Assembly (NCBI RefSeq): GCF_002531725.1
Contig: NZ_NWSQ01000004.1
Span: 62,001 to 126,000, forward strand
Direction: 5' to 3'
DNA length: 64,000 nucleotides
Source of the DNA: Rhizobium sp. L43
Lineage (GTDB): Bacteria; Pseudomonadota; Alphaproteobacteria; Rhizobiales; Rhizobiaceae
Part shown: one piece after another, positions 1-64,000 of the stretch
How positions within the stretch are numbered: position 1 is the stretch's first letter
How the letters are laid out: each line of letters begins with the position of its first letter
Made by a program: the position numbers and the translations under genes
Notes under the pieces: model-generated
Databases searched by the model: none
Told to the model about the DNA's origin: nothing
The model's input: only the letters and a program-made list of their open reading frames with translations

Positions 1-1146
1 GCCGCCGGTCAGGAACACCTTGTCGATCTCCGCGGACGTCGTCTCGGTCTTGTCAAGCACGTCGTCGAGCGCCCCTTCGATACGGGCGAGGTCATCGACG
101 ATCCAGCTTTCGAAATCGCTGCGCTTGATCGTGCGACGACCGCCGCGGCCGAGCGGCGCGAAATCGAACGGCGCCTCTTCGGCGGAGGAAAGCGCCATCT
201 TGGTTGCAGAGACGGCCTGATAGAGCGGATAGCCCTCGTCATGGTCGATCAAGTCGACGAAGATTTCCAGTTTCTCCGGTTCCAGGCTGGTGCGCACCAG
301 CTTCTTGAGATCCTCGAATTCCCGCGAGGTCTTGAAGATCGACAGCTGGTTCCAGCGGCTGAAGCTCGCATAGTAGTTTGACGGCACCTCAAGGATCTTG
401 TCGAAGCTCTTGAAATGGCTACCCTTGCCGATCTGCGGCGCGACGATGTTGTCGATCATGCGCGCATCGAAATGGTCGCCGGCCACACCGACACCCGAAT
501 GGCCGATCGGCGTTGCCGTCAGTTTGCCGGCCCTGGTCTCGAAGCGGATCAGCGAATAGTCCGTCGTACCGCCGCCGAAGTCGGCGACGAGCACGGTCGC
601 ATCGGACTTCAGGTTCTGCGCGAAGTAGAAGGCGGCCGCAACCGGCTCGTAGACATAATGAATTTCCGGAAAGCCGAACCGCGTCAGCGCCTCGTTGTAG
701 CGCAGCACTGCAAGCGCCGGGTCCGGATTGGCGCCGGCGAAATGCACCGGACGGCCGGCGATGATGCGGCTGGTCTCATCGGGCCAACTCTCGCCTGCGT
801 AATGGCGGAGGCGCCGGATGAAGATTTCCATCAGGTCTTCGAAGCTCTGCCGCTTGCCGAAGATGATTGTGCCCTGGAAGAGCGCGCTGGCGGCAAAGGT
901 CTTGATCGACTGCAGGAAACGGCAGTCGCCGGGATTGTCGATGAACTGGCGGATCGCCGCATGGCCCGCCTCCACCTTCAGCGCCGAAGCCCCGAGCTGC
1001 GCGTCCTTCATGAAGGACAGCGCCGTGCGCATGCTGTCGGCCGTACCCGCTGTGCTCGTGAACGCCATCGAGCGTGTCGCCCCGCCATCCGCCATGGCGA
1101 GAACCGTATTCGTCGTGCCGAAGTCCAAACCCAGCGCCTGAGCCAT
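1..1146 (-). CDS. Hsp70-family (YegD-like) ATPase, cut by the window edge
   Basis: A cytoplasmic actin-fold ATPase of the Hsp70/DnaK superfamily, closest in layout to the short YegD-type proteins. Reading from the ATG at 1146, the product starts MAQALGLDFGTTNTVLA, the phosphate-1 loop. A second phosphate loop (VLVADFGGGTTDYSL) lies near residue 190, and the frame is still open at base 1 within VFLTGG, the adenosine-motif region. About 382 codons are visible and the C-terminus is outside the window. It lacks room for a full DnaK substrate domain before the family's usual 430-460 residue end. It lies downstream of, and in the same direction as, the RND pump, but a strong hairpin separates them. 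The specific client is unknown. Confidence 0.85.
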   Translation of the reverse strand, partial: MAQALGLDFGTTNTVLAMADGGATRSMAFTSTAGTADSMRTALSFMKDAQLGASALKVEAGHAAIRQFIDNPGDCRFLQSIKTFAASALFQGTIIFGKRQSFEDLMEIFIRRLRHYAGESWPDETSRIIAGRPVHFAGANPDPALAVLRYNEALTRFGFPEIHYVYEPVAAAFYFAQNLKSDATVLVADFGGGTTDYSLIRFETRAGKLTATPIGHSGVGVAGDHFDARMIDNIVAPQIGKGSHFKSFDKILEVPSNYYASFSRWNQLSIFKTSREFEDLKKLVRTSLEPEKLEIFVDLIDHDEGYPLYQAVSATKMALSSAEEAPFDFAPLGRGGRRTIKRSDFESWIVDDLARIEGALDDVLDKTETTSAEIDKVFLTGG

Positions 1147-1282
1147 GCCCGCACCTCTTCATGCCGATTGTTGTTGGAGACGGAGCGTTGCTCCGCAGGG
1201 GCGTGCGAACGCCCGGATCAAGGAGGGCGGGTGATGCCACAGAGGCGTGACACATTCAAGAGGAGCGGAAGTTGATGTGATC

Positions 1283-1323
1283 GAGGCGCACTTCTTCTCC
1301 CGGTGGAAGAAGAAGTGCGCCTC
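1283..1323 (-). terminator. Perfect 16-bp hairpin downstream of the RND pump
   Basis: The arms 1283-1298 and 1308-1323 are exact reverse complements (GAGGCGCACTTCTTCT and its complement) with a 9-base loop. It lies 39 bases past the end of the pump gene on the minus strand and upstream of the Hsp70-like gene. There is no obvious U-tract, so it could be a terminator of the U-poor kind seen in alphaproteobacteria or an mRNA 3' stabiliser. Confidence 0.55.
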
Positions 1324-1361
1324 AGGGGCTGATCGGCTATGCCGAACTCAGAGGGCCGTCA

Positions 1362-4300
1362 TCACTCGGCAGCCATTGCCCTTGCCTCCTGCACCACAGG
1401 CTCCTCGACCTTCTTTCCGCCGATCAGGCGGCCGAGGAAATTGCCGAAGCGGTCCATCTCGACGAAGATGACCGGGGTGATGAACAGCGTCAGCATCTGC
1501 GAGACGATCAGGCCGCCGACGACGGCGATGCCGAGCGGCTGGCGCAGCTCCGAGCTTGCGCCGGTGCCGAGCGCGATCGGCAGGGCGCCGAGCAGGGCGC
1601 AGAAGGTCGTCATCATGATCGGCCGGAAGCGGCGCACGCAGGCCTCGTGGATCGCCGCCGTCGCCTTTTCGCCCGTCGTGCGCATCGTCTCCACCGCCAC
1701 GTCGATCATCATGATCGCGTTTTTCTTGACGATGCCGATCAGCATCAGCAGGCCGATGAGGGCGATGATCGACAGGTCGAAGCCCATGATCTTCAACGCC
1801 AGCAGCGCACCGAAGGCCGCCGCCGGCAGGCCGGAGAGGATGGTGAGCGGATGGATGAAGCTCTCATAGAGCACGCCGAGCACGACATAGATGGTCAGAA
1901 TGGCCGCCAGGATCAGATAGGGCGTATTGCCCTGCGACTGCTGGAAGATCTCCGCCGTGCCGCCATAGGAGGTGAAGACGTCTGCCGGAACGCTGATGTC
2001 CTTCTTGATCTGATCGATCGCCGCCGTGGCATTGCTGAGCGACACGCCTTCCGGCAGGTTGAAGGAAACCGTGGTCGAGACCAGCTGGCCCGTCTGGTTG
2101 ATGGTCACCGGGCCGGTGGTGCGCTGCACATGCGCGAAGTTCGACAGCGGCACCAGGCTGCCATTGGAGGAGGCGACGCGGATCTCCGACAGCTTCTGGT
2201 CGTCCCAGGGTTTGCTGGTGTCGTATTCGACGATGACGTCGTAGCTGTCGCCGGTCGACTGGATTTCCGCCGCCGCATAGCCGCTGAAGGATTCCTGCAG
2301 CGTCGTGCGCAGCGTGTCGTTGTCGATCCCGTAAGCGGCTGCCCGCTCGGTATCGATGACGATATTGGCCTGCAGGGCGTTGTTCTGGGCATCCGAGGTC
2401 ACATCGGTGAACAGGCTTCGCTCGCCACGCATCGCCGCCTGGATCTTGCCGGCCCACAGGTTGGTCTGGTCGGCGCTCAGCGCCTGCACCACCAGCTGAT
2501 ACTGGCTGGCGGTCTGGCGGCCGCCGAAGCGCAGGCTCTGGTTCGGCGTCACGAAGGCCTGCAATCCGGGGATCTTGTTGATCGCCGTGCGCAGCTCGCG
2601 CAGCGTCTGGTCAAGCGGCGGACGCTCCTTCTTGTCCTTGAGCTCGACGAACATCGAGCCGTTGTTCTGCGGTTTGTTCGGGTTGCCGCCGATCGTCGAC
2701 ATCACGTGATTGACCGCCGGGTTCGCCTTGACGGCGGCTGCCGCCTGCAGCTGCAGCGCCTCCATGGCGGAATAGGAAATGTCCTGCCGGGCCTGGGTGC
2801 TGATTGTCAGGCGGCCGATATCTTCCTGCGGGAAGAAGCTCGTCGGCAGCGTCATGAAGAAATAGACCGTCAGCGCCACCGAGCCGAGGAAAACCCCGAG
2901 GATGGTCAGGCGATGCCGCAGGCACCAGCCCACCGCCCTGTCATAGCCGTTGAGCGTCCGCTCGAAGCCGGCATCGAAGATACGGATGAGGAGCGGCGGG
3001 CGGCTATGGTTGTTGGAGAGCCGCGAGCCGAGCATCGGCGTCACCGTCAGCGAGACGATCGCCGATGAGATGATGGCGATCGCGACCACCATGCCGAATT
3101 CGTTGAATACCCGGCCGACGACGCCGCCCATCAGCAGGATCGGGATGAACACCGCGATCAGCGAAACCGACATGGAAATGATGGTGTAGCTGACTTCGCC
3201 GGCACCCTTGATCGCCGCTTCCCGCACCGGCATGCCTTCCTCGACATGGCGCAGGATGTTTTCCAGCATGACGATCGCGTCGTCCACCACCAACCCCACC
3301 GCGAGCGTCAGCCCGAGCAGCGAGATGTTGTCGATGCTGTAGCCGAGCACATACATCATGCCGAAGGTCGAGATCAGCGACAGCGGAACGGCAAGCCCCG
3401 GAATGATCGTTGCGGTGGCATGGCCGGTGAAGAGGTAGATGACCAGAACGACGAGACCGATCGTCAGAAGCAGCGTGAATTTCACGTCGGCAATGGCGGC
3501 GCGAATCGGTTTTGCGGCATCGTTCATGACGACGGTGTTGACCGAAGGCGGAATTTCCGCGTGCAGCTGCGGCAGCTTGGCGTTGATCGCATCGACGACA
3601 TCGACCGTGTTGGCATCCGGCTGGCGCTGGATGGCGAGGATGATGCCGCGCTGGCCGTCATACCAGCTGCCGGTATACTGGTTCTCGACGCTGTCCTGTA
3701 CATCGGCGATATCGCCAAGGTGGATCGGCGCGCCGTTCGGATTGGCAATGACCAGCGAGCGGAATTGTTCGGCGTTGGTGCGTTGCGTGTTCGCCGTGAT
3801 GGTCATGCTCTGCGAATTGTTCTGCAGCGTGCCCACCGGCTGCTGGCTGTTGGCCGCAGACAGCGCCTTGTTGACGGTATCGATGCCGATGCCGCGGGTG
3901 AGCAGCTTGTTGGGATCGACCTCGACGCGCACGGCATAGGTCTGCGCACCATAGACGCTGACCTGGGCAACGCCCGGAAGTGTCGACAGCGACGGCGAGA
4001 TGATGTCCTCGGCGATCTCGTCGAGCTTGCTGCGCGGCATGGTGTTGCTCTGCACCGAGAGCAGCATGACAGGCGCATCGGCCGGGTTGGTCTTCCGGTA
4101 GCTCGGCGGCGTCGTCAGGTTGTCGGGCAGTTGCCGGGTCGCATGCGAGATCGCCGCCTGCACGTCGGCTGCAGCGGCGTCGATATCGCGGTTGAGATCG
4201 AACTGCAGCACGATGCTGCTGCTGCCGAGCGAGCTCGAGGCGCTGATTTCGCTGATCCCGGGAATGGTCTCGAACTGCTTGATCAGCGGTGTCGCAACCG

Positions 4301-4481
4301 ACGTCGCCATCGTCTGCGGCGAGGCGCCGCTCAGCTGCGCCGAAACGTTGATGGTGGGAAAATCGACCTGGGGCAGGGCAGCGACCGGCACGAGCTGGTA
4401 ACCGGCAAGGCCGGCCAGAATGACGCCGATGGCAAGCAGCGTCGTCGCGACGGGGCGCTGGATACAGAAATTGGGGATCAT
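1362..4481 (-). CDS. RND (HAE1) multidrug efflux inner-membrane permease
   Basis: A proton-driven tripartite efflux transporter, most like the MdtB/MdtC-MuxB branch of the HAE1 family. At 1039 residues it is full length. Visible features are the N-terminal membrane helix after MIPNFCIQRPVATTLL, a periplasmic porter domain, the TM4 proton-relay motif GLVVDDAIVMLEN near residues 395-410 with the paired aspartates, a second periplasmic half, and a C-terminal helix bundle ending in LRQPLGIAVVGGLIVSQ. It overlaps the membrane fusion protein gene by 4 bases (ATGA), so the two are translationally coupled. No outer-membrane TolC-type gene is adjacent, so the exit duct is probably supplied from elsewhere. 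Only one permease is present, unlike the paired MdtBC arrangement. Substrate cannot be told from sequence. Confidence 0.95.
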   Translation of the reverse strand: MIPNFCIQRPVATTLLAIGVILAGLAGYQLVPVAALPQVDFPTINVSAQLSGASPQTMATSVATPLIKQFETIPGISEISASSSLGSSSIVLQFDLNRDIDAAAADVQAAISHATRQLPDNLTTPPSYRKTNPADAPVMLLSVQSNTMPRSKLDEIAEDIISPSLSTLPGVAQVSVYGAQTYAVRVEVDPNKLLTRGIGIDTVNKALSAANSQQPVGTLQNNSQSMTITANTQRTNAEQFRSLVIANPNGAPIHLGDIADVQDSVENQYTGSWYDGQRGIILAIQRQPDANTVDVVDAINAKLPQLHAEIPPSVNTVVMNDAAKPIRAAIADVKFTLLLTIGLVVLVIYLFTGHATATIIPGLAVPLSLISTFGMMYVLGYSIDNISLLGLTLAVGLVVDDAIVMLENILRHVEEGMPVREAAIKGAGEVSYTIISMSVSLIAVFIPILLMGGVVGRVFNEFGMVVAIAIISSAIVSLTVTPMLGSRLSNNHSRPPLLIRIFDAGFERTLNGYDRAVGWCLRHRLTILGVFLGSVALTVYFFMTLPTSFFPQEDIGRLTISTQARQDISYSAMEALQLQAAAAVKANPAVNHVMSTIGGNPNKPQNNGSMFVELKDKKERPPLDQTLRELRTAINKIPGLQAFVTPNQSLRFGGRQTASQYQLVVQALSADQTNLWAGKIQAAMRGERSLFTDVTSDAQNNALQANIVIDTERAAAYGIDNDTLRTTLQESFSGYAAAEIQSTGDSYDVIVEYDTSKPWDDQKLSEIRVASSNGSLVPLSNFAHVQRTTGPVTINQTGQLVSTTVSFNLPEGVSLSNATAAIDQIKKDISVPADVFTSYGGTAEIFQQSQGNTPYLILAAILTIYVVLGVLYESFIHPLTILSGLPAAAFGALLALKIMGFDLSIIALIGLLMLIGIVKKNAIMMIDVAVETMRTTGEKATAAIHEACVRRFRPIMMTTFCALLGALPIALGTGASSELRQPLGIAVVGGLIVSQMLTLFITPVIFVEMDRFGNFLGRLIGGKKVEEPVVQEARAMAAE

Positions 4482-5833
4482 TGCTGAGCTCCCACCGCGA
4501 TCGTCTCGGATTGCTGCTGTTGCCGAGGCTCTTCGGCGGAGGCGACATCAAGCGCCTTTTCGTCGAACTGCTCGTTGATCGCCTGCTGGTCGCTGAGCTG
4601 GCCCTGGCCCTCGACGACGACATGGTCGCCGGCCTGAAGGCCGGTTTCGATGGCGGTGAAGCCGCCATTGGCGCGGGCAACGGTCACCGGCGTCAGATGC
4701 GATTTGCCGTCCTTGGCGACGAAGGCGAAGAAACCGTCCGGGCCGGGGCTGACGGCAACCGTCGGCACCACCACCTGCTGTTCGTCATTGTTGAAATGCA
4801 CCACGATGTTGACCGATTGGCCGGGCCAGAGCGCGCCGGAGGCATTCTCGAATTTCGCCTTGGCGAGGATCGTGCCCGAGGCCGTGTCGACCGTGTTGTC
4901 GTAGAAGCTGATCTCGCCCTTGCGGACTTGTCCCTTGGTGGAAGCGGGAACCGTGCTGACCTCGACCGGACCCGCTGCCAGAGCTTTCTTCAGCACACGC
5001 AGATAGCGTTCCTGCAGGTGGAATTTCACATAGATCGGATCGTATTTGGCGATGGTGACGATTGCCGAGCCGGCATTGAGGAAGGCGCCCTTGCTGATGG
5101 CGATATCGCCGAGCCGGCCGTCGAAGGGCGCGCGGATGTCGGTGTTCTCGAGGATGATCTGATCGGAGGCAAGCGACGCCTTGTCGGCATCGACGGTGGC
5201 CGCAGCGGTGTCGCGGGCGGCGACCGCCTGGTCGAGGCTCTGCTGGGTGCCGGCCTTCTGATTGAAGAGGTCCTGTGCGCGCGTCAAAGCGGTTTCTGAT
5301 TCCGCAAGGGTTGCCGTGTCCCGGACGATCATCGCATTGTCCTTGTCGACGCTCGCCTTGGCCGTCCGGTCGTCCAGCTTGGCGATCAGATCGCCGGCTT
5401 TGACGGTTGCCCCATCCTGCGCATTGATGCTGACGATCAGGCCCTGTTCCTGTGCGGCGATGGTCGTGTTGTCATCGGCATCCGCCCAGCCGGAAGCCGT
5501 CACATCCGTCGGCAGCGTCGTTTTTACCGCCGCGACGGTTTTGACGACGGTCGGGCCACCGCCGCCACGTCTGCGCCCGCCGCCCTGATGTTGCCCACCG
5601 TTCTGCGCTTGATCGGCCTGCGCTTGATCGGCCTGCGCCTGATCGCCCTGTGCCCGATCGCCCTGTGTCTGATCACCATGGGCCTGCTGCCCGCCGCCAT
5701 TGCCGCCGGCCGGCTGCTTGATGAACTGCGAGAGGTAGGGAATGCGGGAGGCATAGGGGACCAGATTCCCGAATTGCCAGACGCCGACGGCGGCAACTGC
5801 GATAATGCTGACGGTGATCCAAAATTTCTTCAT
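4478..5833 (-). CDS. RND efflux periplasmic adaptor (membrane fusion protein)
   Basis: The HlyD/AcrA-type adaptor of the pump encoded directly downstream. The 451-residue product has an N-terminal signal anchor (KKFWITVSIIAVAAVGVWQ), then a low-complexity Gln/Asp/Ala/Gly stretch at about residues 50-85, then the biotinyl-lipoyl-like half (QEQGLIVSINAQDGATVKAGD), an alpha-hairpin with the Asn-Gln-Lys-rich coil around residues 165-215, the second lipoyl half (ILENTDIRAPFDGRLGDI) and beta-barrel domains. The order and lengths are ordinary for the family apart from the inserted linker, which is encoded by a 15-bp tandem repeat. The start at 5833 gives a normal signal anchor. It is the first gene of a two-gene operon. 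Confidence 0.94.
   Translation of the reverse strand: MKKFWITVSIIAVAAVGVWQFGNLVPYASRIPYLSQFIKQPAGGNGGGQQAHGDQTQGDRAQGDQAQADQAQADQAQNGGQHQGGGRRRGGGGPTVVKTVAAVKTTLPTDVTASGWADADDNTTIAAQEQGLIVSINAQDGATVKAGDLIAKLDDRTAKASVDKDNAMIVRDTATLAESETALTRAQDLFNQKAGTQQSLDQAVAARDTAAATVDADKASLASDQIILENTDIRAPFDGRLGDIAISKGAFLNAGSAIVTIAKYDPIYVKFHLQERYLRVLKKALAAGPVEVSTVPASTKGQVRKGEISFYDNTVDTASGTILAKAKFENASGALWPGQSVNIVVHFNNDEQQVVVPTVAVSPGPDGFFAFVAKDGKSHLTPVTVARANGGFTAIETGLQAGDHVVVEGQGQLSDQQAINEQFDEKALDVASAEEPRQQQQSETIAVGAQQ
5611..5685 (-). repeat. Five tandem 15-bp repeats inside the adaptor gene
   Basis: Units beginning at 5611, 5626, 5641, 5656 and 5671 each start GATC and share the pattern gatcggcctgcgctt with a few changes; the last is the most diverged. 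On the minus strand each encodes five residues of the type AQADQ or AQGDR, so copy-number change would stay in frame and only alter linker length. Confidence 0.85.
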
Positions 5834-6137
5834 GGGCGAGACCGGTTTTTGGGCAAGGTTGCGGGGGCAAGGTTGCGAATTTTATGCCCTGATAGAGCCG
5901 CTTATATTGCGGCGCAAAAAAGACATAATTCCCGGTTCGCGATCACTAAGTGGTTATAACGGCTTAAATTTTTGTAATGAATATTCCGTAATATTCAAAC
6001 TATACTAATATAGACCCAGAGTAACTCGATGCCGTTCGACGGCGCGGGGGCAGGCGGCTCATGACGAGACGAAATCAACCCGCAAGCCGTCGATTGCGCG
6101 GAGAGGAACAGGGAAAAACCAAAGAAGGCAGGCCGTC
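5834..6137. promoter_or_regulatory. Divergent promoter region with two inverted repeats
   Basis: This 304-base gap separates the leftward RND operon from the rightward phosphotransferase-like gene and is AT-rich between about 5930 and 6015. It holds an exact inverted repeat TGAATATT-CCGT-AATATTCA at 5978-5997 and a second one, CTATA-CTAA-TATAG, at 6000-6013. These are good candidates for a regulator-binding site, but no regulator gene is adjacent, so the binding protein is unknown. No convincing -35/-10 pair was assigned. Confidence 0.5.
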
Positions 6138-7016
6138 ATGACCGAGTTGAACGCCAGCGAATTTCGCTCTCTCATAACAAGCGTGTTTCCTGAACTCACG
6201 GCCTCCGTCTTCAAGCTGGCGGCGAAGGGCTGGGATTCACTTGCCGTCGACGTCGATGACACGCTGATCTTCAAATTTCCCCGCCATTCGGGCGCTGAAC
6301 GAGCGCTTGTGAAGGAAGCCGCTTTGCTCGATATCGTTCGGCCGTCGCTGTCGATCGCGGTTCCCGACATGCGCATTCATGACGGACCGCCGATCTTCTC
6401 CAGCCATGCCAAGCTCGAAGGCGAACATCTGATTGCCGAAGATTACGATGCGCTTGGCGAAGGCGATCGTCAGCACCTTGCCGATGATCTCGCCCGTTTT
6501 TACGCCGAGTTGCATGTGCTCGATGCCGATCGCCTGCGCTCGGCCGGCGCCGGCCTGATCGAGGCCTGGCAATCGCCGGATGCGGTGCGAACGAAGGCTT
6601 TGCCGCTGCTGCCGCCCGACATCGGCAGCTTTGCACAGGCCATTATTTCCGATTTCGAAGCCCTGCCGCCTGATCCCCACGGCAAGACCTACGGCTTCTT
6701 CGACGGTCATGGCTGGAACATGGCCTTCGATCATGCGCACAGGAGGCTCAACGGCATTTACGATTTCGCCGATTCAGGTTTTGGCCCGCTGCACCAGGAA
6801 TTCATCTACTCGAATTTCATCTCGCCGGATCTGACCGCCCGCATCGTATCGGCCTATGAAATGCTGACCGGACGCAAGCTCGACCGGCGGCGCATTGCGA
6901 TCCTGACCGGCTTCCATCGTCTTTCCGAACTCGCCGAGATCGCAGACGATCCGGCCCATGTCGGATTGATGGTGCAAAATGTTGCGACATGGGCCGCCGC
7001 CGCTCACGTCGCCTGA
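6138..7016 (+). CDS. Aminoglycoside phosphotransferase / choline kinase-fold protein
   Basis: A 292-residue cytoplasmic protein with the APH kinase fold. The N-lobe shows DDTLIFKFPR (ATP-binding lysine) and EAALLDIV (the helix C glutamate). The catalytic loop is HGWNMAFD near residue 194, corresponding to the usual HGDLHxxN with the first aspartate replaced, and the metal-binding motif is IYDFADSGFG near 212. The replacement of the catalytic-loop Asp (HGD to HGW) is odd and could mean altered chemistry. The acceptor substrate is not evident and antibiotic resistance should not be assumed. It is transcribed alone, divergent from the efflux operon. Confidence 0.75.
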   Translation: MTELNASEFRSLITSVFPELTASVFKLAAKGWDSLAVDVDDTLIFKFPRHSGAERALVKEAALLDIVRPSLSIAVPDMRIHDGPPIFSSHAKLEGEHLIAEDYDALGEGDRQHLADDLARFYAELHVLDADRLRSAGAGLIEAWQSPDAVRTKALPLLPPDIGSFAQAIISDFEALPPDPHGKTYGFFDGHGWNMAFDHAHRRLNGIYDFADSGFGPLHQEFIYSNFISPDLTARIVSAYEMLTGRKLDRRRIAILTGFHRLSELAEIADDPAHVGLMVQNVATWAAAAHVA

Positions 7017-7026
7017 GGCACAGCCG

Positions 7027-7815
7027 TCAGACCGATCGTGCCGCGCCGCCGTCGCAGCGGATCAGCGAGCCGGTGATGTAGCTTGCCGGCTGGCTGCAGA
7101 GGAAGGCGGCCGTTGCGGCAAATTCCTCCACCCTGCCGTAGCGGCCGACCGGAATGCGCGCTTCCTTGTCGGTACGGACCTCTTCGAGGCTCTTGCCCGT
7201 CCGCTTTGCCGCCGCCCCGTCGAGATCGTCGAGCCGTGCGGTCAGGATGCTGCCCGGCAGCAGCAGGTTGGTGGTAACGCCGAATCCGGCCACCTCAGAG
7301 GCAAGTGTCTTGCTCCAGCCGGCAAGGGCAGGGCGCAGCGTATTCGACAGCGCCAGATTGGCGATCGGTTCGATCACGCCGGAGGAGGCGACCGTCAGGA
7401 TGCGGCCCCAGCCCTGCGCCTTCATGCCGGGCAGCAGCGCATTGGTGAGCGTAATCACACGGGCGACCATGGAGAGGAAATAGGTCTCGAGTTTTTCGCC
7501 CGTCATGTCCTCGGTCGTGCCGGGCGTCGGCCCGCCGGTATTGTTGACGAGGATATCGAGCCCGCCGAATTTCTCCTTCACCGCCGCCGTCGCCGTTTCG
7601 ACGAAGCGTTCATCGCCGAGGTCGGCCCAGATCCAGTCGGCCCGGCCTTTGCCTTCGCTATTGATCGCCTTGCAATTGGCCTCCAGCTGCTCGCCGCTGC
7701 GTCCACAGAGCAGCACGTTTGCGCCCTCGCGCGCCAGTGCCACGGCGATGCCGAGGCCGAGCCCACGCGAGGAGGCGAGGACGAGCGCGCGTTTGCCTGT
7801 GATGCCGAGATCCAT
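7027..7815 (-). CDS. Short-chain dehydrogenase/reductase with non-canonical active site
   Basis: A Rossmann-fold SDR of 262 residues. The N-terminal nucleotide-binding segment reads VLASSRGLGLGIAVALA, a variant of TGxxxGIG, and NNTGG stands in for the NNAG motif. Following the catalytic-serine segment (VASSGVIEPIANLALSN), the residue 13 after the second serine, where Tyr of the YxxxK motif is expected, is Asn, and the lysine is not in its usual place. The SD GGAGGACAATC precedes the ATG at 7815. It may be annotated as a FabG-like reductase, but the lost Tyr makes ordinary reductase activity uncertain. It is divergent from the ETF-QO gene. Confidence 0.85.
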   Translation of the reverse strand: MDLGITGKRALVLASSRGLGLGIAVALAREGANVLLCGRSGEQLEANCKAINSEGKGRADWIWADLGDERFVETATAAVKEKFGGLDILVNNTGGPTPGTTEDMTGEKLETYFLSMVARVITLTNALLPGMKAQGWGRILTVASSGVIEPIANLALSNTLRPALAGWSKTLASEVAGFGVTTNLLLPGSILTARLDDLDGAAAKRTGKSLEEVRTDKEARIPVGRYGRVEEFAATAAFLCSQPASYITGSLIRCDGGAARSV

Positions 7816-7908
7816 GATTGTCCTCCAATATTTCTAGGCGATGTATAAGGCGCAAGCGGCGGAAAAGGAAAGGGAGCCTGATCGGTTCGGCAACGTTGAA
7901 AATTGATG

Positions 7909-7924
7909 TTGACGTAAACGTTAT
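7909..7924. promoter_or_regulatory. LiuR-like ACGT-AA-ACGT site upstream of ETF-QO
   Basis: The sequence TTGACGTAAACGTTAT lies in the 249-base divergent gap between the SDR and ETF-QO genes. It resembles the ACGT-rich sites described for the MerR-family regulator LiuR, which controls branched-chain amino acid and fatty acid catabolism in proteobacteria. ETF-QO accepts electrons from those pathways, which fits. The match is by eye. Confidence 0.4.
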
Positions 7925-8064
7925 ATAATTTTGCCCTCCGAGGCATATGATTGTGCGAATTGAAGATTGGCTGTCGTATCCCGGCTCGACAATGCTTTCT
8001 CGTTTTGACAAGAAAGTGACCATGCAGGGATGACGGCCGCGTGCGGCCAAGCGGAGACGAGTGA

Positions 8065-9729
8065 ATGACCGAGACGACTGAGCTGCCCGAACGCGAGAGC
8101 ATGGAATTCGACGTCGTGATCGTCGGCGCGGGGCCGGCCGGCCTGTCTGCCGCGATCCGGCTGAAGCAGGTCAATCCGGAACTCTCGGTCGTCGTGCTGG
8201 AGAAGGGCGCGGAAGTTGGCGCGCATATCCTGTCGGGCGCCGTCGTCGATCCGATCGGCATCGACCGGCTGCTGCCCGGTTGGCGTCAAGAGGCGGATCA
8301 CCCCTTCAAGACCGAGGTGACGGCCGACCACTTCCTGCTGCTCGGCCCGGCCGGTTCGATCCGCCTGCCGAATGTGCTGATGCCGCCCTTGATGAACAAT
8401 CACGGCAATTACATCGTCTCGCTCGGAAACGTCTGTCGGTGGCTGGCCACCAAGGCCGAAGAACTCGGCGTCGAGATCTATCCGGGCTTTGCCGCCACCG
8501 AAGTGCTCTACAATGAAGAGGGCGCGGTGATCGGCGTCGCCACCGGCGACATGGGCATCGAAAAGAACGGCGAGCCCGGCCCGAACTATACCCGCGGCAT
8601 GGAACTGCTCGGCAAATATACCCTGATCGGCGAGGGCGTGCGCGGCTCGCTCGCCAAGCAGCTGATCGCCAAGTTCGATCTGCAGAAGGATCGCGAACCG
8701 CAAAAGTTCGGCATCGGCATCAAGGAGCTCTGGCAGGTCAAGCCCGAGCACCATCGGCAGGGCCTGGTGCAGCACTCCTTCGGCTGGCCGCTCGGCATGA
8801 AGACCGGCGGCGGTTCCTTCCTCTATCACCTCGAAGACAATCTGGTGGCGGTCGGTTTCGTCGTCCACCTGAACTACAAGAACCCCTATCTCTATCCTTT
8901 CGAGGAATTCCAGCGCTTCAAGACGCATCCGGCGATCCGCACCACCTTCGAGGGCGGCAAGCGGTTGTCCTATGGGGCGCGTGCGATCACCGAGGGCGGT
9001 TATCAGTCGGTGCCGAAGCTGAGCTTCCCCGGCGGCGCGCTAATCGGCTGTTCGGCCGGTCTGGTCAACGTGCCGCGCATCAAGGGCAGCCACAATGCGG
9101 TGCTGTCGGGCATGCTGGCGGCGGAGAAGCTGGCGGCGGCGATCGAAGCTGGCCGCAGCCATGACGAGGTCGCCGAGATCGAAAACGAATGGCGCAAGGG
9201 CGACATCGGCAAGGATCTGGAGCGGGTGCGCAACGTCAAGCCGCTGTGGTCGAAGTTCGGCACCGCCCTCGGCGTGGCGCTCGGCGGCTTCGACATGTGG
9301 ACCAATACGCTGTTCGGCTTTTCGTTCTTCGGCACGCTTGGTCACGGCAAGACCGACGCGCAGAGCCTGGAGCCGGCCTCCATGCACAAGCCGATCGCCT
9401 ATCCGAAGCCGGACGGCGTCCTGACCTTCGACCGGCTGTCCTCGGTGTTCCTGTCGAACACCAATCACGAGGAGGACCAGCCGGTGCATCTGCAGGTCAA
9501 GGACATGGCGCTGCAGAAGCGTTCGGAGCACGACATCTATGCCGGCCCGTCGACGCGTTACTGTCCGGCCGGCGTCTATGAATGGGTGGAGAAGGATGGG
9601 CAGCAGACCTTCGTCATCAACGCCCAGAACTGCGTGCACTGCAAGACCTGCGACATCAAGGACCCCAACCAGAACATCAACTGGGTGCCGCCGCAGGGCG
9701 GCGAGGGGCCGGTCTATCCGAACATGTGA
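8065..9729 (+). CDS. Electron transfer flavoprotein-ubiquinone oxidoreductase
   Basis: ETF-QO passes electrons from reduced ETF, loaded by acyl-CoA and other dehydrogenases, to membrane ubiquinone. The 554-residue length matches the family. It begins with an FAD dinucleotide-binding motif, FDVVIVGAGPAGLSAAIRL near residue 13, contains the ubiquinone-binding/membrane-surface region in the middle, and ends with the 4Fe-4S cysteines: one in TRYCPAGVYEW and three in NCVHCKTCDIKDPNQN, followed by the characteristic C-terminus INWVPPQGGEGPVYPNM. The SD GGAGACGAG lies just upstream of the ATG. The gene stands alone with its own terminator-like hairpin overlapping the stop codon. Confidence 0.97.
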   Translation: MTETTELPERESMEFDVVIVGAGPAGLSAAIRLKQVNPELSVVVLEKGAEVGAHILSGAVVDPIGIDRLLPGWRQEADHPFKTEVTADHFLLLGPAGSIRLPNVLMPPLMNNHGNYIVSLGNVCRWLATKAEELGVEIYPGFAATEVLYNEEGAVIGVATGDMGIEKNGEPGPNYTRGMELLGKYTLIGEGVRGSLAKQLIAKFDLQKDREPQKFGIGIKELWQVKPEHHRQGLVQHSFGWPLGMKTGGGSFLYHLEDNLVAVGFVVHLNYKNPYLYPFEEFQRFKTHPAIRTTFEGGKRLSYGARAITEGGYQSVPKLSFPGGALIGCSAGLVNVPRIKGSHNAVLSGMLAAEKLAAAIEAGRSHDEVAEIENEWRKGDIGKDLERVRNVKPLWSKFGTALGVALGGFDMWTNTLFGFSFFGTLGHGKTDAQSLEPASMHKPIAYPKPDGVLTFDRLSSVFLSNTNHEEDQPVHLQVKDMALQKRSEHDIYAGPSTRYCPAGVYEWVEKDGQQTFVINAQNCVHCKTCDIKDPNQNINWVPPQGGEGPVYPNM

Positions 9730-9757
9730 GGCGGATTAACTCCGCCTCGACAATTTT
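9728..9757 (+). terminator. Terminator after ETF-QO
   Basis: GAGGCGGA (9728-9735) pairs perfectly with TCCGCCTC (9741-9748) around a TTAAC loop and is followed by a short T-run ending at 9757. The left arm overlaps the TGA stop codon. Confidence 0.7.
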
Positions 9758-9864
9758 CACGTGCTGACGCCTTCGTGATCGCTTGTTGCGGGCGGCCGTT
9801 AGCCGTTCATTAACCATAATCTCCTTAGCTTGCGACATCTTCTTGACGCACTAAGGACACATTC

Positions 9865-10479
9865 ATGACGATCTCGCGCCGGGGCTTCCTGATCGCTCTG
9901 CCCCTTTTTGTCGCCGGCTGCTCTTCGACCGGCTTGAACAGCCAGACGAATTACGCCGCACTTCCGGATGAAAAATTCCCGTTGAAGCAGGTGCCGATCG
10001 ACAGGATCAAGCCGGAACTCCGCCGCCAGGAAGTGGCCTATGAAACCACGCACGCTGCCGGCACCGTGGTGGTCGATACCCCGGCGCGGCGCGCCTACTA
10101 CGTTCTCGGTGACGGCAGGGCGATGCGCTACGGCGTCGGTGTCGGCCGCGAGGGGCTGGCATTTGCCGGCGATGCCTATATCGGGCGCAAGGCCGAATGG
10201 CCGAGCTGGACGCCCACCGAAAACATGCAGCGCCGCGAAGAGCGCTATCGCAAGCTCGCCGGCGGCATGCCGGGCGGCCCGAACAACCCGCTCGGCGCCC
10301 GGGCGATGTATCTCTATCGCGGCGGCGGCGACACGCATTTCCGCATTCATGGCACCAACCAGCCGCAATCGATCGGTCTTGCCATGTCGAGCGGCTGTAT
10401 CCGCATGATGAATCACGATGTGATCGACCTCTATAGCCGCGTCGAGGTCGGCGCCAGGGTCGTCGTCATCCAGGCCTAA
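9865..10479 (+). CDS. L,D-transpeptidase lipoprotein (ErfK/YbiS/YcfS family)
   Basis: A periplasmic cell-wall enzyme expected to form 3-3 peptidoglycan crosslinks or attach proteins to peptidoglycan. The 204-residue product starts MTISRRGFLIALPLFVAGC: a twin-arginine-like n-region followed by a lipobox (VAGC), so it is probably a lipoprotein. The YkuD catalytic domain occupies about residues 60-204 with the motif HGTNQP and catalytic cysteine in SSGCIRM. SD AAGGA lies upstream. A TTAACCAT motif at 9810-9817, resembling a CtrA half-site, is in the promoter region. It is clearly paralogous to the transpeptidase in the Tad locus at 28593-29165. Confidence 0.92.
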   Translation: MTISRRGFLIALPLFVAGCSSTGLNSQTNYAALPDEKFPLKQVPIDRIKPELRRQEVAYETTHAAGTVVVDTPARRAYYVLGDGRAMRYGVGVGREGLAFAGDAYIGRKAEWPSWTPTENMQRREERYRKLAGGMPGGPNNPLGARAMYLYRGGGDTHFRIHGTNQPQSIGLAMSSGCIRMMNHDVIDLYSRVEVGARVVVIQA

Positions 10480-10494
10480 GCAGCATTTCGGTTG

Positions 10495-10528
10495 AAAAGC
10501 CGCCGCAGCGATCGCTGCGGCGGCTTTT
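10495..10528. terminator. Perfect bidirectional terminator
   Basis: A 34-base exact palindrome, with A4 on one side and T4 on the other and a GC-rich stem (GCCGCCGCAGCGA and complement). It lies between the convergent transpeptidase and DMT transporter genes, so it can terminate both transcripts. Confidence 0.88.
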
Positions 10529-10551
10529 GACGTGTTGGTTCCTGGCAGATC

Positions 10552-11457
10552 TCAGCGGCGTGGCGCGGCGATACCCGTCGACAACGCCACGCCGATGCCG
10601 GTGATCACGGCGGCGCTGATTTCGGTGAGGCCGATCGGTTCGCCAAGCAGGAAGCCGCCGCCAAGCGTTGCCAGCACCGGCGTCAGCGCCGTGAAGGCGG
10701 CGGCCTGTGTCCCGCCGAGTCTTCTGACGGCGGTGCCGTAGGCCAGCATGGCGACGAGGCCGGAAAGAACGCCCTGGCTCAGCGCCTGCAGACCGATTTC
10801 CGAAAGAGGAGCCTGCGGCAGCGAGACGCCGAAGGCGAGGGCAAGCCCGCCCATGATCAGGAAGGACCAGACGGCGATCAGTGCGCTGGCTTGCACGGCC
10901 GTCAGACCGGAGCGGCGGAAGGCATGGGTATAGCTTGCCCACAAAACGGCGCCTGCCGGCAGCAGCACGAAGCTCGTCCACGGCAGCGAGGCGCCCGTCA
11001 GGCTATGTGTGAGCAGGATCAGCACGCCGGCGACGATTGCGGCAAGCCCGGCGATGCGCGTGACGTCAGGTCTCTCGCCAAACAGCGCAATCCCGATCAG
11101 CGCAGCGGCGAGCGGCATCGAGCCGCCGAGCAGAATGCCTGACGAGGCAGCCGGCGTCGAATGAATTGCCAGCGTGGTCAGCAGGAAGAAGACGGCGCCC
11201 GAGCCGGCGACCATGATCGCCAGCAGATGCAGCGGCAGGGCCTTCGGCAGCAATCCGGTCTTCAACCAGACCGGCGAAAGCACCAGCGCCGGAATTCCGA
11301 AGCGGATCAGCCCGATGTCGATCGAGCCGAGCGGCGTTGCGGCGCTATGGCGGGTGACAAGGAACCATGTCGCCCAGATCAGTACGGTAACAGTGCCGCC
11401 GGCATAGCCCAGTGCCTGCGATGGCGACTTGTCGTTGGAAAATGCAATGGTGCTCAT
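10552..11457 (-). CDS. DMT-superfamily (EamA) transporter
   Basis: An inner-membrane protein of 301 residues with about ten hydrophobic segments arranged as two EamA repeats (roughly residues 15-145 and 155-295), the RhaT/YdcZ-like drug/metabolite exporter architecture. Hallmarks include a conserved GGSMPLAAALIG segment near the end of the first repeat and TPVLATLGGGFLLGEPIG in the second. SD GGACAGGACG is upstream of the ATG. It is divergent from an Lrp/AsnC regulator, a common pairing for amino-acid exporters, so an amino acid or related metabolite is the best guess for the substrate. Confidence 0.88.
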   Translation of the reverse strand: MSTIAFSNDKSPSQALGYAGGTVTVLIWATWFLVTRHSAATPLGSIDIGLIRFGIPALVLSPVWLKTGLLPKALPLHLLAIMVAGSGAVFFLLTTLAIHSTPAASSGILLGGSMPLAAALIGIALFGERPDVTRIAGLAAIVAGVLILLTHSLTGASLPWTSFVLLPAGAVLWASYTHAFRRSGLTAVQASALIAVWSFLIMGGLALAFGVSLPQAPLSEIGLQALSQGVLSGLVAMLAYGTAVRRLGGTQAAAFTALTPVLATLGGGFLLGEPIGLTEISAAVITGIGVALSTGIAAPRR

Positions 11458-11600
11458 CGTCCTGTCCTTTCCCTGGTCCGGAGCCTCTCCGGTTGAGAAA
11501 AGACTAGCGCCAGAGGGCAGGGCATGTCCTTGCTATCTCTGGCTCAAAAATCATGCTAGACGCAATCTTCTGCCAATTAGTGCCGACAGGAATCGCGAAA

Positions 11601-12074
11601 ATGCCAAATCTCGATAAATTCGATATCGCCATCCTGAAGTGCCTGCAGGAGGATGCACGGGCCACCAATGTCGAGATCGCCGAGAAGGTGAACCTGTCGC
11701 CGTCGCCCTGCCTGCGCCGCATCCGCAATCTCGAACGCTCCGGCATCATCCGCGGCTACACGGCCGATATCGACCGCAAGGAGGTCGGTCTCGGCCTGAC
11801 CGTCTTCGTCGAATTCAAGGTCGTCCACCACAGCCGCGAAAATTCCGAGGCGCAGCAGAAGGCGCTGCTCGCCATCCCAGAGATCGTCTCCTGTTTCCTG
11901 ATTTCGGGCACGGCCGATTTCCTCGCCGAAGTGGTGGTGGAGGATCTCGCCGCCTATGAGCGGCTTCTGACGGAAACGCTGCTGACTCTGCCGAATGTCA
12001 GCGAGTTCCGCTCCAACTTCGCCATCCGCAGCATCAAGACGCATGGGCCGTTGAAGCTGCCCGAGGCGAAATAG
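11601..12074 (+). CDS. Lrp/AsnC-family transcriptional regulator
   Basis: A 157-residue feast/famine regulator. The N-terminal winged HTH (LDKFDIAILKCLQEDARATN, then LSPSPCLRRIRNLE as recognition helix) occupies residues 1-60 and the RAM ligand-binding domain follows (VFVEFKVVHHSREN... ISGTADFLAEVVVEDL). I chose the ATG at 11601 because the protein then begins MPNLDKFD as family members do; an upstream in-frame start at 11553 would add an unlikely 16-residue tail. It probably controls the divergent DMT transporter through the 143-base intergenic region, with an amino acid as effector (inference). Confidence 0.93.
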   Translation: MPNLDKFDIAILKCLQEDARATNVEIAEKVNLSPSPCLRRIRNLERSGIIRGYTADIDRKEVGLGLTVFVEFKVVHHSRENSEAQQKALLAIPEIVSCFLISGTADFLAEVVVEDLAAYERLLTETLLTLPNVSEFRSNFAIRSIKTHGPLKLPEAK

Positions 12075-12139
12075 TTCCCCCTCGGGCGTGCGGTCGATTG
12101 TTCGGTGTCATCTTCGGTCCGGGAGATTGCCGATGCCGG

Positions 12140-12284
12140 CCCCTCATCCGCCTGCTGGCACCTTCACCTTCTCCCCGTAAACGGGGCGAAGGGGATATGC
12201 CGCGACCTCTCCGTTCCTCGCCCACCTCTCGCAGGGAACGTCCCCTCTCCCCGTCAGAACGGGGAGAGGGTTAGGGTGAGGGGC
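12140..12284. repeat. RIME-like intergenic palindromic element, copy 1
   Basis: The element begins CCCCTCATCCGCCTGC and ends GGGTGAGGGGC, with internal hairpins around CCTTCTCCCCGT / ACGGGGCGAAGG and CCTCTCCCCGT / ACGGGGAGAGG. It lies between the convergent Lrp and mgtE genes and resembles the element at 57939-58054. Rhizobium intergenic mosaic elements (RIMEs) have this style. It fills most of the 12075-12312 gap. Confidence 0.75.
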
Positions 12285-12312
12285 AGCCCTCGGGTCTTGC
12301 CGTTTGCAAGCG

Positions 12313-13686
12313 CTACAGCAACGTCCCGCTGAGGATGAGCAGCGCCACCGAGAAATAGATGACGAGCCCGGTGACGTCGACCAGCGTGGCGACAAAGGGA
12401 GCGGAGGCGCTGGCCGGATCGAGCCGCAGTTTCTGCAGCAGGAAGGGCAGCATCGAGCCGCAGATCGAGCCGAAGGTGACGATCCCGATCAGGGCAGCAA
12501 ACACCGTGATGGCGACCATCTGCCAGTGCGGGCCGTAATCGTAGAGCCCGGCCGACTGCCAGAAGACGATGCGGATGAAGCCGACGAGGCCGAGGATGGC
12601 GCCGAGCACGATGCCGGTCGGCAGTTCGCGCAACAGCACCTTCCACCAGTCGGAAAGCTTCAGCTCGCCGAGCGCCAAGGCCCGGATGATCAGCGACGTC
12701 GCCTGCGAACCGGAATTGCCGCCGGAGCTCATGATCAGCGGGATGAACAGCGTCAGCACCACGGCCTTCTCAAGCTCGCCTTCGAAATGCTGCATGGCGC
12801 TTGCCGTCAGCATCTCGCCGAGGAAGAGGGCAGCGAGCCAGCCGGCGCGCTTGCGGATCATACCGGCGAAGCCGATCTTCATATAGGGCTGGCCGAGCGC
12901 TTCCATGCCGCCGAACCGCTGGGCCGCTTCTGTCGTGTCCGAGATCATCGTATCGATCACGTCGTCGACGGTGACGATGCCGAGCACCTGCCCATGCTCG
13001 TCGGTGACCGGCAGGGCGAGCAGGTCGTGCTTGCGGATCAGCCGGGCGACATCCTCCTGCTTCATCAGCGGATCGGCCGAAACCGGCGTGCCCTTCTGCG
13101 CCACCGAGAGGATGGAAGCCTCTGGCTCGCCGGTAATCAGCCGGCGCAGCGTCACCACATGCATGAGCGCATGGCTGATCTCGTCGAGCACGTAGATCGC
13201 ATAGACGGTCTCGCGCGAGCGTTCGACCTGGCGCACATGGTCGAGTGTCTGGGCGACGGTCCAGCTATCGGGCACGCTGACGAATTCCGTCGTCATGATG
13301 CCGCCGGCCGTGCGCGGCGGATAGCCCATCAGATGCTGGATGGCGATGCGCACCGGCTCGTCGAGGCTGGAGAACAGCCGGGCGCGGGTCTCGCCGTCGA
13401 GTTCGAGCAGCACGTCGGCGACGCGGTCGTTCGACATGCCGTGCAGCAGCCGGGCGGCATCCTCGGCACCCATCAGTGCCAGGATCTGTGCGGCGTTGCG
13501 AAGCTCCGGCCGGTCGAGAATGTTGACGGCATAGTCGAGCGGCATGCCTGATAGCACGCGGCCGGCGTCCTGGACGCTCAGCGCGTTCAACGCATCGACG
13601 TGTTCGGCGATCGTTGCGCCGCGGCTATTGTTGATGAAGGCACGGGCGGCATGGCCTGCCCGAAGAGGGAAGCGATTGATATTCAT
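12313..13686 (-). CDS. mgtE: Magnesium transporter MgtE
   Basis: A Mg2+ channel/transporter of 457 residues in the inner membrane. Order: cytoplasmic N domain of superhelical repeats (about residues 25-140; LLHGMSNDRVADVLLELD), the linker motif PPRTAGGIMTTEF, a pair of CBS domains (about 145-275) that sense Mg2+, then five membrane helices (about 290-457) with the conserved ALFIPLIMSSGGNSGSQA pore segment. The length and domain order match the family. The start at 13686 is preceded by a hairpin whose 3' arm covers the weak ribosome-binding region. Single gene, convergent with the Lrp gene. Confidence 0.96.
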   Translation of the reverse strand: MNINRFPLRAGHAARAFINNSRGATIAEHVDALNALSVQDAGRVLSGMPLDYAVNILDRPELRNAAQILALMGAEDAARLLHGMSNDRVADVLLELDGETRARLFSSLDEPVRIAIQHLMGYPPRTAGGIMTTEFVSVPDSWTVAQTLDHVRQVERSRETVYAIYVLDEISHALMHVVTLRRLITGEPEASILSVAQKGTPVSADPLMKQEDVARLIRKHDLLALPVTDEHGQVLGIVTVDDVIDTMISDTTEAAQRFGGMEALGQPYMKIGFAGMIRKRAGWLAALFLGEMLTASAMQHFEGELEKAVVLTLFIPLIMSSGGNSGSQATSLIIRALALGELKLSDWWKVLLRELPTGIVLGAILGLVGFIRIVFWQSAGLYDYGPHWQMVAITVFAALIGIVTFGSICGSMLPFLLQKLRLDPASASAPFVATLVDVTGLVIYFSVALLILSGTLL

Positions 13687-13690
13687 TTAA

Positions 13691-13736
13691 GGCTCGCCTT
13701 TCCGTCGATCCGCCGTAGCGTCCGATCGGGCGAGCC
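13691..13736 (-). promoter_or_regulatory. Hairpin in the mgtE leader next to the start codon
   Basis: GGCTCGCC (13729-13736 on the minus strand) pairs with GGCGAGCC (13691-13698); an inner stem CGATC/GATCG adds to it. The 3' arm ends four bases before the mgtE ATG and includes the only SD-like purines. This may limit translation initiation. The remainder of the 311-base gap (13737-13997) shows no gene that I can support. Confidence 0.5.
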
Positions 13737-13997
13737 GACAGGAGTCGGTCAGCGCACGAGGGCCGCGTACGGCAAAGGCAATCGACTGCTACTGTCGCTT
13801 GGCATCGTTAAGATGGCTCCGTTGAAATCCGCGGAAGACAAGTGCCGTCCGCGTGAGATGCTAGGTGGTCCCGAACGCGAAAAAAGTCAAGCGGGGTAAA
13901 TGCTTAACGCCAGAATGTCGCACCCGGCGATGCGGCATTCCAGGCGGGTACGGTTTATACGACCTTGCGGGAAACACCGGGCCTGCTGGCTGCGATC

Positions 13998-15011
13998 TCA
14001 GAATCCTGCAAGCACCGCTTTGCCCTTCATCCTGCCGCTTTCGACCATGGCATGCGCCGTCTTGAGGTTTCTCGCATTGATCGGCCCGACGATTTCTGAA
14101 AGCGTCGTGCGGATTTTTCCGCCGTCGACCAGCTCGGAAATCTTGTTCAGCAGCTTGTGCTGCTCGATCACGTCAGGCGTGCCGTAGAGCGGGCGGGTGA
14201 ACATCAGCTCCCAATGAACGGACACGGCCTTGCGCTTGAAGGGCACGATGTCGAGGGTCTTCGGATCGTCGATCAGCGCGAAGCGGCCTTGCGGCGCAAT
14301 CGCTTCGACGATGTCGCCGATATGGCTGTCGGTATTGGTGGTCGAGAATATGAATCCCGGCGCGCCGATGCCGAGCGCTGCCACCTGCGGCGCGATCGGT
14401 TTGGAATGGTCGACGACGTGATGCGCGCCGAGTTCCTTCACCCAGTCCTGCGTTTCCGGTCGCGAGGCCGTGGCGATCACCGTCAGGTCGGTCAATGCCC
14501 GGGCGATCTGAATGGCGATCGAGCCGACGCCGCCAGCGCCGCCGATGATCAGGATGGATCGTCCAGCTCCCGAAACTGCGTCCTGCACCTTCAGTCGGTC
14601 GAACAGCGCCTCGTAGGCCGTAATCGAGGTCAGCGGCAGAGCGGCCGCGGCCGCGAAATCGAGGCTCTTCGGTTTGGCGCCGACGATGCGCTCGTCGACG
14701 AGATGAAATTCGGCATTGCTGCCCGGGCGGCTGATGACGCCGGAGTAGAACACCTCGTCGCCGGGCTTGAACAGGGTGACATCAGCGCCGATGGCCTTGA
14801 CGATGCCGGCGGCATCCCAGCCGAGCACCTTGAGTTCGTCTGCGGGCGGCGCGGAATGGGCGCGCACCTTCACGTCGACGGGATTGACCGAAACGGCTTT
14901 GATCTCGACGAGCAGATCGTGGCCCCCAGCCTCCGGCATCGGCAGCTCGACATCGATCAGCGAGGTTTCGGCGGAGATCGGTTGGGGCGTTTTATAGGCG
15001 ACGGCGCGCAT
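13998..15011 (-). CDS. Zinc-type alcohol dehydrogenase / quinone oxidoreductase (MDR)
   Basis: A medium-chain reductase of 337 residues in the NADPH:quinone oxidoreductase branch. Seen: GroES-like N-domain (VSVNPVDVKVRAHSAPP near residue 40), then a Rossmann domain with the nucleotide loop IIGGAGGVGSIAIQIAR near 155. The structural-zinc cysteines of true zinc ADHs are absent, so it probably uses NADPH without zinc despite its family name. I placed the start at the ATG at 15011, which has an AGGAG SD, not at the upstream in-frame start. It is divergent from an HxlR regulator, the arrangement of qorA/qorR-like redox modules. Confidence 0.9.
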   Translation of the reverse strand: MRAVAYKTPQPISAETSLIDVELPMPEAGGHDLLVEIKAVSVNPVDVKVRAHSAPPADELKVLGWDAAGIVKAIGADVTLFKPGDEVFYSGVISRPGSNAEFHLVDERIVGAKPKSLDFAAAAALPLTSITAYEALFDRLKVQDAVSGAGRSILIIGGAGGVGSIAIQIARALTDLTVIATASRPETQDWVKELGAHHVVDHSKPIAPQVAALGIGAPGFIFSTTNTDSHIGDIVEAIAPQGRFALIDDPKTLDIVPFKRKAVSVHWELMFTRPLYGTPDVIEQHKLLNKISELVDGGKIRTTLSEIVGPINARNLKTAHAMVESGRMKGKAVLAGF

Positions 15012-15092
15012 GGGAAACTCCTGTGTTCGTTGCACGGAAGCTAGATGCGCACTATGTTCTGACAACGCAAGAATGCACAAATTCTGTACGTA

Positions 15093-15108
15093 GTACCCAA
15101 AAGGATAC
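15093..15108. promoter_or_regulatory. Candidate HxlR operator
   Basis: GTACCC-AAAA-GGATAC is an inverted repeat with one mismatch, located 7 bases before the HxlR start codon in the divergent promoter region. Its right half contains the AAGGA ribosome-binding sequence, so a bound regulator would block its own expression as well as act on the divergent oxidoreductase. Confidence 0.5.
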
Positions 15109-15114
15109 TGTAAA

Positions 15115-15519
15115 ATGTCATTGCCGCGCGCCAAGCTCGTCAAGAATTTCCCCGGCTGCCCGGTCGAAGCGACGCTGACTTACCTCGACGGGAAGTGGAA
15201 GGGCGTGATCCTCTTTCACCTGATGCAAGGAACCCTGCGCTTCAATGAATTGCGGCGCAAGCTGCCGGCGGTGACCCAGCGCATGCTGATCAAGCAACTG
15301 CGTGAACTGGAAGAGTCCGGTCTGGTATCACGCACCGTCTATCCGGTCGTGCCGCCGAGGGTCGAATATGCAATGACACCGCTCGGCATGACGCTGAAGC
15401 CTGTCATCCAGGCGTTGGCCGCCTGGGGTGACGATTATGTCTTCTGCAGCCCGGAAGGCTGCGAGCTGCGCCTGGCCTCAGACGGCCTGCGCGCTCCGGT
15501 CGCGGCGCTCGAGGCGTAG
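15115..15519 (+). CDS. HxlR-family transcriptional regulator
   Basis: A 134-residue winged-helix regulator. It has the hallmark N-terminal cysteine segment GCPVEATLTYLDGKWK, then HTH sequence LRFNELRRKLPAVTQRMLIKQLRELEE and the wing VSRTVYPVVPPRVEYAMTPLG. In related QorR/HypR proteins the N-terminal cysteine senses quinones, aldehydes or oxidants. The gene is divergent from the quinone oxidoreductase it probably controls. Its 3' end overlaps that of the convergent MFS gene by 42 bases. Confidence 0.93.
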   Translation: MSLPRAKLVKNFPGCPVEATLTYLDGKWKGVILFHLMQGTLRFNELRRKLPAVTQRMLIKQLRELEESGLVSRTVYPVVPPRVEYAMTPLGMTLKPVIQALAAWGDDYVFCSPEGCELRLASDGLRAPVAALEA

Positions 15520-16704
15520 CGAGGCGGCAAAGACGAAGAGGCCGAGGAAGGACAGAGCCGCGCCGACATAACCGGTTGCCGCAAAACCGTAGCCCCAGGC
15601 GATGACGAGGCCGCCGAGCCAGGCGCCGATCGCATTGGCGATGTTGAAGGCGGAATGGTTGGACGCGGCGGCCAGCGTCTGCGCATCGGCGGCGACATCC
15701 ATCAGCCGCGTCTGTAGCGCCGGGCCGGCGGCAAAACCGCAGCCGACGAGGAAGACGCAAAGGCCGAGCATATAGGGATTGGCGGCGGTCAGCGAGAAGG
15801 TGGTCAGCACGACGATATTGTAGACGAGCGAGCCGCCGATCGTGCCAAGCAGCGACTTGTCGGCAAGCCACGAGCCGATGAAGTTACCGGCATTCATACC
15901 GACACCGAAGAGCACCAGCATGATCGGAACGGCTGTTGCCGGCAGCATCGCCACCTCGGTCGCCGTCGAGGCGATATAGCTGAACATCGCAAACATGCCG
16001 CCATAACCGACGGCGGCGATGCCGAGCGTCAGCCACACCTGCGGCCGGCGGAAGGCGCCGAGTTCGCGCAGGAACCCGGCATCCTCGGAAACCCGGTCCT
16101 TCGGAACGTAGAACCAGATCAGCGCCACGGTCAGCAGACCGAGCACGCCGACGGAGAGAAACGCCACCTGCCAGTCGAGCGACTGGCCGAAGAATGTCGT
16201 CAACGGCGTGCCGAGAAGGGTGGCGACGGTCAGGCCGAGCATGACGCGGCCGACGGCCCGGGCGCGGCGATGCACCGGCACCATCGAGGCGGCGACAAGG
16301 GCGGCGACGCCGAAATAGGCGCCATGCGGCAGGCCGCTGATGAAACGCAGCAGCGTGAAACTTTCGAAGCTCGGCGCCATGGCGCTCAGGATATTGCTGG
16401 CGGCAAAGATCAGCATCAATACCAGGAGCAGCGTCCGGCGCGCCATCTTGGCGGCGAGCACGGCGATGACCGGCGCGCCGACGACGACGCCGAGCGCATA
16501 GGCGCTGATGACATAACCGGCCTGCGGCGTCGTCACCGAGAAAGTGTAGGCGACATTGGGCAAGAGCCCCATGATCGCGAATTCGCCGGTGCCGATGCCG
16601 AAGCCGCCACAGGCGAGCGCCAACTGAACCAGCGCCACTGTCGTTGCCGACGGCAGAGCTTCACCCTGGCTGTCGATGGAATCATTGACGGTGATCTCAC
16701 TCAC
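15478..16704 (-). CDS. MFS transporter (AraJ/sugar-efflux-like)
   Basis: A 12-helix major facilitator of 408 residues in the DHA1 / AraJ-like branch. The first helices hold LACGGFGIGTGEFAIMGLLP, typical of this group, and motif A-like sequence follows in loop 2-3 (AAKMARRTLLLVLM). I chose the GTG at 16704 because GAGGA sits just upstream and the protein then begins near the first helix; an ATG at 16848 would add 48 residues with no signal-peptide character. It probably exports sugars or drugs; the substrate is unknown. Confidence 0.87.
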   Translation of the reverse strand: MSEITVNDSIDSQGEALPSATTVALVQLALACGGFGIGTGEFAIMGLLPNVAYTFSVTTPQAGYVISAYALGVVVGAPVIAVLAAKMARRTLLLVLMLIFAASNILSAMAPSFESFTLLRFISGLPHGAYFGVAALVAASMVPVHRRARAVGRVMLGLTVATLLGTPLTTFFGQSLDWQVAFLSVGVLGLLTVALIWFYVPKDRVSEDAGFLRELGAFRRPQVWLTLGIAAVGYGGMFAMFSYIASTATEVAMLPATAVPIMLVLFGVGMNAGNFIGSWLADKSLLGTIGGSLVYNIVVLTTFSLTAANPYMLGLCVFLVGCGFAAGPALQTRLMDVAADAQTLAAASNHSAFNIANAIGAWLGGLVIAWGYGFAATGYVGAALSFLGLFVFAASLRLERRDRSAQAV

Positions 16705-17004
16705 GAGAGTTCCTCGATGCGGTTTTCTGCTTGGCAATGACCCCTGGCGCAAGCGCGGCCGCGGGGCGATCGTAAAATGGCGGGAGGCGGAGGCCGATGC
16801 CTCCAATGTTTTATCTATCTCTAACGTTCCGGTTGGCGTCGAGTGCATTTTTTGCAGTGCAGCGTCCTGCTATGTGCATACGTCTATTGCAATTTTTGCA
16901 TTTCTGTCATGTCTCACGGGAGGCGGAGGCGCTTGAAATCGGCGATATCGCAACCATCTCAGGGCAAAGGCAGGATTGTTTCCGCGCCAGAGACAGGAAC
17001 CCTT
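16705..17004. other. Divergent intergenic region, no gene seen
   Basis: The gap between the MFS exporter and the lipid kinase. It contains an AT-richer stretch around 16800-16915 with repeated TGCA tetramers (ttttgcagtgca, attgcaatttttgcat) that may be promoter or regulator sites. I see no gene or clear terminator. Confidence 0.4.
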
Positions 17005-17949
17005 ATGAAGCTTGTAGGCTTTTTCAATCGCGACGGCGGTACGTTCAAGACCACCGACATGCTGGCCTACGAAAAGAGGGCGGAGGAAGCATTCCGCGAC
17101 GCAGGGCACGATTTCGACGCCATCGTCTTCTCCGGAAAGGAAATCATTCCCGCGATGGAGCGGGCGGCCAAGCGCGACGATATCGACGGGATCGTCGCCG
17201 GCGGCGGCGACGGCACGATTTCGGCGGCGGCCTCGATCGCCTGGAAAAACGGCATTGCGCTCGGCGTCGTGCCCGCCGGCACGATGAACCTCTTTGCCCG
17301 CTCGCTGCGTGTGCCGCTCGATATCTGGCAGGCGCTCGATGTGCTTGCCACCGGCGAGATCGACAATGTCGATATTGCCAGCGCCAACGGCCGGCCCTTC
17401 ATTCACCAGTTTTCCGCCGGCCTGCATGCCCGCATGGTGCGCTACCGTAACGCCTACAGCTATCGTTCCCGGCTGGGCAAGATCCGGGCAAGCACAAAGG
17501 CGGCCTTGAGCGTCATCTTCAATCCGCCGGAATTCGAGGTCGATTTCGAGGCGGCCGGCATGCGGGAGCGTCGCAGGGTGTCGGCGATCTCGGTCTCCAA
17601 CAATCCTTTTGGCGAGAACGCGCTGCTCTACGCCGACAATCTGACAAGCGGCGAACTCGGCTTCTACACGGCAAATCCGCTGAAGCCTCTGGGTGTCGCC
17701 CGTCTCGCCGTCGATATGCTGCGCGGCAAGTTCCGCGAGAATGCCGACGTCATGGTGATGCATCCGGCCGAAGTGCACCTGCATTTCCCGAAGCTGCGCT
17801 TCAAGGCCAATTGCGTCATGGACGGTGAGTTGCTGCCGCTCGAACGCGATGTCTCGATCCGGCTGCATCCGGGCGAATTGAAGGTTCTCGTCAAGCAGGG
17901 TCTTGCGGCGCAGGTGCACGCCAGCGAACGCCGTGAGCCCGCCGCGTAA
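17005..17949 (+). CDS. Diacylglycerol kinase-family lipid kinase
   Basis: A 314-residue soluble or membrane-associated kinase with the DAGKc domain, related to YegS/DgkB. The signature GIVAGGGDGTISAAASIAW near residue 65 is the nucleotide-binding GGDGT motif, followed by GVVPAGTMNLFARSL (the GTxNxxA motif). The C-terminal beta-sandwich domain contains NNPFGENALLYADN and a final acidic segment (CVMDGELLPLE). The start at 17005 has AGGA upstream and gives the standard N-terminus; an upstream in-frame start adds a non-family extension. The lipid substrate (diacylglycerol, phosphatidylglycerol or a sphingoid) is not certain. Confidence 0.88.
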   Translation: MKLVGFFNRDGGTFKTTDMLAYEKRAEEAFRDAGHDFDAIVFSGKEIIPAMERAAKRDDIDGIVAGGGDGTISAAASIAWKNGIALGVVPAGTMNLFARSLRVPLDIWQALDVLATGEIDNVDIASANGRPFIHQFSAGLHARMVRYRNAYSYRSRLGKIRASTKAALSVIFNPPEFEVDFEAAGMRERRRVSAISVSNNPFGENALLYADNLTSGELGFYTANPLKPLGVARLAVDMLRGKFRENADVMVMHPAEVHLHFPKLRFKANCVMDGELLPLERDVSIRLHPGELKVLVKQGLAAQVHASERREPAA

Positions 17950-17967
17950 ACCGGCCCCGCGTAGGTT

Positions 17968-19320
17968 TCAGAGCCGCGGCAGATAGGTGCGGTAGTCGAA
18001 ATCCGAGACGGTGCGCAGATGCGCCAGCGCTTCCTTGCGCTTGGTGTCGCCATAGAGCGCCTGATATTGATCGCCGAAGATATCGGCAATGAAGGGCGAG
18101 GTGCGGAAGGTTTCGACGGCGGTGAGGAAATCATGCGTGAGCCGGGCCGTATTCGGCGGCGTGTGCGAGGGCGTCGTCTCTTCGCCGGGGTCGAGTTCGC
18201 CATCGAGACCTGTGAGCATGCCGCCGAGGATCGCCGCGAGCAGCAGATAGGGATTGGCGTCGGCGCCGGCGACGCGGTGCTCGATGCGGGCGGCCGGCCC
18301 GTCCTTGTCGGGTATGCGGATCGCCGTGCCGCGATGGCCGCTGCCCCAGGTCAAGTCGACGGGCGCGAACGAACCCGGCTGGAAGCGCCGGTAGGAATTG
18401 GCGAAGGGGGCGAAGATCAGCTGCGCCTCGCGCATGGTATTGAGCAGGCCCGCCGTGGCCGATTTGAGCCGCTTCGGCTCACCGCCTTTGGCATCGAGGA
18501 TGTTGCGGCCTTGCCGGTCGATGACGCTCGCATGCACATGCAGGCCGGAGCCGGCATGGTCGGAATAGGGTTTGGCCATGCAGGTCGATTTCAGCCCGTG
18601 CCGGCGTGCTGCCTGTTCGGCTATGCGTTTGAGACAGAGGCAATCGTCGGCGGCTGCCAGCGCATTCGGGCGGTGCAGCAGGTTGACCTCGAACTGGCCC
18701 GGGCCGAACTCCGCCGTCGTCGCATCCGCCGGCAACCCCTGTGCCCTCGCATAGGCCCTCAGCGTCTGGAGATAATCGTCGAGCGCGTCGACGGCGCTCA
18801 TGTCGTAAAGCTGGAAGCCGTTCGGTTCGCCGCGATAGGTGAGGTTTCCGGGCGGGGAGGGACGTCCGGTTTCACGCCAGTCTCCGGCCATCACGTAGAA
18901 TTCCAGCTCGGTCGCCACCACCGGCGTCAGGCCGCGCGAAGCATAGCGCTCCAGCACCGAGGCGAGGATGGCGCGCGGGTCCATGAAGCTCGGGCTGCCG
19001 TCGAATTCGTGCATGCTGGCGAGCACCTGCATCGAGCCCTCCGGCGCCCAGGGCATCGGCGCCAGGCTGCGCCGGTCGGCAACGACCATGCCGTCGGGAT
19101 CGCCAATCGTCAGCGACAGGCCGGTGATGTCGTCATTGTCGTCGCCCCAGATGTCGAGCGATTGCGTCGAGGTCGGCAGGCGGATCTCGCCGGCCCAGAC
19201 CTTGCCTTGTGCGTCGAGCGGAAGCTGCTTGCCGCGCAGGTCGCCGTTCATGCCGACGATCAGGATCTCGAAACGCGGGTCGCCGCCATCGGTCTTGCCG
19301 TCCATCCTGTCGCTCGCCAT
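17968..19320 (-). CDS. Glutamine synthetase-family protein (gamma-glutamylpolyamine synthetase-like)
   Basis: A cytoplasmic ATP-dependent ligase of about 450 residues with glutamine synthetase fold. Seen: beta-grasp N-domain, then the metal-binding TPVVATELEFYVM near residue 143, GPGQFEVNLLH near 215, DHAGSGLHVHASV near 255 and the ATP/glutamate motif RRFQPGSFAPVDLTWG, RIEHRVAGADANPYLLLAA. Because it is divergent from a class III aminotransferase of the SpuC type, a PuuA/SpuI role (gamma-glutamylation of putrescine or another amine) is more likely than nitrogen-assimilating GlnA. I used the ATG at 19320 (MASDRMDGK); an upstream start would add 26 residues. Confidence 0.88.
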   Translation of the reverse strand: MASDRMDGKTDGGDPRFEILIVGMNGDLRGKQLPLDAQGKVWAGEIRLPTSTQSLDIWGDDNDDITGLSLTIGDPDGMVVADRRSLAPMPWAPEGSMQVLASMHEFDGSPSFMDPRAILASVLERYASRGLTPVVATELEFYVMAGDWRETGRPSPPGNLTYRGEPNGFQLYDMSAVDALDDYLQTLRAYARAQGLPADATTAEFGPGQFEVNLLHRPNALAAADDCLCLKRIAEQAARRHGLKSTCMAKPYSDHAGSGLHVHASVIDRQGRNILDAKGGEPKRLKSATAGLLNTMREAQLIFAPFANSYRRFQPGSFAPVDLTWGSGHRGTAIRIPDKDGPAARIEHRVAGADANPYLLLAAILGGMLTGLDGELDPGEETTPSHTPPNTARLTHDFLTAVETFRTSPFIADIFGDQYQALYGDTKRKEALAHLRTVSDFDYRTYLPRL

Positions 19321-19403
19321 GACCTTGAAAATCCTCCGGGACAAGGCCAAGCTCCTATCCCATCGATAGCAGCCTTTCAATCCACGAGGGTCTTTCACCA
19401 GCC

Positions 19404-20771
19404 ATGCCCGATACTTACCCTCTCTCGAATCTCGCCGCGATCGACGCAGCGCACCACCTGCATCCCTTCGCCGACATGAAGAAATTGAATGCCGAAGGCA
19501 CGCGCGTCATTCAGCGCGGCGAGGGCGTCTACATCTTCGACAATCACGGCAAGAAATATCTCGACGGCTTTGCCGGCCTCTGGTGCGTCAATATCGGTTA
19601 TGGTCGCCGGGAGATCACCGAAGCCGTCGCGCGGCAGATGAACGAACTGCCCTATTACAACACCTTCTTTGGGACGACTTCGACGCCGACCGCACTGCTT
19701 GCCGAGAAAGTCACCTCTCATGCCGGCGTAGGTTTCAACCATATCTTCTTCACCGGCTCCGGCTCGGAAGCGAACGACACATGGTTCCGCATGGCCCGAG
19801 TTTATTGGAGTGCGGTCGGCAAACCGTCGAAGAAGATCGTGATCGCGCGGAAAAACGGCTATCATGGCTCGACCGTCGCCGGCGCCAGCCTCGGTGGCAT
19901 GAAATACATGCACGAGCAGGGTGACCTGCCGATACCAGGCATCGTCCATATCGGTCAGCCTTACTGGTACGGCGAGGGCGGCGATCTCTCGCCCGATGAA
20001 TTCGGTCTGAAGGTCGCACGCGAACTCGAAGCCAAGATCGACGAGCTGGGCGAGGAAAATGTCGCCGCCTTCGTCGCCGAACCGGTGCAGGGGGCCGCGG
20101 GTGTCATCATCCCGCCCGAGACCTACTGGCCGGAGATCGACCGGATCTGCAAGGCGCGCAATATCCTGCTCGTGACCGACGAAGTGATCTGCGGTTTCGG
20201 TCGCCTGGGGTCCTGGTTCGGCCATCAGCATTTCGGCGTCGAGCCCGATCTCGCGCCGATCGCCAAGGGACTTTCCTCAGGCTATCTGCCGATCGGCGGC
20301 GTGCTCGTCAGCGACCGCATCGCTGATGTGCTGATCAATGAGGTCGGCGACTTCAATCATGGCTTCACCTATTCCGGTCATCCGGTCTGCGCCGCCGCGG
20401 CCCTCGAAAATCTGCGCATCATCGAGGAGGAAAGGTTGGTCGAACGCGTGCGCGACGATATCGGCCCGTATTTCAGCAGGGCCTGGGCCGCACTGGCAGA
20501 GCATGATCTCGTCGGCGCTGCTGACAGCATCGGCCTGATGGGCGGATTGCAGCTTGCCGCCGAAAAGAGCACGCGCACCCGGTATGAAAAGCCCGATCAG
20601 GTCGGTTCGCTGGTGCGCAACCACGCGCTGGCAAATGGCCTTGTCCTGCGCGCCACCGGTGACCGTATGCTGGCCTCGCCGCCGCTCGTCATCAGCCATG
20701 CGGAGGTGGATGAGATGGCTGAAATCACCAGGCTGGCGCTGGATGCAGCTTGGAAGGAACTGAAATCCTGA
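19404..20771 (+). CDS. Class III PLP-dependent aminotransferase (SpuC-like, putrescine/omega-amino acid)
   Basis: A 455-residue omega-aminotransferase. The N-terminal HLHPFADMKKLNAEGTRVI, the cofactor phosphate motif FTGSGSEANDTWFRMAR near residue 115, the DEV aspartate in ILLVTDEVICGFGR near 258 and the PLP lysine in LAPIAKGLSSGYLPIGGV near 290 are all present. The family includes putrescine-pyruvate, beta-alanine-pyruvate and taurine aminotransferases. Its partner, a divergent glutamine synthetase-like gene, favours polyamine catabolism. Confidence 0.9.
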   Translation: MPDTYPLSNLAAIDAAHHLHPFADMKKLNAEGTRVIQRGEGVYIFDNHGKKYLDGFAGLWCVNIGYGRREITEAVARQMNELPYYNTFFGTTSTPTALLAEKVTSHAGVGFNHIFFTGSGSEANDTWFRMARVYWSAVGKPSKKIVIARKNGYHGSTVAGASLGGMKYMHEQGDLPIPGIVHIGQPYWYGEGGDLSPDEFGLKVARELEAKIDELGEENVAAFVAEPVQGAAGVIIPPETYWPEIDRICKARNILLVTDEVICGFGRLGSWFGHQHFGVEPDLAPIAKGLSSGYLPIGGVLVSDRIADVLINEVGDFNHGFTYSGHPVCAAAALENLRIIEEERLVERVRDDIGPYFSRAWAALAEHDLVGAADSIGLMGGLQLAAEKSTRTRYEKPDQVGSLVRNHALANGLVLRATGDRMLASPPLVISHAEVDEMAEITRLALDAAWKELKS

Positions 20772-20792
20772 TGCAGCTATGTCGACGCCGCA

Positions 20793-21323
20793 TCACTGCA
20801 GCTGCTGTCGGATGATGGGCAAAGCCAAGGTGAGGAGCGCGGCGAAAACCATGACGACGCCGTAAGGTACCTTTCGGCTTGCCCGGATTTCCTCGACGCG
20901 CATGAAAAAGGCGAGATGTGCGACGGGCAGCGGCACCGGCAGCCGCAGGACCAGGAGCGTCACGATGCCGAGCACGAGGAGCAAAAACGAAAACGGCAGC
21001 ATTCCGTGCCATCCGATAAAAAGGCCGATCGGCAGGAAAAGCTTGGCGTCTCCTGCGCCAAACAGCCGGAACGCCCAGAGCGCCACCCCAAGGGCGAACA
21101 TCAGCAGGCCAGCCCCGAGGTCGCCGCCAATTCCGCTCGAAGCAAACAGCGCAGCGCCGACATCCTGTGAGCCAAGTATCACGGCGACCGTGCGCAATGC
21201 ATAAAGTGCAACGAGCGCGAGCACGATCGCGTTGGGGATCTTCCATGTGCGGAAATCGGTCCAGGCGGCGTAGAGAAAAAGAAATACCGAAAGCGAACTA
21301 ATAACATCGATCATTTGCGGCAT
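20793..21323 (-). CDS. cpaA: Prepilin peptidase CpaA/TadV (A24 family)
   Basis: An inner-membrane aspartic protease of 176 residues that would cleave the leader of Flp pilin and the TadE-type pseudopilins encoded next to it. It has about five to six membrane helices, the first catalytic aspartate in AWTDFRTWKIPN near residue 20, and the second in FGAGDAKLFLPIGL near 90. I chose the ATG at 21323, with AAGGGTGA upstream, over a GTG nine bases earlier. It faces away from the rest of the pilus operon, separated by the pilA promoter region. Confidence 0.93.
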   Translation of the reverse strand: MPQMIDVISSLSVFLFLYAAWTDFRTWKIPNAIVLALVALYALRTVAVILGSQDVGAALFASSGIGGDLGAGLLMFALGVALWAFRLFGAGDAKLFLPIGLFIGWHGMLPFSFLLLVLGIVTLLVLRLPVPLPVAHLAFFMRVEEIRASRKVPYGVVMVFAALLTLALPIIRQQLQ

Positions 21324-21426
21324 GGTATTCACCCTTTTGGGCTATTATAGCCTGATTTGCAAGTTGTTCTACAGTAAATCCAGACGACTGAGTCAGTTTT
21401 TACGAATAGGCACCGGGACTTTGGTC

Positions 21427-21488
21427 TTAACCATAAAGTATAGATGTCGAGAGCCTGCGTATAAAACGATTGACTAAATTAGAGTTAA
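21427..21488 (+). promoter_or_regulatory. Candidate CtrA sites upstream of pilA
   Basis: TTAACCAT (21427-21434) matches the CtrA half-site, and CTAA-N7-TTAA (21474-21488) matches the full CtrA box with one change. CtrA controls pilA and related genes in other alphaproteobacteria. The sites lie 94-155 bases before the pilA ATG in a 258-base AT-rich divergent region. Confidence 0.5.
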
Positions 21489-21581
21489 GAGATTACTAAT
21501 AGTCCCAGTCGAAGAGGCGGTCTCGACGACAAGGCGGCCGGGGGGAATACGGCGCACAACTTATCTGGGAGGAAATTCTCG

Positions 21582-21785
21582 ATGAAAGCCTTTGTAAATA
21601 GCGTACGCGCTTTCGCGCGGGAAGAAGATGGCGTCGCACTGACCGAATACCTCATTCTGCTTGCCTTGCTGGTTGGCGGCGTCATCGGGGCGGTGACATT
21701 GGCCGGCACCAATCTGGCTACCGTTTGGAACGGCTGGGCAGGCTGGTTTACGAACAACCTGACCGCCCCGGCCCCAGCAGCCTGA
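21582..21785 (+). CDS. pilA: Flp-family type IVb pilin
   Basis: The major subunit of the Tad pilus. The 67-residue prepilin has a short leader, MKAFVNSVRAFAREEDG, cleaved after the glycine by CpaA, then the VALTEYLILLALLVGGVI hydrophobic assembly helix with the Glu and Tyr at the +5/+6 positions typical of Flp pilins. The C-terminus is short (WAGWFTNNLTAPAPAA). The SD GGGAGGAAA is near optimal, which fits high expression. A hairpin after the stop codon probably separates pilin from downstream expression. Confidence 0.96.
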   Translation: MKAFVNSVRAFAREEDGVALTEYLILLALLVGGVIGAVTLAGTNLATVWNGWAGWFTNNLTAPAPAA

Positions 21786-21802
21786 TTTTGGCGTTGCGAA
21801 TA

Positions 21803-21826
21803 AGAGGGGGGTTTGTTAACCCCTCT
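21803..21826 (+). terminator. Partial terminator between pilA and cpaB
   Basis: AGAGGGG (21803-21809) pairs with CCCCTCT (21820-21826), with an added TT/AA extension possible. There is no strong T-run. It could attenuate transcription from the pilin gene into the assembly genes, giving excess pilin. Confidence 0.55.
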
Positions 21827-21882
21827 CTTCTAAATTAGCATCAATGAATGGATTCGCTCCATCCAGTGTACGAGTAACCGCG

Positions 21883-22800
21883 ATGCGTTCTTCAACGATT
21901 TTAAGTCTCGTTATTGCGTTTGTGCTCGCAGCAGCAGCCGTTTTCGGCATGCGCGAGTATCTCTCCGATCAGAAGGCCCGGCTGCTGGCGATGAACGGCA
22001 TCAAGGCCGAGGAACGGACACTCGTCGTCGCCGCCAAGCCGATGCGCTTCGGCGACCGGATCCGATCCGAAAATCTCAGAGCCATTCCGTGGCCCTCCAA
22101 TGAAACACCCGCAGGTTCGTTCGTCAGCATCGAGATGGTCGTCGGCAACGATGCCCAGCCGCGCTATGCCATGGCGGCGATCGATCCCGGCGAGCCGGTG
22201 CTATCCTCGAAAATCACCGGTGCCGGCGAACGCGCCACGCTGTCGGCGGCGCTCGACCAGGGCATGAAGGCGGTTTCTATCCGCGTCAACGACGTGCTCG
22301 GCGTTGCCGGCTTCGTCAGGCCTTCCGATCGCGTCGACGTGCTTCTGACACGGGTGGTGCGCGGGACGGCAGGCAACGATCAGACCTTCGTCGACGTGCT
22401 GCTGCAAGGCGTCAAGGTGCTGGCGGTGGACCAGACGGCAGACGAGCGCAAGGACGAGCCATCCGTCGTGAAAACCGTGACCTTTGAGGTCACGACCGAT
22501 GAGGCGCAGCGCCTTACCCTCGGCTCCAGTGTCGGCACGCTCTCGCTGGCGCTTCGCAATATTGCCTCTTCCTCTGTCGAGCAAACCCGGCCGATCACCG
22601 TCGCCGACCTCGGTGGTGGGGCGATGGCGGCGGAACTCGGCAAGGATTTGGAAAAGATTGAGTTGCCAGAAGCTGAAAAACAAGTGCAGATTGTGGATCC
22701 GAAGGTCGAACCGGTGTTGTCGGTCGAGCCGAAGTGGGTAACAGTAGGGGTCTGGAACACGACGAAGCGCGAGGAGCACCGAGTCGGCCTGGTCCAGTGA
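21883..22800 (+). CDS. cpaB: Tad pilus assembly protein CpaB/RcpC
   Basis: A periplasmic, inner-membrane-anchored component that works with the secretin. The 305-residue product begins with a membrane anchor (MRSSTILSLVIAFVLAAAAVF), then the SAF domain (TLVVAAKPMRFGDRIRSENL near residue 50) and the RcpC domain (VSIRVNDVLGVAGFVRPSDRVDVLL). An ATG 39 bases upstream (21844) is in frame and cannot be excluded. The stop codon TGA overlaps an in-frame ATG for the next gene (22800), implying coupling. Confidence 0.92.
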   Translation: MRSSTILSLVIAFVLAAAAVFGMREYLSDQKARLLAMNGIKAEERTLVVAAKPMRFGDRIRSENLRAIPWPSNETPAGSFVSIEMVVGNDAQPRYAMAAIDPGEPVLSSKITGAGERATLSAALDQGMKAVSIRVNDVLGVAGFVRPSDRVDVLLTRVVRGTAGNDQTFVDVLLQGVKVLAVDQTADERKDEPSVVKTVTFEVTTDEAQRLTLGSSVGTLSLALRNIASSSVEQTRPITVADLGGGAMAAELGKDLEKIELPEAEKQVQIVDPKVEPVLSVEPKWVTVGVWNTTKREEHRVGLVQ

Positions 22801-22859
22801 TGTTGTTTATGCGGCCTGCCGCGGGTAGCGGCCGGCCGAAGGAGGGGGCTAAAGCAGGC

Positions 22860-24347
22860 ATGGCGAACGGCAAGAGACGAATCGCAGGGACGAAAAGCCT
22901 TGCGGCATTGGCGGCAGTGTTTTCGGCCTGTGTGTGTTTGGGCCCCGGATTTGCCGGCTGCGCCAACGCACAGGAAAAGTCGGTCACCTTAGGCAAATCG
23001 GTCCAGCATGTGACCCTGCCTCCGAACGAGACGCTGACGCTCAATACCGGCCAGCCCTTCGGCGATCTGGTCATCGGCAGCGCCGATTTGATCGACGTGG
23101 TGCCGCTTTCCGACCGGTCGCTGTTCATCCGCGGCAAGAAGACCGGCGCCACCAATATCTCGGTCTATGGCGATGACAAGGCGCTTCTCGGCGTCATCGA
23201 CATCCGCGTTGCCAACGATTTCACCGAAGTCACCTCCGCCATTCGCTCCGCCGCGCCCTCGGCCCGGGTCAGGGTGATCAACTCCAACGATCGCATTCGC
23301 CTGACGGGCACTGTCCGTGACAGCATCGAATTACAGCGGGTGATGGAAGTCGCCCAGTCCTATTCCGACCAACCGGTGCTGAACCAGCTGCGCGTCAGCG
23401 ACAGCCAGCAGGTGATGCTGGAAGTCCGTGTCATCGAAGCCTCACGCCAGACGGGTCGTGACCTCGGGATTGGTTGGTCCGGGCACGGCAACAACGGCAT
23501 CGGCAAGGCAACGACCAGCCAGGGTATCACCGTGGACGATAACGGCAACCTGGCCCGTAGCCTCCTTGACCCCAAGGGTGCGGCAACGGGTATGCTGCCC
23601 TTCGGCCAGTTGATCGCCAAGGTGCTGGAAATCTCCGGCGGTCGCATCGACGTGGTCATCAACGCGCTCGAGCAGAAGGGATTGGTGCGTCGCCTGGCTC
23701 AGCCGAACCTCATCGCCATGAGCGGCTCGACCGCCAGCTTCCATGCCGGCGGTGAAGTGCCGATCCTGAAGACGACGAACAACGGCACGACGGTCGCTAC
23801 CGAGACGGACTATCGCCCCTTCGGCGTGCGGCTGACCTTCAAGCCGGTGGTGCTTGACGACGGCGTCATCAATCTGGAGATCGAGCCGGAGGTTTCCGAG
23901 CTTGATCCATCGATCAACGTCAACGGCAATCCGGGTTTCATCTCACGCGCTGCCAGCACCACGGTCGCACTTCGCGACGGCCAGAGCTTTGCCATGGCGG
24001 GCCTGCTGCAGTCGATCAATGCCAAAGACATCCAGCAACTGCCGGGTCTCGGGCAGATACCGATCCTCGGCGCACTGTTCCGTTCGACGAGTTTCCAGAA
24101 GAAGGAATCCGACCTCGTCATCGTCGTCACCCCGCACATCGTGCGACCGGCTCGCCCGGGCGAGGATCTCTACAGTCCGCTCGACCAGACGCGTTCGTCC
24201 AATGACGCCGAGCTTTTCGCGCTCGGTGTCCTGGAAGTCGACAAGGACATGCTCCGACGCTTTCGCAATGGCGTAGGTGTGACTGGGCCCTATGGCCATC
24301 GTCTCGACCTGAACCAGGGAGTCCAAGCCGTTGCTACAAAACGCTAA
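22860..24347 (+). CDS. cpaC: Tad outer-membrane secretin CpaC/RcpA
   Basis: The outer-membrane channel for the Flp pilus. The 495-residue product has a signal peptide (basic KRR, hydrophobic core, cleavage near ANAQEK), the pilus/secretin N-domain with ADLIDVVPLSDRSLFIRGKK, a BON-like segment (VRVINSNDRIRLTGTVRD), and the secretin core with MLEVRVIEASRQTGRDLGI and QLPGLGQIPILGALFRS. The ATG at 22860 gives the best signal peptide; an in-frame ATG at 22800 overlapping the cpaB stop is the alternative. Full length for the family. Confidence 0.94.
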   Translation: MANGKRRIAGTKSLAALAAVFSACVCLGPGFAGCANAQEKSVTLGKSVQHVTLPPNETLTLNTGQPFGDLVIGSADLIDVVPLSDRSLFIRGKKTGATNISVYGDDKALLGVIDIRVANDFTEVTSAIRSAAPSARVRVINSNDRIRLTGTVRDSIELQRVMEVAQSYSDQPVLNQLRVSDSQQVMLEVRVIEASRQTGRDLGIGWSGHGNNGIGKATTSQGITVDDNGNLARSLLDPKGAATGMLPFGQLIAKVLEISGGRIDVVINALEQKGLVRRLAQPNLIAMSGSTASFHAGGEVPILKTTNNGTTVATETDYRPFGVRLTFKPVVLDDGVINLEIEPEVSELDPSINVNGNPGFISRAASTTVALRDGQSFAMAGLLQSINAKDIQQLPGLGQIPILGALFRSTSFQKKESDLVIVVTPHIVRPARPGEDLYSPLDQTRSSNDAELFALGVLEVDKDMLRRFRNGVGVTGPYGHRLDLNQGVQAVATKR

Positions 24348-24636
24348 GCGCGTCCTTCTCGTCCTTGCAGCCGCCGGCCTCGCTTCCGGCTGTGCCGACT
24401 ACATGAACCATCGCGATACGATCACCTTCGGGGCCGGCAACGCCATGGAAGCAAACAAGGCCATCCATACCGAGGACCCGTTCCCGCCGGAGGCCCAGCG
24501 AACCCGAATCGCAAGCGACGGCAAGGTAATCCGCAGGGCGGTCACTCAGTATCAGAACGGCGGGGTGGGCGTTATTCAGCCGTCGCCGGCCATGGAGGCC
24601 AATGGGGCGTCCAGTGGGGCCACCGTCAGCCAGTAG
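24331..24636 (+). CDS. Small Tad-associated lipoprotein (CpaD position)
   Basis: A 101-residue product with TTG start inside the last codons of cpaC (overlap 17 bases) and AGGGAG upstream. It has a lipoprotein signal (VLLVLAAAGLASGC, lipobox ASGC), then DYMNHRDTITFGAGNAMEANKAI, a segment characteristic of small pilus assembly proteins found at this position in rhizobial cpa loci. It is about half the length of Caulobacter CpaD, so it keeps only the N-terminal part of that family. Probably an outer-membrane lipoprotein aiding the secretin. Confidence 0.78.
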   Translation: MLQNAKRVLLVLAAAGLASGCADYMNHRDTITFGAGNAMEANKAIHTEDPFPPEAQRTRIASDGKVIRRAVTQYQNGGVGVIQPSPAMEANGASSGATVSQ

Positions 24637-24730
24637 CTGATCGAAAGGCATGAACGGCGGCAGCGCGCCGGAAGGGGAAATGCACGAAACAGGGTCGTCA
24701 CGGCGATAGCGCCGCGATGGGGGTATGCCA

Positions 24731-26332
24731 ATGCTGAGCAGGGTTATCAGACGGTTCTGGAACGATCATCGTGGCTATGTCATCGCCTTGACGCTCATCG
24801 CCATGCCAATGCTTCTCGGCTTTTCGCTGCTGATCATCGATGTCGGCCGCAGCAGCAACCTGCATACCGATCTCCAGAACGCGGTCGATGCGATGGCGCT
24901 GGCCGGAGCCCGCGAACTCGATGGCCGCGATGATGCCATTTCCAGGGCGCAGACGGCGATCGAGAAAATCGCCAATAGCGCGGCTTTTTCCGGGGGCGGG
25001 GCCGGCATGTCGCTTGGCTCGCATATTACCGTGGCCTACGACGCCGGCAACGATGCCGGGAGCACCGTCACCGTGCTTTTTCTGAAGAGCATCCCTGCCA
25101 ACGACGACACGCCCATCCCGTCTTCGATGCAAACGACCACGGCCAGCGAAGCGTCCTACGCCTGGGTCATCGCCAAGCCGCAGGCGATGACGACGATCTT
25201 TCCGATCCCGGTTGGCTTCACCCGCGATACGATCAACATCTCTGCCGACGCCGTGGCGGTATACCACGCCAGCGCCTGCGACGTGACGCCGATCTTTATC
25301 TGCAATCCGTTCGAGCCGGCGGGCAACACCAGTGAAAGCGCCAGCGAAGTTGCGGCTGCGGCCCTGCACACCAATTTTGCGGCCGGCAATCTCTACGGGC
25401 GACAGATCGAGCTTCACAGCACCTCGGCGTCCAATCCCGGTCCCGGCAATTTCGGGTTCCTGCGCACCCCCTTGGGCAATGGTGCCTCCGTGCTGGCGGA
25501 GGCTCTTGCCACCGGCAATCCCGGTACCTGCTACACACAGGACAGCCTCGATACGGAGACCGGCGCAAAGGCGGGACCGGTCGAGGACGGCGTGAATACG
25601 CGCTTCGGCTATTACTCCTCGTCGTTCAACAAGGCGAACGGCGATTATCGCTACCGACCGGCCCAAAACACACGCTCCGCCCAGACGATCACCGGCAAGG
25701 GAAAGAAGGGCTGCGATACCTACGATCCGGTCACGGTCGGAGCCGTTGTCGGCGATGCCACCAAGGCTTTGCCGCTCGGCTACGGAGCGTCCATGACCTC
25801 GCTTGCCGGCGGCAAGATCAGCAGCAGCAACAATTGGCAGTACATGACATATTGGAATGTCGCGCAGGGAACGGCCGCGCCCTCGGTGAGCACGGTCCTC
25901 GGCAGTCACTCCAGTTATCCCCCGCCGACCGGAACACCAAACCAACCCTCCGCCTACGATGTCTATCGTTACGAGCTGACAAACGCGGCTCTCATCAGCC
26001 ATGCCTCGGCCAATGGTGAGACCGGAACACCGGCAACCGGTGGCCAGTGCTATACCGGCCCGGACCTTTCGAACTATACGGCGGCCGAATATGGTGATCG
26101 CCGCGAGATCTTCTCAGCCATCGTCAATTGCGGCTATGAAGCCTCGGTCGGCCATCTGAACGGTCACAAAGCCACGCGCGCCGTGGCCTTTGCGCGCATG
26201 TTCCTGACCAAACCGGCGATAAAGGATGCCGGCGAACGATACCTTTCCCTGGAGATGATCGACATCACCGGCAAGGGTGGTCGCGGTACGCTGGACGAAT
26301 TCCTGCGGGAAGAAGCGGAGCTGGTCAGATGA
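24731..26332 (+). CDS. TadG-like pseudopilin-related protein
   Basis: A 533-residue Tad assembly protein. The N-terminus (FWNDHRGYVIALTLIAMPML) carries the TadG-type leader and membrane helix with the Glu replaced by Tyr-Val; the leader may not be processed by CpaA. It is followed by DVGRSSNLHTDLQNAVDAMALAGARELDG, the conserved post-helix segment (here in two parts, VGRSSNLHTDLQNA and VDAMALAGA). The rest is a large periplasmic domain rich in Ser/Thr/Asn/Gly with six or more cysteines (ACDVTPIFICN, GTCYTQ, GQCYTG) that could form disulphides. I used the ATG at 24731, with GGGGGT at good spacing. It overlaps the next gene by 4 bases (ATGA). Confidence 0.87.
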   Translation: MLSRVIRRFWNDHRGYVIALTLIAMPMLLGFSLLIIDVGRSSNLHTDLQNAVDAMALAGARELDGRDDAISRAQTAIEKIANSAAFSGGGAGMSLGSHITVAYDAGNDAGSTVTVLFLKSIPANDDTPIPSSMQTTTASEASYAWVIAKPQAMTTIFPIPVGFTRDTINISADAVAVYHASACDVTPIFICNPFEPAGNTSESASEVAAAALHTNFAAGNLYGRQIELHSTSASNPGPGNFGFLRTPLGNGASVLAEALATGNPGTCYTQDSLDTETGAKAGPVEDGVNTRFGYYSSSFNKANGDYRYRPAQNTRSAQTITGKGKKGCDTYDPVTVGAVVGDATKALPLGYGASMTSLAGGKISSSNNWQYMTYWNVAQGTAAPSVSTVLGSHSSYPPPTGTPNQPSAYDVYRYELTNAALISHASANGETGTPATGGQCYTGPDLSNYTAAEYGDRREIFSAIVNCGYEASVGHLNGHKATRAVAFARMFLTKPAIKDAGERYLSLEMIDITGKGGRGTLDEFLREEAELVR

Positions 26333-26808
26333 TGGCGCTCCGCAACTTTATCCGGCATCGGCTTTGCCTCGGCTTCTGGCGGCGGGAGGAAGGCGCGGTG
26401 CTTGCCGAAGCGCTGCTCGCCATCCCCTTTGTGACGCTCTTTGCGGCGGGGATACTGGAGTTTGGCAGCATCTTCTGGGAGCGTATGCAGATCGACGCAG
26501 GCTTGCGCGATGCGGGCCGTTACCTCTCGCGATGCCGGCCGGTGTCGGGAACCTATGTGCCGACATGCAATCAGGCGACTGCGAAGACGATCGCCTTTTA
26601 CGGAACGCAAACACCTGCGGCAGGCGCTATACCCCGCGTCCCCGACTGGAAGGACCCTTCCGACATCACCATTAGTGCACCCGATGCGGATGGGAACATC
26701 ACCATCTCAACTGCTCATCTCTACAAGAGCTCGCCGGTGTTCGGTTTTCTCGGAATCGGTGCCATCACGATCAGTTCCTTCCACGAAGAGAGATACATCG
26801 GATGGTGA
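26329..26808 (+). CDS. TadE-like pseudopilin 1
   Basis: A 159-residue minor pseudopilin of the Flp pilus. The leader ends FWRREEGAVLAEALLAIPFV, with a cleavable Gly and Glu at +5 as in TadE/TadF, followed by a single membrane helix and a periplasmic domain with two cysteines (SRCRPVSGTYVPTCNQ). Its start overlaps the tadG-like stop and its stop lies inside the next gene's start region, so the three are coupled. Confidence 0.88.
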   Translation: MMALRNFIRHRLCLGFWRREEGAVLAEALLAIPFVTLFAAGILEFGSIFWERMQIDAGLRDAGRYLSRCRPVSGTYVPTCNQATAKTIAFYGTQTPAAGAIPRVPDWKDPSDITISAPDADGNITISTAHLYKSSPVFGFLGIGAITISSFHEERYIGW

Positions 26809-27425
26809 CCTCTAGGGCGATCAAGACCTTCTTGCAGGATAGCAGTGGTGCCAGCCTTGTCGAAGCATTGCTGACCTTTCCGATCGTCATGCTGGTATTC
26901 GCCGCCTTCATCGAGTTCGGCTATGCCATGTCGCAGTGGAATCAGACGGTCAAGGCACTGCAATATGGTGCCCGTTTGGCCGCCGTATCCGATCCGGTGA
27001 CAACGAATTTCGATGCCGTTTTCCCGGTCGGAGCTGCCGATCCGCTCAACAACGGCAAAGCGGCGCCGAACGATGCCACGATATCCTCGACCTGCGGACC
27101 GGCTCTTGCCAACTGCACAGCGGCGTTGAACCGGATCGTCCTGGGAAGCGACGGCGTTTGCAACGCGGGAACCGATCCCCACCCCGGCATTTGCGATCTC
27201 AATTGGCGCATCACGCCGGATAAGCTGATGGTCACCTATCAGCGATCGGGGCTCGGCTATTGGGGCCGGCCGGACGGGCCTGTGCTGACGATGCGGCTGG
27301 AGGTGCGCAATATCACCTTCGATTTGCCGATCCTCGGCGGGCTGTTGGGACTGAACGACGTCACCATCCCGGCCCATCCGGTGACGATCACGACGGAAGA
27401 TCTAAAGACGTGCTCCACCTGCTGA
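26802..27425 (+). CDS. TadE/TadF-like pseudopilin 2
   Basis: A 207-residue minor pseudopilin. The leader LQDSSGASLVEALLTFPIV gives a cleavable Gly followed by an assembly helix with Glu at the usual place (LVEAL). The periplasmic domain contains five cysteines, including TCGPALANCTA and the terminal KTCSTC. It overlaps the preceding gene by 7 bases. The pair resembles the TadE-TadF arrangement needed to prime pilus assembly. Confidence 0.86.
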   Translation: MVTSRAIKTFLQDSSGASLVEALLTFPIVMLVFAAFIEFGYAMSQWNQTVKALQYGARLAAVSDPVTTNFDAVFPVGAADPLNNGKAAPNDATISSTCGPALANCTAALNRIVLGSDGVCNAGTDPHPGICDLNWRITPDKLMVTYQRSGLGYWGRPDGPVLTMRLEVRNITFDLPILGGLLGLNDVTIPAHPVTITTEDLKTCSTC

Positions 27426-27453
27426 CTCCTTAAATTATGCGTAGGAAAGCGAA

Positions 27454-28596
27454 ATGACAGCTCACATGAACATTGCCGCATCCACCAAGATCCTGGTTCT
27501 CTCCGACGACGCGGCTGCAGCGAGCTTCATGCTCGATACGTTCGGGTCGCTTTCGCGTTACGATGTCCGCCATCTCTCGATGAAGGCGCTGGGAGAAAAG
27601 GGCCGGTTCGATCCGACGCAATTCAACCTGATCGTTCTCGACGTTGACAACGGGAATTTGCTGCAGCAGCCGGAGCTTTTCGCCTTTCGCGCCAGCTATC
27701 GGGACATTCCGCTCGTCGTCGTTTCCGAAGACCTGCCGGATGACATGCTACGGCTGCTTTTCCGCCTGAACGGCAATGACTGGCTGAAGAAGCCGCTCGA
27801 GCGCCGCGCCCTGATCGACATGATTTCGACCCATGCGCCGGGCACCGGGGCCAGCGACAGCCGGGTGCATGCCGTGGTCTCAGCCGTCGGTGGCGCGGGC
27901 GCCAGCATGATCGCTTCGTCGCTTGCGCATGTGCTGGCCCAGCCGACCAAGAATTCCACGCCGCGGATCGACTTGTTCGACACGGATTTCTGCTCCGGAG
28001 CGCTTGGCTATTATCTCAACCTCGTCAACGACTACGACTTGAAACCCGTCATCGCCAATCCTTCCCGGGTCGATCTGGAATTCATCGATCTGGTGCGAAA
28101 GCGTCATTCGGGCGGCTTTTCGCTGCTGTCCTTCAAGCAGCCATCCGTTCTTATGGCGCCGAAGGGCCGTGAACTCGTGCTGCGTATGCTCGATGTGGCC
28201 GCCTTCGAGAGCGACCACACGATCATCGACATTCCCTATTATGACACGCCGTGGAAATACGAAGTGCTCACTTCGGTCAACAGCATCTGCATCGTCACCG
28301 AAATGACGGTCCCTGCGCTTTCTCAGGCCAAGGATTTGTTTGCCAATCTGGTCCGGCTGCGCGGCAGTTCGGATCAGATATTCATCGTCATCAACAAATA
28401 CCGCTCCAAGCTTTTCGGCCTCGGCCTGCGCCGACAACAAACGGAAAAGATCTTCAAGGAGATCCCGACGCAAGTCATTGCGGATGACTGGGATACTCTG
28501 AGCGAGGCGGTCAACCGCGGCGTACTGCCATTTCAAGTGAATTCCCGGGCGCGCTTCTGCGGCGCGGTCGGTAAGCTTGGAGCACTGGTGCGATGA
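27454..28596 (+). CDS. cpaE: CpaE/TadZ localisation ATPase-like protein
   Basis: A cytoplasmic MinD/ParA-fold protein that marks the pole for Tad assembly. The 380-residue product has an atypical receiver-like N-domain (about residues 1-125, IVLDVDNGNLLQ, VVSEDLPDDML, WLKKPL) and a ParA-like C-domain. The deviant Walker A reads VVSAVGGAGASMIASSLAHV: both the signature lysine and the P-loop lysine of KGGVGKT are missing, although the following helix and the Walker B-like HTIIDIPYYDTP are kept. Loss of the P-loop Lys is known in TadZ; loss of both is notable. SD AGGAAAG precedes the ATG. It overlaps the next gene by 4 bases. Confidence 0.9.
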   Translation: MTAHMNIAASTKILVLSDDAAAASFMLDTFGSLSRYDVRHLSMKALGEKGRFDPTQFNLIVLDVDNGNLLQQPELFAFRASYRDIPLVVVSEDLPDDMLRLLFRLNGNDWLKKPLERRALIDMISTHAPGTGASDSRVHAVVSAVGGAGASMIASSLAHVLAQPTKNSTPRIDLFDTDFCSGALGYYLNLVNDYDLKPVIANPSRVDLEFIDLVRKRHSGGFSLLSFKQPSVLMAPKGRELVLRMLDVAAFESDHTIIDIPYYDTPWKYEVLTSVNSICIVTEMTVPALSQAKDLFANLVRLRGSSDQIFIVINKYRSKLFGLGLRRQQTEKIFKEIPTQVIADDWDTLSEAVNRGVLPFQVNSRARFCGAVGKLGALVR

Positions 28597-29165
28597 AGGC
28601 GATCGACAGTGGGCGCATAAGGTCCCGCGCCGTTAATGTCGGTCTTGCGGTTTTGGCAATTCTGGCCGTTGCCGGCGATGCCGCGGCAGCCGGGCTTGTG
28701 CCGCGAAGCCTTGGGCCGACGACAGCCGCCGTGGTGACGATCGAAAAAAGCTACGCGGCTGGGACAATCGTCATCGTCAGCGGCAATCGTACGCTGGATC
28801 TCGTCATCTCCGAAGGACGCGCGATCCGTTACAAAATCGGGGTTGGACGAGACGGATTTCGCTGGAGCGGTACCGTCAAGGTTGGACGCAAGGCAGAGTG
28901 GCCTGACTGGCGCCCGCCTGCCGAGATGAAGGCGCGCGCAGCCGGGCTTCCGGACCTGGTGCCGGCCGGGCCGCTCAATCCATTGGGTGCTCGCGGGATC
29001 TATCTCTACAAGGGCGGGACCGACACGCTCTACCGCATTCATGGAACGAACGAGCAGTCGACGGTCGGCGGTTTCGCGTCATCGGGCTGTTTTCGCATGA
29101 GCAATGCCGACGTCATCGATCTCTATGCGAGGGTGAAAGTCGGTTCCACGGTCATTGTAAAATAA
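28593..29165 (+). CDS. L,D-transpeptidase embedded in the Tad operon
   Basis: A 190-residue exported YkuD-family enzyme. It has a signal peptide (AVNVGLAVLAILAVAGDAAAAG), then the catalytic domain with VGRKAEWPDWRPPAEM, NPLGARGIYLYKGG, RIHGTNEQ and the catalytic cysteine in SSGCFRMSN. It is a close paralogue of the enzyme at 9865-10479 but lacks a lipobox. Its ATG overlaps the cpaE stop (ATGA) and cpaF follows after 18 bases, so it belongs to the operon. A role in remodelling peptidoglycan around the pilus machine is inferred from position. Confidence 0.92.
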   Translation: MKAIDSGRIRSRAVNVGLAVLAILAVAGDAAAAGLVPRSLGPTTAAVVTIEKSYAAGTIVIVSGNRTLDLVISEGRAIRYKIGVGRDGFRWSGTVKVGRKAEWPDWRPPAEMKARAAGLPDLVPAGPLNPLGARGIYLYKGGTDTLYRIHGTNEQSTVGGFASSGCFRMSNADVIDLYARVKVGSTVIVK

Positions 29166-29183
29166 GAGTTCGGGGTGGGAAAC

Positions 29184-30626
29184 ATGGCGAACGGTATCAT
29201 CGGGCGTTTCTACAAGCAGCGGGGGGAAAGCCGGGAAGATCTGGAGGCGGCCGAACTGTCTTTGGTCGGCGCAGTTGAGAACATGCCTGCCCAACCTTCC
29301 GACAGCGCCACTGCGAGCGGCGAAGAGGCTGCGCTCGGGCCGGACATGGTTTCCGAGCGGGTCAATCTGCACCGCTACCTGCTCGATCGCATCAACCTCG
29401 GGATCCTCGACACACTCGACAACGAGGAGATCGCCACCGAGATCCGGCCGTTGGTCAAGGACTATATCCGGAACAACAACTTTCCGCTGAATGCCAAGGA
29501 AATCAATGATCTGATCCGCGATATCACCGATGAGATGCTCGGGCTGGGACCGATCGAGCCGTTGCTGGCCGACGACACAATCGCGGATATTCTCATCAAC
29601 GGTTACAACAGCGTCTATGTCGAGCGGAGCGGCAAGCTCGAGGGTACCGCCGTCCGGTTCAAAGACGAGGACCACCTGCTTCGGGTGATCAACAAGATCG
29701 TCTCGGCGGTGGGCCGCCGTGTCGACGAGTCGACGCCGATGGTTGACGCCCGCCTCAAGGATGGCTCGCGTGTCAACGTCGCCATCCGGCCGATCTCGGT
29801 CGATGGACCGCTCGTTTCCATCCGCAAATTCACGCGCAAGCCGCTGACGATGGAGCGCCTGGTGCAATATGGCGCCATGGCCGATGCGATGCGCATCCTT
29901 CTCAGCGCCGCGGTCAAGGGCAAGGTGTCCATGGTCATTTCAGGCGGCACCGGTTCCGGCAAGACCACCTTGCTGAACGCTCTCTCGTCGCAGATTTCGC
30001 CAAAGGAGCGCCTGATCACCATCGAGGATGCGGCCGAGCTTCAACTGCAACAGCCACATGTCGGGCGTCTGGAAACCCGGCCGCCGACGCTCGACGGACG
30101 CAACGAGATCCGGCAACGCGAACTTTTGAAAAACGCCCTGCGCATGCGTCCCGACCGCATCATCGTCGGCGAAGTGCGCGGCGACGAGGCGTTCGACATG
30201 CTGCAGGCGATGAACACCGGTCACGAGGGGTCGATGACGACCATTCACGCCAACACGCCGCGCGACGCTGTCGGCCGGCTTGAGCAGATGGTCGGCATGG
30301 CAGGGATGCCGATGTCGCAGTTGAGCATTCGCTCGCAGATCTCGTCCGCCATCACCATGATCGTGCAGGTCCAGCGCCTGAGCGACGGCAGCCGCAAGAT
30401 CGTCTCGATTTCCGAGATCACCGGCATGGAGGGCGAAGTCGTGCAGATGCAGGAGATTATGAAATTCAAGAAAATCGGCACCGATGAAGGCGGGCGGATC
30501 CATGGGGAATTCCGCGCCACCGGCATCCGGCCGCGGTTCGTCGAGGAATTTGCCGAACTCGGGATCGAGATCCCTGTGGCGATTTTTGATCCCGGCAAAC
30601 CGCTGCAAACGGGATCTGTTCAATGA
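29184..30626 (+). CDS. cpaF: Tad secretion ATPase CpaF/TadA
   Basis: The hexameric motor that drives Flp pilus extension (and perhaps retraction). The 480-residue product has an N-terminal domain ([17 protein letters not shown]), a linker with [18 protein letters not shown], then the ATPase core: Walker [15 protein letters not shown] near residue 253, Asp box [11 protein letters not shown], Walker [20 protein letters not shown] and His box [17 protein letters not shown] chose the ATG at 29184 with GGGGTGG upstream over an in-frame GTG at 29175. The stop overlaps the tadB start (ATGA). Confidence 0.96.
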
Positions 30627-31576
30627 CCCTCACTCTGCTTTACGCCGCCGTTTTCACCGCCGCCCTTGTCGCTGTCGAAGCGATCATGCGCAACTACTTC
30701 AAGAGCTCCGAACGACACCGCGCCGTGAACCATCGGCTGAGCTTGCTCGAGGTCAGCGACGATCATCGCAAGACCTATAGCGATATGCTGAAGGAGCGCG
30801 GTGCCGGCGGCGGTTGGCGGCAAACCCCCATCACGCAGCGGCTGCTACAGTTCTACGCCCAGTCCGGAATCAAGTTCGATGCCAGGCGATTTGCTCTCTT
30901 CGCGATCGCGGGCGCCCTTTTGACGTGGCTGGCCGCGGGGTTCCTCGTGCCCAGCACTCTGTTCAGGATCCCCGTCTTTCTCCTGATCTGTCTCCTCATC
31001 CCTGCGCTCGTCGTCTGGCGCGCCCGGGCGCGCCGCATGCGGAAGTTCGAACTGAAGCTTCCTGAAGCGCTCGATGTCGCCAATCGCAGCTTGGCCGCCG
31101 GCCACCCGCTGCCGGCGGCGATTTCTTTGGTGGCACGCGAGATGCCCGATCCGATCGGCACCGAGTTCGGCCTCCTCTCGGATGAGCTCACCTACGGCGT
31201 GACGCTGGACGATGCCCTCGTCAACTTGGCCGACCGGGTCGGCGTCGAGGATCTGAACCTGCTTGCAATATCGCTGAGCGTGCAGGCCGGAACCGGCGGA
31301 AACCTCGTGGAGATCCTGCAGAACCTTTCGAAGACGCTGCGCGACCGGTATATGCTGAAGGCAAAGGTCAAGGCGATTTCCTCGGAAGGACGCATCACGG
31401 CGATCTTCATGTCGGGGTATCCGTTCCTGCTCTACGCGATGATCAAGACCTTGTCGCCGACCTACTTCGATCCCGTTTGGGATAGCGGCCACGGAACCAT
31501 GGTGGTGAGCGTGCTGCTGGCCGTCATGGCGATCGGGAATGTCATTCTCTACAAGATGGTCAACTTCGAGTACTGA
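30623..31576 (+). CDS. tadB: Tad inner-membrane platform protein TadB
   Basis: A 317-residue T2SSF-domain membrane protein. An N-terminal helix (LLYAAVFTAALVAVEAIM), two helices around residues 85-135 and two at the C-terminus flank the T2SF domain (RKFELKLPEALDVANRSLAA near residue 140, LAISLSVQAGTGGNLVEIL). This fits TadB, which forms the rotor platform with TadC and CpaF. It starts within the cpaF stop codon. Confidence 0.94.
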   Translation: MTLTLLYAAVFTAALVAVEAIMRNYFKSSERHRAVNHRLSLLEVSDDHRKTYSDMLKERGAGGGWRQTPITQRLLQFYAQSGIKFDARRFALFAIAGALLTWLAAGFLVPSTLFRIPVFLLICLLIPALVVWRARARRMRKFELKLPEALDVANRSLAAGHPLPAAISLVAREMPDPIGTEFGLLSDELTYGVTLDDALVNLADRVGVEDLNLLAISLSVQAGTGGNLVEILQNLSKTLRDRYMLKAKVKAISSEGRITAIFMSGYPFLLYAMIKTLSPTYFDPVWDSGHGTMVVSVLLAVMAIGNVILYKMVNFEY

Positions 31577-31583
31577 GGCTGTT

Positions 31584-32528
31584 ATGTCGAGTGAGTATGG
31601 AATTTATCTCATCGTCTTCTTTGCAGTGCTGATCTTTTCCGCAGCAGCATCGGAATTGTTTTTCCGACAGCGCGAGGTCTCGGTCCGGGTGTCGAAGAGC
31701 TCGGCGGCATCAGGCGACGAGTTCCATCTTGGCGATACGACGATTGCCGATCTCGGCGAGGCGGAAAACCGCCTGATCCGTCGCTATTTCGAAATTACGC
31801 GACGTGACACCAATGTGAACTCTACCCAGAACCGGCTGATCCGGGCGGGGTATTTCGCTGCCGGCGCCGTGACCACCTTCCAGGTGGTTCGCGCGGTGAT
31901 CTGTATCGGCATGCTGGTCGCAGCGGTCTGGGCCTTAAACCGGTTCGCGCCTGATATGTCGCAGGTGGTGACGCTGATCCTTGGCATGTTTGCTGCGGGG
32001 TCGACCTTTATTTTGGTCAACATCTATATCGACCGGCGTGGCGCCGCCAAGGAGAGGGAGTACCGCCGCCTCTTTCCCGATTTCATGGATATGCTGATCG
32101 TCTGCCTCGATGCGGGCATGAGCATCGAGGCGGCGGCGAACCGTGTTGCCCGGGAATTCGTTGCCAAGCAGCAGGACTTCGGCCTGCATCTCTCGATCAT
32201 GATGCTGGAAGTGCGGGGCGGCCGGCGCTTGCGTGAGGCGCTCGCCAACCTTGCCATCCGCCTGAGGATTGACGAAGCCCGGGCCCTGTCCGTTCTGTTC
32301 CGCCAATCGGAAGAACTCGGGACCAGCGTAACGCAGACGCTGCGGGTCTACTGCAAGGAAATGCGCGACCTCCGTATCGTGCGCGCGGAGGAAAAGGCGA
32401 ACGCCCTGCCGGTCAAGATGCTGCTGCCGCTCGGCGCGTTCCTTTTCCCGGTAAGCCTCGTCATCGTTCTTGTACCCGTTGTTATGCGTGTCGTCAGTCT
32501 TCTCATCGGCATGAAACCCGGCGGTTGA
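31584..32528 (+). CDS. tadC: Tad inner-membrane platform protein TadC
   Basis: A 314-residue partner of TadB with the same fold. It has an N-terminal helix (YGIYLIVFFAVLIFSAAAS), a pair of helices at about residues 100-150, the T2SF domain (YRRLFPDFMDMLIVCLDAGM, then LSVLFRQSEELGTSVTQTL) and a C-terminal helix pair. I took the ATG at 31584 after the tadB stop; an in-frame upstream start inside tadB gives a tail unlike the family. Confidence 0.93.
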   Translation: MSSEYGIYLIVFFAVLIFSAAASELFFRQREVSVRVSKSSAASGDEFHLGDTTIADLGEAENRLIRRYFEITRRDTNVNSTQNRLIRAGYFAAGAVTTFQVVRAVICIGMLVAAVWALNRFAPDMSQVVTLILGMFAAGSTFILVNIYIDRRGAAKEREYRRLFPDFMDMLIVCLDAGMSIEAAANRVAREFVAKQQDFGLHLSIMMLEVRGGRRLREALANLAIRLRIDEARALSVLFRQSEELGTSVTQTLRVYCKEMRDLRIVRAEEKANALPVKMLLPLGAFLFPVSLVIVLVPVVMRVVSLLIGMKPGG

Positions 32529-32543
32529 GCCAAGCGAGGTCGT

Positions 32544-33848
32544 ATGCAGTATTCGCTCGAACAGAATCGTAACGAGGCCATCATTTCCCTCGATCCGCGT
32601 ATGCCGATGGCACCGGCAAGCATCGAACAGGCCGGACTGGATCCGTCGTTCCTGCTTCGGCTGGCGTCAAAATGCGCGGCCGAGCAGGATACGACCACGG
32701 CATCTCATCTGGCCGACCGGATGAAATTGCCGAAAGTGATCGTCAATATCCTGATCAAGGAGCTCGTGAAACTCGCCTATCTCGAGGCGCGCGGCTTGGC
32801 TGGTGAGGATGTGCGATCCGATATTCGGTATGCGCTTTCCATGAAGGGGTTCGAATATGCCCACGCGGCGTCGCGTCAAAGCCAATATGTCGGCCCGGCG
32901 CCGGTATCGCTGGACGCGTTCTGTCGGCAAGTCGGTTTGCAGTCCATCCATGACGAGCGCGTGACCCCGGAGCGGCTGAACGACAGCCTTGACGGGCTGG
33001 TGCTCTCGGATGTTTTGGTCGAAAAGCTCGGCCCTGCCATCAACTCCGGTCGCTCTATCCTGCTTTACGGACCACCCGGCAACGGAAAGACGAGCATCGC
33101 CGAGCGGACGTCGCAACTGTTTCGCCAAACGATCTGGGTGCCCTATGCCATCGAGGTCGGCGGCCATGTCATCAGTTTCTATGACGAAGCAGTGCATCAC
33201 CCCGTATCGGAGACTGACACGGAATCCCATCCGAAAGCGGATCAACGATGGATCGAGTGCCGCCGTCCGGTGATCAAGACGGGCGGGGAATTGACCCTCG
33301 ATCAGCTCGACCTCACCTTCAACGAAGGACCGAATGTCTACGAAGCGCCCATACACTTGAAGGCATCAGGCGGTGTTTTCATCATCGACGACTTCGGGCG
33401 TCAACAAGTGGCGCCGCAGGCGCTCATCAATCGCTGGATTGTGCCGCTCGAGCGTGGATATGACTTCCTGACGCTGCACACCGGCAAGAAGTTCAGGGTT
33501 CCCTTTGACGAATTGGTGGTGTTTTCGACGAATATCGCACCGAAGGACCTTTCCGACGAGGCGGGCTTGCGGCGACTCAAGTATAAGATCTTTGTGAACA
33601 CGCCGTCGCGCGACGAATATATCAGAATTTTCAAATCCTATGCCAGCAGCACCGGATTGGCTGTCTGTGATCCAGACCTGAACCTGTTCTACGATCGCAA
33701 GTACAAAGGCGATGTGCTGGCATCTTGCTACCATCCGAAATATCTTCTGGATTTCGTCGGTTCCTACTGCGAGTTCAACGGCATAGCCGGAAACGCGTCG
33801 CTCGATATGCTCGAACGGGCGTGGGAAGGCGTGTTTACATCGGAATGA
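32544..33848 (+). CDS. AAA+ ATPase associated with the Tad locus
   Basis: A 434-residue protein with no signal peptide. Residues 30-110 look like a winged-helix or helical domain (LASKCAAEQD.. SHLADRMKLPKVIVNILIKEL). An AAA+ module follows: Walker A YGPPGNGKTSIAE at 175-187, Walker B GGVFIIDDFGRQ at 276-287, sensor-1-like VVFSTNIAPK at 325-334 and a conserved arginine pair LRRLKYKIF. The C-terminal part (350-434) is a helical lid. It sits 15 bases after tadC in the same direction, so it is probably part of the pilus operon. It is not one of the standard Tad components; I do not know its function. An ATP-driven assembly, disassembly or regulatory role is conjecture. Confidence 0.8.
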   Translation: MQYSLEQNRNEAIISLDPRMPMAPASIEQAGLDPSFLLRLASKCAAEQDTTTASHLADRMKLPKVIVNILIKELVKLAYLEARGLAGEDVRSDIRYALSMKGFEYAHAASRQSQYVGPAPVSLDAFCRQVGLQSIHDERVTPERLNDSLDGLVLSDVLVEKLGPAINSGRSILLYGPPGNGKTSIAERTSQLFRQTIWVPYAIEVGGHVISFYDEAVHHPVSETDTESHPKADQRWIECRRPVIKTGGELTLDQLDLTFNEGPNVYEAPIHLKASGGVFIIDDFGRQQVAPQALINRWIVPLERGYDFLTLHTGKKFRVPFDELVVFSTNIAPKDLSDEAGLRRLKYKIFVNTPSRDEYIRIFKSYASSTGLAVCDPDLNLFYDRKYKGDVLASCYHPKYLLDFVGSYCEFNGIAGNASLDMLERAWEGVFTSE

Positions 33849-33909
33849 TTGCGGACCTGGTACTGATCGCGGCCAACGCAGATTTGATGACTTACGGGGG
33901 AGTAAACGA

Positions 33910-34479
33910 ATGACCAGCATCCCAAGTATCGAGGTCGAAGCAGACCGCGCAAAACCAAGCAAGACGCCAGCAATAGAGCCGAGAGGCTCAAAAAGCCCGT
34001 TGCTCGTCGGTTTGCTCCTGATGCTCCTGCCTGTGAATGCCGGTGTTCTCATCTATACCGCCAAAAACTCAGCGGATGTTCGCGAGAGCCGCGAGACCAT
34101 TGCCGCGCTCAAAAGGTCTATCGATGGCCTGAGAGGGCAAATGGAAAAGCAGTCGGGCCACATCGCGGACAATGCCAAGGCCGACGACGTCGCCCTTATC
34201 CGCCAGGAGATGGATAGCCTGCAAAAGGCTGTTTTGTCGATGAACGAACGGATGCGCAGCGACACCAGCGTCACACGCATGGGGTCAGCCTTGGTCCTCA
34301 GCGCGCCCGGCAAGGAACCGGCACAATTTTTCGCACCCCGTGCCATGCCGGCGGAAACGCAAACTCCGGATAACACTCTGGCATCCATCGAAGCCGGGGG
34401 CATTTCAGTGAGTGACCTGCCGCGTTACGAACGAACACTCTCGCCGGAAGGTCAGCTCATCCTTCGCAAGGCACGGTAA
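33910..34479 (+). CDS. Membrane-anchored coiled-coil protein of unknown function
   Basis: A 189-residue protein not recognised from a named family. A charged N-terminus is followed by a membrane helix (SPLLVGLLLMLLPVNAGVLI, residues 29-48), then a heptad-like coiled coil of about residues 55-120 (SRETIAALKRSIDGLRGQM; IRQEMDSLQKAVLSMNERM) and a Pro/Ala-rich periplasmic tail. GGGGGAG lies close upstream of the ATG. It follows the AAA+ ATPase gene by 61 bases and is the last rightward gene of the locus, so it may be the inner-membrane partner of that ATPase (inference). The following 114 bases to 34593 have no gene that I can support. Confidence 0.7.
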   Translation: MTSIPSIEVEADRAKPSKTPAIEPRGSKSPLLVGLLLMLLPVNAGVLIYTAKNSADVRESRETIAALKRSIDGLRGQMEKQSGHIADNAKADDVALIRQEMDSLQKAVLSMNERMRSDTSVTRMGSALVLSAPGKEPAQFFAPRAMPAETQTPDNTLASIEAGGISVSDLPRYERTLSPEGQLILRKAR

Positions 34480-34593
34480 ACAACGACGCCACCGAAATCT
34501 CCAAAACCATCGCCGGACGCTGCCAGGGGGCGGCGCCGATGCGCGCAATGCGGCAAGGGCGCTCTCATCGACGCAGATCGCCGAAGGGGCCAC

Positions 34594-35136
34594 CTATCCC
34601 CGCTGAGCGTAATTCACGCTGTTCTTCATCAATTCCAGATTGCGGGCAGTGACTTCGTTTCCGGGATCAAGCTCATAGGCTTTCAGGAAATACCGTCTGG
34701 CGGTGCGCAAGTCACCGCGTAACAGGTGAGAATATCCGATATTGTTGTAGTAGACCGGGGTGTTGCCGATCATTCGCGAGAGCTGCTGATAGGCGCGGTC
34801 TGATGTGTCGAAGCGGGCAACCATGTCGGCGGAGGCCGCCAAGCCTAGCCAAGCGGCCGGATCCTGCGGAAACACGTCAACCGCTCGCTTGTAAATGGCA
34901 TAAGATTTTCCGTAGTTCTTTTCCTGGAACTGCAGCTTGCCGGTGGTGATCAACTCGTCGTTCTTATAGAAGGCGACGGCTGAGTCATCCTCGACGGTCT
35001 TTGCACTATCGCCATAAGCAGCAAGGCCATCAACGCCGGATGACTGGCAACCAGCTAAAATCGCTCCCGTCGCTATCAAAAGCGCGATGCATTTAGTTCC
35101 AGCTCTGATCTGCAACATTGGCAATTTGATCCCCAT
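34594..35136 (-). CDS. TadD-like TPR lipoprotein
   Basis: A 180-residue lipoprotein with a signal peptide ending IATGAILAGC (lipobox LAGC). It contains three or so TPR units (LQFQEKNYGKSYAIYKRAVD, AWLGLAASADMVARFDTSD, YNNIGYSHLLRGDLRTARR). TadD-like lipoproteins of this type support Tad secretin and pilus biogenesis. An internal ATG at 35118 would also give an intact lipoprotein signal. It is encoded convergently with the main operon, so it is probably separately expressed. Confidence 0.85.
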   Translation of the reverse strand: MGIKLPMLQIRAGTKCIALLIATGAILAGCQSSGVDGLAAYGDSAKTVEDDSAVAFYKNDELITTGKLQFQEKNYGKSYAIYKRAVDVFPQDPAAWLGLAASADMVARFDTSDRAYQQLSRMIGNTPVYYNNIGYSHLLRGDLRTARRYFLKAYELDPGNEVTARNLELMKNSVNYAQRG

Positions 35137-35362
35137 CAGACACTCTTACCGAAGACTCGGATGCGTTCACCGGTAATCATCGTGAAAAAAAGCTAACAAC
35201 TCAAGAATTTAAGCATATACTCACAAAAAAGCGAGAGAGGCGGTCTTCGCCGGAATGCGACAGTGTGATAAAAATGCCTACTATCCAAGGTAGGCATCAC
35301 CTGCCTTGCGACTTCTTGAGTGGAAATCAATCAACATCGCCTATCCCCTTCTGAGGTTAAAG

Positions 35363-35875
35363 ATGGAACGCCGCATGCGGATCGCTATTTCCACGCTGAT
35401 GCGACTGGGGCCATCGCTGGCTTACGCGATAGCATCGATCTTCGTTCTCAGCATGCCGCTCCTGGAAAGCCACCCCTCAAGCGCCTTCGCCTGGTGGCTG
35501 TATATGACAATTCTTCCGGTCATGCGCGAGCCCATCTATCTGCTTTTGGCGGTACCCGGCGTTGGAGTTTGGAGCGCCACGGTCCTGTTGATGCTGGCAT
35601 CGATTTTCGGGATTCGAGTGGCCATGCAGCCGCAAAGACACCGCCGCTCAGGATTCATCCATGCCCATATCGCGCTGATCGCGACCGGTCTAACCATGGT
35701 GCGGGGAGCCGTTGCGCAAGCCGGCCTTTCCGAGTTTGCGCTGCCTCAATTTCAACGGGGCGACTGGTCGTTCCTGCCGCTATCCCAACCGCTTGGGACC
35801 TTCCTTTTCATATCCGTGTTTTTGGCTTGCATCTGCAGCCATTTGATAGTCATCAAGCGTGCAATATCGGCGTGA
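35363..35875 (+). CDS. Small multi-pass membrane protein, unknown function
   Basis: A 170-residue hydrophobic protein with about four membrane helices (LAYAIASIFVLSMPLLES, MTILPVMREPIYLLLAVPG, VGVWSATVLLMLASIF, FLFISVFLACICSHLIVI). The ATG at 35363 has GAGG seven bases upstream. I do not recognise a family. It stands alone between the Tad locus and the glycosyltransferase cluster. The composition of its third codon positions is less biased than in neighbours, which could mean recent acquisition. Confidence 0.55.
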   Translation: MERRMRIAISTLMRLGPSLAYAIASIFVLSMPLLESHPSSAFAWWLYMTILPVMREPIYLLLAVPGVGVWSATVLLMLASIFGIRVAMQPQRHRRSGFIHAHIALIATGLTMVRGAVAQAGLSEFALPQFQRGDWSFLPLSQPLGTFLFISVFLACICSHLIVIKRAISA

Positions 35876-35935
35876 TAGTCCCCGCCGGAGGCGCGACAAG
35901 ACGGACCTCGAGTTGCGGCAACGCACATGTCGCGC

Positions 35936-37420
35936 TCAGGGCTGCTGGTTGACCCAGGCATAGCCGAAACGATAGCGGTCGTCGCCGCGCCGGTAGAAAT
36001 AGGGGGTGTCGATTACCAATGCCTCGGGTGCGGGCGCGCCGAGATTGGCCTGCAGCCATTCCGCCATATCAGGCGGCAGCGCTTCGCTGCCGCCCTTGGG
36101 GAGAAGCCACACCAGGAGAAGCGGGCGCCGGCCTGAAAGATCCGGGTGGAAGCCGGGATAATCCACCGAAAGGACCGGCACGCCGGGAATATCCTGCCTG
36201 AGGTTGCCGGCAAGCAGGCTGTCGCCGGCAAGGATCGCCGCCGGTTCGGCCTGTTGGCGCAGGGTTTCCAGCATCGTGGCATAGGGCCTGTTCAGCCGCT
36301 CGTAATGGCCGGTGAAACGTGCGGCTGCGACGCTGCCGTAAAGGGCTGCCGGCACGCCGATCATGATGATGGCGATGACGGCCATGAACCGCCGGAACGC
36401 TCGGCCGGTCACGACGCCCGCTGCCTCGATCTTCAGGCAGAAATAGAGCGGCAGGATGAAGAGCATCGGCACCAGCCAGCGATCCTTGATGCCGGCAGCG
36501 CCGCCGAAGACGATCAACAACAGAATGCCGACCAGGAAGACGAACATCATCCGCTCGAGCAGCCGCGTCCATTGCGAGCTCTCCGTCAGCGCCGGACGAA
36601 GGCCCTTGCCGAAGAGGATGGCGAATACCGCCACGGTCAATCCGGCAAAGCTGATGATGGCGAGAGCAAGCGAGCCGATACCCATGGCCACCTGCGCCGG
36701 ATAGCTCGCATGGCCGCTCGCGGTCATCTTCTCCAGCGTGCGCGCGGTGGCGAAATCGAGATTGTCCTTCAGCCAGAAGAGATGCGGCAGGGTGATGATG
36801 AGCGCCACCGTCGCCGTCAGCACCAGCCGCCAATCGAAGATCCGCGGCCGCAGGCGGGCATCCGAAAGCGCGGCAATCAGGGCTGCCGCCGGCAGGATCG
36901 CGAAATTATATTTGGCAAGCAGGCCGAAGCCGATGCCGATGCCTGCTATCAGATAGGAGGCAAGGCTTGGCTGCTTCAAGCTGCGGATGAAGCCGTAGAG
37001 AAAGATGCTGGCCGAGAAGAACACCGCGACCGTATGCGTCAGGTCGCGCTGCATCTCGAAAGCCATCTGCGGGAGGGTCAGCAGCCCGAGGGTGGCGATC
37101 GCCACCAGCGCCTTGTCGCGCAGGATAAGGCGCGCGGTCAGGCCGTAGAGCAGGTAGGAAATGAACAGCAGAAGGTTCTTCACGAGCGAAAGCGCGGCAA
37201 GCGAGACGCCTGTAAACTGAAAGACGGTATATTGCAGCCAGTTGTAGAAGGGCGGCTGCGGGCCGTAGCCGGCGGCAAGCCATTGCGAGCGGAAGGCCTG
37301 TTCGGCTTCGTCGAGGTCGAGCGAATGTGAGGTTGCGAGCCGCACGCCGACCTGAAGCGCGAAATAGGCGGCCAGGAGAACGAAGATCCACCTGATGTCG
37401 CGAAGCTTGCTCTCGGTCAT
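35936..37420 (-). CDS. GT39-family glycosyltransferase (Rgt/ArnT-like)
   Basis: A 494-residue integral-membrane transferase of the ArnT/PMT_2 group that uses a polyprenyl-phosphate sugar donor on the periplasmic side. It has an N-terminal helix, then the DLDEAEQAFRSQWLAAGYGP catalytic loop with the essential Asp-Glu near residue 37, NWLQYTVFQFTG, and about 11-12 further helices (HLFWLKDNLDF in loop 6), then a C-terminal soluble domain. The family RgtA-RgtD of Rhizobium adds galacturonic acid to LPS core and lipid A. Its start codon directly follows the stop of the upstream paralogue (TAG-ATG). Which Rgt it is cannot be told from sequence alone. Confidence 0.88.
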   Translation of the reverse strand: MTESKLRDIRWIFVLLAAYFALQVGVRLATSHSLDLDEAEQAFRSQWLAAGYGPQPPFYNWLQYTVFQFTGVSLAALSLVKNLLLFISYLLYGLTARLILRDKALVAIATLGLLTLPQMAFEMQRDLTHTVAVFFSASIFLYGFIRSLKQPSLASYLIAGIGIGFGLLAKYNFAILPAAALIAALSDARLRPRIFDWRLVLTATVALIITLPHLFWLKDNLDFATARTLEKMTASGHASYPAQVAMGIGSLALAIISFAGLTVAVFAILFGKGLRPALTESSQWTRLLERMMFVFLVGILLLIVFGGAAGIKDRWLVPMLFILPLYFCLKIEAAGVVTGRAFRRFMAVIAIIMIGVPAALYGSVAAARFTGHYERLNRPYATMLETLRQQAEPAAILAGDSLLAGNLRQDIPGVPVLSVDYPGFHPDLSGRRPLLLVWLLPKGGSEALPPDMAEWLQANLGAPAPEALVIDTPYFYRRGDDRYRFGYAWVNQQP

Positions 37421-38923
37421 CTACTTGGTCCCCGGCTGCACCCAGGCGTAGCCGAGTGCGAAATTGTCGCCCTGGCGGCCGAAATAATAGGGAAGTGACA
37501 GCGAGCCGATCTCCTGCGCCGCAATGCCCGCGGCCGTCAGCGCCGATGAAAACCGATCCGGCATGACCGCGTCTGCAGCCGTCGCCGTCGTCTTGCCGCG
37601 CCAGACGATCAGCACTGGCCCCTTGGCCTCGGCATAGGCCGGAATGCCCGGTGCCGGAAAATCCGGGATCACCACCGGCACATCGGGAAATTGCAGCCGC
37701 ATGTTGCCGCCGATATAGGTGTCGGAGGCGATCACCAGTGCCGGTTCCGCCTGTCGCGTCATCTCGCGCGAAAAACCCGCCATCGGCACATTCGGCCGGC
37801 TGTAAGTGCCGATCAGCCCGGCGCCGACGACGCGGAAGCTGAGTGCGATCAGCACACAGGCCATCAGCACCGGCACCACCGGCCGGAGGCGGCGCAATCC
37901 GGCCGAAAGGTCGATGCCGGCAGCCTGCATTTTCGCCAGGAAATAGATCGGCAGCACCAGCAGAAAGGGGTCGAGCCAGCGCTCACGCACCGTGGTGGAG
38001 CCGGTGAACAGCACGATGAGAGCGATGCCGGCAAGGCTTGTGAGCATCATCCGCTCCATCATTCCGGTCCAGCGGTTGCCGGCCGAAAGCGCCCGGACAA
38101 AATCCCGGCGGAAGGCGGCGGCGAAGATCGCCACCGGCAGCGCCGCAAAGGCGACGATGGCGATGAGAAAGGCGAGAAGACCCTTGCCGATCCGCACGAT
38201 GCCGGCGGGTTCGTTGCCGGCGGCCATCTTGACCAGAGTATCGGAGGAGGCGAATGCGAGATTGTCTCGCAGCCAGATCGCATGCGGCAGGACGATAACG
38301 AGCGCAATGGCGACGGCGGCCAATATGCGCCAGTCGAACGCCCTGCGCCGCCATTCGGCATCGGGCAATATGGCGATCAAGGCGGCGACCGGCATCAGCG
38401 CGAAATTATATTTCGAGATCAGCCCGATGCCGGTCGCAAGCCCGAGCAGCAGGTAGCTCGCCATATCGGGCCGGTCGAGCGTGCGGAAGAAGCCGTAGAG
38501 AAACAGCGAGCTGGCAAAGAGCAGCGCCGTCGTGTGGGTCAGATCCTGCTGGGCCATGTAGGAGACCTGGGGCAGGGTGATCAGCGCCAGCATGGCGATG
38601 GCGGCAAGCATCTCGTCCTTCAGCGCGCGCCGCCCGGCAAGGCCATAAAAGAGATAGGATAGGAACAGCAGGATGTTCTTCGGAACGATCAGCGCGCCGA
38701 TCGACATGCCCGTCAGCGAAACGACGGCATATTGCATCCAGTTGTAGAAGGGCGGCTGCGGGCCGTAGCCCGCCAGCAGATATTGCGAGAAGAAGGATTG
38801 CTCGGCCTCGTCGAGCTCCAGCGAATGCGGAAGTGCGATACGCAGGGCGATGTTGAGCACGAAATAGGCCGCAAGCAGCAGGCCCGCGGTTCTGATCGTC
38901 CTCGTTACGCGCTCCAGCATCAT
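37421..38923 (-). CDS. GT39-family glycosyltransferase (Rgt/ArnT-like), second copy
   Basis: A 500-residue paralogue of the gene just downstream. It keeps the catalytic loop [20 protein letters not shown] and the [12 protein letters not shown] segment, and shares the same helix order and the C-terminal GYAWV ending. A GT39 enzyme predicted to transfer a sugar, probably galacturonate, from dodecaprenyl phosphate onto LPS. The upstream GT2 gene is 9 bases away, suggesting one operon with the donor-lipid synthase. Confidence 0.88.
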
Positions 38924-38932
38924 GCCGCCGGC

Positions 38933-39949
38933 TTAGGCTTGGCTTTGATCGTCGAAGATCTGCCGCACGATATAATTCGGAGAGGCGTCGTCGCGGTAAT
39001 AGGTGCGCGCGATCATTTCCGCCAGGATGCCGGTGGTGATCATCTGCACCGACGACAGCAGCAGCACGACGCCGACCATCAGCATCGGGCGCGTTCCGAT
39101 ATCATTGCCCATGATGAACTTGTCGAAGCCGAGATAGATGAGGATCAGCATCGCGACCGCGCCGAGGCCAAGCCCCAGCGAGCCGAAGAAATGCCCCGGC
39201 CGCGCCTTGTAGCGCATGAAGAACATCACCGACAGCAGGTCGAGGATGACGCGGAAGGTGCGCGAAATGCCGTATTTCGATACGCCGTGCTCGCGGGCAT
39301 GGTGAGTGACGGCCATCTCGCCGATGCGCGAGCTCGGGACGACGCCGGCTACCCAGGCGGGGATGAAGCGGTGCATTTCGCCCATCAGCTTGACCTGCTT
39401 GATGATCGAGGCACGGTAAATCTTCAGGCTGCAGCCGTAATCGTGCAGCTTGACGCCGGTGATGCGGCCGATCAGGTAGTTGGCGCACCAGGAGGGGATC
39501 TTGCGCAGGAACAGACCGTCCTTGCGGTTCTTGCGCCAGCCGACCAGCAGGTCGAGTTCGCGCCGTTCCAGTTCGGCGACCATCGCAGGAATGTCCTTCG
39601 GGTCGTTCTGCAGGTCGCCGTCCATCGTCGCGATCAGCCGGCCCTGGGCGGTGTCGATACCGGCCTGCATGGCGGCGGTCTGGCCGAAATTGCGCTGCAG
39701 CTCGACGATTCTGAGCGCCAGCCCGTCACGTCCGACGAATTTGCGGGCGTTGACGAGCGTCGCATCCGTGCTGCCGTCATCGACGAGGATCAGCTCCCAG
39801 CGATGGGGATAGGCGGCCATCGCAGCCACGACACGCTCGACGAGCGGGCCGACGCTTTCCTCTTCGTTGAAAATGGGCACGACCAGCGACAGCTCGAGCG
39901 ATTGTACCGGATCATTCGTACCGCGAATGGGCTCTACCGTTGTCTGCAA
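38933..39949 (-). CDS. rgtE: GT2 polyisoprenyl-phosphate glycosyltransferase (RgtE-like)
   Basis: A 338-residue membrane-bound GT2 enzyme of the DPM1/ArnC type, with two C-terminal helices after a GT2 domain. Seen: SLVVPIFNEEESV near residue 20, ILVDDGSTDATL, the DXD-like metal motif MDGDLQNDPKD near 112, and the acceptor-region DYGCSLKIYR. In Rhizobium, RgtE makes dodecaprenyl-phosphate galacturonic acid, the donor for the GT39 Rgt enzymes; position between such genes supports this. The start appears to be TTG at 39949, preceded by the strong SD GGAGATGAAAG; no in-frame ATG lies at that position. Confidence 0.85.
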   Translation of the reverse strand: MQTTVEPIRGTNDPVQSLELSLVVPIFNEEESVGPLVERVVAAMAAYPHRWELILVDDGSTDATLVNARKFVGRDGLALRIVELQRNFGQTAAMQAGIDTAQGRLIATMDGDLQNDPKDIPAMVAELERRELDLLVGWRKNRKDGLFLRKIPSWCANYLIGRITGVKLHDYGCSLKIYRASIIKQVKLMGEMHRFIPAWVAGVVPSSRIGEMAVTHHAREHGVSKYGISRTFRVILDLLSVMFFMRYKARPGHFFGSLGLGLGAVAMLILIYLGFDKFIMGNDIGTRPMLMVGVVLLLSSVQMITTGILAEMIARTYYRDDASPNYIVRQIFDDQSQA

Positions 39950-40086
39950 CTTTCATCTCCAAAAGGCCGGGCGGCCGAGCAATCTTACTGCCGCCGCCAC
40001 GCTTGCGGAAGGCTAGTACATGAAGTGTCCGCCGGTTGCCAGCGGGCAATGCCGGTTTCCCCGCAATCGGCTGACCAGCCGCAACG

Positions 40087-41580
40087 CTATGTCGCGCCTC
40101 CCTCCACCCAGGAGTAACCGATGGAGAAGCTGCGTTTGCCGTCACCAAAGAGATAGGGCAGCGTCAGCGTCTTCAACTCCTGCAGATGAATGCCCGATCT
40201 GACGAGATCGTTGGCAAAACCGGGCGAAATCGTTGGGTCATCGGCGGTCTCGCCGCGCCAGATAACCAGCACCGGCCCCTTCGCAGTTGCATATTCGGGA
40301 ACCCCGGAACCCGGGAAGAACGGGATCACGACGGGAACGTCGGGAAACTCCAGTTTCATGTTGCCGGCCACGAACTTGGTTCCGGCGACGATCAGAACCG
40401 GCTTGCGGGTCGCGGTCAGCTCAGCCGCGTAGCCGGAGAAGGGGACGTTCGTTCGCGTATAAGTGCCGATATATTGAATGCCGACGATCCGGAAGAGAAG
40501 GATCGACAGGATAACGACCATGAAGACCGGCACCACGGGCCGGAAGCGCGCAAGGCCGGCGGAGAGATCGAGATCTGCGGTTTCCAGTTTCAGGAACAGA
40601 TAGAGCGGCAGGACGAGCAGGCACGGGTCGAGCCAGCGCTCGTGGATATCGCTGGCGCCGGCAAAGAGGACCACGCCGACGAAGGCGACCAGGCTGATGA
40701 GCATCATCCGCTCGATCACCCGGATCATCGGGCTGGAAGAGGAGAGCGCGCGAAAGAAATCGCGTCGGAAGGCGGCCGCGACGAGAACGATCGGCAATGC
40801 GACGAAGCCGAGGACGGCGATGACGAGAGACAACAGTCCCTGTCCGATGCGCGGCAGGCCGGCGGGCGCCAGGTCTTCGGCGGTCATCCGCTCCAGCGTC
40901 GGCGCAGAGGCGCTGGTGAGATTGTCAGGCAGCCAGAGCGCATGCGGCAGCACGATCAGAATGGCGAGGGCGATCGCCGGCAGCAAACGCCAGTCGATGA
41001 GACGGCTGCGCCATTCCCGGTCCGGCAGCACGGCGAGGAGGGCGGCAGCCGGCAGGATGGCGAAATTGTATTTCGAGATGAGCCCGATGCCGGTGGCGAT
41101 GCCGATGATCAGATAGCTTGCGATCGTCGGCTGGCGCAGCGTGCGGAAAAACCCGAAGAGGAAGAGCGAGGTCGCAAACAGCAGGGCGACGGTATGCGTC
41201 AATTCGCGCTGCGCCATCAAACCCACCTGCGGCAGGGTGATCAGGCTCAGCATGGCGAGGGCTGCGAGCGAACGGTTCTTCAGCACCTCGCGGGCCGCAA
41301 GCCCGTAGAACAGATAGCAGCCGAAGAGAATGATGTTCTTCGGCACCGACAGCACCCACATCGATATGCCGGTCACCGAAACGATGGCATATTGAATCCA
41401 GTTGTAGAAGGGCGGCTGCGGGCCGTAGCCGGCAAGCAGATATTGTGAATAGAAGGATTGCTCCGCCTCGTCGAGATCGAGCGTATGCGGCAAGGCGATG
41501 CGCAGCGCGATGTTGAGCAGGAAATAGACTGCCAGCAAAATGCTGGCGCTCGTAATGCTTCTGGTAATCCGCTCCAACAT
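40087..41580 (-). CDS. GT39-family glycosyltransferase (Rgt/ArnT-like), third copy
   Basis: A 497-residue third member of the family, with [20 protein letters not shown] at residue 32, [21 protein letters not shown] and the terminal GYSWVEGG. I chose the ATG at 41580, which has GGAG nearby, over another start 15 bases upstream. It is transcribed like the other two, but with a 137-base gap before the GT2 gene. Three GT39 copies plus the GT2 donor synthase make the cluster look like the rgtABC/E set of R. leguminosarum. Confidence 0.88.
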
Positions 41581-41760
41581 CGATCTCCATGGCAAGCCGG
41601 CAAAGGCATGTCATTTACCAGTCAGCACTCGGATCGTCGGCGGGAAGCGCCTTCGCCCCCATCGCCATCAACTCCGCCGTTGTGCGCAACCTGCATTTCT
41701 CTTAAAAGGCCTGGCAACGGGACCGGTCCCATGCCGACCCAAGCGAGGAATGCCTACTAC

Positions 41761-42723
41761 ATGAAGAGTTCGATCGTTGAAAGCCGGCAATCCTGGTTTA
41801 TGCGCAATCGCATGACCGTTCTGACGGTCGTCATCGTCGCAGCCTATGCGCTCTTCATCCAATGGTTCTGGGGGTGGCCTGTCATCATCAGGCAGTGGGC
41901 CGATGTCGGCGCCGGCCCGGTGATCGGGGCGCTGGTACTCCTGACGAGCACCTATTTCCTGCGCACCTGGCGCATCTATGATTATTTCCCCAAGGAGACG
42001 GCCGGCCGGTTCGCGGTCCTCTTCCGCGTCACGCAGATCCACAACCTCTTGAACATCATGCTGCCCTTCCGTACCGGTGAAACCAGCTTTCCGCTACTGA
42101 TGCGCAGCGAATTCGGCATTCCGCTGACGCGCGGAACCTCGGCGCTGTTCGTCATGCGGCTGCTCGACCTGCACGCACTTCTGGCTGCCGCCGGCATCGG
42201 CTTTGCCGCCGCCGCCGCCAATGCGGTTGTTGCCTGGTCGCTCTGGACCGCCTTTCTGCTATTGCCGGTCGCAGCCTTTGCCGCCCGCAAGCCGCTGCTG
42301 CGTCTCGCCGCCAGGCTGCTGCCTGATAAGGCCCAGAAATTCGTCGCCGAGATCGAAAACGGCTTGCCGCTCGATGCCACCGCTTTTGCGCGCGCCTGGG
42401 CGATGACCGTCGTCAACTGGCTGGTCAAGGTGATGGTGCTGGCTTGGGCGCTCGGCCTGATGGGCGTGCTGCCGATGGCGGCAAGCTTCGGCGGCGCGCT
42501 CGGCGGCGAGCTCTCCTCCGTGCTGCCGGTACATGCGCCGGGCGGCGTCGGCACCTATCCGGCCGGCATCACCGCCGGCGCCATTGCCTTGGGCGCCTCG
42601 AGCGAGCGGCTGGCTCTGGCGGCGCTGGCGCAGGCAAGCGTCAACGCCCACCTGCTGATCATCGTCTCGGCGCTGACCGGCACGGCAATCTCACTGCCGC
42701 TCGGGCGTCGCGGCAAGGTCTGA
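41761..42723 (+). CDS. Flippase-like LPG synthase-domain membrane protein (UPF0104/YbhN family)
   Basis: A 320-residue polytopic membrane protein of the lysylphosphatidylglycerol synthase TM-domain superfamily (AglD/YbhN-like), without the synthase domain. Signature regions are IMLPFRTGETSFPLLMR near residue 95 and VHAPGGVGTYPAGITAGAIAL near 258. Such proteins are often placed with polyprenyl-phosphate glycosylation and may translocate or protect the lipid-linked sugar. It is divergent from the GT39 gene at 41580. Its end overlaps the convergent sigma factor gene by 33 bases. Confidence 0.82.
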   Translation: MKSSIVESRQSWFMRNRMTVLTVVIVAAYALFIQWFWGWPVIIRQWADVGAGPVIGALVLLTSTYFLRTWRIYDYFPKETAGRFAVLFRVTQIHNLLNIMLPFRTGETSFPLLMRSEFGIPLTRGTSALFVMRLLDLHALLAAAGIGFAAAAANAVVAWSLWTAFLLLPVAAFAARKPLLRLAARLLPDKAQKFVAEIENGLPLDATAFARAWAMTVVNWLVKVMVLAWALGLMGVLPMAASFGGALGGELSSVLPVHAPGGVGTYPAGITAGAIALGASSERLALAALAQASVNAHLLIIVSALTGTAISLPLGRRGKV

Positions 42724-43932
42724 AATCCGTTTCCTCAAAAACGCCTGCTCCGGCTCCTGCCGGCAGAGCGACAGCGCCGTTTCATAGGCGGCGATCGCCT
42801 CTTGCCTCCGGCCAAGCCGGCGCAGGAAATCGGCGCGCGCCGCATGGGCGAGGTGATAAGCCTGCAGCTCCCGGCGCCCGAAAATGGCGTCGATCAGATC
42901 CAGCCCCTTGGCCGGCCCTTCCGCCATCGCGATCGCCACGGCGCGGTTGAGCTCGACGATCGGCGAGGGCTGGGCCGCCAGAAGCAGATCGTAATAGAAG
43001 GCGATCCGCCGCCAGTCGGTCTCCTCGGCGGTGGGCGCCCTGGCATGCTCGGCGGCGATCGCCGCCTGCAGCGTATAGCTGCCGATCTCTTCCGCCCGCA
43101 TCGCCTCGCCAAGCCGTGCCAGGCCTTCGGCGATCTTCCCATGATCCCAAAGCGAGCGGTCCTGATCGGCAAGCAGCACCAGCGATCCCTCTTCGCCGTG
43201 ACGGGCGGAACGGCGGGAATCCTGCAGCAGCATCAGCGCCAGCAGGCCGGAAACGTCGGGATGCGGCAGCAGCTGGAGAAGCAGCCGTGCGAGTCGTATT
43301 GCCTCTTCGGTCAGGTCGGCGCGGATCACATCTTCACCCGAAGAGGCCGAATAACCTTCGTTGAAGACGAGGTAGATGACGTGCAGCACCTGGTCGAGCC
43401 GCGCAGGCAGCGCCTCGCGGGCAGGCACCTCGTAAGGGATCTTCGCCGCCCGGATCCTGCTCTTGGCGCGCACGATCCGCTGTGCCACAGTCGGCGCCGG
43501 AATAAGGAAGGCATGGGCGATCTCTTCGGTGGTCAGACCGCAGATTTCCCGAAGCGCCATCGCCATCTGCGCATCGGCGGGAATGGCGGGATGACAGCAG
43601 GTGAAGATCAGCCGCAGCATGTCGTCCTCGATCGGTTCCATGTCGCCGATTTCCTTGGCATCCGGCGTGTAGAGACTGTCCTCGATGTGGTGCTGAGAAG
43701 CATCGAAGCGCGCCCGCCGCCTTATCGTATCGATCGCCTTGAAACGTCCCGTCGAAACCAGCCAGGCGACCGGATTGCCGGGAATGCCGTCCGTCGGCCA
43801 TGTTCGGGTGGCAGCGGCGAAGGCATCGTGAAGCGCTTCCTCGGCTCGATCGAAATCGCCGAGCAGGCGGATCAGCGTCGCCAGCACCCGGCGCGACTGC
43901 GTTCGGTAGATTTCCTCGATCACACTTTCCAA
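42691..43932 (-). CDS. ECF42-type RNA polymerase sigma factor
   Basis: A 413-residue ECF sigma factor with a long C-terminal TPR-like extension, the hallmark of the ECF42/SigJ-like (DGPF-linked) group. Region 2 includes RRVLATLIRLLGDFDRAEEA and the NPVAWLVSTGRFKAIDTIRR segment; region 4 follows (GLTTEEIAHAFLIPAPTVAQ RIVRAK). The C-terminal half (about residues 190-413) has helical repeats ending LRRLGRRQEAIAAYETALS. The best start is the TTG at 43932, 6 bases after GAGG, though GTG at 43923 is possible. It follows three YCII genes in one operon. Confidence 0.9.
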   Translation of the reverse strand: MESVIEEIYRTQSRRVLATLIRLLGDFDRAEEALHDAFAAATRTWPTDGIPGNPVAWLVSTGRFKAIDTIRRRARFDASQHHIEDSLYTPDAKEIGDMEPIEDDMLRLIFTCCHPAIPADAQMAMALREICGLTTEEIAHAFLIPAPTVAQRIVRAKSRIRAAKIPYEVPAREALPARLDQVLHVIYLVFNEGYSASSGEDVIRADLTEEAIRLARLLLQLLPHPDVSGLLALMLLQDSRRSARHGEEGSLVLLADQDRSLWDHGKIAEGLARLGEAMRAEEIGSYTLQAAIAAEHARAPTAEETDWRRIAFYYDLLLAAQPSPIVELNRAVAIAMAEGPAKGLDLIDAIFGRRELQAYHLAHAARADFLRRLGRRQEAIAAYETALSLCRQEPEQAFLRKRISDLAATPERQ

Positions 43933-43940
43933 GGTCCACC

Positions 43941-44300
43941 TCAGTCCGGCAGGGTCAGCATTCTTACGGGCCTCAGTTCGACGGCGCCGAAACGCGCCGA
44001 AGGAATCCGCCCGGCAATCTCCCTGGCTTTCTCGATACCAGGCGCCTCGATCACATAGAAACCGGCCAGATGCTCCTTCGTCTCGACATAGGGGCCGTCG
44101 GTGGCCGAGAGCCTGTTGTCTCGAACACACAGCACGGTCGCCTTGTCGGGCATCTCAAGTGCATCGGCATGGATCATGATGCCGTCGCGACGCAGTTCCT
44201 CGTCGAAGGCAAAATGCGCTTTGACGAGTTCATCGGTCTCTGCCGAGGTCAGTGTGCCGTCGGTGTCGGCGCAATTGTAGATCAGGCAGATGTAGCGCAT
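43941..44300 (-). CDS. YCII/DGPF-domain protein, copy 1
   Basis: A 119-residue protein of the YCII-related (DGPF) family: MRYICLIYNCADTDGTL at the start and the DGPYVETKEHLAGFYVIEA motif at about residues 67-85. Genes of this family are consistently found with ECF42 sigma factors and may act as partners or regulators. It is the copy closest to the sigma factor, with an 8-base gap, and is more diverged than the other two. Confidence 0.9.
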   Translation of the reverse strand: MRYICLIYNCADTDGTLTSAETDELVKAHFAFDEELRRDGIMIHADALEMPDKATVLCVRDNRLSATDGPYVETKEHLAGFYVIEAPGIEKAREIAGRIPSARFGAVELRPVRMLTLPD

Positions 44301-44303
44301 GGT

Positions 44304-44663
44304 TCAGCACTCCTCCTTGATCGAATAGGCCGGCCGCACCTCGATCGAGCCGTAGCGCGCCACGGGAAAAGTGGCGGCGATTGCGGTTGCTTCTTCCATG
44401 TCTTTTGCCTCGATCAGCACGAAGCCGCCGAGATGTTCCTTGATTTCGGCGAAGGGGCCATCGGTCGCCGTCACCGCATTGTCGCGGACCCTGACCGTCA
44501 TCGCCGTCGAGGGCTCGCGCAGCGCCAGCGCCACCAGCAGGTGGCCGCTGTCGCGCAGCCTGTCGTCGTTGATGATCGAATCCTGCGTCAGCTTTTCGCC
44601 GTCCTCGGCGGAAATGGCGCTGATTTTTGCGGTTTCGAACCAGACCTGGCAAAGATATTTCAT
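44304..44663 (-). CDS. YCII/DGPF-domain protein, copy 2
   Basis: A 119-residue paralogue with MKYLCQVWFETAKISAISA and DGPFAEIKEHLGGFVLIEA. Same length as copies 1 and 3. I set the start at 44663 (MKYLC), matching the family; an upstream in-frame start would add 29 residues. The gap to copy 1 is 3 bases. Confidence 0.92.
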   Translation of the reverse strand: MKYLCQVWFETAKISAISAEDGEKLTQDSIINDDRLRDSGHLLVALALREPSTAMTVRVRDNAVTATDGPFAEIKEHLGGFVLIEAKDMEEATAIAATFPVARYGSIEVRPAYSIKEEC

Positions 44664-44673
44664 CGCCGTCTCC

Positions 44674-45033
44674 TCACGCTTGTTTGCCGAAGGCATGAAT
44701 GGGCCTGACCTCGATCGCGCCGAGTTTGGCAAGCGGGATGCCGGCGGCAACGCGGATCGCTTCGTTGAGATCCTTCGCCTCGATCAGGATGAAGCCGCCG
44801 AGCGCCTCCTTCGTCTCGGCGAAGGGACCGTCCGTCACCGACATCTCGCCATTGCGCACCCGCACGGTCACCGCCGCTTTCGGCGGCTGCAGCGCCTGGG
44901 CGACGATCATATGGCCGCTTTCGACGAGGTCCTTGTCATAGTTCCAGGAATTGGTGTCGAGCTCGGCCTTCTCCTCTTTCGTCATGGCGTCGAGTATCCC
45001 GCCATCGAACCAGACCTGACAGAGATATTTCAT
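44674..45033 (-). CDS. YCII/DGPF-domain protein, copy 3
   Basis: A 119-residue paralogue beginning MKYLCQVWFDGGILDAMTK with DGPFAETKEALGGFILIEA. It is the promoter-proximal gene of a four-gene operon (three YCII, one sigma factor). Copies 2 and 3 share most of the N-terminus, so they arose by tandem duplication. No operator was assigned in the 169-base gap to the divergent small protein at 45203. Confidence 0.92.
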   Translation of the reverse strand: MKYLCQVWFDGGILDAMTKEEKAELDTNSWNYDKDLVESGHMIVAQALQPPKAAVTVRVRNGEMSVTDGPFAETKEALGGFILIEAKDLNEAIRVAAGIPLAKLGAIEVRPIHAFGKQA

Positions 45034-45202
45034 CGCAGACAGCCTCCCTGTAAGTGTTGAATGTGAGTGTTCAATAACCCTGGACGACCGAGCCAGACGC
45101 ATTTCGACAGCGACGGAAAAAAATCTTTTGTGCCGGTCCTATGTCGAAATCGCAAGGCAGCACTCGACAAGGCTTCGTCGAAACCTGTCGAGGAGAATGG
45201 CA

Positions 45203-45415
45203 ATGAGTATTCTTGAAATTACGCTGGCAAGCCAGATCTGGGCGCGCCGCCATGAAAAGCGTGAGCCGGAGTTCCTCGAAAGCGATGGGCTGAAGATTCT
45301 CCAGCGCGTCGCTTTCGCCTTCCTGGCCTTCACCCTATTGATCGCAGGGCTGAATATGGCCGCCGGCAGGCCGCAGATGCTCGCGCAGCAGTCGGTGCCT
45401 CTCACGGAGAGATGA
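45203..45415 (+). CDS. Small membrane protein, unknown
   Basis: A 70-residue product (MSILEITLASQIWARRHEKR) with one membrane helix (VAFAFLAFTLLIAGLNMAA). The ATG at 45203 has GAGGAGA seven bases upstream. I do not recognise a family. It is flanked by a promoter-like gap and a hairpin near its stop. It is oriented opposite to the sigma factor operon. Confidence 0.55.
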   Translation: MSILEITLASQIWARRHEKREPEFLESDGLKILQRVAFAFLAFTLLIAGLNMAAGRPQMLAQQSVPLTER

Positions 45416-45416
45416 G

Positions 45417-45442
45417 GAAACGGCCTATTGGAAGGCCGTTTC
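45417..45442. terminator. Hairpin between convergent small protein and amn genes
   Basis: GAAACGGCC (45417-45425) pairs with GGCCGTTTC (45434-45442) with an 8-base loop. It overlaps the last codons of amn and follows the stop of the small protein by one base, so it could terminate either. Confidence 0.5.
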
Positions 45443-46927
45443 GAAGAAGCTGCGCAGCTTGCGCGAATGCAGCGCTTCCTTCGGCATGGCGGCCAGCTTC
45501 TGGACGGCACGGATGCCGATCTGCAGATGCTGGTTGACCTGCGTGCGGTAGAAAGCCGTTGCCATGCCCGGCAGCTTCAATTCGCCGTGCAGCGGCTTGT
45601 CGGAAACGCAGAGCAGCGTGCCGTAGGGCACGCGGAAGCGGAAGCCGTTGGCGGCGATCGTCGCCGATTCCATATCGAGCGCGATGGCGCGCGCCTGGGA
45701 GAGCCGCTTCACCGGCCCGCGCTGGTCGCGCAGTTCCCAGTTGCGGTTGTCGATCGTGCCGACCGTGCCGGTGCGCATGATGCGTTTCAGCTCGAAACCC
45801 TCATAGCCGGTGATTTCGGCGACGGCGGCTTCCAGCGCCACCTGCACTTCGGCCAGCGCCGGAATCGGCACCCAGACCGGCAGGTCGTCGTCGAGAACAT
45901 GGTCCTCGCGCATATAGGCGTGGGCGAGAACATAATCGCCGAGCCGCTGACTGTTGCGGAGACCGGCGCAATGGCCGAGCATCAGCCAGGCATGCGGGCG
46001 CAACACGGCGACGTGGTCGGTGATCGTCTTGGCGTTGGAGGGGCCGACGCCGATATTGATCATGGTGATCCCGGCATGGCCCTTCTTCTTCAGATGGTAG
46101 GCCGGCATCTGCGGCAGGCGGGTCAGCGTCGCATCCGTTTCCGGCGCGTTCGAGCCGGGCAGGGTGACGACATTGCCGGGCTCGACAAAGGCGGTATAGC
46201 CGTCGCCGCCCTCCGCCATCAGCTTGCGCGCCCAGCCGCAGAATTCGTCGATATAGAACTGGTAGTTCGTAAACAGCACGAAATTCTGGAAATGCTCGGC
46301 ATGTGTCGCCGTATAATGCGACAGGCGGGCGAGCGAATAGTCGATGCGTTGCGCGGTAAACGGCGCCAGCGGCGAGGGCTCTCCCGGCGGCGGGATATAT
46401 TCGCCGTTGGCGATCTCGTCATCGGTGGTGTTGAGGTCGGGCGTATCGAAAATATCGCGCATCGGAACGTCGATGAAGGCGTTGGTCGATGCTTCCACAT
46501 GCGCGCCCTCGCCGAAGGCGAAGTGCAAGGGGATCGGCGTCGTCGATTCCGAGACGATGACAGGAACATTGTGGCTCTTCACCAAGAGCGCCAGCTGCTC
46601 CTTCAAGTAATGCTTGAAGAGCTTCGGCCGGGTGACTGTCGTCGTATAAATGCCCGGCGCCGTGACATGGCCGTAGGAAAGACGCGAATCGACATGGCCA
46701 AAGCTTGTCGTCTCGATGCTGACCTGCGGATAGAAAGCACGGTAGCGGGAAGAGATCGGCGCGCCCTGCGCAAGCTCGGTGAAGCTCTTGATCAGGAACG
46801 CCGTATTGCGCTCATAAAGCGCCGTCAGCGCTTCCACGGCCTTGGCGGGATCATCGAAGCTCTGCGGCTGGAAAGGGGGTGGTGAGGATATGTCGAGCGG
46901 CGACAAAGGGGAGATTCGTTTGTTCAT
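45425..46927 (-). CDS. amn: AMP nucleosidase
   Basis: A 500-residue enzyme that cleaves AMP to adenine and ribose 5-phosphate for purine salvage and adenylate control. The N-terminal regulatory domain of about 180 residues contains VSIETTSFGHVDSRLSYGH, and the C-terminal phosphorylase-fold catalytic domain contains GITMINIGVGPSNAKTITDH, ALDMESATIAANGFRFRVPY and TLLCVSDKPLHGELKLPG. The Met-Glu-Ser phosphate-binding segment (DMESATIA) and Asp of CVSDKP are present. Length matches the family. Single gene. Confidence 0.96.
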   Translation of the reverse strand: MNKRISPLSPLDISSPPPFQPQSFDDPAKAVEALTALYERNTAFLIKSFTELAQGAPISSRYRAFYPQVSIETTSFGHVDSRLSYGHVTAPGIYTTTVTRPKLFKHYLKEQLALLVKSHNVPVIVSESTTPIPLHFAFGEGAHVEASTNAFIDVPMRDIFDTPDLNTTDDEIANGEYIPPPGEPSPLAPFTAQRIDYSLARLSHYTATHAEHFQNFVLFTNYQFYIDEFCGWARKLMAEGGDGYTAFVEPGNVVTLPGSNAPETDATLTRLPQMPAYHLKKKGHAGITMINIGVGPSNAKTITDHVAVLRPHAWLMLGHCAGLRNSQRLGDYVLAHAYMREDHVLDDDLPVWVPIPALAEVQVALEAAVAEITGYEGFELKRIMRTGTVGTIDNRNWELRDQRGPVKRLSQARAIALDMESATIAANGFRFRVPYGTLLCVSDKPLHGELKLPGMATAFYRTQVNQHLQIGIRAVQKLAAMPKEALHSRKLRSFFETAFQ

Positions 46928-47102
46928 GGCGCATTATAGAGAGTTGTTTTTGACAAGCAAACGACGCGCGCCGGCGGAATCCGATTATTTTATCTTCTTG
47001 CCTGTGGGATGCGAATGGTTGTCGCCCAAAAGTGCGCAGCGGTTTTGGGGCAACGACATGCATAAATCAAAGACCTGAAGCGCATCGCAGGATGCGCTCT
47101 AG

Positions 47103-47282
47103 TCATCGCACCGACGGCGCGCAGAAGTTGCCGTTTCTCTCCAGGCAGGTATAGCTCGCCCCGAAATGCGACTGGGCGCCGCCGCCGCCATTGTGCACCA
47201 CGACCGCTGAAAAGGTGATCGCGAAGATCGCCGCAAACAGCGTGATGATGCTGAAGCGTCTTGCAAAAATATAGATGTTCAT
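47103..47282 (-). CDS. Small membrane-anchored or secreted peptide
   Basis: A 59-residue product starting MNIYIFARRFSIITLFAAIF, with one hydrophobic helix that may be a signal anchor, then a short tail with two cysteines (YTCLERNGNFCAPSVR). GGGGGTAAGG precedes the ATG. The upstream in-frame start is not needed. I recognise no family. Confidence 0.6.
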   Translation of the reverse strand: MNIYIFARRFSIITLFAAIFAITFSAVVVHNGGGGAQSHFGASYTCLERNGNFCAPSVR

Positions 47283-47475
47283 CGCCTTACCCCCGATACG
47301 CACTTCATCGTGGCATGAGTTTTGCCATGCGACGGCTGAACGAGTGCTGAGATACCAGTTCATCCTCCGTTCAGCTTGCGGGGCAGGCTCGGCTAGGTCG
47401 CCGGCGTCGACATGCTTGGCGTGTCGGATGATGTCTGAGCGGGATGCTTTGCGATCCGCTTATAAGTCGGCTCGG

Positions 47476-47772
47476 CTATTCTTGGGTCGGCCAATCCCGC
47501 GCGGTATGGATTACACGCAAGATGACGACGCTTTCACGTCCCGCGATCGGCCGCAGCTCATAGGAAATGATGTAGGGGAACCGGGTGAGGGATTTTTCAT
47601 AAGTGCCGGTTACTCGTCCCAGCCGACCGGTTGCAAATTCGCCAAGTTTCTTGCCGGCATCCTCGATGGCGTCCAGCACCCTTTCGGCGGCATCGGGGTT
47701 GTCGCTTGCGATGTAACGCAGAATTTCCAGATTATCCTGGTGTGCTTCCTTCGACCAAAGAACCGGCCTCAT
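47476..47772 (-). CDS. ParE/RelE-family toxin
   Basis: A 98-residue toxin of the RelE/ParE superfamily: MRPVLWSKEAHQDNLEILRY at the N-terminus, core LTRFPYIISYELRP and a C-terminal VILRVIHTARDWP, the VxILRVxHxxRxWP pattern typical of ParE. It overlaps the antitoxin by 4 bases (ATGA). ParE toxins act on DNA gyrase; type cannot be proven from sequence. Confidence 0.9.
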   Translation of the reverse strand: MRPVLWSKEAHQDNLEILRYIASDNPDAAERVLDAIEDAGKKLGEFATGRLGRVTGTYEKSLTRFPYIISYELRPIAGRESVVILRVIHTARDWPTQE

Positions 47773-48038
47773 CCGCGCGGAGTCTTTTTCCGCTTGGCGT
47801 CCTTTATGACCTGACGCATTTCGGCGACAGCCTGATCGTGCGGTATAACGCGCCCGGCTGCCGCATCGGCCATACCGCGTTTGATACCCTCGATGATTTC
47901 AAGCTCGCGCTCCACATAGGCCGCTACGGCCTCGCCGGCGAGGAATGATTTGCTGCGTTGCGTGTCGGCCGCAATCCTTTCGAGCTTTTCTTTGATGTCG
48001 GGGCGGACCCGAATTGTCATGGTCGTGCTGGCGGCCAT
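47769..48038 (-). CDS. Ribbon-helix-helix antitoxin (ParD/CopG-like)
   Basis: An 89-residue antitoxin. The N-terminus (TTMTIRVRPDIKEKLERIAA) forms the ribbon and first helix of an RHH DNA-binding domain, followed by KSFLAGEAVAAYVERELEI and a C-terminal arm, rich in Arg/Lys/Asp, that would wrap the toxin. I used the ATG at 48038 because the RHH begins immediately after it. The toxin gene follows with a 4-base overlap. A palindrome lies upstream. Confidence 0.9.
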   Translation of the reverse strand: MAASTTMTIRVRPDIKEKLERIAADTQRSKSFLAGEAVAAYVERELEIIEGIKRGMADAAAGRVIPHDQAVAEMRQVIKDAKRKKTPRG

Positions 48039-48061
48039 TTCGAACACTCCTGTGCTGAAGT

Positions 48062-48069
48062 GTGTACAC
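48062..48069. promoter_or_regulatory. Toxin-antitoxin operator candidate
   Basis: GTGTACAC, an exact 8-base palindrome, sits 24 bases before the antitoxin start, next to further TGTG/CACA tracts. RHH antitoxins bind short palindromes of this size for autorepression. Confidence 0.45.
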
Positions 48070-48113
48070 TCTAACACATATCGGCCCGGCCCGGCTATCC
48101 GCCCCGTATTCTC

Positions 48114-48452
48114 TCAGAGCCGCGTCCAGGTCTGCGACTTGCAGAGGATCTTCATCACGCAGCCCTGCATCCTCAGCGAATCGCCGGAAATCTTGCCGGA
48201 GCCGCTATAGGTTTTCTCGGCGGCCGGGTCGGTGATTTCGCCGGCATAGCTGCCGTCGGTTCCGGCAAGCGTGCCGATCTTCCGGCCGGCATATTTGCCG
48301 GTCTTCAGCGTCACGCAATAACTGCCGCCGCAGGATGCGATCACTGCCGTATCGCCGGCGGCCGTCTTCCACTTGCCGACAATCGGCTCCTCGGCATGCG
48401 CGATACCCGCGATCACTGTTACGGCTGCGGCGAGAACGAAGCTGCGGATCAT
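48114..48452 (-). CDS. DUF2147-like exported protein
   Basis: A 112-residue exported protein with signal peptide ending GIAHA-EEP and a C-terminal beta-rich domain (VGKWKTAAGDTAVIASCGGS). The central GKWKT and the Cys pairs (ASCGGSYCV; QGCVMKILCKSQTW) match DUF2147-type rhizobial proteins. GGAGGAAAAG before the ATG at 48452 sets the start. It lies 75 bases upstream of the toxin-antitoxin pair in the same direction; function unknown. Confidence 0.8.
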   Translation of the reverse strand: MIRSFVLAAAVTVIAGIAHAEEPIVGKWKTAAGDTAVIASCGGSYCVTLKTGKYAGRKIGTLAGTDGSYAGEITDPAAEKTYSGSGKISGDSLRMQGCVMKILCKSQTWTRL

Positions 48453-48793
48453 CTTTTCCTCCATGATGTCCTTGATCGGTCGCGAAAATAACTGACGCGA
48501 ACGTAAAGGTAAATACGCGCCGTCGCTTCTCTGAAACCGGGGGAAAAACACGGGAAAAAAGCTGTCTGGCGAACGTGCAGCGATGTCGCCTGCTGATTTC
48601 ATGATGAACGATCCCTTTATTTTCAAATATGAATCTTTCGTAAAATTGAAGCCGAAATCCTTAATTCGCAAGGCATCCGATGTTTAACAAAAACCCAAAT
48701 TTACCAAGCATTTGCACTTTGTTTGTCTCAAATTAATCATGCATTTTAGGCGTTTTTTGAAAGCCGTTTGGCATAGTGAACCCATCAAACGAG
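48453..48793. other. AT-rich intergenic region upstream of Sel1
   Basis: A long gap between the DUF2147 protein and the Sel1 leader, notably AT-rich between 48600 and 48780 (tttaacaaaaacccaaatttaccaag region). It probably contains the divergent promoters. I find no gene; the short open frames have no family resemblance. Confidence 0.5.
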
Positions 48794-48850
48794 CGGGGCA
48801 AACCCGCCGGACCGCAAGGGCCGCAAGCCGCGATAGACGGCAAGGCCCCG
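48794..48850 (+). ncRNA. Structured leader upstream of the Sel1 gene
   Basis: CGGGGC (48794-48799) pairs with GCCCCG (48845-48850). Inside are two stems: GGACC-GCAA-GGGCC (48809-48822, GNRA loop) and GCCG-CGATAGA-CGGC (48827-48841). Joining segments are AAACCCGCC, GCAA and AAG. This three-way junction lies 46 bases before the Sel1 ATG. It recalls the c-di-GMP-I (GEMM) riboswitch layout (GGGCAAACC and GCAA-GCC), but the typical 3' receptor is missing, so ligand binding is only a hypothesis. Confidence 0.45.
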
Positions 48851-48896
48851 AGGTAAAACAGGGTAAGTCATAAACAGGCTAACAGGGATAAAACCG

Positions 48897-49163
48897 ATGG
48901 CACGCTTTGAAATGCACAATGCTGAAACGGCCACCATGGGTGGCGACAACAGCGCCGATGTCTTCTGCGAAATGGGTCTGATGTATGCGACCGGCCGCGG
49001 CTGCGAAATCGATCTCGTCGCTGCCCACAAGTGGCTGAACATCGCCGCAATCAAGGGCAACGATCGCGCCGCCGAGCTTCGTGCCGACGTCGCCGCCGCC
49101 ATGGACAAGATGCAGATCGTCGCAGCGCTGCGCGCTGCCCGCGAATGGATGACGGTTCACTGA
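48897..49163 (+). CDS. Small Sel1-repeat protein
   Basis: An 88-residue protein with one clear Sel1 unit: VFCEMGLMYATGRGCEIDLVAAHKWLNIAAIKGND, ending in a conserved amphipathic helix (VAAAMDKMQIVAALRAAREW). It lacks a signal peptide. Short conserved proteins like this occur across rhizobia. It is preceded by a structured leader and followed by hairpins. Function unknown; Sel1 units mediate protein contacts. Confidence 0.85.
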   Translation: MARFEMHNAETATMGGDNSADVFCEMGLMYATGRGCEIDLVAAHKWLNIAAIKGNDRAAELRADVAAAMDKMQIVAALRAAREWMTVH

Positions 49164-49169
49164 AACCAA

Positions 49170-49188
49170 CCTGCCGGCATTCGGCAGG
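49170..49188 (+). terminator. Hairpin after the Sel1 gene
   Basis: CCTGCCG (49170-49176) pairs with CGGCAGG (49182-49188) around GCATT, 6 bases after the stop codon. There is no T-run, so termination may depend on the second, larger hairpin downstream. Confidence 0.5.
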
Positions 49189-49259
49189 ACGATATAACAA
49201 CCTCGGAAAGAGGGGGCTGGCGGGGCGCTTTGGACGGGGCCGATGCCGGGAGAAGCGAG

Positions 49260-49288
49260 CCGCGACCGGGATCCTCCACCGGTCGCGG
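49260..49288. terminator. Terminator between Sel1 and aminotransferase genes
   Basis: CCGCGACCGG (49260-49269) pairs with CCGGTCGCGG (49279-49288), with a 9-base loop and TTCTT following on the plus strand. It separates two convergent genes. Confidence 0.65.
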
Positions 49289-49301
49289 TTCTTGCCATTT
49301 A

Positions 49302-50414
49302 TCAGCCGATCTTTTTCAGCACCTGCTGCAGCGCGTCTTCGAGGAGCGCCATGTCAGTCTCCGGCCCGACGCTGACGCGGATGCAGCGATTGAGCGGCGC
49401 GACACCTGGCATGCGGATGAAGACGCCGCGTTCCATCAGTCCGTCGACGATCGCGCGTGCGTAAACGCCGTCGCGGCCGGCGTCGATCGCCACGAAATTC
49501 GTTGCCGAGGGCAGGGGCTTGAGACCGTTCGCCCGGGCGATGCCGCCGATCCGTTCCCGCGCCGCGTGGATTTTCCCGACCACCTCGGCGAGATAGGCCT
49601 GGTCCTTGAGGGCGGCGAGCGCTGCCGCCGTCGCCAGCCGGTTCATGCCGAAATGATTGCGGATCTTGTCGAAGGCCTGCGCCGTGCCCGGCGTCGAGAT
49701 CACATAACCGATGCGTGCGCCGGCAAGCCCGTAGGCCTTCGAGAAAGTGCGGGTGCGAACGACGTTCGGCAGTTCAATCAGTGAGGCGATCGACGGCAGC
49801 GACCCTGCCGGCCCGGTCTCGCTATAGGCCTCGTCGAGCACCAGCAGCGTCGTCTCGGGCAGCGCCCGGGCGAACGCGACGATGCTCTCGGCATCCCACC
49901 AGCTTCCCATCGGATTGTCGGGATTGGCGAAATAGACGAGCGGCGTATTCTCGCGTTTGACGGCATCGAGCAGGCCGTCGAGATCCTCGCGGTCGCTGGC
50001 ATAGGGAACGCTCACCAGCCGGCCGCCGAAACCGGTGACATGGAAGTTGAAGGTCGGGTAGGCGCCGAGCGAGGTGACGACGGGTGCGCCCGGCTCGATC
50101 ACCAGCCGGACGATCTGGCCGAGCAATTCGTCGATGCCGCTGCCGATGGCGATATTGGCGGGGGAGACGCCGAGATGGGCGGCAAGCGCTTGCCTCAGCG
50201 CGAAATTCTCCGGATCATTGTATTTCCAGATATTGCGGGCCTCCTCACGCATCGCCGCAAATACCGAAGCGGCCGGGCCGAAGCCGTTCTCATTGGCGCC
50301 GATGCGCGCGAGAACGGCAAGTCCGCGCTGGCGCTCGATCGCCTCGGGGCCGACGAAGGGAACTGTGGAGGGCAGGGCGCTGGCGAGGGGAGTGAAGCGC
50401 GAAAAGGCGGACAT
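49302..50414 (-). CDS. Histidinol-phosphate aminotransferase-like PLP enzyme
   Basis: A 370-residue class I/II aminotransferase in the HisC group. Seen: IGANENGFGPAASVFAAM near residue 40, the binding motif SLGAYPTFNFH near 120, FANPDNPMGSWW near 165, LDEAYSE near 202 and the PLP-lysine motif RTFSKAYGLAGARIGYV near 230. I used the ATG at 50414 (MSAFSRFTPL), as the upstream in-frame start adds a non-family tail. No other his genes are near, so it may be a paralogue acting on another substrate. Confidence 0.88.
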   Translation of the reverse strand: MSAFSRFTPLASALPSTVPFVGPEAIERQRGLAVLARIGANENGFGPAASVFAAMREEARNIWKYNDPENFALRQALAAHLGVSPANIAIGSGIDELLGQIVRLVIEPGAPVVTSLGAYPTFNFHVTGFGGRLVSVPYASDREDLDGLLDAVKRENTPLVYFANPDNPMGSWWDAESIVAFARALPETTLLVLDEAYSETGPAGSLPSIASLIELPNVVRTRTFSKAYGLAGARIGYVISTPGTAQAFDKIRNHFGMNRLATAAALAALKDQAYLAEVVGKIHAARERIGGIARANGLKPLPSATNFVAIDAGRDGVYARAIVDGLMERGVFIRMPGVAPLNRCIRVSVGPETDMALLEDALQQVLKKIG

Positions 50415-50518
50415 GCGAAGGCAGTTTCCCGGGCATATTGACAATTGACGAAACAATAGGCCCGGGCCCGGCCAACGCAAGCAAGATTATTTCTGCAGCA
50501 AGCCTGTTACGGGACGGT

Positions 50519-50920
50519 TCACGCCCTGAAGATCGGCGCGCGCCGGGCGGCGATCGCTTCCATGTTGCCGACGAGGAAATCGGTGCGGACGACGCGGCGC
50601 AGAACCTCGGGGTCCATGATGTTGATGAACCGTACGCCGATGCGTTCCTTGTGGCGATAGACCTCTGCGCAGCCGATGCGATAGGCGAGGCCGAGAATGT
50701 TGAGATAATAATGCTTCGGCAGACCGGCGGTGGTCGATACGATGAACGTGGCGCCGCCCTGCGAGATGTCGATGATCTCGGCGCTTCGCATGGAGACGCC
50801 GGTGAGGCACGGCCGGACGGCGACGATGCGGGCTGGCCGCTTGACGCTGAACTCTTCCCAGCGCAGGTCGTAGACAGCGGATTTGACCGTGGCAAGGTGG
50901 GTAGCGCGGAGCATAGTCAT
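50519..50920 (-). CDS. PilZ-domain protein, copy 1
   Basis: A 133-residue PilZ-like c-di-GMP effector candidate. The core is KRPARIVAVRPCLTGVSMRS, then AEIIDISQGGATFIV, which matches the [D/N]xSxxG motif; the RxxxR arginines are less clear (KRPAR). The ATG at 50920 has GGAG eight bases upstream. It stands alone and is followed by an intergenic gap. Confidence 0.82.
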   Translation of the reverse strand: MTMLRATHLATVKSAVYDLRWEEFSVKRPARIVAVRPCLTGVSMRSAEIIDISQGGATFIVSTTAGLPKHYYLNILGLAYRIGCAEVYRHKERIGVRFINIMDPEVLRRVVRTDFLVGNMEAIAARRAPIFRA

Positions 50921-51339
50921 CTTACATTCTCCGTCAGTCAGGGCACATTTGGGGTTCTTGCTCCAGCCAACGTCACATGAATGTTTTGCACATTCGTCAA
51001 AGATAAAATGACAATTTTAACGAGTTTAAATTTTGTTCCCAAGCGGGACGCTCGATGTGCATTATCGGGACGCGGGGCTTTCATTCGAGCCGGGGATTCT
51101 GCCGGCGAAATATCCGTCAGCGCCGTCGGTAATGTGCTCCGGGCCATGTCGATGAGGCTATGGCCGAGGTGCCGGTGGCGCAGCTTGGCGAAATTGATGA
51201 TGTCACAGCTGCCATAGGCCGGCCGGAGCGCCGGGCGTTCGATTTCGGCGCAATTTCCCGAACTCTTTCAATTGCCGGGCGTTCTGCCTTGATCGATGAA
51301 GCACGGCGCGCTTCGAATGACGACAGCGAGGAGTTGAAT
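50921..51339. other. Intergenic region before host-attachment gene
   Basis: A 419-base gap separating the PilZ gene from a gene in the opposite direction. The portion 50980-51045 is AT-rich (ttaacgagtttaaattttg) and may hold promoters. A small open frame with poor family resemblance overlaps it, but I could not support it as a gene. Confidence 0.45.
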
Positions 51340-51786
51340 ATGACCAACGTCAAAATCCCTTGGGAATCATGGGTGGTGGTCTGTGATGGAGCCAAGGCTC
51401 TGATCATGCAGAATGCCGGCGATGCCCAGCTGGTGAACCTGAAGGTGCTGGAAACCCTGACGCAGCCGAGCGCGCCGGATCGCGAAATTGGCGCCGATAA
51501 GCCCGGCCGGACCCATGCCGCAGACGGCTTCAGCGGCAGCGCTGTCGAGGAGACCAGCTGGCAGGATCAGGCCGAAGCCGAATTTCTGAAACAGGTGGCG
51601 GAAAAGCTCGATGAGCTGGTGCAGGAAAAGAATGCCCGTCGCATCGTCCTCGTTGCCCCGCCGAAGGCGCTCGGCACATTGCGGCCGGCGCTCCGCGCCG
51701 ATACGCAGGCGGTGATCACCGCTGAGGTGGCGAAGGATTATACCAATATGCCGGTCGACGAGATCGAGCGGCATCTCGCTGCCTGA
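51340..51786 (+). CDS. Host attachment family protein
   Basis: A 148-residue protein with the host-attachment (AtsE-type) family pattern: KIPWESWVVVCDGAKALIMQ at the N-terminus, HAADGFSGSAVEETSWQDQA in the middle and RRIVLVAPPKALGTLRPAL near the C-terminal third. It is a small cytoplasmic release-factor-like fold, with no signal peptide; in Agrobacterium related proteins affect plant-cell attachment. GAGGAG upstream marks the ATG at 51340. The name rests on family resemblance; the mechanism is unclear. Confidence 0.88.
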   Translation: MTNVKIPWESWVVVCDGAKALIMQNAGDAQLVNLKVLETLTQPSAPDREIGADKPGRTHAADGFSGSAVEETSWQDQAEAEFLKQVAEKLDELVQEKNARRIVLVAPPKALGTLRPALRADTQAVITAEVAKDYTNMPVDEIERHLAA

Positions 51787-51824
51787 GTCGTTCGCAGCAA
51801 TGAGCCGTTCGCAGTAACTTGAGG

Positions 51825-51850
51825 AAACGCGGGTCGAGAGGCCCGCGTTT
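51825..51850. terminator. Bidirectional terminator
   Basis: AAACGCGGG (51825-51833) pairs perfectly with CCCGCGTTT (51842-51850), giving T4 on the plus strand and three T's plus on the minus. It lies between the convergent host-attachment and LysR genes. Confidence 0.82.
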
Positions 51851-51855
51851 TCGCC

Positions 51856-52722
51856 TCATACCAACGGCCGCTGCCCGGCAAACAGATCTTCATGACCGGC
51901 AAAGAGCGCCGCCAGGCGGTCGATGACGATCCTGACCTCCGGCCGTTGCCGCTCGTCGTCATGCGCAACGATCCACATGTCATAGGTCAGTTCGTCGATG
52001 AGAGGGCCAGCGCGGACGAGGTTGCGCTCCTGATCGCCGATGAAACAGGGGAGCACGCCGCGGCCGGCACCGCCGCGGATCAGGTGAAACAGCATATGCG
52101 GTGTGTTCGTCCAGCTGGTAATCCAGTAATCCGGCTGTTCGTACGTCCATTTGTCGGCCGGCGTGATGGCGGTATCGGTGCCGAGCGAGATCCAGTTGCA
52201 GTTGGCTGCGTCATAATCTGCCGCCTGGTAGGCCGCATGCGCCACCTTGACCGAAGGGCGGATCGCGACATTGCCGCTCTCCGGCCGGCTGTGGCGAATG
52301 GCGATATGCGCTTCCCGATAGGTGAAATCGACGCCTGTGTCGCAGGTCTTGTAGCACATGCGAAAGCTGTCCTTCGGCGTCCAGACGCTGCTGAGATGAT
52401 CGGCGATGAAGCGCGAGGTCCAGCTGTCGGCGGCCGTCGAGACGATCGGCAGTGTCAGCACCTCGCCGCGCCAGTCGGAGATCGACCGCGCCGCATCCTG
52501 CATCAGCCGGACGCGATCGAGCAGCTCCTGTCCGTCCTTGGCGAGCAGATAGCCGGTCGGGCTGCGGCTAAAGAGCGAGCGCCCGGTCGCCCGTTCGAGC
52601 GCCAGCATGCGCCGGCCGATCGTCGGCGCGCTAATCCCGGTGCGCGCGGCTGCCGCCGAAAGCCCGCCGCCGGTCGCGACATGGAAGAAAAGTTGCAGGT
52701 CGTCCCAGCTCGCATCTTTCAT
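51856..52722 (-). CDS. LysR-family transcriptional regulator
   Basis: A 288-residue regulator. The N-terminal winged HTH reads WDDLQLFFHVATGGGLSAAA, APTIGRRMLALERATGRSLF, followed by a two-lobe periplasmic-binding-like effector domain (TLPIVSTAADSWTSRFIADHL). The C-terminus is close to the LysR group of GcvA-type proteins. It lies next to a small unknown gene transcribed divergently. The target genes are not evident. Confidence 0.93.
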   Translation of the reverse strand: MKDASWDDLQLFFHVATGGGLSAAAARTGISAPTIGRRMLALERATGRSLFSRSPTGYLLAKDGQELLDRVRLMQDAARSISDWRGEVLTLPIVSTAADSWTSRFIADHLSSVWTPKDSFRMCYKTCDTGVDFTYREAHIAIRHSRPESGNVAIRPSVKVAHAAYQAADYDAANCNWISLGTDTAITPADKWTYEQPDYWITSWTNTPHMLFHLIRGGAGRGVLPCFIGDQERNLVRAGPLIDELTYDMWIVAHDDERQRPEVRIVIDRLAALFAGHEDLFAGQRPLV

Positions 52723-52812
52723 GATGAAAACCCCCTTTCTCCCGCGCCTCTACATCGGAAGGGCGCGAAGGCTTAGCTCCAGTGCATGAGCCAATAGATG
52801 GAGGATGAAGCA

Positions 52813-53064
52813 ATGCTTCTCAACTGGGTTGTTCTCTTCAATGAATTGCAGATCTATCACAGGCGGGTGCGCCGCGATCCCTTCGCCGACCCGCTCGAAG
52901 GGCCGGAATGGCGCGGATTCCTCTGGGCCGCTTCCGCCATCTCGCGTCTGGCCGCAAGACGGGGCGAGGAGAGAAAGACGTTGCGTCCCGATAAATCGCA
53001 GACGGAAAAAGGCCTCAGCTTTCGAAGCTCAGTCGCAGCACGTGGTGCAGGAATTCCGGATTGA
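52813..53064 (+). CDS. Small protein of unknown function
   Basis: An 83-residue product (MLLNWVVLFNELQIYHRRVR) with near-perfect SD GGAGG eight bases before the ATG and third positions rich in G/C. Basic and rich in Arg, no membrane helix beyond the hydrophobic start. Its last 50 bases overlap the PilZ-like gene on the other strand, which casts some doubt on the C-terminus. No family recognised. Confidence 0.5.
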   Translation: MLLNWVVLFNELQIYHRRVRRDPFADPLEGPEWRGFLWAASAISRLAARRGEERKTLRPDKSQTEKGLSFRSSVAARGAGIPD

Positions 53065-53347
53065 GCAGCATGTTGAAGCTGATCGTCACCCATTCGCCTT
53101 CGCGCTTGACCACGGTCGAGCCGATTTCGTCATGGATGCCGAGAATTTCGAGGAAGAAATGGCTCGGCATTTCCAGGTTGGGGCTGACTTCGAGCAGGGC
53201 GCCGGCGAGCGTGATCGTGCGAATCAGGCAGCGCACCTGCGTTCCGGTGCTGAGGTGATGGCCGACGAAGATGATGTTGCCGGGCCTGTCGAGATTGAAT
53301 TCCCTGTAAGCACGTTCCGGCTTGCGGTGTTCTGAGTCGAGGTGCAT
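53015..53347 (-). CDS. PilZ-like protein, copy 2
   Basis: A 110-residue protein with a PilZ-like core (PGNIIFVGHHLSTGTQVRCL, IRTITLAGALLEVSPN), but the usual DxSxxG is replaced by TLAGALL, so c-di-GMP binding is doubtful. Its C-terminus resembles that of copy 1 (SFNMLLNPEFLHHVLRLSF vs. PEVLRRVVRTDF), suggesting they are distant paralogues. Single gene. Confidence 0.7.
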   Translation of the reverse strand: MHLDSEHRKPERAYREFNLDRPGNIIFVGHHLSTGTQVRCLIRTITLAGALLEVSPNLEMPSHFFLEILGIHDEIGSTVVKREGEWVTISFNMLLNPEFLHHVLRLSFES

Positions 53348-53702
53348 CTGAAAGGCCCTTTTAGCCTCCGCTTGGTATAGGACAGGATATTGGCTGAAGA
53401 ATGCTGACGGAGGCTGAAAAATACCGTTAAGATTGGATGCTTCCGCGAAACTTGCAGGAAAAATGCACCGATTTCATGCAGATTTGCCCCAAATTTGCTC
53501 ATTCCCGGCGCGGATGCGCCATTCTTGACATGTCTGCGGTGTTCGCGCATACAAAGGGCCGGTTCGAGGCACCAGCCGCTCGCGGATGAAAATCCATGGT
53601 GAAGCCCTCGCGATCATGGTCACGGCCTTTTGTGCATGCTGACTGGCGGCAATGCGAGCTCCCATCCACAGTCGAAGAGCATGCCTTGCGAAGGCTCACT
53701 CC
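53348..53702. other. Divergent intergenic region, no gene seen
   Basis: The 355-base region between the PilZ-like gene and the glyoxalase-related gene, with AT-rich tracts at 53375-53510 and repeats of ATTTGC (agatttgccccaaatttgctc). It probably contains promoters. No terminator or gene was found. Confidence 0.4.
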
Positions 53703-54143
53703 ATGACGACGACCTATCCTGCCATCGACGAATTGAAGGTCCAGGCCAAGCGCCTGCGCCAGGCGATGAACGATCGCGGCACCCCGCTGACCCACAGTGC
53801 GGCCCTGGAAATGATTGCCCGCCAGCACGGCGCGCGCGATTGGAACACGCTCGCAGCCCTTGCGGCAAAGCCCAATACCAGCCCGAAGACGCCACTCTTC
53901 GTCGGTGCGCATATTCGCGGCCGTTATCTCAACCAGCCGTTCACCGGCGAGATTCTGGCGCTTTCGGCCCTGCCGGGCGGCGATCTCCACAGGATCACCA
54001 TCCATTTCGACGAGCCGGTTGACGTCGTCTCCTTCGAGAGCTTTTCGGCCTTTCGCCGGCGTGTGAACGCGCAGATCGATGCCGACGGCGTCTCGCCGAG
54101 GAAGACCTCGAACGGCGTGCCGCATCTGGTGCTCGATCTCTAG
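53703..54143 (+). CDS. Glyoxalase-related protein
   Basis: A 146-residue protein with the glyoxalase-related helix-turn region at the N-terminus (IDELKVQAKRLRQAMNDRGT, THSAALEMIARQHGARDWNT) and a C-terminal beta-rich part (IRGRYLNQPFTGEILALSAL) that may bind something. The motif LEMIARQHGxRDWN is characteristic of a family of uncharacterised proteobacterial proteins. It is cytoplasmic. Function unknown. Confidence 0.75.
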   Translation: MTTTYPAIDELKVQAKRLRQAMNDRGTPLTHSAALEMIARQHGARDWNTLAALAAKPNTSPKTPLFVGAHIRGRYLNQPFTGEILALSALPGGDLHRITIHFDEPVDVVSFESFSAFRRRVNAQIDADGVSPRKTSNGVPHLVLDL

Positions 54144-54227
54144 ATTTTTTCCATCCCTTTCAGGCCGTCGCGATCCGGATGATTTTAACCCGGATCGGGC
54201 TTGGCCGGATATTACACGGATTTCTCC

Positions 54228-55595
54228 ATGACCGATCTTTCCGCAGGCAATGCCTTTCTCACCGGCTGGCTGCCGGGCGTCTTCCTCAGGACGGCGGCGC
54301 CGATCGTTGCGATCACCACCGTCAACGGCCTGTTCACCGTCGTCGACGCCTATTTCCTCGGCGCCTATGTCGGCCCGGATGCGCTCTCCGCCGTCAGCCT
54401 GATCTTTCCGGGGCTGATGCTGCTGGTCGCTTTGCAATCGCTGGTCTCGAACGGCATGGCGAGCATCCTCGCCCGCCGGCTCGGCGCCGGCGATCGCCAA
54501 GGCGCGCAGCGGGTGTTTGCCGGCGCCCATACGCTGGCGCTGGCCGTCACCCTGATCCTCAATGCGGTCTTCTGGACCGTCGGCCGGCAGATCATCGATG
54601 CCGGTGCTGCCGGCAATGCCACTGTTGCCGATGGCGCCATGCTGTTCATGGGCGCGATGATCACTTTTGCGCAGGTCAGCTTCTTCCTGTCGCTGCATCT
54701 CGACGGGCTGCGCTGCGAAGGCAAGATCGGTTTCATGACGCTGGTGACGCTGTCGGCCTCGCTGCTCAACATCTTCGCCAACTGGCTGTTCATGGCGGTG
54801 ATGCATTGGGGCGTGTTCGGTTCGGCAGTCGGCTCCATTGCGTCGCAATTCGTCTGTCTCGCAGCTGTGCTCGCCTATCGATGGCGCCGGCCACGGGCAC
54901 TGAGGCCTTCCGCGGAATTTGCTCTTGTCGAATGGCGCAGCATCATGGCATTCGGCGCGCCGATGAGCCTCGGCTTCATCGGCATATCGCTGGCCTCGGC
55001 GGCCATTCTCATCAATATCTCGCTCTGGAGCGTGGCAGATCATGTCGCGACGGTGGCTGCCTATGGCATCATCACCCGGATCATGACCTTCACCTATCTG
55101 CCGTTGCTCGGCCTCAGCATCGCCTTGCAGACGATCGCCGGCAACAATGACGGCGCCGGCCTCGGGCTCCGCGTCGGCCGCAGCCTGCAGATCGCCATGC
55201 TCGCAGCACTCGTCTACTGCACCCTGGTGGAAATCATAGTCGAGCTCATGGCCGGCCGTCTCGGCGCCGTCTTTGTCGCCGATCCCGCGATTATCGCCGA
55301 GGTCAGGCGAATTCTGCCCTGGACGATCGGCGCCTATTTTCTCTTCGGGCAGATGCTGATCCTGTCGTCCTATTTCCAGTCGATCGGCGACGCACCGCGC
55401 GCCGCGATCTTCGGCCTGTCGCGGCCCTATCTGCTGACCTTGCCGCTGACCTTCCTTTTGCCCTTCCTCTTCGGCGAGCAGGGGATCTGGATGGTGCCCG
55501 TCTTTGCCGAGGCAGGCATGGTCATCCTGGCCTTTGCGGTGCTGTCGCAGAACGCCAAACGTCGCGGCTGGCGCTATGGGCTTCTGCCCGCTTGA
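54228..55595 (+). CDS. MATE-family efflux transporter
   Basis: A 455-residue Na+/H+ coupled multidrug exporter with twelve membrane helices in two homologous halves. It shows FTVVDAYFLGAYVGPDALSA near the first helices and the loop SNGMASILARRLGAGDRQGA, with the second half beginning about residue 240 (IMAFGAPMSLGFIGISLASA). I set the start at the ATG at 54228 (MTDLSAGNAFLTG); a TTG at 54201 is in frame. Single gene, with a strong hairpin downstream. Confidence 0.93.
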   Translation: MTDLSAGNAFLTGWLPGVFLRTAAPIVAITTVNGLFTVVDAYFLGAYVGPDALSAVSLIFPGLMLLVALQSLVSNGMASILARRLGAGDRQGAQRVFAGAHTLALAVTLILNAVFWTVGRQIIDAGAAGNATVADGAMLFMGAMITFAQVSFFLSLHLDGLRCEGKIGFMTLVTLSASLLNIFANWLFMAVMHWGVFGSAVGSIASQFVCLAAVLAYRWRRPRALRPSAEFALVEWRSIMAFGAPMSLGFIGISLASAAILINISLWSVADHVATVAAYGIITRIMTFTYLPLLGLSIALQTIAGNNDGAGLGLRVGRSLQIAMLAALVYCTLVEIIVELMAGRLGAVFVADPAIIAEVRRILPWTIGAYFLFGQMLILSSYFQSIGDAPRAAIFGLSRPYLLTLPLTFLLPFLFGEQGIWMVPVFAEAGMVILAFAVLSQNAKRRGWRYGLLPA

Positions 55596-55617
55596 AATGG
55601 CTAAGCGGCGCTCCCTC

Positions 55618-55666
55618 GTGACCTGCCCCCCGAAGGTTGAACATGAACCTTCGGGGGGCAGGTCAC
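55618..55666. terminator. Perfect 21-bp hairpin
   Basis: The arms 55618-55638 and 55646-55666 are exact reverse complements with a 7-base loop (GAACATG). It separates the convergent MATE and Cys-rich protein genes. No T-run follows, so termination would rest on stem strength; a DNA-level role such as a protein site is also possible. Confidence 0.55.
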
Positions 55667-55689
55667 TGGCGGCTCTTGCTTCGTATCGT

Positions 55690-55851
55690 CTATTCCTTGC
55701 CGCCCGAAGCGGCCGATGTCGCAGCTTCCGCCTCATTCAGCGCTTCAGCGCATTCCTGGCAGCAGACCTCGACAGTCTTGCCGCCGAGTTTGACGGTGAT
55801 CGCCTCGGCGCCGAGTTCGCAGTCGCAGGCGGCGCATGTGGTCTTCTTCAT
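55690..55851 (-). CDS. Small Cys-rich metal-binding protein (TRASH/YHS-like)
   Basis: A 53-residue cytoplasmic protein with four cysteines in two pairs: TTCAACDCELG and VEVCCQECAEAL, the pattern of TRASH-like metal-binding peptides. The C-terminal tail is Glu/Ala-rich. The ATG at 55851 (MKKTTCAA) is preferred over upstream in-frame starts. The AraC regulator gene lies 95 bases upstream in the same direction and also has a Cys-rich segment, suggesting shared metal response. Confidence 0.75.
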   Translation of the reverse strand: MKKTTCAACDCELGAEAITVKLGGKTVEVCCQECAEALNEAEAATSAASGGKE

Positions 55852-55946
55852 CTGGTGATCCTCCGGTTGATCGTCCCCGGATCGGGGCAGCCTCATAAGA
55901 CCATCGAAGATCGCATCGCCGCTGTCGAAATCTTTAGCGATCGACC

Positions 55947-56744
55947 TCACCTGCGACGCAATTGCGCTGCGCGCTGGAATTCGCCAGGGCTCTGTCCGAA
56001 GGCCTGCTTGAAGGACGCGCTGAAATGGCTGTGGCTGGAAAAACCGAGATCGAGGCCGAGCGCGGTGAGATCCTCATATTGGCCGAGCAGGTCGAGGGCG
56101 CGGGCAAGCCGCAGCCGCAGCTGATAACGATAGAGCGGTGTGGCCTCGACCTGCTGGAAAACCTGGGTGAGATAAACCGGTGAGACGCCGACTTCCGAGG
56201 CGATTTCCGCAAGCGTCCAGCGCCGCGCGAGATCGGAGGAGAGCACCAGCTTGGCTCGGTCGACGAGTTTCTGCCGGCCGGCGCTGGCACCGGCCGCATG
56301 CGATGTGCGCTCGCCGAGCGAGCGGCGCACCAGCGTCAGCGCCAATATCTCCGCCTCCAACGTCTCTGCGACGTTGCGGCTAAGACCATGACGCAGGAGC
56401 GCGACCAGCGCCTGTGCGCGCGGATCGATCCGCCGGCGCTGGCGGCGGAAGGCAAAGGCCGGACCGGGCTGCACCTGATCCTTCGGCGCGAGTTCTTCGA
56501 GCATGGCCTCGTCGATCGCCAGATCGATGCAGGCATCGCCGCCCTCGATGGGGTGGCTGATCCGATATCCCTGGCCGGCGTTGAAGAACAAGACCTGATT
56601 GGCTTCGCCGCGATAGGGATAGACGAGGCCCGTCCTGTGGGCGCATTCCTCGTCGCTCTTGTGACGGCATTCGCCATTGCAGACGATGTCACGAATGGTG
56701 ACGGTCTTTGTCTTCAGGAGCGGTGCTGTTGAAAACTGCGACAT
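55947..56744 (-). CDS. AraC-family transcriptional regulator
   Basis: A 265-residue regulator with N-terminal sensor domain and C-terminal pair of HTH motifs (WTLAEIASEVGVSPVYLTQV; DLTALGLDLGFSSHSHFSAS, ending PGEFQRAAQLRRR). The N-terminal part contains DIVCNGECRHKSDEECAHRT, a cluster of three cysteines and two histidines that could bind metal. I used the ATG at 56744 (MSQFSTAPLL), as the upstream in-frame start adds 19 residues with no SD. It probably controls the downstream Cys-rich protein. Confidence 0.9.
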   Translation of the reverse strand: MSQFSTAPLLKTKTVTIRDIVCNGECRHKSDEECAHRTGLVYPYRGEANQVLFFNAGQGYRISHPIEGGDACIDLAIDEAMLEELAPKDQVQPGPAFAFRRQRRRIDPRAQALVALLRHGLSRNVAETLEAEILALTLVRRSLGERTSHAAGASAGRQKLVDRAKLVLSSDLARRWTLAEIASEVGVSPVYLTQVFQQVEATPLYRYQLRLRLARALDLLGQYEDLTALGLDLGFSSHSHFSASFKQAFGQSPGEFQRAAQLRRR

Positions 56745-56810
56745 GGCATGTTCCGGGTCAGACAGGTCGCCCGATGAGGCGACCTGTCTGCACATTATCA
56801 CGCTCAGGTT

Positions 56811-57020
56811 TCAGGTGCGACTGTAGACATGCACGTCGCTTTCCGTCTGCCCCCTGGAAAGGCCGATATCCTTCAACTGCTCGTCGGAAAGTTCCATCAG
56901 CGCATTGCAGTTGCGCCGTTCGGTAATCTTGCGTGCCAGCCAGCGTGCTGCGGTGACTATGGCAAGCAACAGGCCGGGCCGCATATTGCGGGCCGGTATC
57001 GTGACATTCGAGCTGTACAT
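56811..57020 (-). CDS. DUF1127 (YjiS-like) small protein
   Basis: A 69-residue basic protein with the DUF1127 C-terminal motif (LMELSDEQLKDIGLSRGQTE) and upstream basic helix (RWLARKITERRNCN). Such proteins in alphaproteobacteria respond to stress and nutrient change and may bind RNA; several rhizobial examples are small. GGAGG lies six bases before the ATG but inside a hairpin stem, so translation may be controlled. Confidence 0.9.
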   Translation of the reverse strand: MYSSNVTIPARNMRPGLLLAIVTAARWLARKITERRNCNALMELSDEQLKDIGLSRGQTESDVHVYSRT

Positions 57021-57026
57021 GGTGAT

Positions 57027-57050
57027 CCTCCATCCGTGTTTGGATGGAGG
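57027..57050 (-). promoter_or_regulatory. SD-sequestering hairpin in DUF1127 leader
   Basis: CCTCCATCC (57042-57050 on the minus strand) pairs perfectly with GGATGGAGG (57027-57035), with a 6-base loop. The right arm contains the SD GGAGG, which begins at 57031. The ATG at 57020 is 6 bases past the stem. The stem would block ribosome access until opened, as in RNA thermometers or translational switches. Confidence 0.65.
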
Positions 57051-57109
57051 CAGTGAACCATCAGCGGCGGTTTCGCGCTGTCAGATTATTTAGCGATCGA
57101 ACGAGACCC

Positions 57110-57907
57110 TTACGCCTTCAGAAGCCACTCGTGCTCGGCGGCATTGTGGAATTTCCAGATCCGCTTCGGCCCGGCCATGACGTTGAGGTAATAGAGATCG
57201 TAGCCATGGGTCGCCGCGCAAGGATGATAGCCCTTCGGCACCAGCGTCACGTCGCCGTCCTCGATCGCCATTGCCTCGTCGAGCGAGCGGTCGTCGGTGT
57301 AGACACGCTGGAAACCGAAGCCCTGCGGCGGGTTGAGGCGATGGTAATAGGTCTCTTCCAGGAAACTCTCGTTCGGCAGGTCGTCCTGGTCGTGCTTGTG
57401 CGGCGGATAGGAGGAGGTATGGCCGCCCGGCGTGATCACCTCGACGACCAGCAGCGAATGCGCCGAGCTGTCATCCTCCGGCATGATATTGTTGACGTAG
57501 CGCACATTCGTGCCCTTGCCGCGTGTCACCTGCGGATGCGTGCCGGGTGGGATGGCCTTTGCCTGATAGGTGCCGCCGCCGGGCGCCGAGCAGACGGCGA
57601 GTTCCAGATCGGTCTCCGCCGTCACCGACCATGTCGATTCCATCGGGATGTAGAGCGCATGCGGTGCGCCTTCGAACGGGCTCATGCGGCCGCCGAGCGT
57701 GCCGAAATCCTTGGTGCCGGCCGATGCCTTGCCCTTGCCGGTCACCCAGACGAGGCAGACTTCCCGATCGCCGGTCTCTCCCGAAACCGTCTCGCCCGGC
57801 TTCAGCCGATGGAGATCGAAGCCGACATAGGTCCAGCCGGCATTTTCCGGGGTGACATGGGTGACGCGGCCATGCGTGCCGGATGGTTTGACCTTGAGGT
57901 TTGGCAT
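57110..57907 (-). CDS. iolB: 5-deoxy-glucuronate isomerase IolB
   Basis: The inositol-pathway isomerase, converting 5-deoxyglucuronate to 2-deoxy-5-keto-gluconate. The 265-residue product has the bicupin fold with EVCLVWVTGKGKASAG in the first half and the conserved VEVITPGGHTSSYPPHKHD near residue 170 and EETYYHRLNPPQGFGFQR, then GYHPCAATHGYDLYYLNVMAG at the end. Metal-binding histidines are in PPHKHD and YYHR. Start at 57907 (MPNLKVK) fits the family. It is the last gene of the iolCDEB cluster; a repeat element separates it from iolE. Confidence 0.95.
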   Translation of the reverse strand: MPNLKVKPSGTHGRVTHVTPENAGWTYVGFDLHRLKPGETVSGETGDREVCLVWVTGKGKASAGTKDFGTLGGRMSPFEGAPHALYIPMESTWSVTAETDLELAVCSAPGGGTYQAKAIPPGTHPQVTRGKGTNVRYVNNIMPEDDSSAHSLLVVEVITPGGHTSSYPPHKHDQDDLPNESFLEETYYHRLNPPQGFGFQRVYTDDRSLDEAMAIEDGDVTLVPKGYHPCAATHGYDLYYLNVMAGPKRIWKFHNAAEHEWLLKA

Positions 57908-57938
57908 TGGTGTGTCTCCTCGTAAATTAGCGGGTGCG

Positions 57939-58054
57939 GCCCCCTCATCCGGCTGCCGCCACCTTCTCCCCGAGGGGAGAAGGGACATGCCGCACCGTCT
58001 CTTTTCCCCTTCTCCCCAGCGGGGAGAAGGTGCCCGGAGGGCGGATGAGGGGGC
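57939..58054. repeat. RIME-like intergenic element, copy 2
   Basis: GCCCCCTCATCCG (57939-57951) and CGGATGAGGGGGC (58042-58054) are perfect 13-bp inverted terminal repeats. Internal hairpins include CCTTCTCCCCGAGGGGAGAAGG and CCTTCTCCCCAGCGGGGAGAAGG. It is related to the element at 12140-12284 and sits between iolE and iolB, so it is transcribed. Confidence 0.8.
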
Positions 58055-58079
58055 TTCTTGCTCCGGCACTCCCGGTCTG

Positions 58080-58110
58080 CCCCTTGTGGGAAGGGGGTGG
58101 GGAGGGGTCT
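58080..58110. repeat. Partial palindromic repeat related to 60987-61139
   Basis: CCCCTTGTGGGAAGGGGGTG... continues as GGGAGGGGTCT and matches the right arm of the inverted repeat between iolD and iolC (61110-61140). Only one arm is present, adjacent to RIME copy 2, as if mosaic modules recombine. Confidence 0.6.
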
Positions 58111-58119
58111 TTCGTTCCG

Positions 58120-59037
58120 TTATCCCTTCGGGAAGCCTTCCGTTTCCACGATATAACCCGCGGCCGTCATGACGCGCATCAGTTCGGCATGGCCGATCTC
58201 GGCCATTTTCTGCGGCGGCGCCTTGCGTGGATCCTGTTCGGCTTCGACAACGAACCAGCCTTCATAGCCGTGATCGGCAAGCCGCTGGACGATGGCGCCG
58301 AAATCGAGCGAGCCGTCGCCGGGCACGGTGAAGGCGCCGAGCGCCACCGCATCGAGGAAGGATTGGCGGCTGCGGTCGAGCCCGTCCACGACGGGTTTGC
58401 GGATGTCCTTGACGTGGACGTGGTTGATGCGGGCGTGGTGGTTGCCGATGGCGCGCAGCACATCGCCGCCGGCAAAGGCGAGGTGGCCGGCATCGAGCAG
58501 CAGCGGAATGCCGTCACCCGAAGAGCGCATGAAGGCGTCGAGTTCCGGTTCGGTCTCGACGACGGCCGCCATGTGGTGGTGGTAGGAGAGGGGCATGCCC
58601 TGCTCGGCGCACCATTCGCCGAACTCGGTGACGCGGCGCCCATAGGCCTTCATCTCGTCGTCGGAAAGGCGCGGCTTGGTGGCGAGCGGCTTGGAGCGGT
58701 CGCCCTGGATGGAGCGGCCGACTTCGCCATAGACGATGCAGGGCGCATTGACCGCCTTGAACAGCTCGATCATCGGCGCGATGCGGTCCTTGTTGGCCGC
58801 AAGCTCCTCATTGACAAGCGTGCCGGAGAACCAGCCGCCGCACAGCGTCACGTCGGCGGCGCGCAGGATGGGCAGCATCTCTTCCGGATTGCTGGGGAAG
58901 CGGCGGCCTTGCTCCATGCCGGTGAAACCGGCGCTGCGCGATTGCCGCAGGCATTCCTCGAGGGACACATCGTCGCTGAGCTCCGGAAGATCGTCGTTCC
59001 ACCAGGCGATGGGCGACATGCCGAGTTTGGCCTTCAT
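58120..59037 (-). CDS. iolE: myo-Inosose-2 dehydratase IolE
   Basis: Dehydrates 2-keto-myo-inositol to the diketone. The 305-residue TIM-barrel protein shows KLGMSPIAWWNDDLPELSDD at the N-terminus, YHHHMAAVVETEPELDAFM in the middle, LLDAGHLAFAGGD, NHVHVKDIRKPV and the C-terminal EGWFVVEAEQDPRKAPP. Metal ligands are likely in the conserved Glu/Asp/His set (YHHH, DAGH, HVHVKD). I used the ATG at 59037, with AAGGAG eight bases upstream. Follows iolD in the operon, gap 66 bases. Confidence 0.95.
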   Translation of the reverse strand: MKAKLGMSPIAWWNDDLPELSDDVSLEECLRQSRSAGFTGMEQGRRFPSNPEEMLPILRAADVTLCGGWFSGTLVNEELAANKDRIAPMIELFKAVNAPCIVYGEVGRSIQGDRSKPLATKPRLSDDEMKAYGRRVTEFGEWCAEQGMPLSYHHHMAAVVETEPELDAFMRSSGDGIPLLLDAGHLAFAGGDVLRAIGNHHARINHVHVKDIRKPVVDGLDRSRQSFLDAVALGAFTVPGDGSLDFGAIVQRLADHGYEGWFVVEAEQDPRKAPPQKMAEIGHAELMRVMTAAGYIVETEGFPKG

Positions 59038-59103
59038 CAACATTCTCCTTAAAACAGTGCGGAAGAGCGGCCCCGCTCTTCCGAAAAAATGACAGTAACC
59101 GAA

Positions 59104-60954
59104 TCAGCCGATGCGCTGGGCAGCACGAGCTTTGATATAGCCTTCGCGCGCCTTGTTGACCTGTTCGCGGATGCTGACCTCAGGTACCGCGACATCCCAC
59201 CAGTGGCCGCCGGCTTCCGTGGTAATCAGCGGATCGGTGTCGATGACGAAGACCGAGGTACGGTCGTTTTTCTTCGAATCGGCGATCGCCTGCTCCAACT
59301 CGGCGATCGAGCCGACCTTGACCGCGATGGCGCCCATGCTTTCGGCATGCGCGCGGAAATCGATCTCCGGCATCACCTCGTGATAGGAGTCCTTGAGCAG
59401 ATTGTTGAAGTTGGCGCCGCCGGTGCCCATCTGCAAGCGGTTGATGCAGCCATAGCCGCGATTGTCGAGCAGGATGATATTGAGCTTGAGGCCCAGCATG
59501 ACCGAGGTGGCGATCTCGGAATTCATCATCATATAGGAACCGTCGCCGACCATGACGACGACATCCCGGTCGGGATGCGCCATCTTGGCGCCGAGCCCGC
59601 CGGCGATCTCATAGCCCATGCAGGAAAAGCCGTATTCCATGTGATAGCTGCCCGGCACCGTTGCCGGCCAGAGCTTGTGCAATTCGCCGGGAAGTCCGCC
59701 CGCGGCGCAAAGAACCGTCGTATTGTCGCCGCCGATCGTGCGCGTCACCGCACCGATCACCTGCGCGTCGGAGGGCAGGGCGGCATTGGTCGTGGCCATC
59801 GCCTTGGCCGCAGCCTCCATCCAGACCTTCTTCTCCGCAGTTGCCTTCTCGGCGAGTGCGGCCGGCGCCTTCCAGCCCGAAAGCCCTGCCGAAAGCGCCT
59901 TCAACCCTTCGCGGGCGTCAGTCACCAGCGGATGGCTGTCGTGCTTCGCTGCGTCATAGGCGGCGATGTTGAGGCCGACCATCTTGAGGCTGGCATTCTT
60001 GAACAGCGCCCAGGAGCCGGTGGTGAAATCCTGGCAGCGGGTGCCGACGGCGATAACGAGATCCGTCTCTTCGGCAATCGCATTCGCCGCCGAGGTGCCG
60101 GTGACGCCGACCGAGCCGAGCGCCAGCGGATGGGTCTCGTTGATCGCCGACTTGCCGGCCTGGGTGACGACGACGGGAACGCCGTGCGCCTCGGCAAAGG
60201 CGGCAAGCTCCTTCGTCGCCTGCGAATAAAGCACGCCGCCGCCGGCAACGATTACCGGTTTCTGCGACGCCTTGATCAGCGCGATGGCATTCGCCAGCTC
60301 GTCTGCATCCGGCTGTGGCCGGCGGGTCGTCCAGACTTTTTCATCGAACAGGCTTTCCGGATAATCGAAGGCTTCTGCCTGAACGTCCTGGCAGAGCGAT
60401 AATGTCACTGGGCCGCAATCCAAGGGATCGGTCAGGACCTGCATGGCGCGCTTCAGCGCCGTGATGATCTGCTCGGGGCGGGTGATGCGGTCGAAATAGC
60501 GCGAAACCGAACGGAAGGCATCATTGGCCGAAACCGTGCCGTCGCCGAAATCCTCGATCTGCTGCAGCACCGGCTCCGGCGCGCGGTTGGCGAAGACATC
60601 GCCCGGCAGGAAGAGAACGGGAATACGATTGACATGCGCCACGCCAGCGGCCGTCACCATATTCAGCGCCCCGGGGCCGATCGAACTCGTGCAGGCCATG
60701 AAGCGCGTGCGGAAATTCGCCTTGGCATAGGCGATCGCGGCATGCGCCATGCCCTGTTCATTGTGGGCGCGATAGGTCGTCAATTCGCCGCGCACCTGAT
60801 AGAGCGCCTCACCGATGCCGGCGACGTTGCCGTGACCGAAGATCGCCCAGACGCCGCCGAAGATCGGCACCTTCTTGCCATCGACAACAGTCATCTGCTT
60901 TTTGAGGAAATGCGCCACGGCCTGCGCCATCGTCAACCGTATCGTCTTGCCCAT
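59104..60954 (-). CDS. iolD: 3D-(3,5/4)-trihydroxycyclohexane-1,2-dione hydrolase IolD
   Basis: A ThDP-dependent enzyme of 616 residues that opens the ring of the inositol-derived dione. It has an N-terminal PYR domain (YRAHNEQGMAHAAIAYAKAN, the Glu for cofactor activation), a central domain with SASG-like (ADELANAIALIKASQKPVIV), and a PP domain containing VVMVGDGSYMMMNSEIATS (the GDG...N cofactor/metal motif). Start at 60954 (MGKTIRLTMAQAVAHF) fits the family. It is in the iolCDEB order, with a repeat element upstream. Confidence 0.96.
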   Translation of the reverse strand: MGKTIRLTMAQAVAHFLKKQMTVVDGKKVPIFGGVWAIFGHGNVAGIGEALYQVRGELTTYRAHNEQGMAHAAIAYAKANFRTRFMACTSSIGPGALNMVTAAGVAHVNRIPVLFLPGDVFANRAPEPVLQQIEDFGDGTVSANDAFRSVSRYFDRITRPEQIITALKRAMQVLTDPLDCGPVTLSLCQDVQAEAFDYPESLFDEKVWTTRRPQPDADELANAIALIKASQKPVIVAGGGVLYSQATKELAAFAEAHGVPVVVTQAGKSAINETHPLALGSVGVTGTSAANAIAEETDLVIAVGTRCQDFTTGSWALFKNASLKMVGLNIAAYDAAKHDSHPLVTDAREGLKALSAGLSGWKAPAALAEKATAEKKVWMEAAAKAMATTNAALPSDAQVIGAVTRTIGGDNTTVLCAAGGLPGELHKLWPATVPGSYHMEYGFSCMGYEIAGGLGAKMAHPDRDVVVMVGDGSYMMMNSEIATSVMLGLKLNIILLDNRGYGCINRLQMGTGGANFNNLLKDSYHEVMPEIDFRAHAESMGAIAVKVGSIAELEQAIADSKKNDRTSVFVIDTDPLITTEAGGHWWDVAVPEVSIREQVNKAREGYIKARAAQRIG

Positions 60955-60986
60955 CGGGTCCTCCCGCAATCTTTCTTTCGCGTTTT

Positions 60987-61139
60987 CCCCTCCCCAACCC
61001 CTTCCCACAAGGGGGAGGGGCTAACCCGCCGTGCCGCTGCATTTCACCGCAACCTCGCGTCCGCAAGGATCTCGTTTGTGGCGTGAAGCGATGCCTCAAC
61101 TTAAGTCCCTCCCCCTTGTGGGGAGGGGTTGGGGAGGGG
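60987..61139. repeat. Long-arm palindromic element between iolD and iolC
   Basis: The 33-base arms at 60987-61019 and 61107-61139 are inverted copies with one mismatch. They flank an 87-base spacer. In mRNA they could form a very strong stem between iolC and iolD. Similar half-elements occur at 58080-58110. It is a member of a repeat family in the same style as RIMEs. Confidence 0.85.
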
Positions 61140-61154
61140 TCTTAACTCTATATC

Positions 61155-63089
61155 CTACTGAAGCCCGCGCGTCTTAAGCCAGGCCTCTGTCAGCTGCCGG
61201 AAGCGGCCGGCCATGTCGGCGATCGCCTCCTCGTCGTTCATTCCGCCCGAAAGCCAGGCGCGCGCCGGATCGGCAAAGATCGTCCGGCCGACGGCAAAGC
61301 CCTTCACGGAGGGAGCCGCCAGCGTCGCCTCGAAGCAGGAGATCAGCTCGTCGGCGGGCGCCTCGAGGCCCAAGAGCACAATACCGCGGCACCATGGATC
61401 ATTCTTGGCGATCACCGCATCGATCTTCTTCCAGGCCTCGGTCGAGGCCTGCGGCTCGAGCTTCCACCAGTCCGGTTTGATGCCGAGCGCATAGAGCTCT
61501 TCCAGCGCAGTCGCAATCGTATCGTCGGTGAGCGGCCCGTTCTTGCCAGCGATGATCTCCACCAGCAGCTCGCGGCCGACCTTGCGGGACGCCTCGAACA
61601 GCGTGCGCAGCTTCTCCTGCTGCTCCCTCTTCAATTCTGAGGGGTCGTCGGGATGATAGAAGCACAGGCACTTGATGCAATGACTGAGTGGCCATTCCAC
61701 AAGCTGCGAGCCGATATCCTGGCTGAATTCGAAGCGCAGCGGCTTCGAACCCGGCAACTCCACCGGCCGGCCGATCCAGGAGAAATTCTTCGTCGCCGCA
61801 TCGAAGAACGCGTCGCGGCCGAAACGCTCGTCGATCAGCATGCCATAGCCGTCGCGGCCGTTCGAAACCCGCGCCGCTGCGGCAACCGCCAGCCGCTTGA
61901 AGGCGACGATCTTGTCGTGGCCGACACCGAGTTCATCGGCGACGCTGACGAGCTGCGAACGGTGGTCGATCGCCAGCGCCATCAGAAGCGGGATTTTGCC
62001 GCGCCGGGTTGATGCCCAGTGGATATGGTTGATCGCCTCGTCCTTGCGCAGCGCCCGATGTTGGCTGCCTGATGTCAGGAAGAAGTCGAGTTCGGCCCAG
62101 GTCGGATATTCCGGCGAGCAGAGCAGGCGGGAAACGGCAAAGGCGCCGCAGGCATTGGCCCAGGTGGCGCAGGTCTTCAGTGGCTCATCGCGCAGGAAGC
62201 CGCGCAGAAAACCGGACATGAAGGCATCGCCGGCGCCGAGCACGTTGAAGACTTCGATCGGGAAACCCTGGCCGATAATGCCGGCTTCGAGGTCGTCGGC
62301 GATCGGTCCGTCATAGACGATGCAGCCCATGGCGCCGCGCTTCAGCACGATCGTCGCCGGTGACAGGCGGCGGATCTCCTTCAGCGCGCCGAGCACGTCG
62401 TCGGCGCCGGAAGCGATCAGGATTTCCTCTTCGGTACCGACGATGAGATCGCAATCCGGCAGCGTCTCCTTCATCTTCGAAGAGACGCGGTCGGACTTCA
62501 CGTAGCGCTCGAAGCCTTCTGCATGGCCGGCAAGGCCCCAGAGGTTCGGCCGGTAGTCGATGTCGAAGATCACCTTGCGGCCGTTCGCCTTGGCGATGCG
62601 GATCGCCTTGCGCTGCGCGGCCTCGGTATTCGGCCGCGAGAAATGCGTGCCGGAAACGAGAACGGCGCGCGACGACTTGATGAAATCTTCGTCGATATCG
62701 CCTTCATCGAGCGCCATGTCGGCGCAGTCCGACCGATAGAAGATCATCGGCGACACGCCCTCGGCCTCGACCGCCAGCAGCACCAGTGCCGTCAGCCGCT
62801 CCTTATCGGTGACGATGCCCTGTGTCGCTACACCTTCGCGCCCCGATTGCTCGCGGATGAAACGTCCCATCTGCTCGTCGCCGACGCGGGTGATGAGGCC
62901 GGATTTGAGGCCGAGCCGCGCCGTGCCGATGGCGATATTAGCCGGGCAGCCGCCGACGGATTTGGCGAAGGAGCCGATATCCTCCAGCCGTGAGCCGATC
63001 TGCTGACCGTAAAGATCGACCGAGGAGCGGCCGATGGTGATTACATCAAGCGCCGGCTCCGGCTGTGAGCCCGGATTCGATTGTACCAT
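61155..63089 (-). CDS. iolC: Bifunctional 5-dehydro-2-deoxygluconokinase / aldolase-like IolC
   Basis: A 644-residue fusion. Residues 1-330 are a PfkB-type kinase that phosphorylates 2-deoxy-5-keto-gluconate; the motifs GGCPANIAIGTARLGLKSGL near residue 47 and NVLGAGDAFMSGFLRGFL near 286 (anion hole and catalytic Asp) are present. Residues 340-644 form a DUF2090 domain (KIPLLMALAIDHRSQL; LLVEIIAGKNGPLTDDTI), a (beta/alpha)8 aldolase-like fold common in rhizobial IolC. The ATG at 63089 has GGAGGACATC upstream. First gene of the iolCDEB unit. Confidence 0.95.
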   Translation of the reverse strand: MVQSNPGSQPEPALDVITIGRSSVDLYGQQIGSRLEDIGSFAKSVGGCPANIAIGTARLGLKSGLITRVGDEQMGRFIREQSGREGVATQGIVTDKERLTALVLLAVEAEGVSPMIFYRSDCADMALDEGDIDEDFIKSSRAVLVSGTHFSRPNTEAAQRKAIRIAKANGRKVIFDIDYRPNLWGLAGHAEGFERYVKSDRVSSKMKETLPDCDLIVGTEEEILIASGADDVLGALKEIRRLSPATIVLKRGAMGCIVYDGPIADDLEAGIIGQGFPIEVFNVLGAGDAFMSGFLRGFLRDEPLKTCATWANACGAFAVSRLLCSPEYPTWAELDFFLTSGSQHRALRKDEAINHIHWASTRRGKIPLLMALAIDHRSQLVSVADELGVGHDKIVAFKRLAVAAAARVSNGRDGYGMLIDERFGRDAFFDAATKNFSWIGRPVELPGSKPLRFEFSQDIGSQLVEWPLSHCIKCLCFYHPDDPSELKREQQEKLRTLFEASRKVGRELLVEIIAGKNGPLTDDTIATALEELYALGIKPDWWKLEPQASTEAWKKIDAVIAKNDPWCRGIVLLGLEAPADELISCFEATLAAPSVKGFAVGRTIFADPARAWLSGGMNDEEAIADMAGRFRQLTEAWLKTRGLQ

Positions 63090-63181
63090 GATGTCCTCCC
63101 GCTAGATTTTGCGCGGCTTCCAGTGCCTGCGAATTTTCAATAATGAAACATCGGTTCCGATATTTTGTCAATTCGGAATGT

Positions 63182-64000
63182 TTATTCCATTTTCGCTTTT
63201 CCAGCTTTTGAGTGCTGATGCTTGCGGCGCCGTTCGGCGATGGCCACCGGCAGCGCCATGGTCAGCGCCATGGAGGCCGAAAGCGAGCGGAAGCCGGCGA
63301 AATCGGCCTCCGCCACTTCGAACCAATGCGTCGCGCAAGCAGCAAGCGGCGAGAAGGCCGAATCGGTGATCGCGATGACGGGCACGCCGCGGTCGGCAAG
63401 CTCCTGGCTCTGACTGAGGCTGTCGGCCGCATAGGGCGAGAAGCTCGCGGCGATCGCTGCATCCCTGGGGGTTGCGAACTGCACCATTTCAGGGTCGACG
63501 CCGTTCGGCGAGGCGACGATCTGGTGGCGGATATTGAGCTTGGAAAAAGCGTAGGTCATGTGCGCCGTCAGCGGGTAGGAACGCCGTTTGGCGATCAGAT
63601 AGATCGTCTCGGCGCCGGCAAGGATATTCACCGCTTTCGTGAATGTATCGCTCTGTACCGTCGCCGCCAGCCGGTTGACCGACTGGCTGGCGGCGGCAAT
63701 GAAGCCGGAGAGCAGATTGGCGTCCTCATCGTCGCCGCTCGCCTGCTCCAGCGTGACCAGCCGCTCTTCATAGCTCAGCGTCCGGTCGCGCAATCTTTCG
63801 CGGAAAATGCTCTGCAGGTCGGAGAAGCCTCCGTAACCCAAATGATGCGCCAGGCGCACCAGCGTCGAGGGCTGAACGTCGGAGGCAGCCGCGATGCTTG
63901 CCGTGGTGCCGAAGGCGATTTCATCAGGATTGCCGAGCGCGAAGGCGGCAACCTGCGCCAGCCGCTTCGGCATGCTCGCCTTGCGTTCGATGATGGTGCT
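63182..64000 (-). CDS. RpiR/MurR-family regulator (IolR-type), cut by the window edge
   Basis: The N-terminus runs off the window: reading leftwards from base 64000 it begins STIIERKASMPKRLAQVAAF. The visible 272 codons contain the RpiR N-terminal HTH (TTASIAAASDVQPSTLVRLA, HHLGYGGFSDLQSIFRERL) and a C-terminal SIS sugar-phosphate-binding domain (IYLIAKRRSYPLTAHMTYAF, VIAITDSAFSPLAACATHWFEV). Its position upstream of iolC, in the same direction, suggests it represses or activates the iol operon in response to inositol. The gap to iolC is 92 bases. Confidence 0.92.
   Translation of the reverse strand, partial: STIIERKASMPKRLAQVAAFALGNPDEIAFGTTASIAAASDVQPSTLVRLAHHLGYGGFSDLQSIFRERLRDRTLSYEERLVTLEQASGDDEDANLLSGFIAAASQSVNRLAATVQSDTFTKAVNILAGAETIYLIAKRRSYPLTAHMTYAFSKLNIRHQIVASPNGVDPEMVQFATPRDAAIAASFSPYAADSLSQSQELADRGVPVIAITDSAFSPLAACATHWFEVAEADFAGFRSLSASMALTMALPVAIAERRRKHQHSKAGKAKME

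Follow-up and report, generated by a model that had tools for sequence, protein, structure and literature searches.

The core of the Tad pilus system is known, and its motor ATPase CpaF has been described in Caulobacter as one motor for both extension and retraction (available part of PMC12019362). The authors suggested there that a regulatory element not yet known might set the direction of the motor. According to the available parts of the corresponding papers, the tad genes of Rhodobacterales (PMC8383342) and of Sinorhizobium meliloti (PMC10934763) have also been studied. What is new here is that some Tad systems possess an additional, undescribed family of AAA+ ATPases. This family is probably a real, little-studied helper of Tad pili, with relatives in the tad clusters of many distant bacteria. 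No description of it was found in the open-access literature, and the lone AAA ATPase mention met, in the available part of its source, concerned another ATPase in a nifH context.

The window, a stretch of 64,000 nucleotides from Rhizobium sp. L43, was located on contig C36 of the genome, and its tad locus looks complete in terms of ORF content, from the prepilin peptidase through the TPR protein. The genome showed only one match to the protein encoded by the gene of interest, a wHTH-AAA+ ATPase. Matches were also present on 75 plasmid records, 57 of which were near-identical copies on Rhizobium plasmids; carriers of the gene among the matches listed included Rhizobium, Sinorhizobium fredii and many Rhodobacteraceae. 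Plasmid p42e of R. etli CFN 42 carried one of the near-identical copies in an identical gene order, annotated merely as "ATPase AAA". The features of the locus are listed below.

20793..21332, minus strand: prepilin peptidase (CpaA/TadV); ORF whose position equals the annotated p42e prepilin peptidase
21582..21785, plus strand: presumably a Flp-type pilin, the type being recognised from the ALTEYLIL stretch of the ORF
21844..22800, plus strand: CpaB/RcpC (PF16976, E 2.5e-30; TIGR03177)
22734..24347, plus strand: RcpA/CpaC secretin (PF00263, E 6.6e-46), the true start probably lying 3' of the ORF start
24725..26332, plus strand: TadG-like protein (PF13400, E 8.3e-9)
26329..26808, plus strand: TadE-like pseudopilin (PF07811, E 9.3e-6)
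26802..27425, plus strand: TadE/TadF-like pseudopilin (PF07811, E 1.6e-8)
27454..28596, plus strand: CpaE/TadZ-like protein; ParA/CbiA and CpaE-homologue models match weakly, below cut-off, and p42e annotates it as "response regulator/pilus assembly protein"
28593..29165, plus strand: L,D-transpeptidase of the tad operon (PF03734, E 2.8e-19)
29175..30626, plus strand: CpaF/TadA motor ATPase (PF00437, E 1.3e-61)
30623..31576, plus strand: TadB platform protein (PF00482, E 6.9e-18)
31584..32528, plus strand: TadC platform protein (PF00482, E 1.9e-14); ORF listed from 31539, start chosen
32544..33848, plus strand: wHTH-AAA+ ATPase of 434 aa, an open ORF with an ATG start (ORF, conserved columns, predicted structure)
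32625..32879, plus strand: predicted winged-helix domain of the ATPase, residues ~28–112, MarR-like fold (AlphaFold2 models, Foldseek against the PDB)
32979..33845, plus strand: AAA+ core and lid of the ATPase, residues ~146–434 (conserved columns, AAA+ fold matches)
33910..34479, plus strand: small protein with one membrane helix and a coiled coil by eye; no Pfam match at cut-off
34594..35136, minus strand: TPR protein, TadD-like (TPR families); a homologue adjoins other ATPase-bearing loci

The gap between the tadC stop at 32528 and the ATPase ATG at 32544 is 15 bases, exactly as the initial annotation had claimed, and a GAGG lies 4 bases 5' of the ATG. A sigma-70 promoter scan found no site, with 1.0 expected. 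Between the window and p42e, the dN/dS of the ATPase gene was 0.102, which indicates purifying selection level with that on TadA (0.101); the values for CpaE, TadC, TadB and the coiled-coil gene were 0.098, 0.134, 0.169 and 0.197, respectively. Homologues of the coiled-coil gene (33910–34479) were confined to the Rhizobiaceae among the loci searched, so its product is unlikely to be a general partner of the ATPase family.

The L,D-transpeptidase gene was situated between cpaE and cpaF, within the tad operon; it was annotated likewise in Salipiger and R. etli (L012 and L016), and loci such as L181 also had a transpeptidase match behind cpaE. Adjoining the tad island were three multi-membrane ORFs that resemble one another, each of ~500 aa (35936–41595, minus strand). 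By eye, we take them to be glycosyltransferase-39-like, around a glycosyltransferase family 2-like ORF. The window genome displayed a second strong CpaB match on contig C24 (297240–297941, minus strand), which probably represents a second tad locus.

No model reached its cut-off in a Pfam and NCBIfam scan of the ATPase; the sub-threshold matches clustered around the P-loop, apart from one weak MarR_2 match in the N-domain. The statement that the protein is not a known Tad component thus holds as far as tested, with no family model at cut-off and no published description found. The residues G176, G179, G181, K182, D282, D283, N330 and R343/R344 were invariant both in a 13-row alignment, which included Burkholderia and Photobacterium, and in a 53-row alignment of the window protein and 52 loci from the best 80 of 341 relatives; G285-R286-Q287, N296-R297 and others were also invariant in the latter. 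We assign these residues to Walker A (176–183: G176, G179, G181, K182), Walker B (279–283: D282, D283) and sensor 1 (N330), in addition to R343/R344. Their conservation fits an active ATPase. The AlphaFold2 model had a mean pLDDT of 89.6, and the Walker A and B motifs, sensor 1 and a trans-acting arginine on a predicted AAA+ fold place the protein among the AAA+ ATPases. Its N-domain, folded alone, gave a winged helix with a pLDDT of 93. The intact AAA+ module and the helical/winged N-domain originally proposed were therefore borne out, the former by invariant ATPase residues and a confident AAA+ model, the latter by a MarR-like winged helix in the predicted structure.

The best fold match, extending over both the winged helix and the AAA+ core, was Q8U0N8 (PDB 8p49), an uncharacterised protein from Pyrococcus furiosus (Foldseek E 2.9e-13). 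Against the model range 5–432, VIA-align gave a Z of 17.2 over 278 aligned residues with 15% identity and an rmsd of 5.3, which is large and concerns two domains. The 8p49 entry has chains A to F, and a literature search on the two codes returned no description and only an unrelated paper. Many AAA+ chains were tied after 8p49 at Z ~14–16 in a VIA-align list that probes mainly residues 127–433, so that absence of a family from it does not exclude that family. The chains of NorQ, cso-CbbQ, PspF and magnesium chelatase were among these matches, and two traits of the model, the long segment separating the Walker motifs and a hairpin that precedes sensor 1, were read by us as features of the MoxR/NorQ/CbbQ and sigma54-activator clades. 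A MoxR-type assembly chaperone, which would help to insert or mature an envelope component of the Tad system (such as the secretin, a pseudopilin or TadG) and would not act on the motor, could be proposed from these fold matches; however, the chains named tie with the many other AAA+ chains. The bpMoxR model gave E 0.12 and 11.8 bits on the window protein, against a cut-off of 27, and matched 4 of the 53 relatives at E ≤0.01 (relatives from the best 80 of 341). The usual partner of MoxR is a vWA-domain protein, and none of the tad proteins scanned had a vWA domain over cut-off, the ivWA match on CpaE (E 0.008) being below it. Such a chaperone role is, in our view, unlikely. Membership of the sigma54 activators failed as well: PF00158 was absent from the matches of the window protein and matched 7 of 53 relatives (from the best 80 of 341) at E ≤0.01, with a best E of 1.4e-4.

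As a second ATPase adjoining tadC, the protein might also be a motor devoted to retraction, equivalent in the Tad system to PilT. However, neither PF00437 nor any PilT/PilB/TadA model matched it at E ≤1, while PF00437 and the PilT models do match CpaF; membership of the PilT/VirB11-like (T2SSE) family therefore failed. Moreover, CpaF is reported to drive both directions in Caulobacter (available part of PMC12019362), so that a separate retraction role is not needed. The retraction motor is not supported, and we regard it as very improbable.

The N-domain leads to another reading. In a Foldseek search against the PDB, the isolated N-domain matched mostly MarR-family proteins (E ~1e-4), which bind DNA; the predicted structure has the MarR-type winged-helix fold, with Pfam MarR_2 below cut-off. 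Because the N-domain is MarR-like, an AAA+ transcription regulator is a live alternative: the target bound by the winged helix would be a tad promoter or a different site, with the ring sensing ATP or a signal and thereby controlling tad expression. The winged helix was near-neutral among the 53 members, with net charges from −6 to +2 (median −1; window +1), which we take as unusual for a DNA reader. It was also less conserved than the AAA base (mean conservation 0.45 and 0.65, respectively), with the lid equally low (0.44); a separate winged-helix alignment comprised the window and 38 of the best 80 of 341 relatives. Such a regulator is possible, and we consider it the less probable side of the question; the MarR-like winged helix does count against an action on the Tad motor, since it suits a DNA-binding protein too.

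Co-occurrence was examined in a main sample of 398 evenly drawn Pseudomonadota genomes, in which a strong ATPase match was defined as E <1e-60 and four weak matches to the P-loop only (G034, G272, G330, and G388) were dropped. A strong match was detected in 52 of the 398 genomes, belonging to 15 families. The Tad marker CpaB (TIGR03177) was over its cut-off in 165 of the 398 genomes and in 50 of the 52 ATPase-positive ones, the two exceptions being G164 and G346; the Fisher p of 2.8e-19 is overstated because genomes are not independent, but the 52 positives still span 15 families. In those 50 genomes the CpaB matches had E 2.2e-40 or better, with passage of the cut-off inferred from the E-value for the weaker ones. 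Conversely, 115 of the 165 CpaB-positive genomes had no ATPase and ~30% (50/165) had it. The word "accessory" is thus apt: Tad pili as a whole can do without the ATPase, which would modulate rather than enable them.

In a sample centred on G539, a MAG of Acidobacteriaceae (phylum by record title only), 10 of 149 genomes contained the ATPase, and TadA was found in seven of the nine positive genomes other than the centre genome. None of these 10 matches coincided with a match in the Pseudomonadota sample. A further sample, centred on G545 (a contig with Acidobacteria in its title), was left uncounted, since 12 of its 13 genomes with a strong match shared the match coordinates, within a few bases, with genomes of the Pseudomonadota sample; titles of records can thus give a misleading phylum. 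The ATPase was present in 5 of 151 Rhizobiaceae genomes and in 8 of 150 genomes of an order-level sample, one of them split over two contig-end pieces; two P-loop-only matches (G034 and G076) were dropped from the latter.

In 45 of the 52 positive Pseudomonadota genomes, window included, tad core genes were found ~10 kb or less from the ATPase gene, the flanks covered being ~9–10 kb per side unless the contig ended sooner; the chance expectation from genome size alone is ~1% (32 kb in 4 Mb). The gene was beside tad genes in all five positive Rhizobiaceae genomes and in five of the eight from the order-level sample, and it lay behind tadC on the same strand in five of the ten positives of the G539-centred sample. 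The gene-neighbourhood survey that the initial annotation had proposed therefore showed homologues that are not mainly away from tad genes (45/52 linked, 50/52 with CpaB). The designation as a Tad accessory is upheld by the enrichment of CpaB (50/52 vs 165/398), by the linkage in 45 of 52 genomes, and by recurrence in the sample from a second phylum and at other operon positions.

This recurrence across lineages and operon positions also bears on the idea that the gene is an unrelated passenger, a defence or mobile-element ATPase present by chance in the island. Its occurrence on 75 plasmid records would suit a passenger, and so would matches to the anti-phage protein IetA (best E 1.1e-7) and to the phage family phrog_3757 (E 8.5e-10). 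However, the IetA matches were limited to residues 139–191 around the P-loop, the IteA model, whose cut-off is 510 bits, gave 25.7, so membership of the IetA/IteA anti-phage ATPases failed, and a tblastn search at E 1e-3 matched no phage record. The passenger, to which we attach hardly any probability, is largely refuted by the counts of co-occurrence and linkage. The match to phrog_3757 covered residues 88–188 and extended past the P-loop.

For the arrangement of the loci, a pool of 155 de-duplicated loci was compiled, which is rich in Rhodobacteraceae and, as it draws on no more than the best 80 of 341 relatives, biased towards sequences close to the query. Four duplicate loci were removed, and L001–L011, L018–L046, and L186–L209, which have short flanks and mostly repeat genes already in the pool, were left out. 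Of these 155 loci, 110 had one tad core gene or more and 105 had at least three, with the best 80 of 341 relatives included. Among the 110 linked loci of this pool, again with the best 80 of 341 relatives, the nearest tad gene was tadC, upstream and co-directional, in 73; cpaB, downstream and co-directional, in 24; tadA or cpaE in three; and a gene on the opposite strand in 10, the last of which would suit a regulator. The distance between tadC and the ATPase gene in Rhodobacteraceae was mostly ~3 kb among the pooled loci, including those from the best 80 of 341 relatives. In 23 of the 24 cpaB-adjoining loci, the named ones of the 23 being Paraburkholderia, Burkholderia, and Photobacterium, 38–166 bases separated the profile-matched stretches (same pool, best 80 of 341 relatives included), so the gene stood directly before cpaB. 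This position is favourable to a MoxR-type chaperone for an envelope component; it argues against a transcription regulator, as the gene is often within structural operons.

The layouts were seen directly in annotated plasmids. Among the matches listed, linked loci outside the Pseudomonadota included those of a Chloroflexota MAG (L092), Desulfobacca (L090), and Geomonas (L104), the last with its tad genes on the other strand at a distance of 3.4 kb. In Aliivibrio salmonicida, tadV and rcpC have consecutive locus tags (available part of PMC6420764), which implies, as far as that part goes, that the ATPase gene of this species is not at the usual gammaproteobacterial place.

No tad core gene was found in 45 of the 155 pooled loci (best 80 of 341 relatives included), of which 19 had shorter flanks and 26 had flanks of 7 kb or more to either side; these 26 count against an action on the Tad motor. 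Against it also stand the ATPase-positive genomes with no TadA match (G776 and G794, together with G164, G346, G536, G537, and G550, of which the last five also had no CpaB over cut-off), and the window genome itself, which has the second strong CpaB match, yet only one ATPase match. Some unlinked copies may thus serve something else. Tandem pairs of ATPase genes were observed at L129 (G157), L132 (G188), and L061 (a Desulfuromonas MAG); the stretches covered there contained no tad core gene.

A CpaB match was present in 31 of 35 genomes with unlinked copies, and over cut-off in 30; the check covered 35 genomes, fewer than the genomes of all 45 unlinked loci. These copies, mostly in tad-positive genomes, could act in trans, as a regulator would. 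Besides the gene itself and an antisense ORF, the recurrent neighbours of unlinked copies were only common genes, at six loci or fewer. When the ~50 residues before the winged helix of one unlinked member were searched with phmmer against the PDB, they matched the N-terminal domain of the type IV pilus extension ATPases PilF (E 1.7e-13), MshE (9.5e-7), and PilB (9e-4). PilF has several copies of this domain. A profile of this N-module, built from eight unlinked members and replacing a regular-expression scan that had found nine (155 loci), matched 26 of the 45 unlinked members (18 of the 37 not used for building) and 2 of the 110 linked ones, in the pool that includes the best 80 of 341 relatives. 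The two linked bearers, L094 and L104, were 7.2 and 3.4 kb, respectively, from the nearest tad gene, which was on the other strand. The module was fused to the wHTH-AAA+ protein in L180, L183, L068, L055, and others, mostly unlinked members.

A full MshEN domain, suggested by eye, was rejected: the Pfam model was silent, and phmmer supports homology to a part of the domain only. Pfam MshEN gave no match at E 0.01 in four proteins of three suspected module genes and no match at E 1 at the ATPase genes of the genomes searched. With part of the domain only and Pfam silent, binding of c-di-GMP or another ligand is not claimed. As judged from these similarities, the N-module is independent support for a putative role in type IV filaments, not specifically in Tad. 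The pilus-ATPase-like module in front of the sister subfamily also argues against the transcription regulator.

In a tree of 152 members, made by a quick method with several long branches, near-copies included and three short rows dropped (pool with the best 80 of 341 relatives), tad-linked members occurred on both sides of the midpoint root, and 12 changes between linked and unlinked states were counted, compared with 37.2 in shuffles. The distances of the ATPase and TadA were correlated over 34 loci, thinned from 98 (Pearson r 0.714, a value reached in none of 5000 permutations; Spearman 0.458), and this congruence could come partly from shared vertical descent.

Here, the following reading is preferred, and we would place about half of our confidence in it: the protein may be a catalytically competent and probably ring-forming AAA+ ATPase that is dedicated to Tad, optional and distinct from CpaF, and that remodels or gates the motor. 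Its subunits would assemble as a ring and act in the cytoplasm on the motor and platform of the Tad system, and the winged helix would bind a partner. ATP-driven movement would then remodel or gate either the motor formed by CpaF-TadB-TadC(-CpaE) or the assembly of that motor, and the outcome might be a tuning of when pili form or how they behave. Remodelling or regulating the CpaF-TadB-TadC motor is the most likely role, as we infer it. Remodelling of the motor and coupling of pilus state to regulation are both possible and are inseparable by sequence alone. A bolder version is that the ATPase is a directional switch or load-dependent regulator of the bifunctional CpaF, and that the N-module-bearing sister subfamily plays this part in trans, in Tad systems or in other type IV filaments, where a second messenger might control it; we hold this to be distinctly unlikely. 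The conserved ATPase, present in 50 of the 165 Pseudomonadota genomes with CpaB, offers a concrete candidate, open to testing, for the direction-setting element or else for a novel factor in assembly.

Compared with the known systems, the ATPase has the operon in common with CpaF/TadA, and both are P-loop ATPases. However, CpaF/TadA belongs to another ATPase class, and the T2SSE family matches CpaF but not the wHTH-AAA+ protein. The MoxR/NorQ/CbbQ and sigma54-activator AAA+ proteins have the AAA+ fold in common with it (Z ~14–15), while their family models match the ATPase family around the P-loop only. The N-terminal domain of PilB, PilF, and MshE (MshEN) was absent from the window protein and from 108 of the 110 tad-linked members, in the pool that includes the best 80 of 341 relatives. 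The type IV pilus extension ATPases are built on a PilT/VirB11-like core, whereas the ATPase family described here has an AAA+ core.
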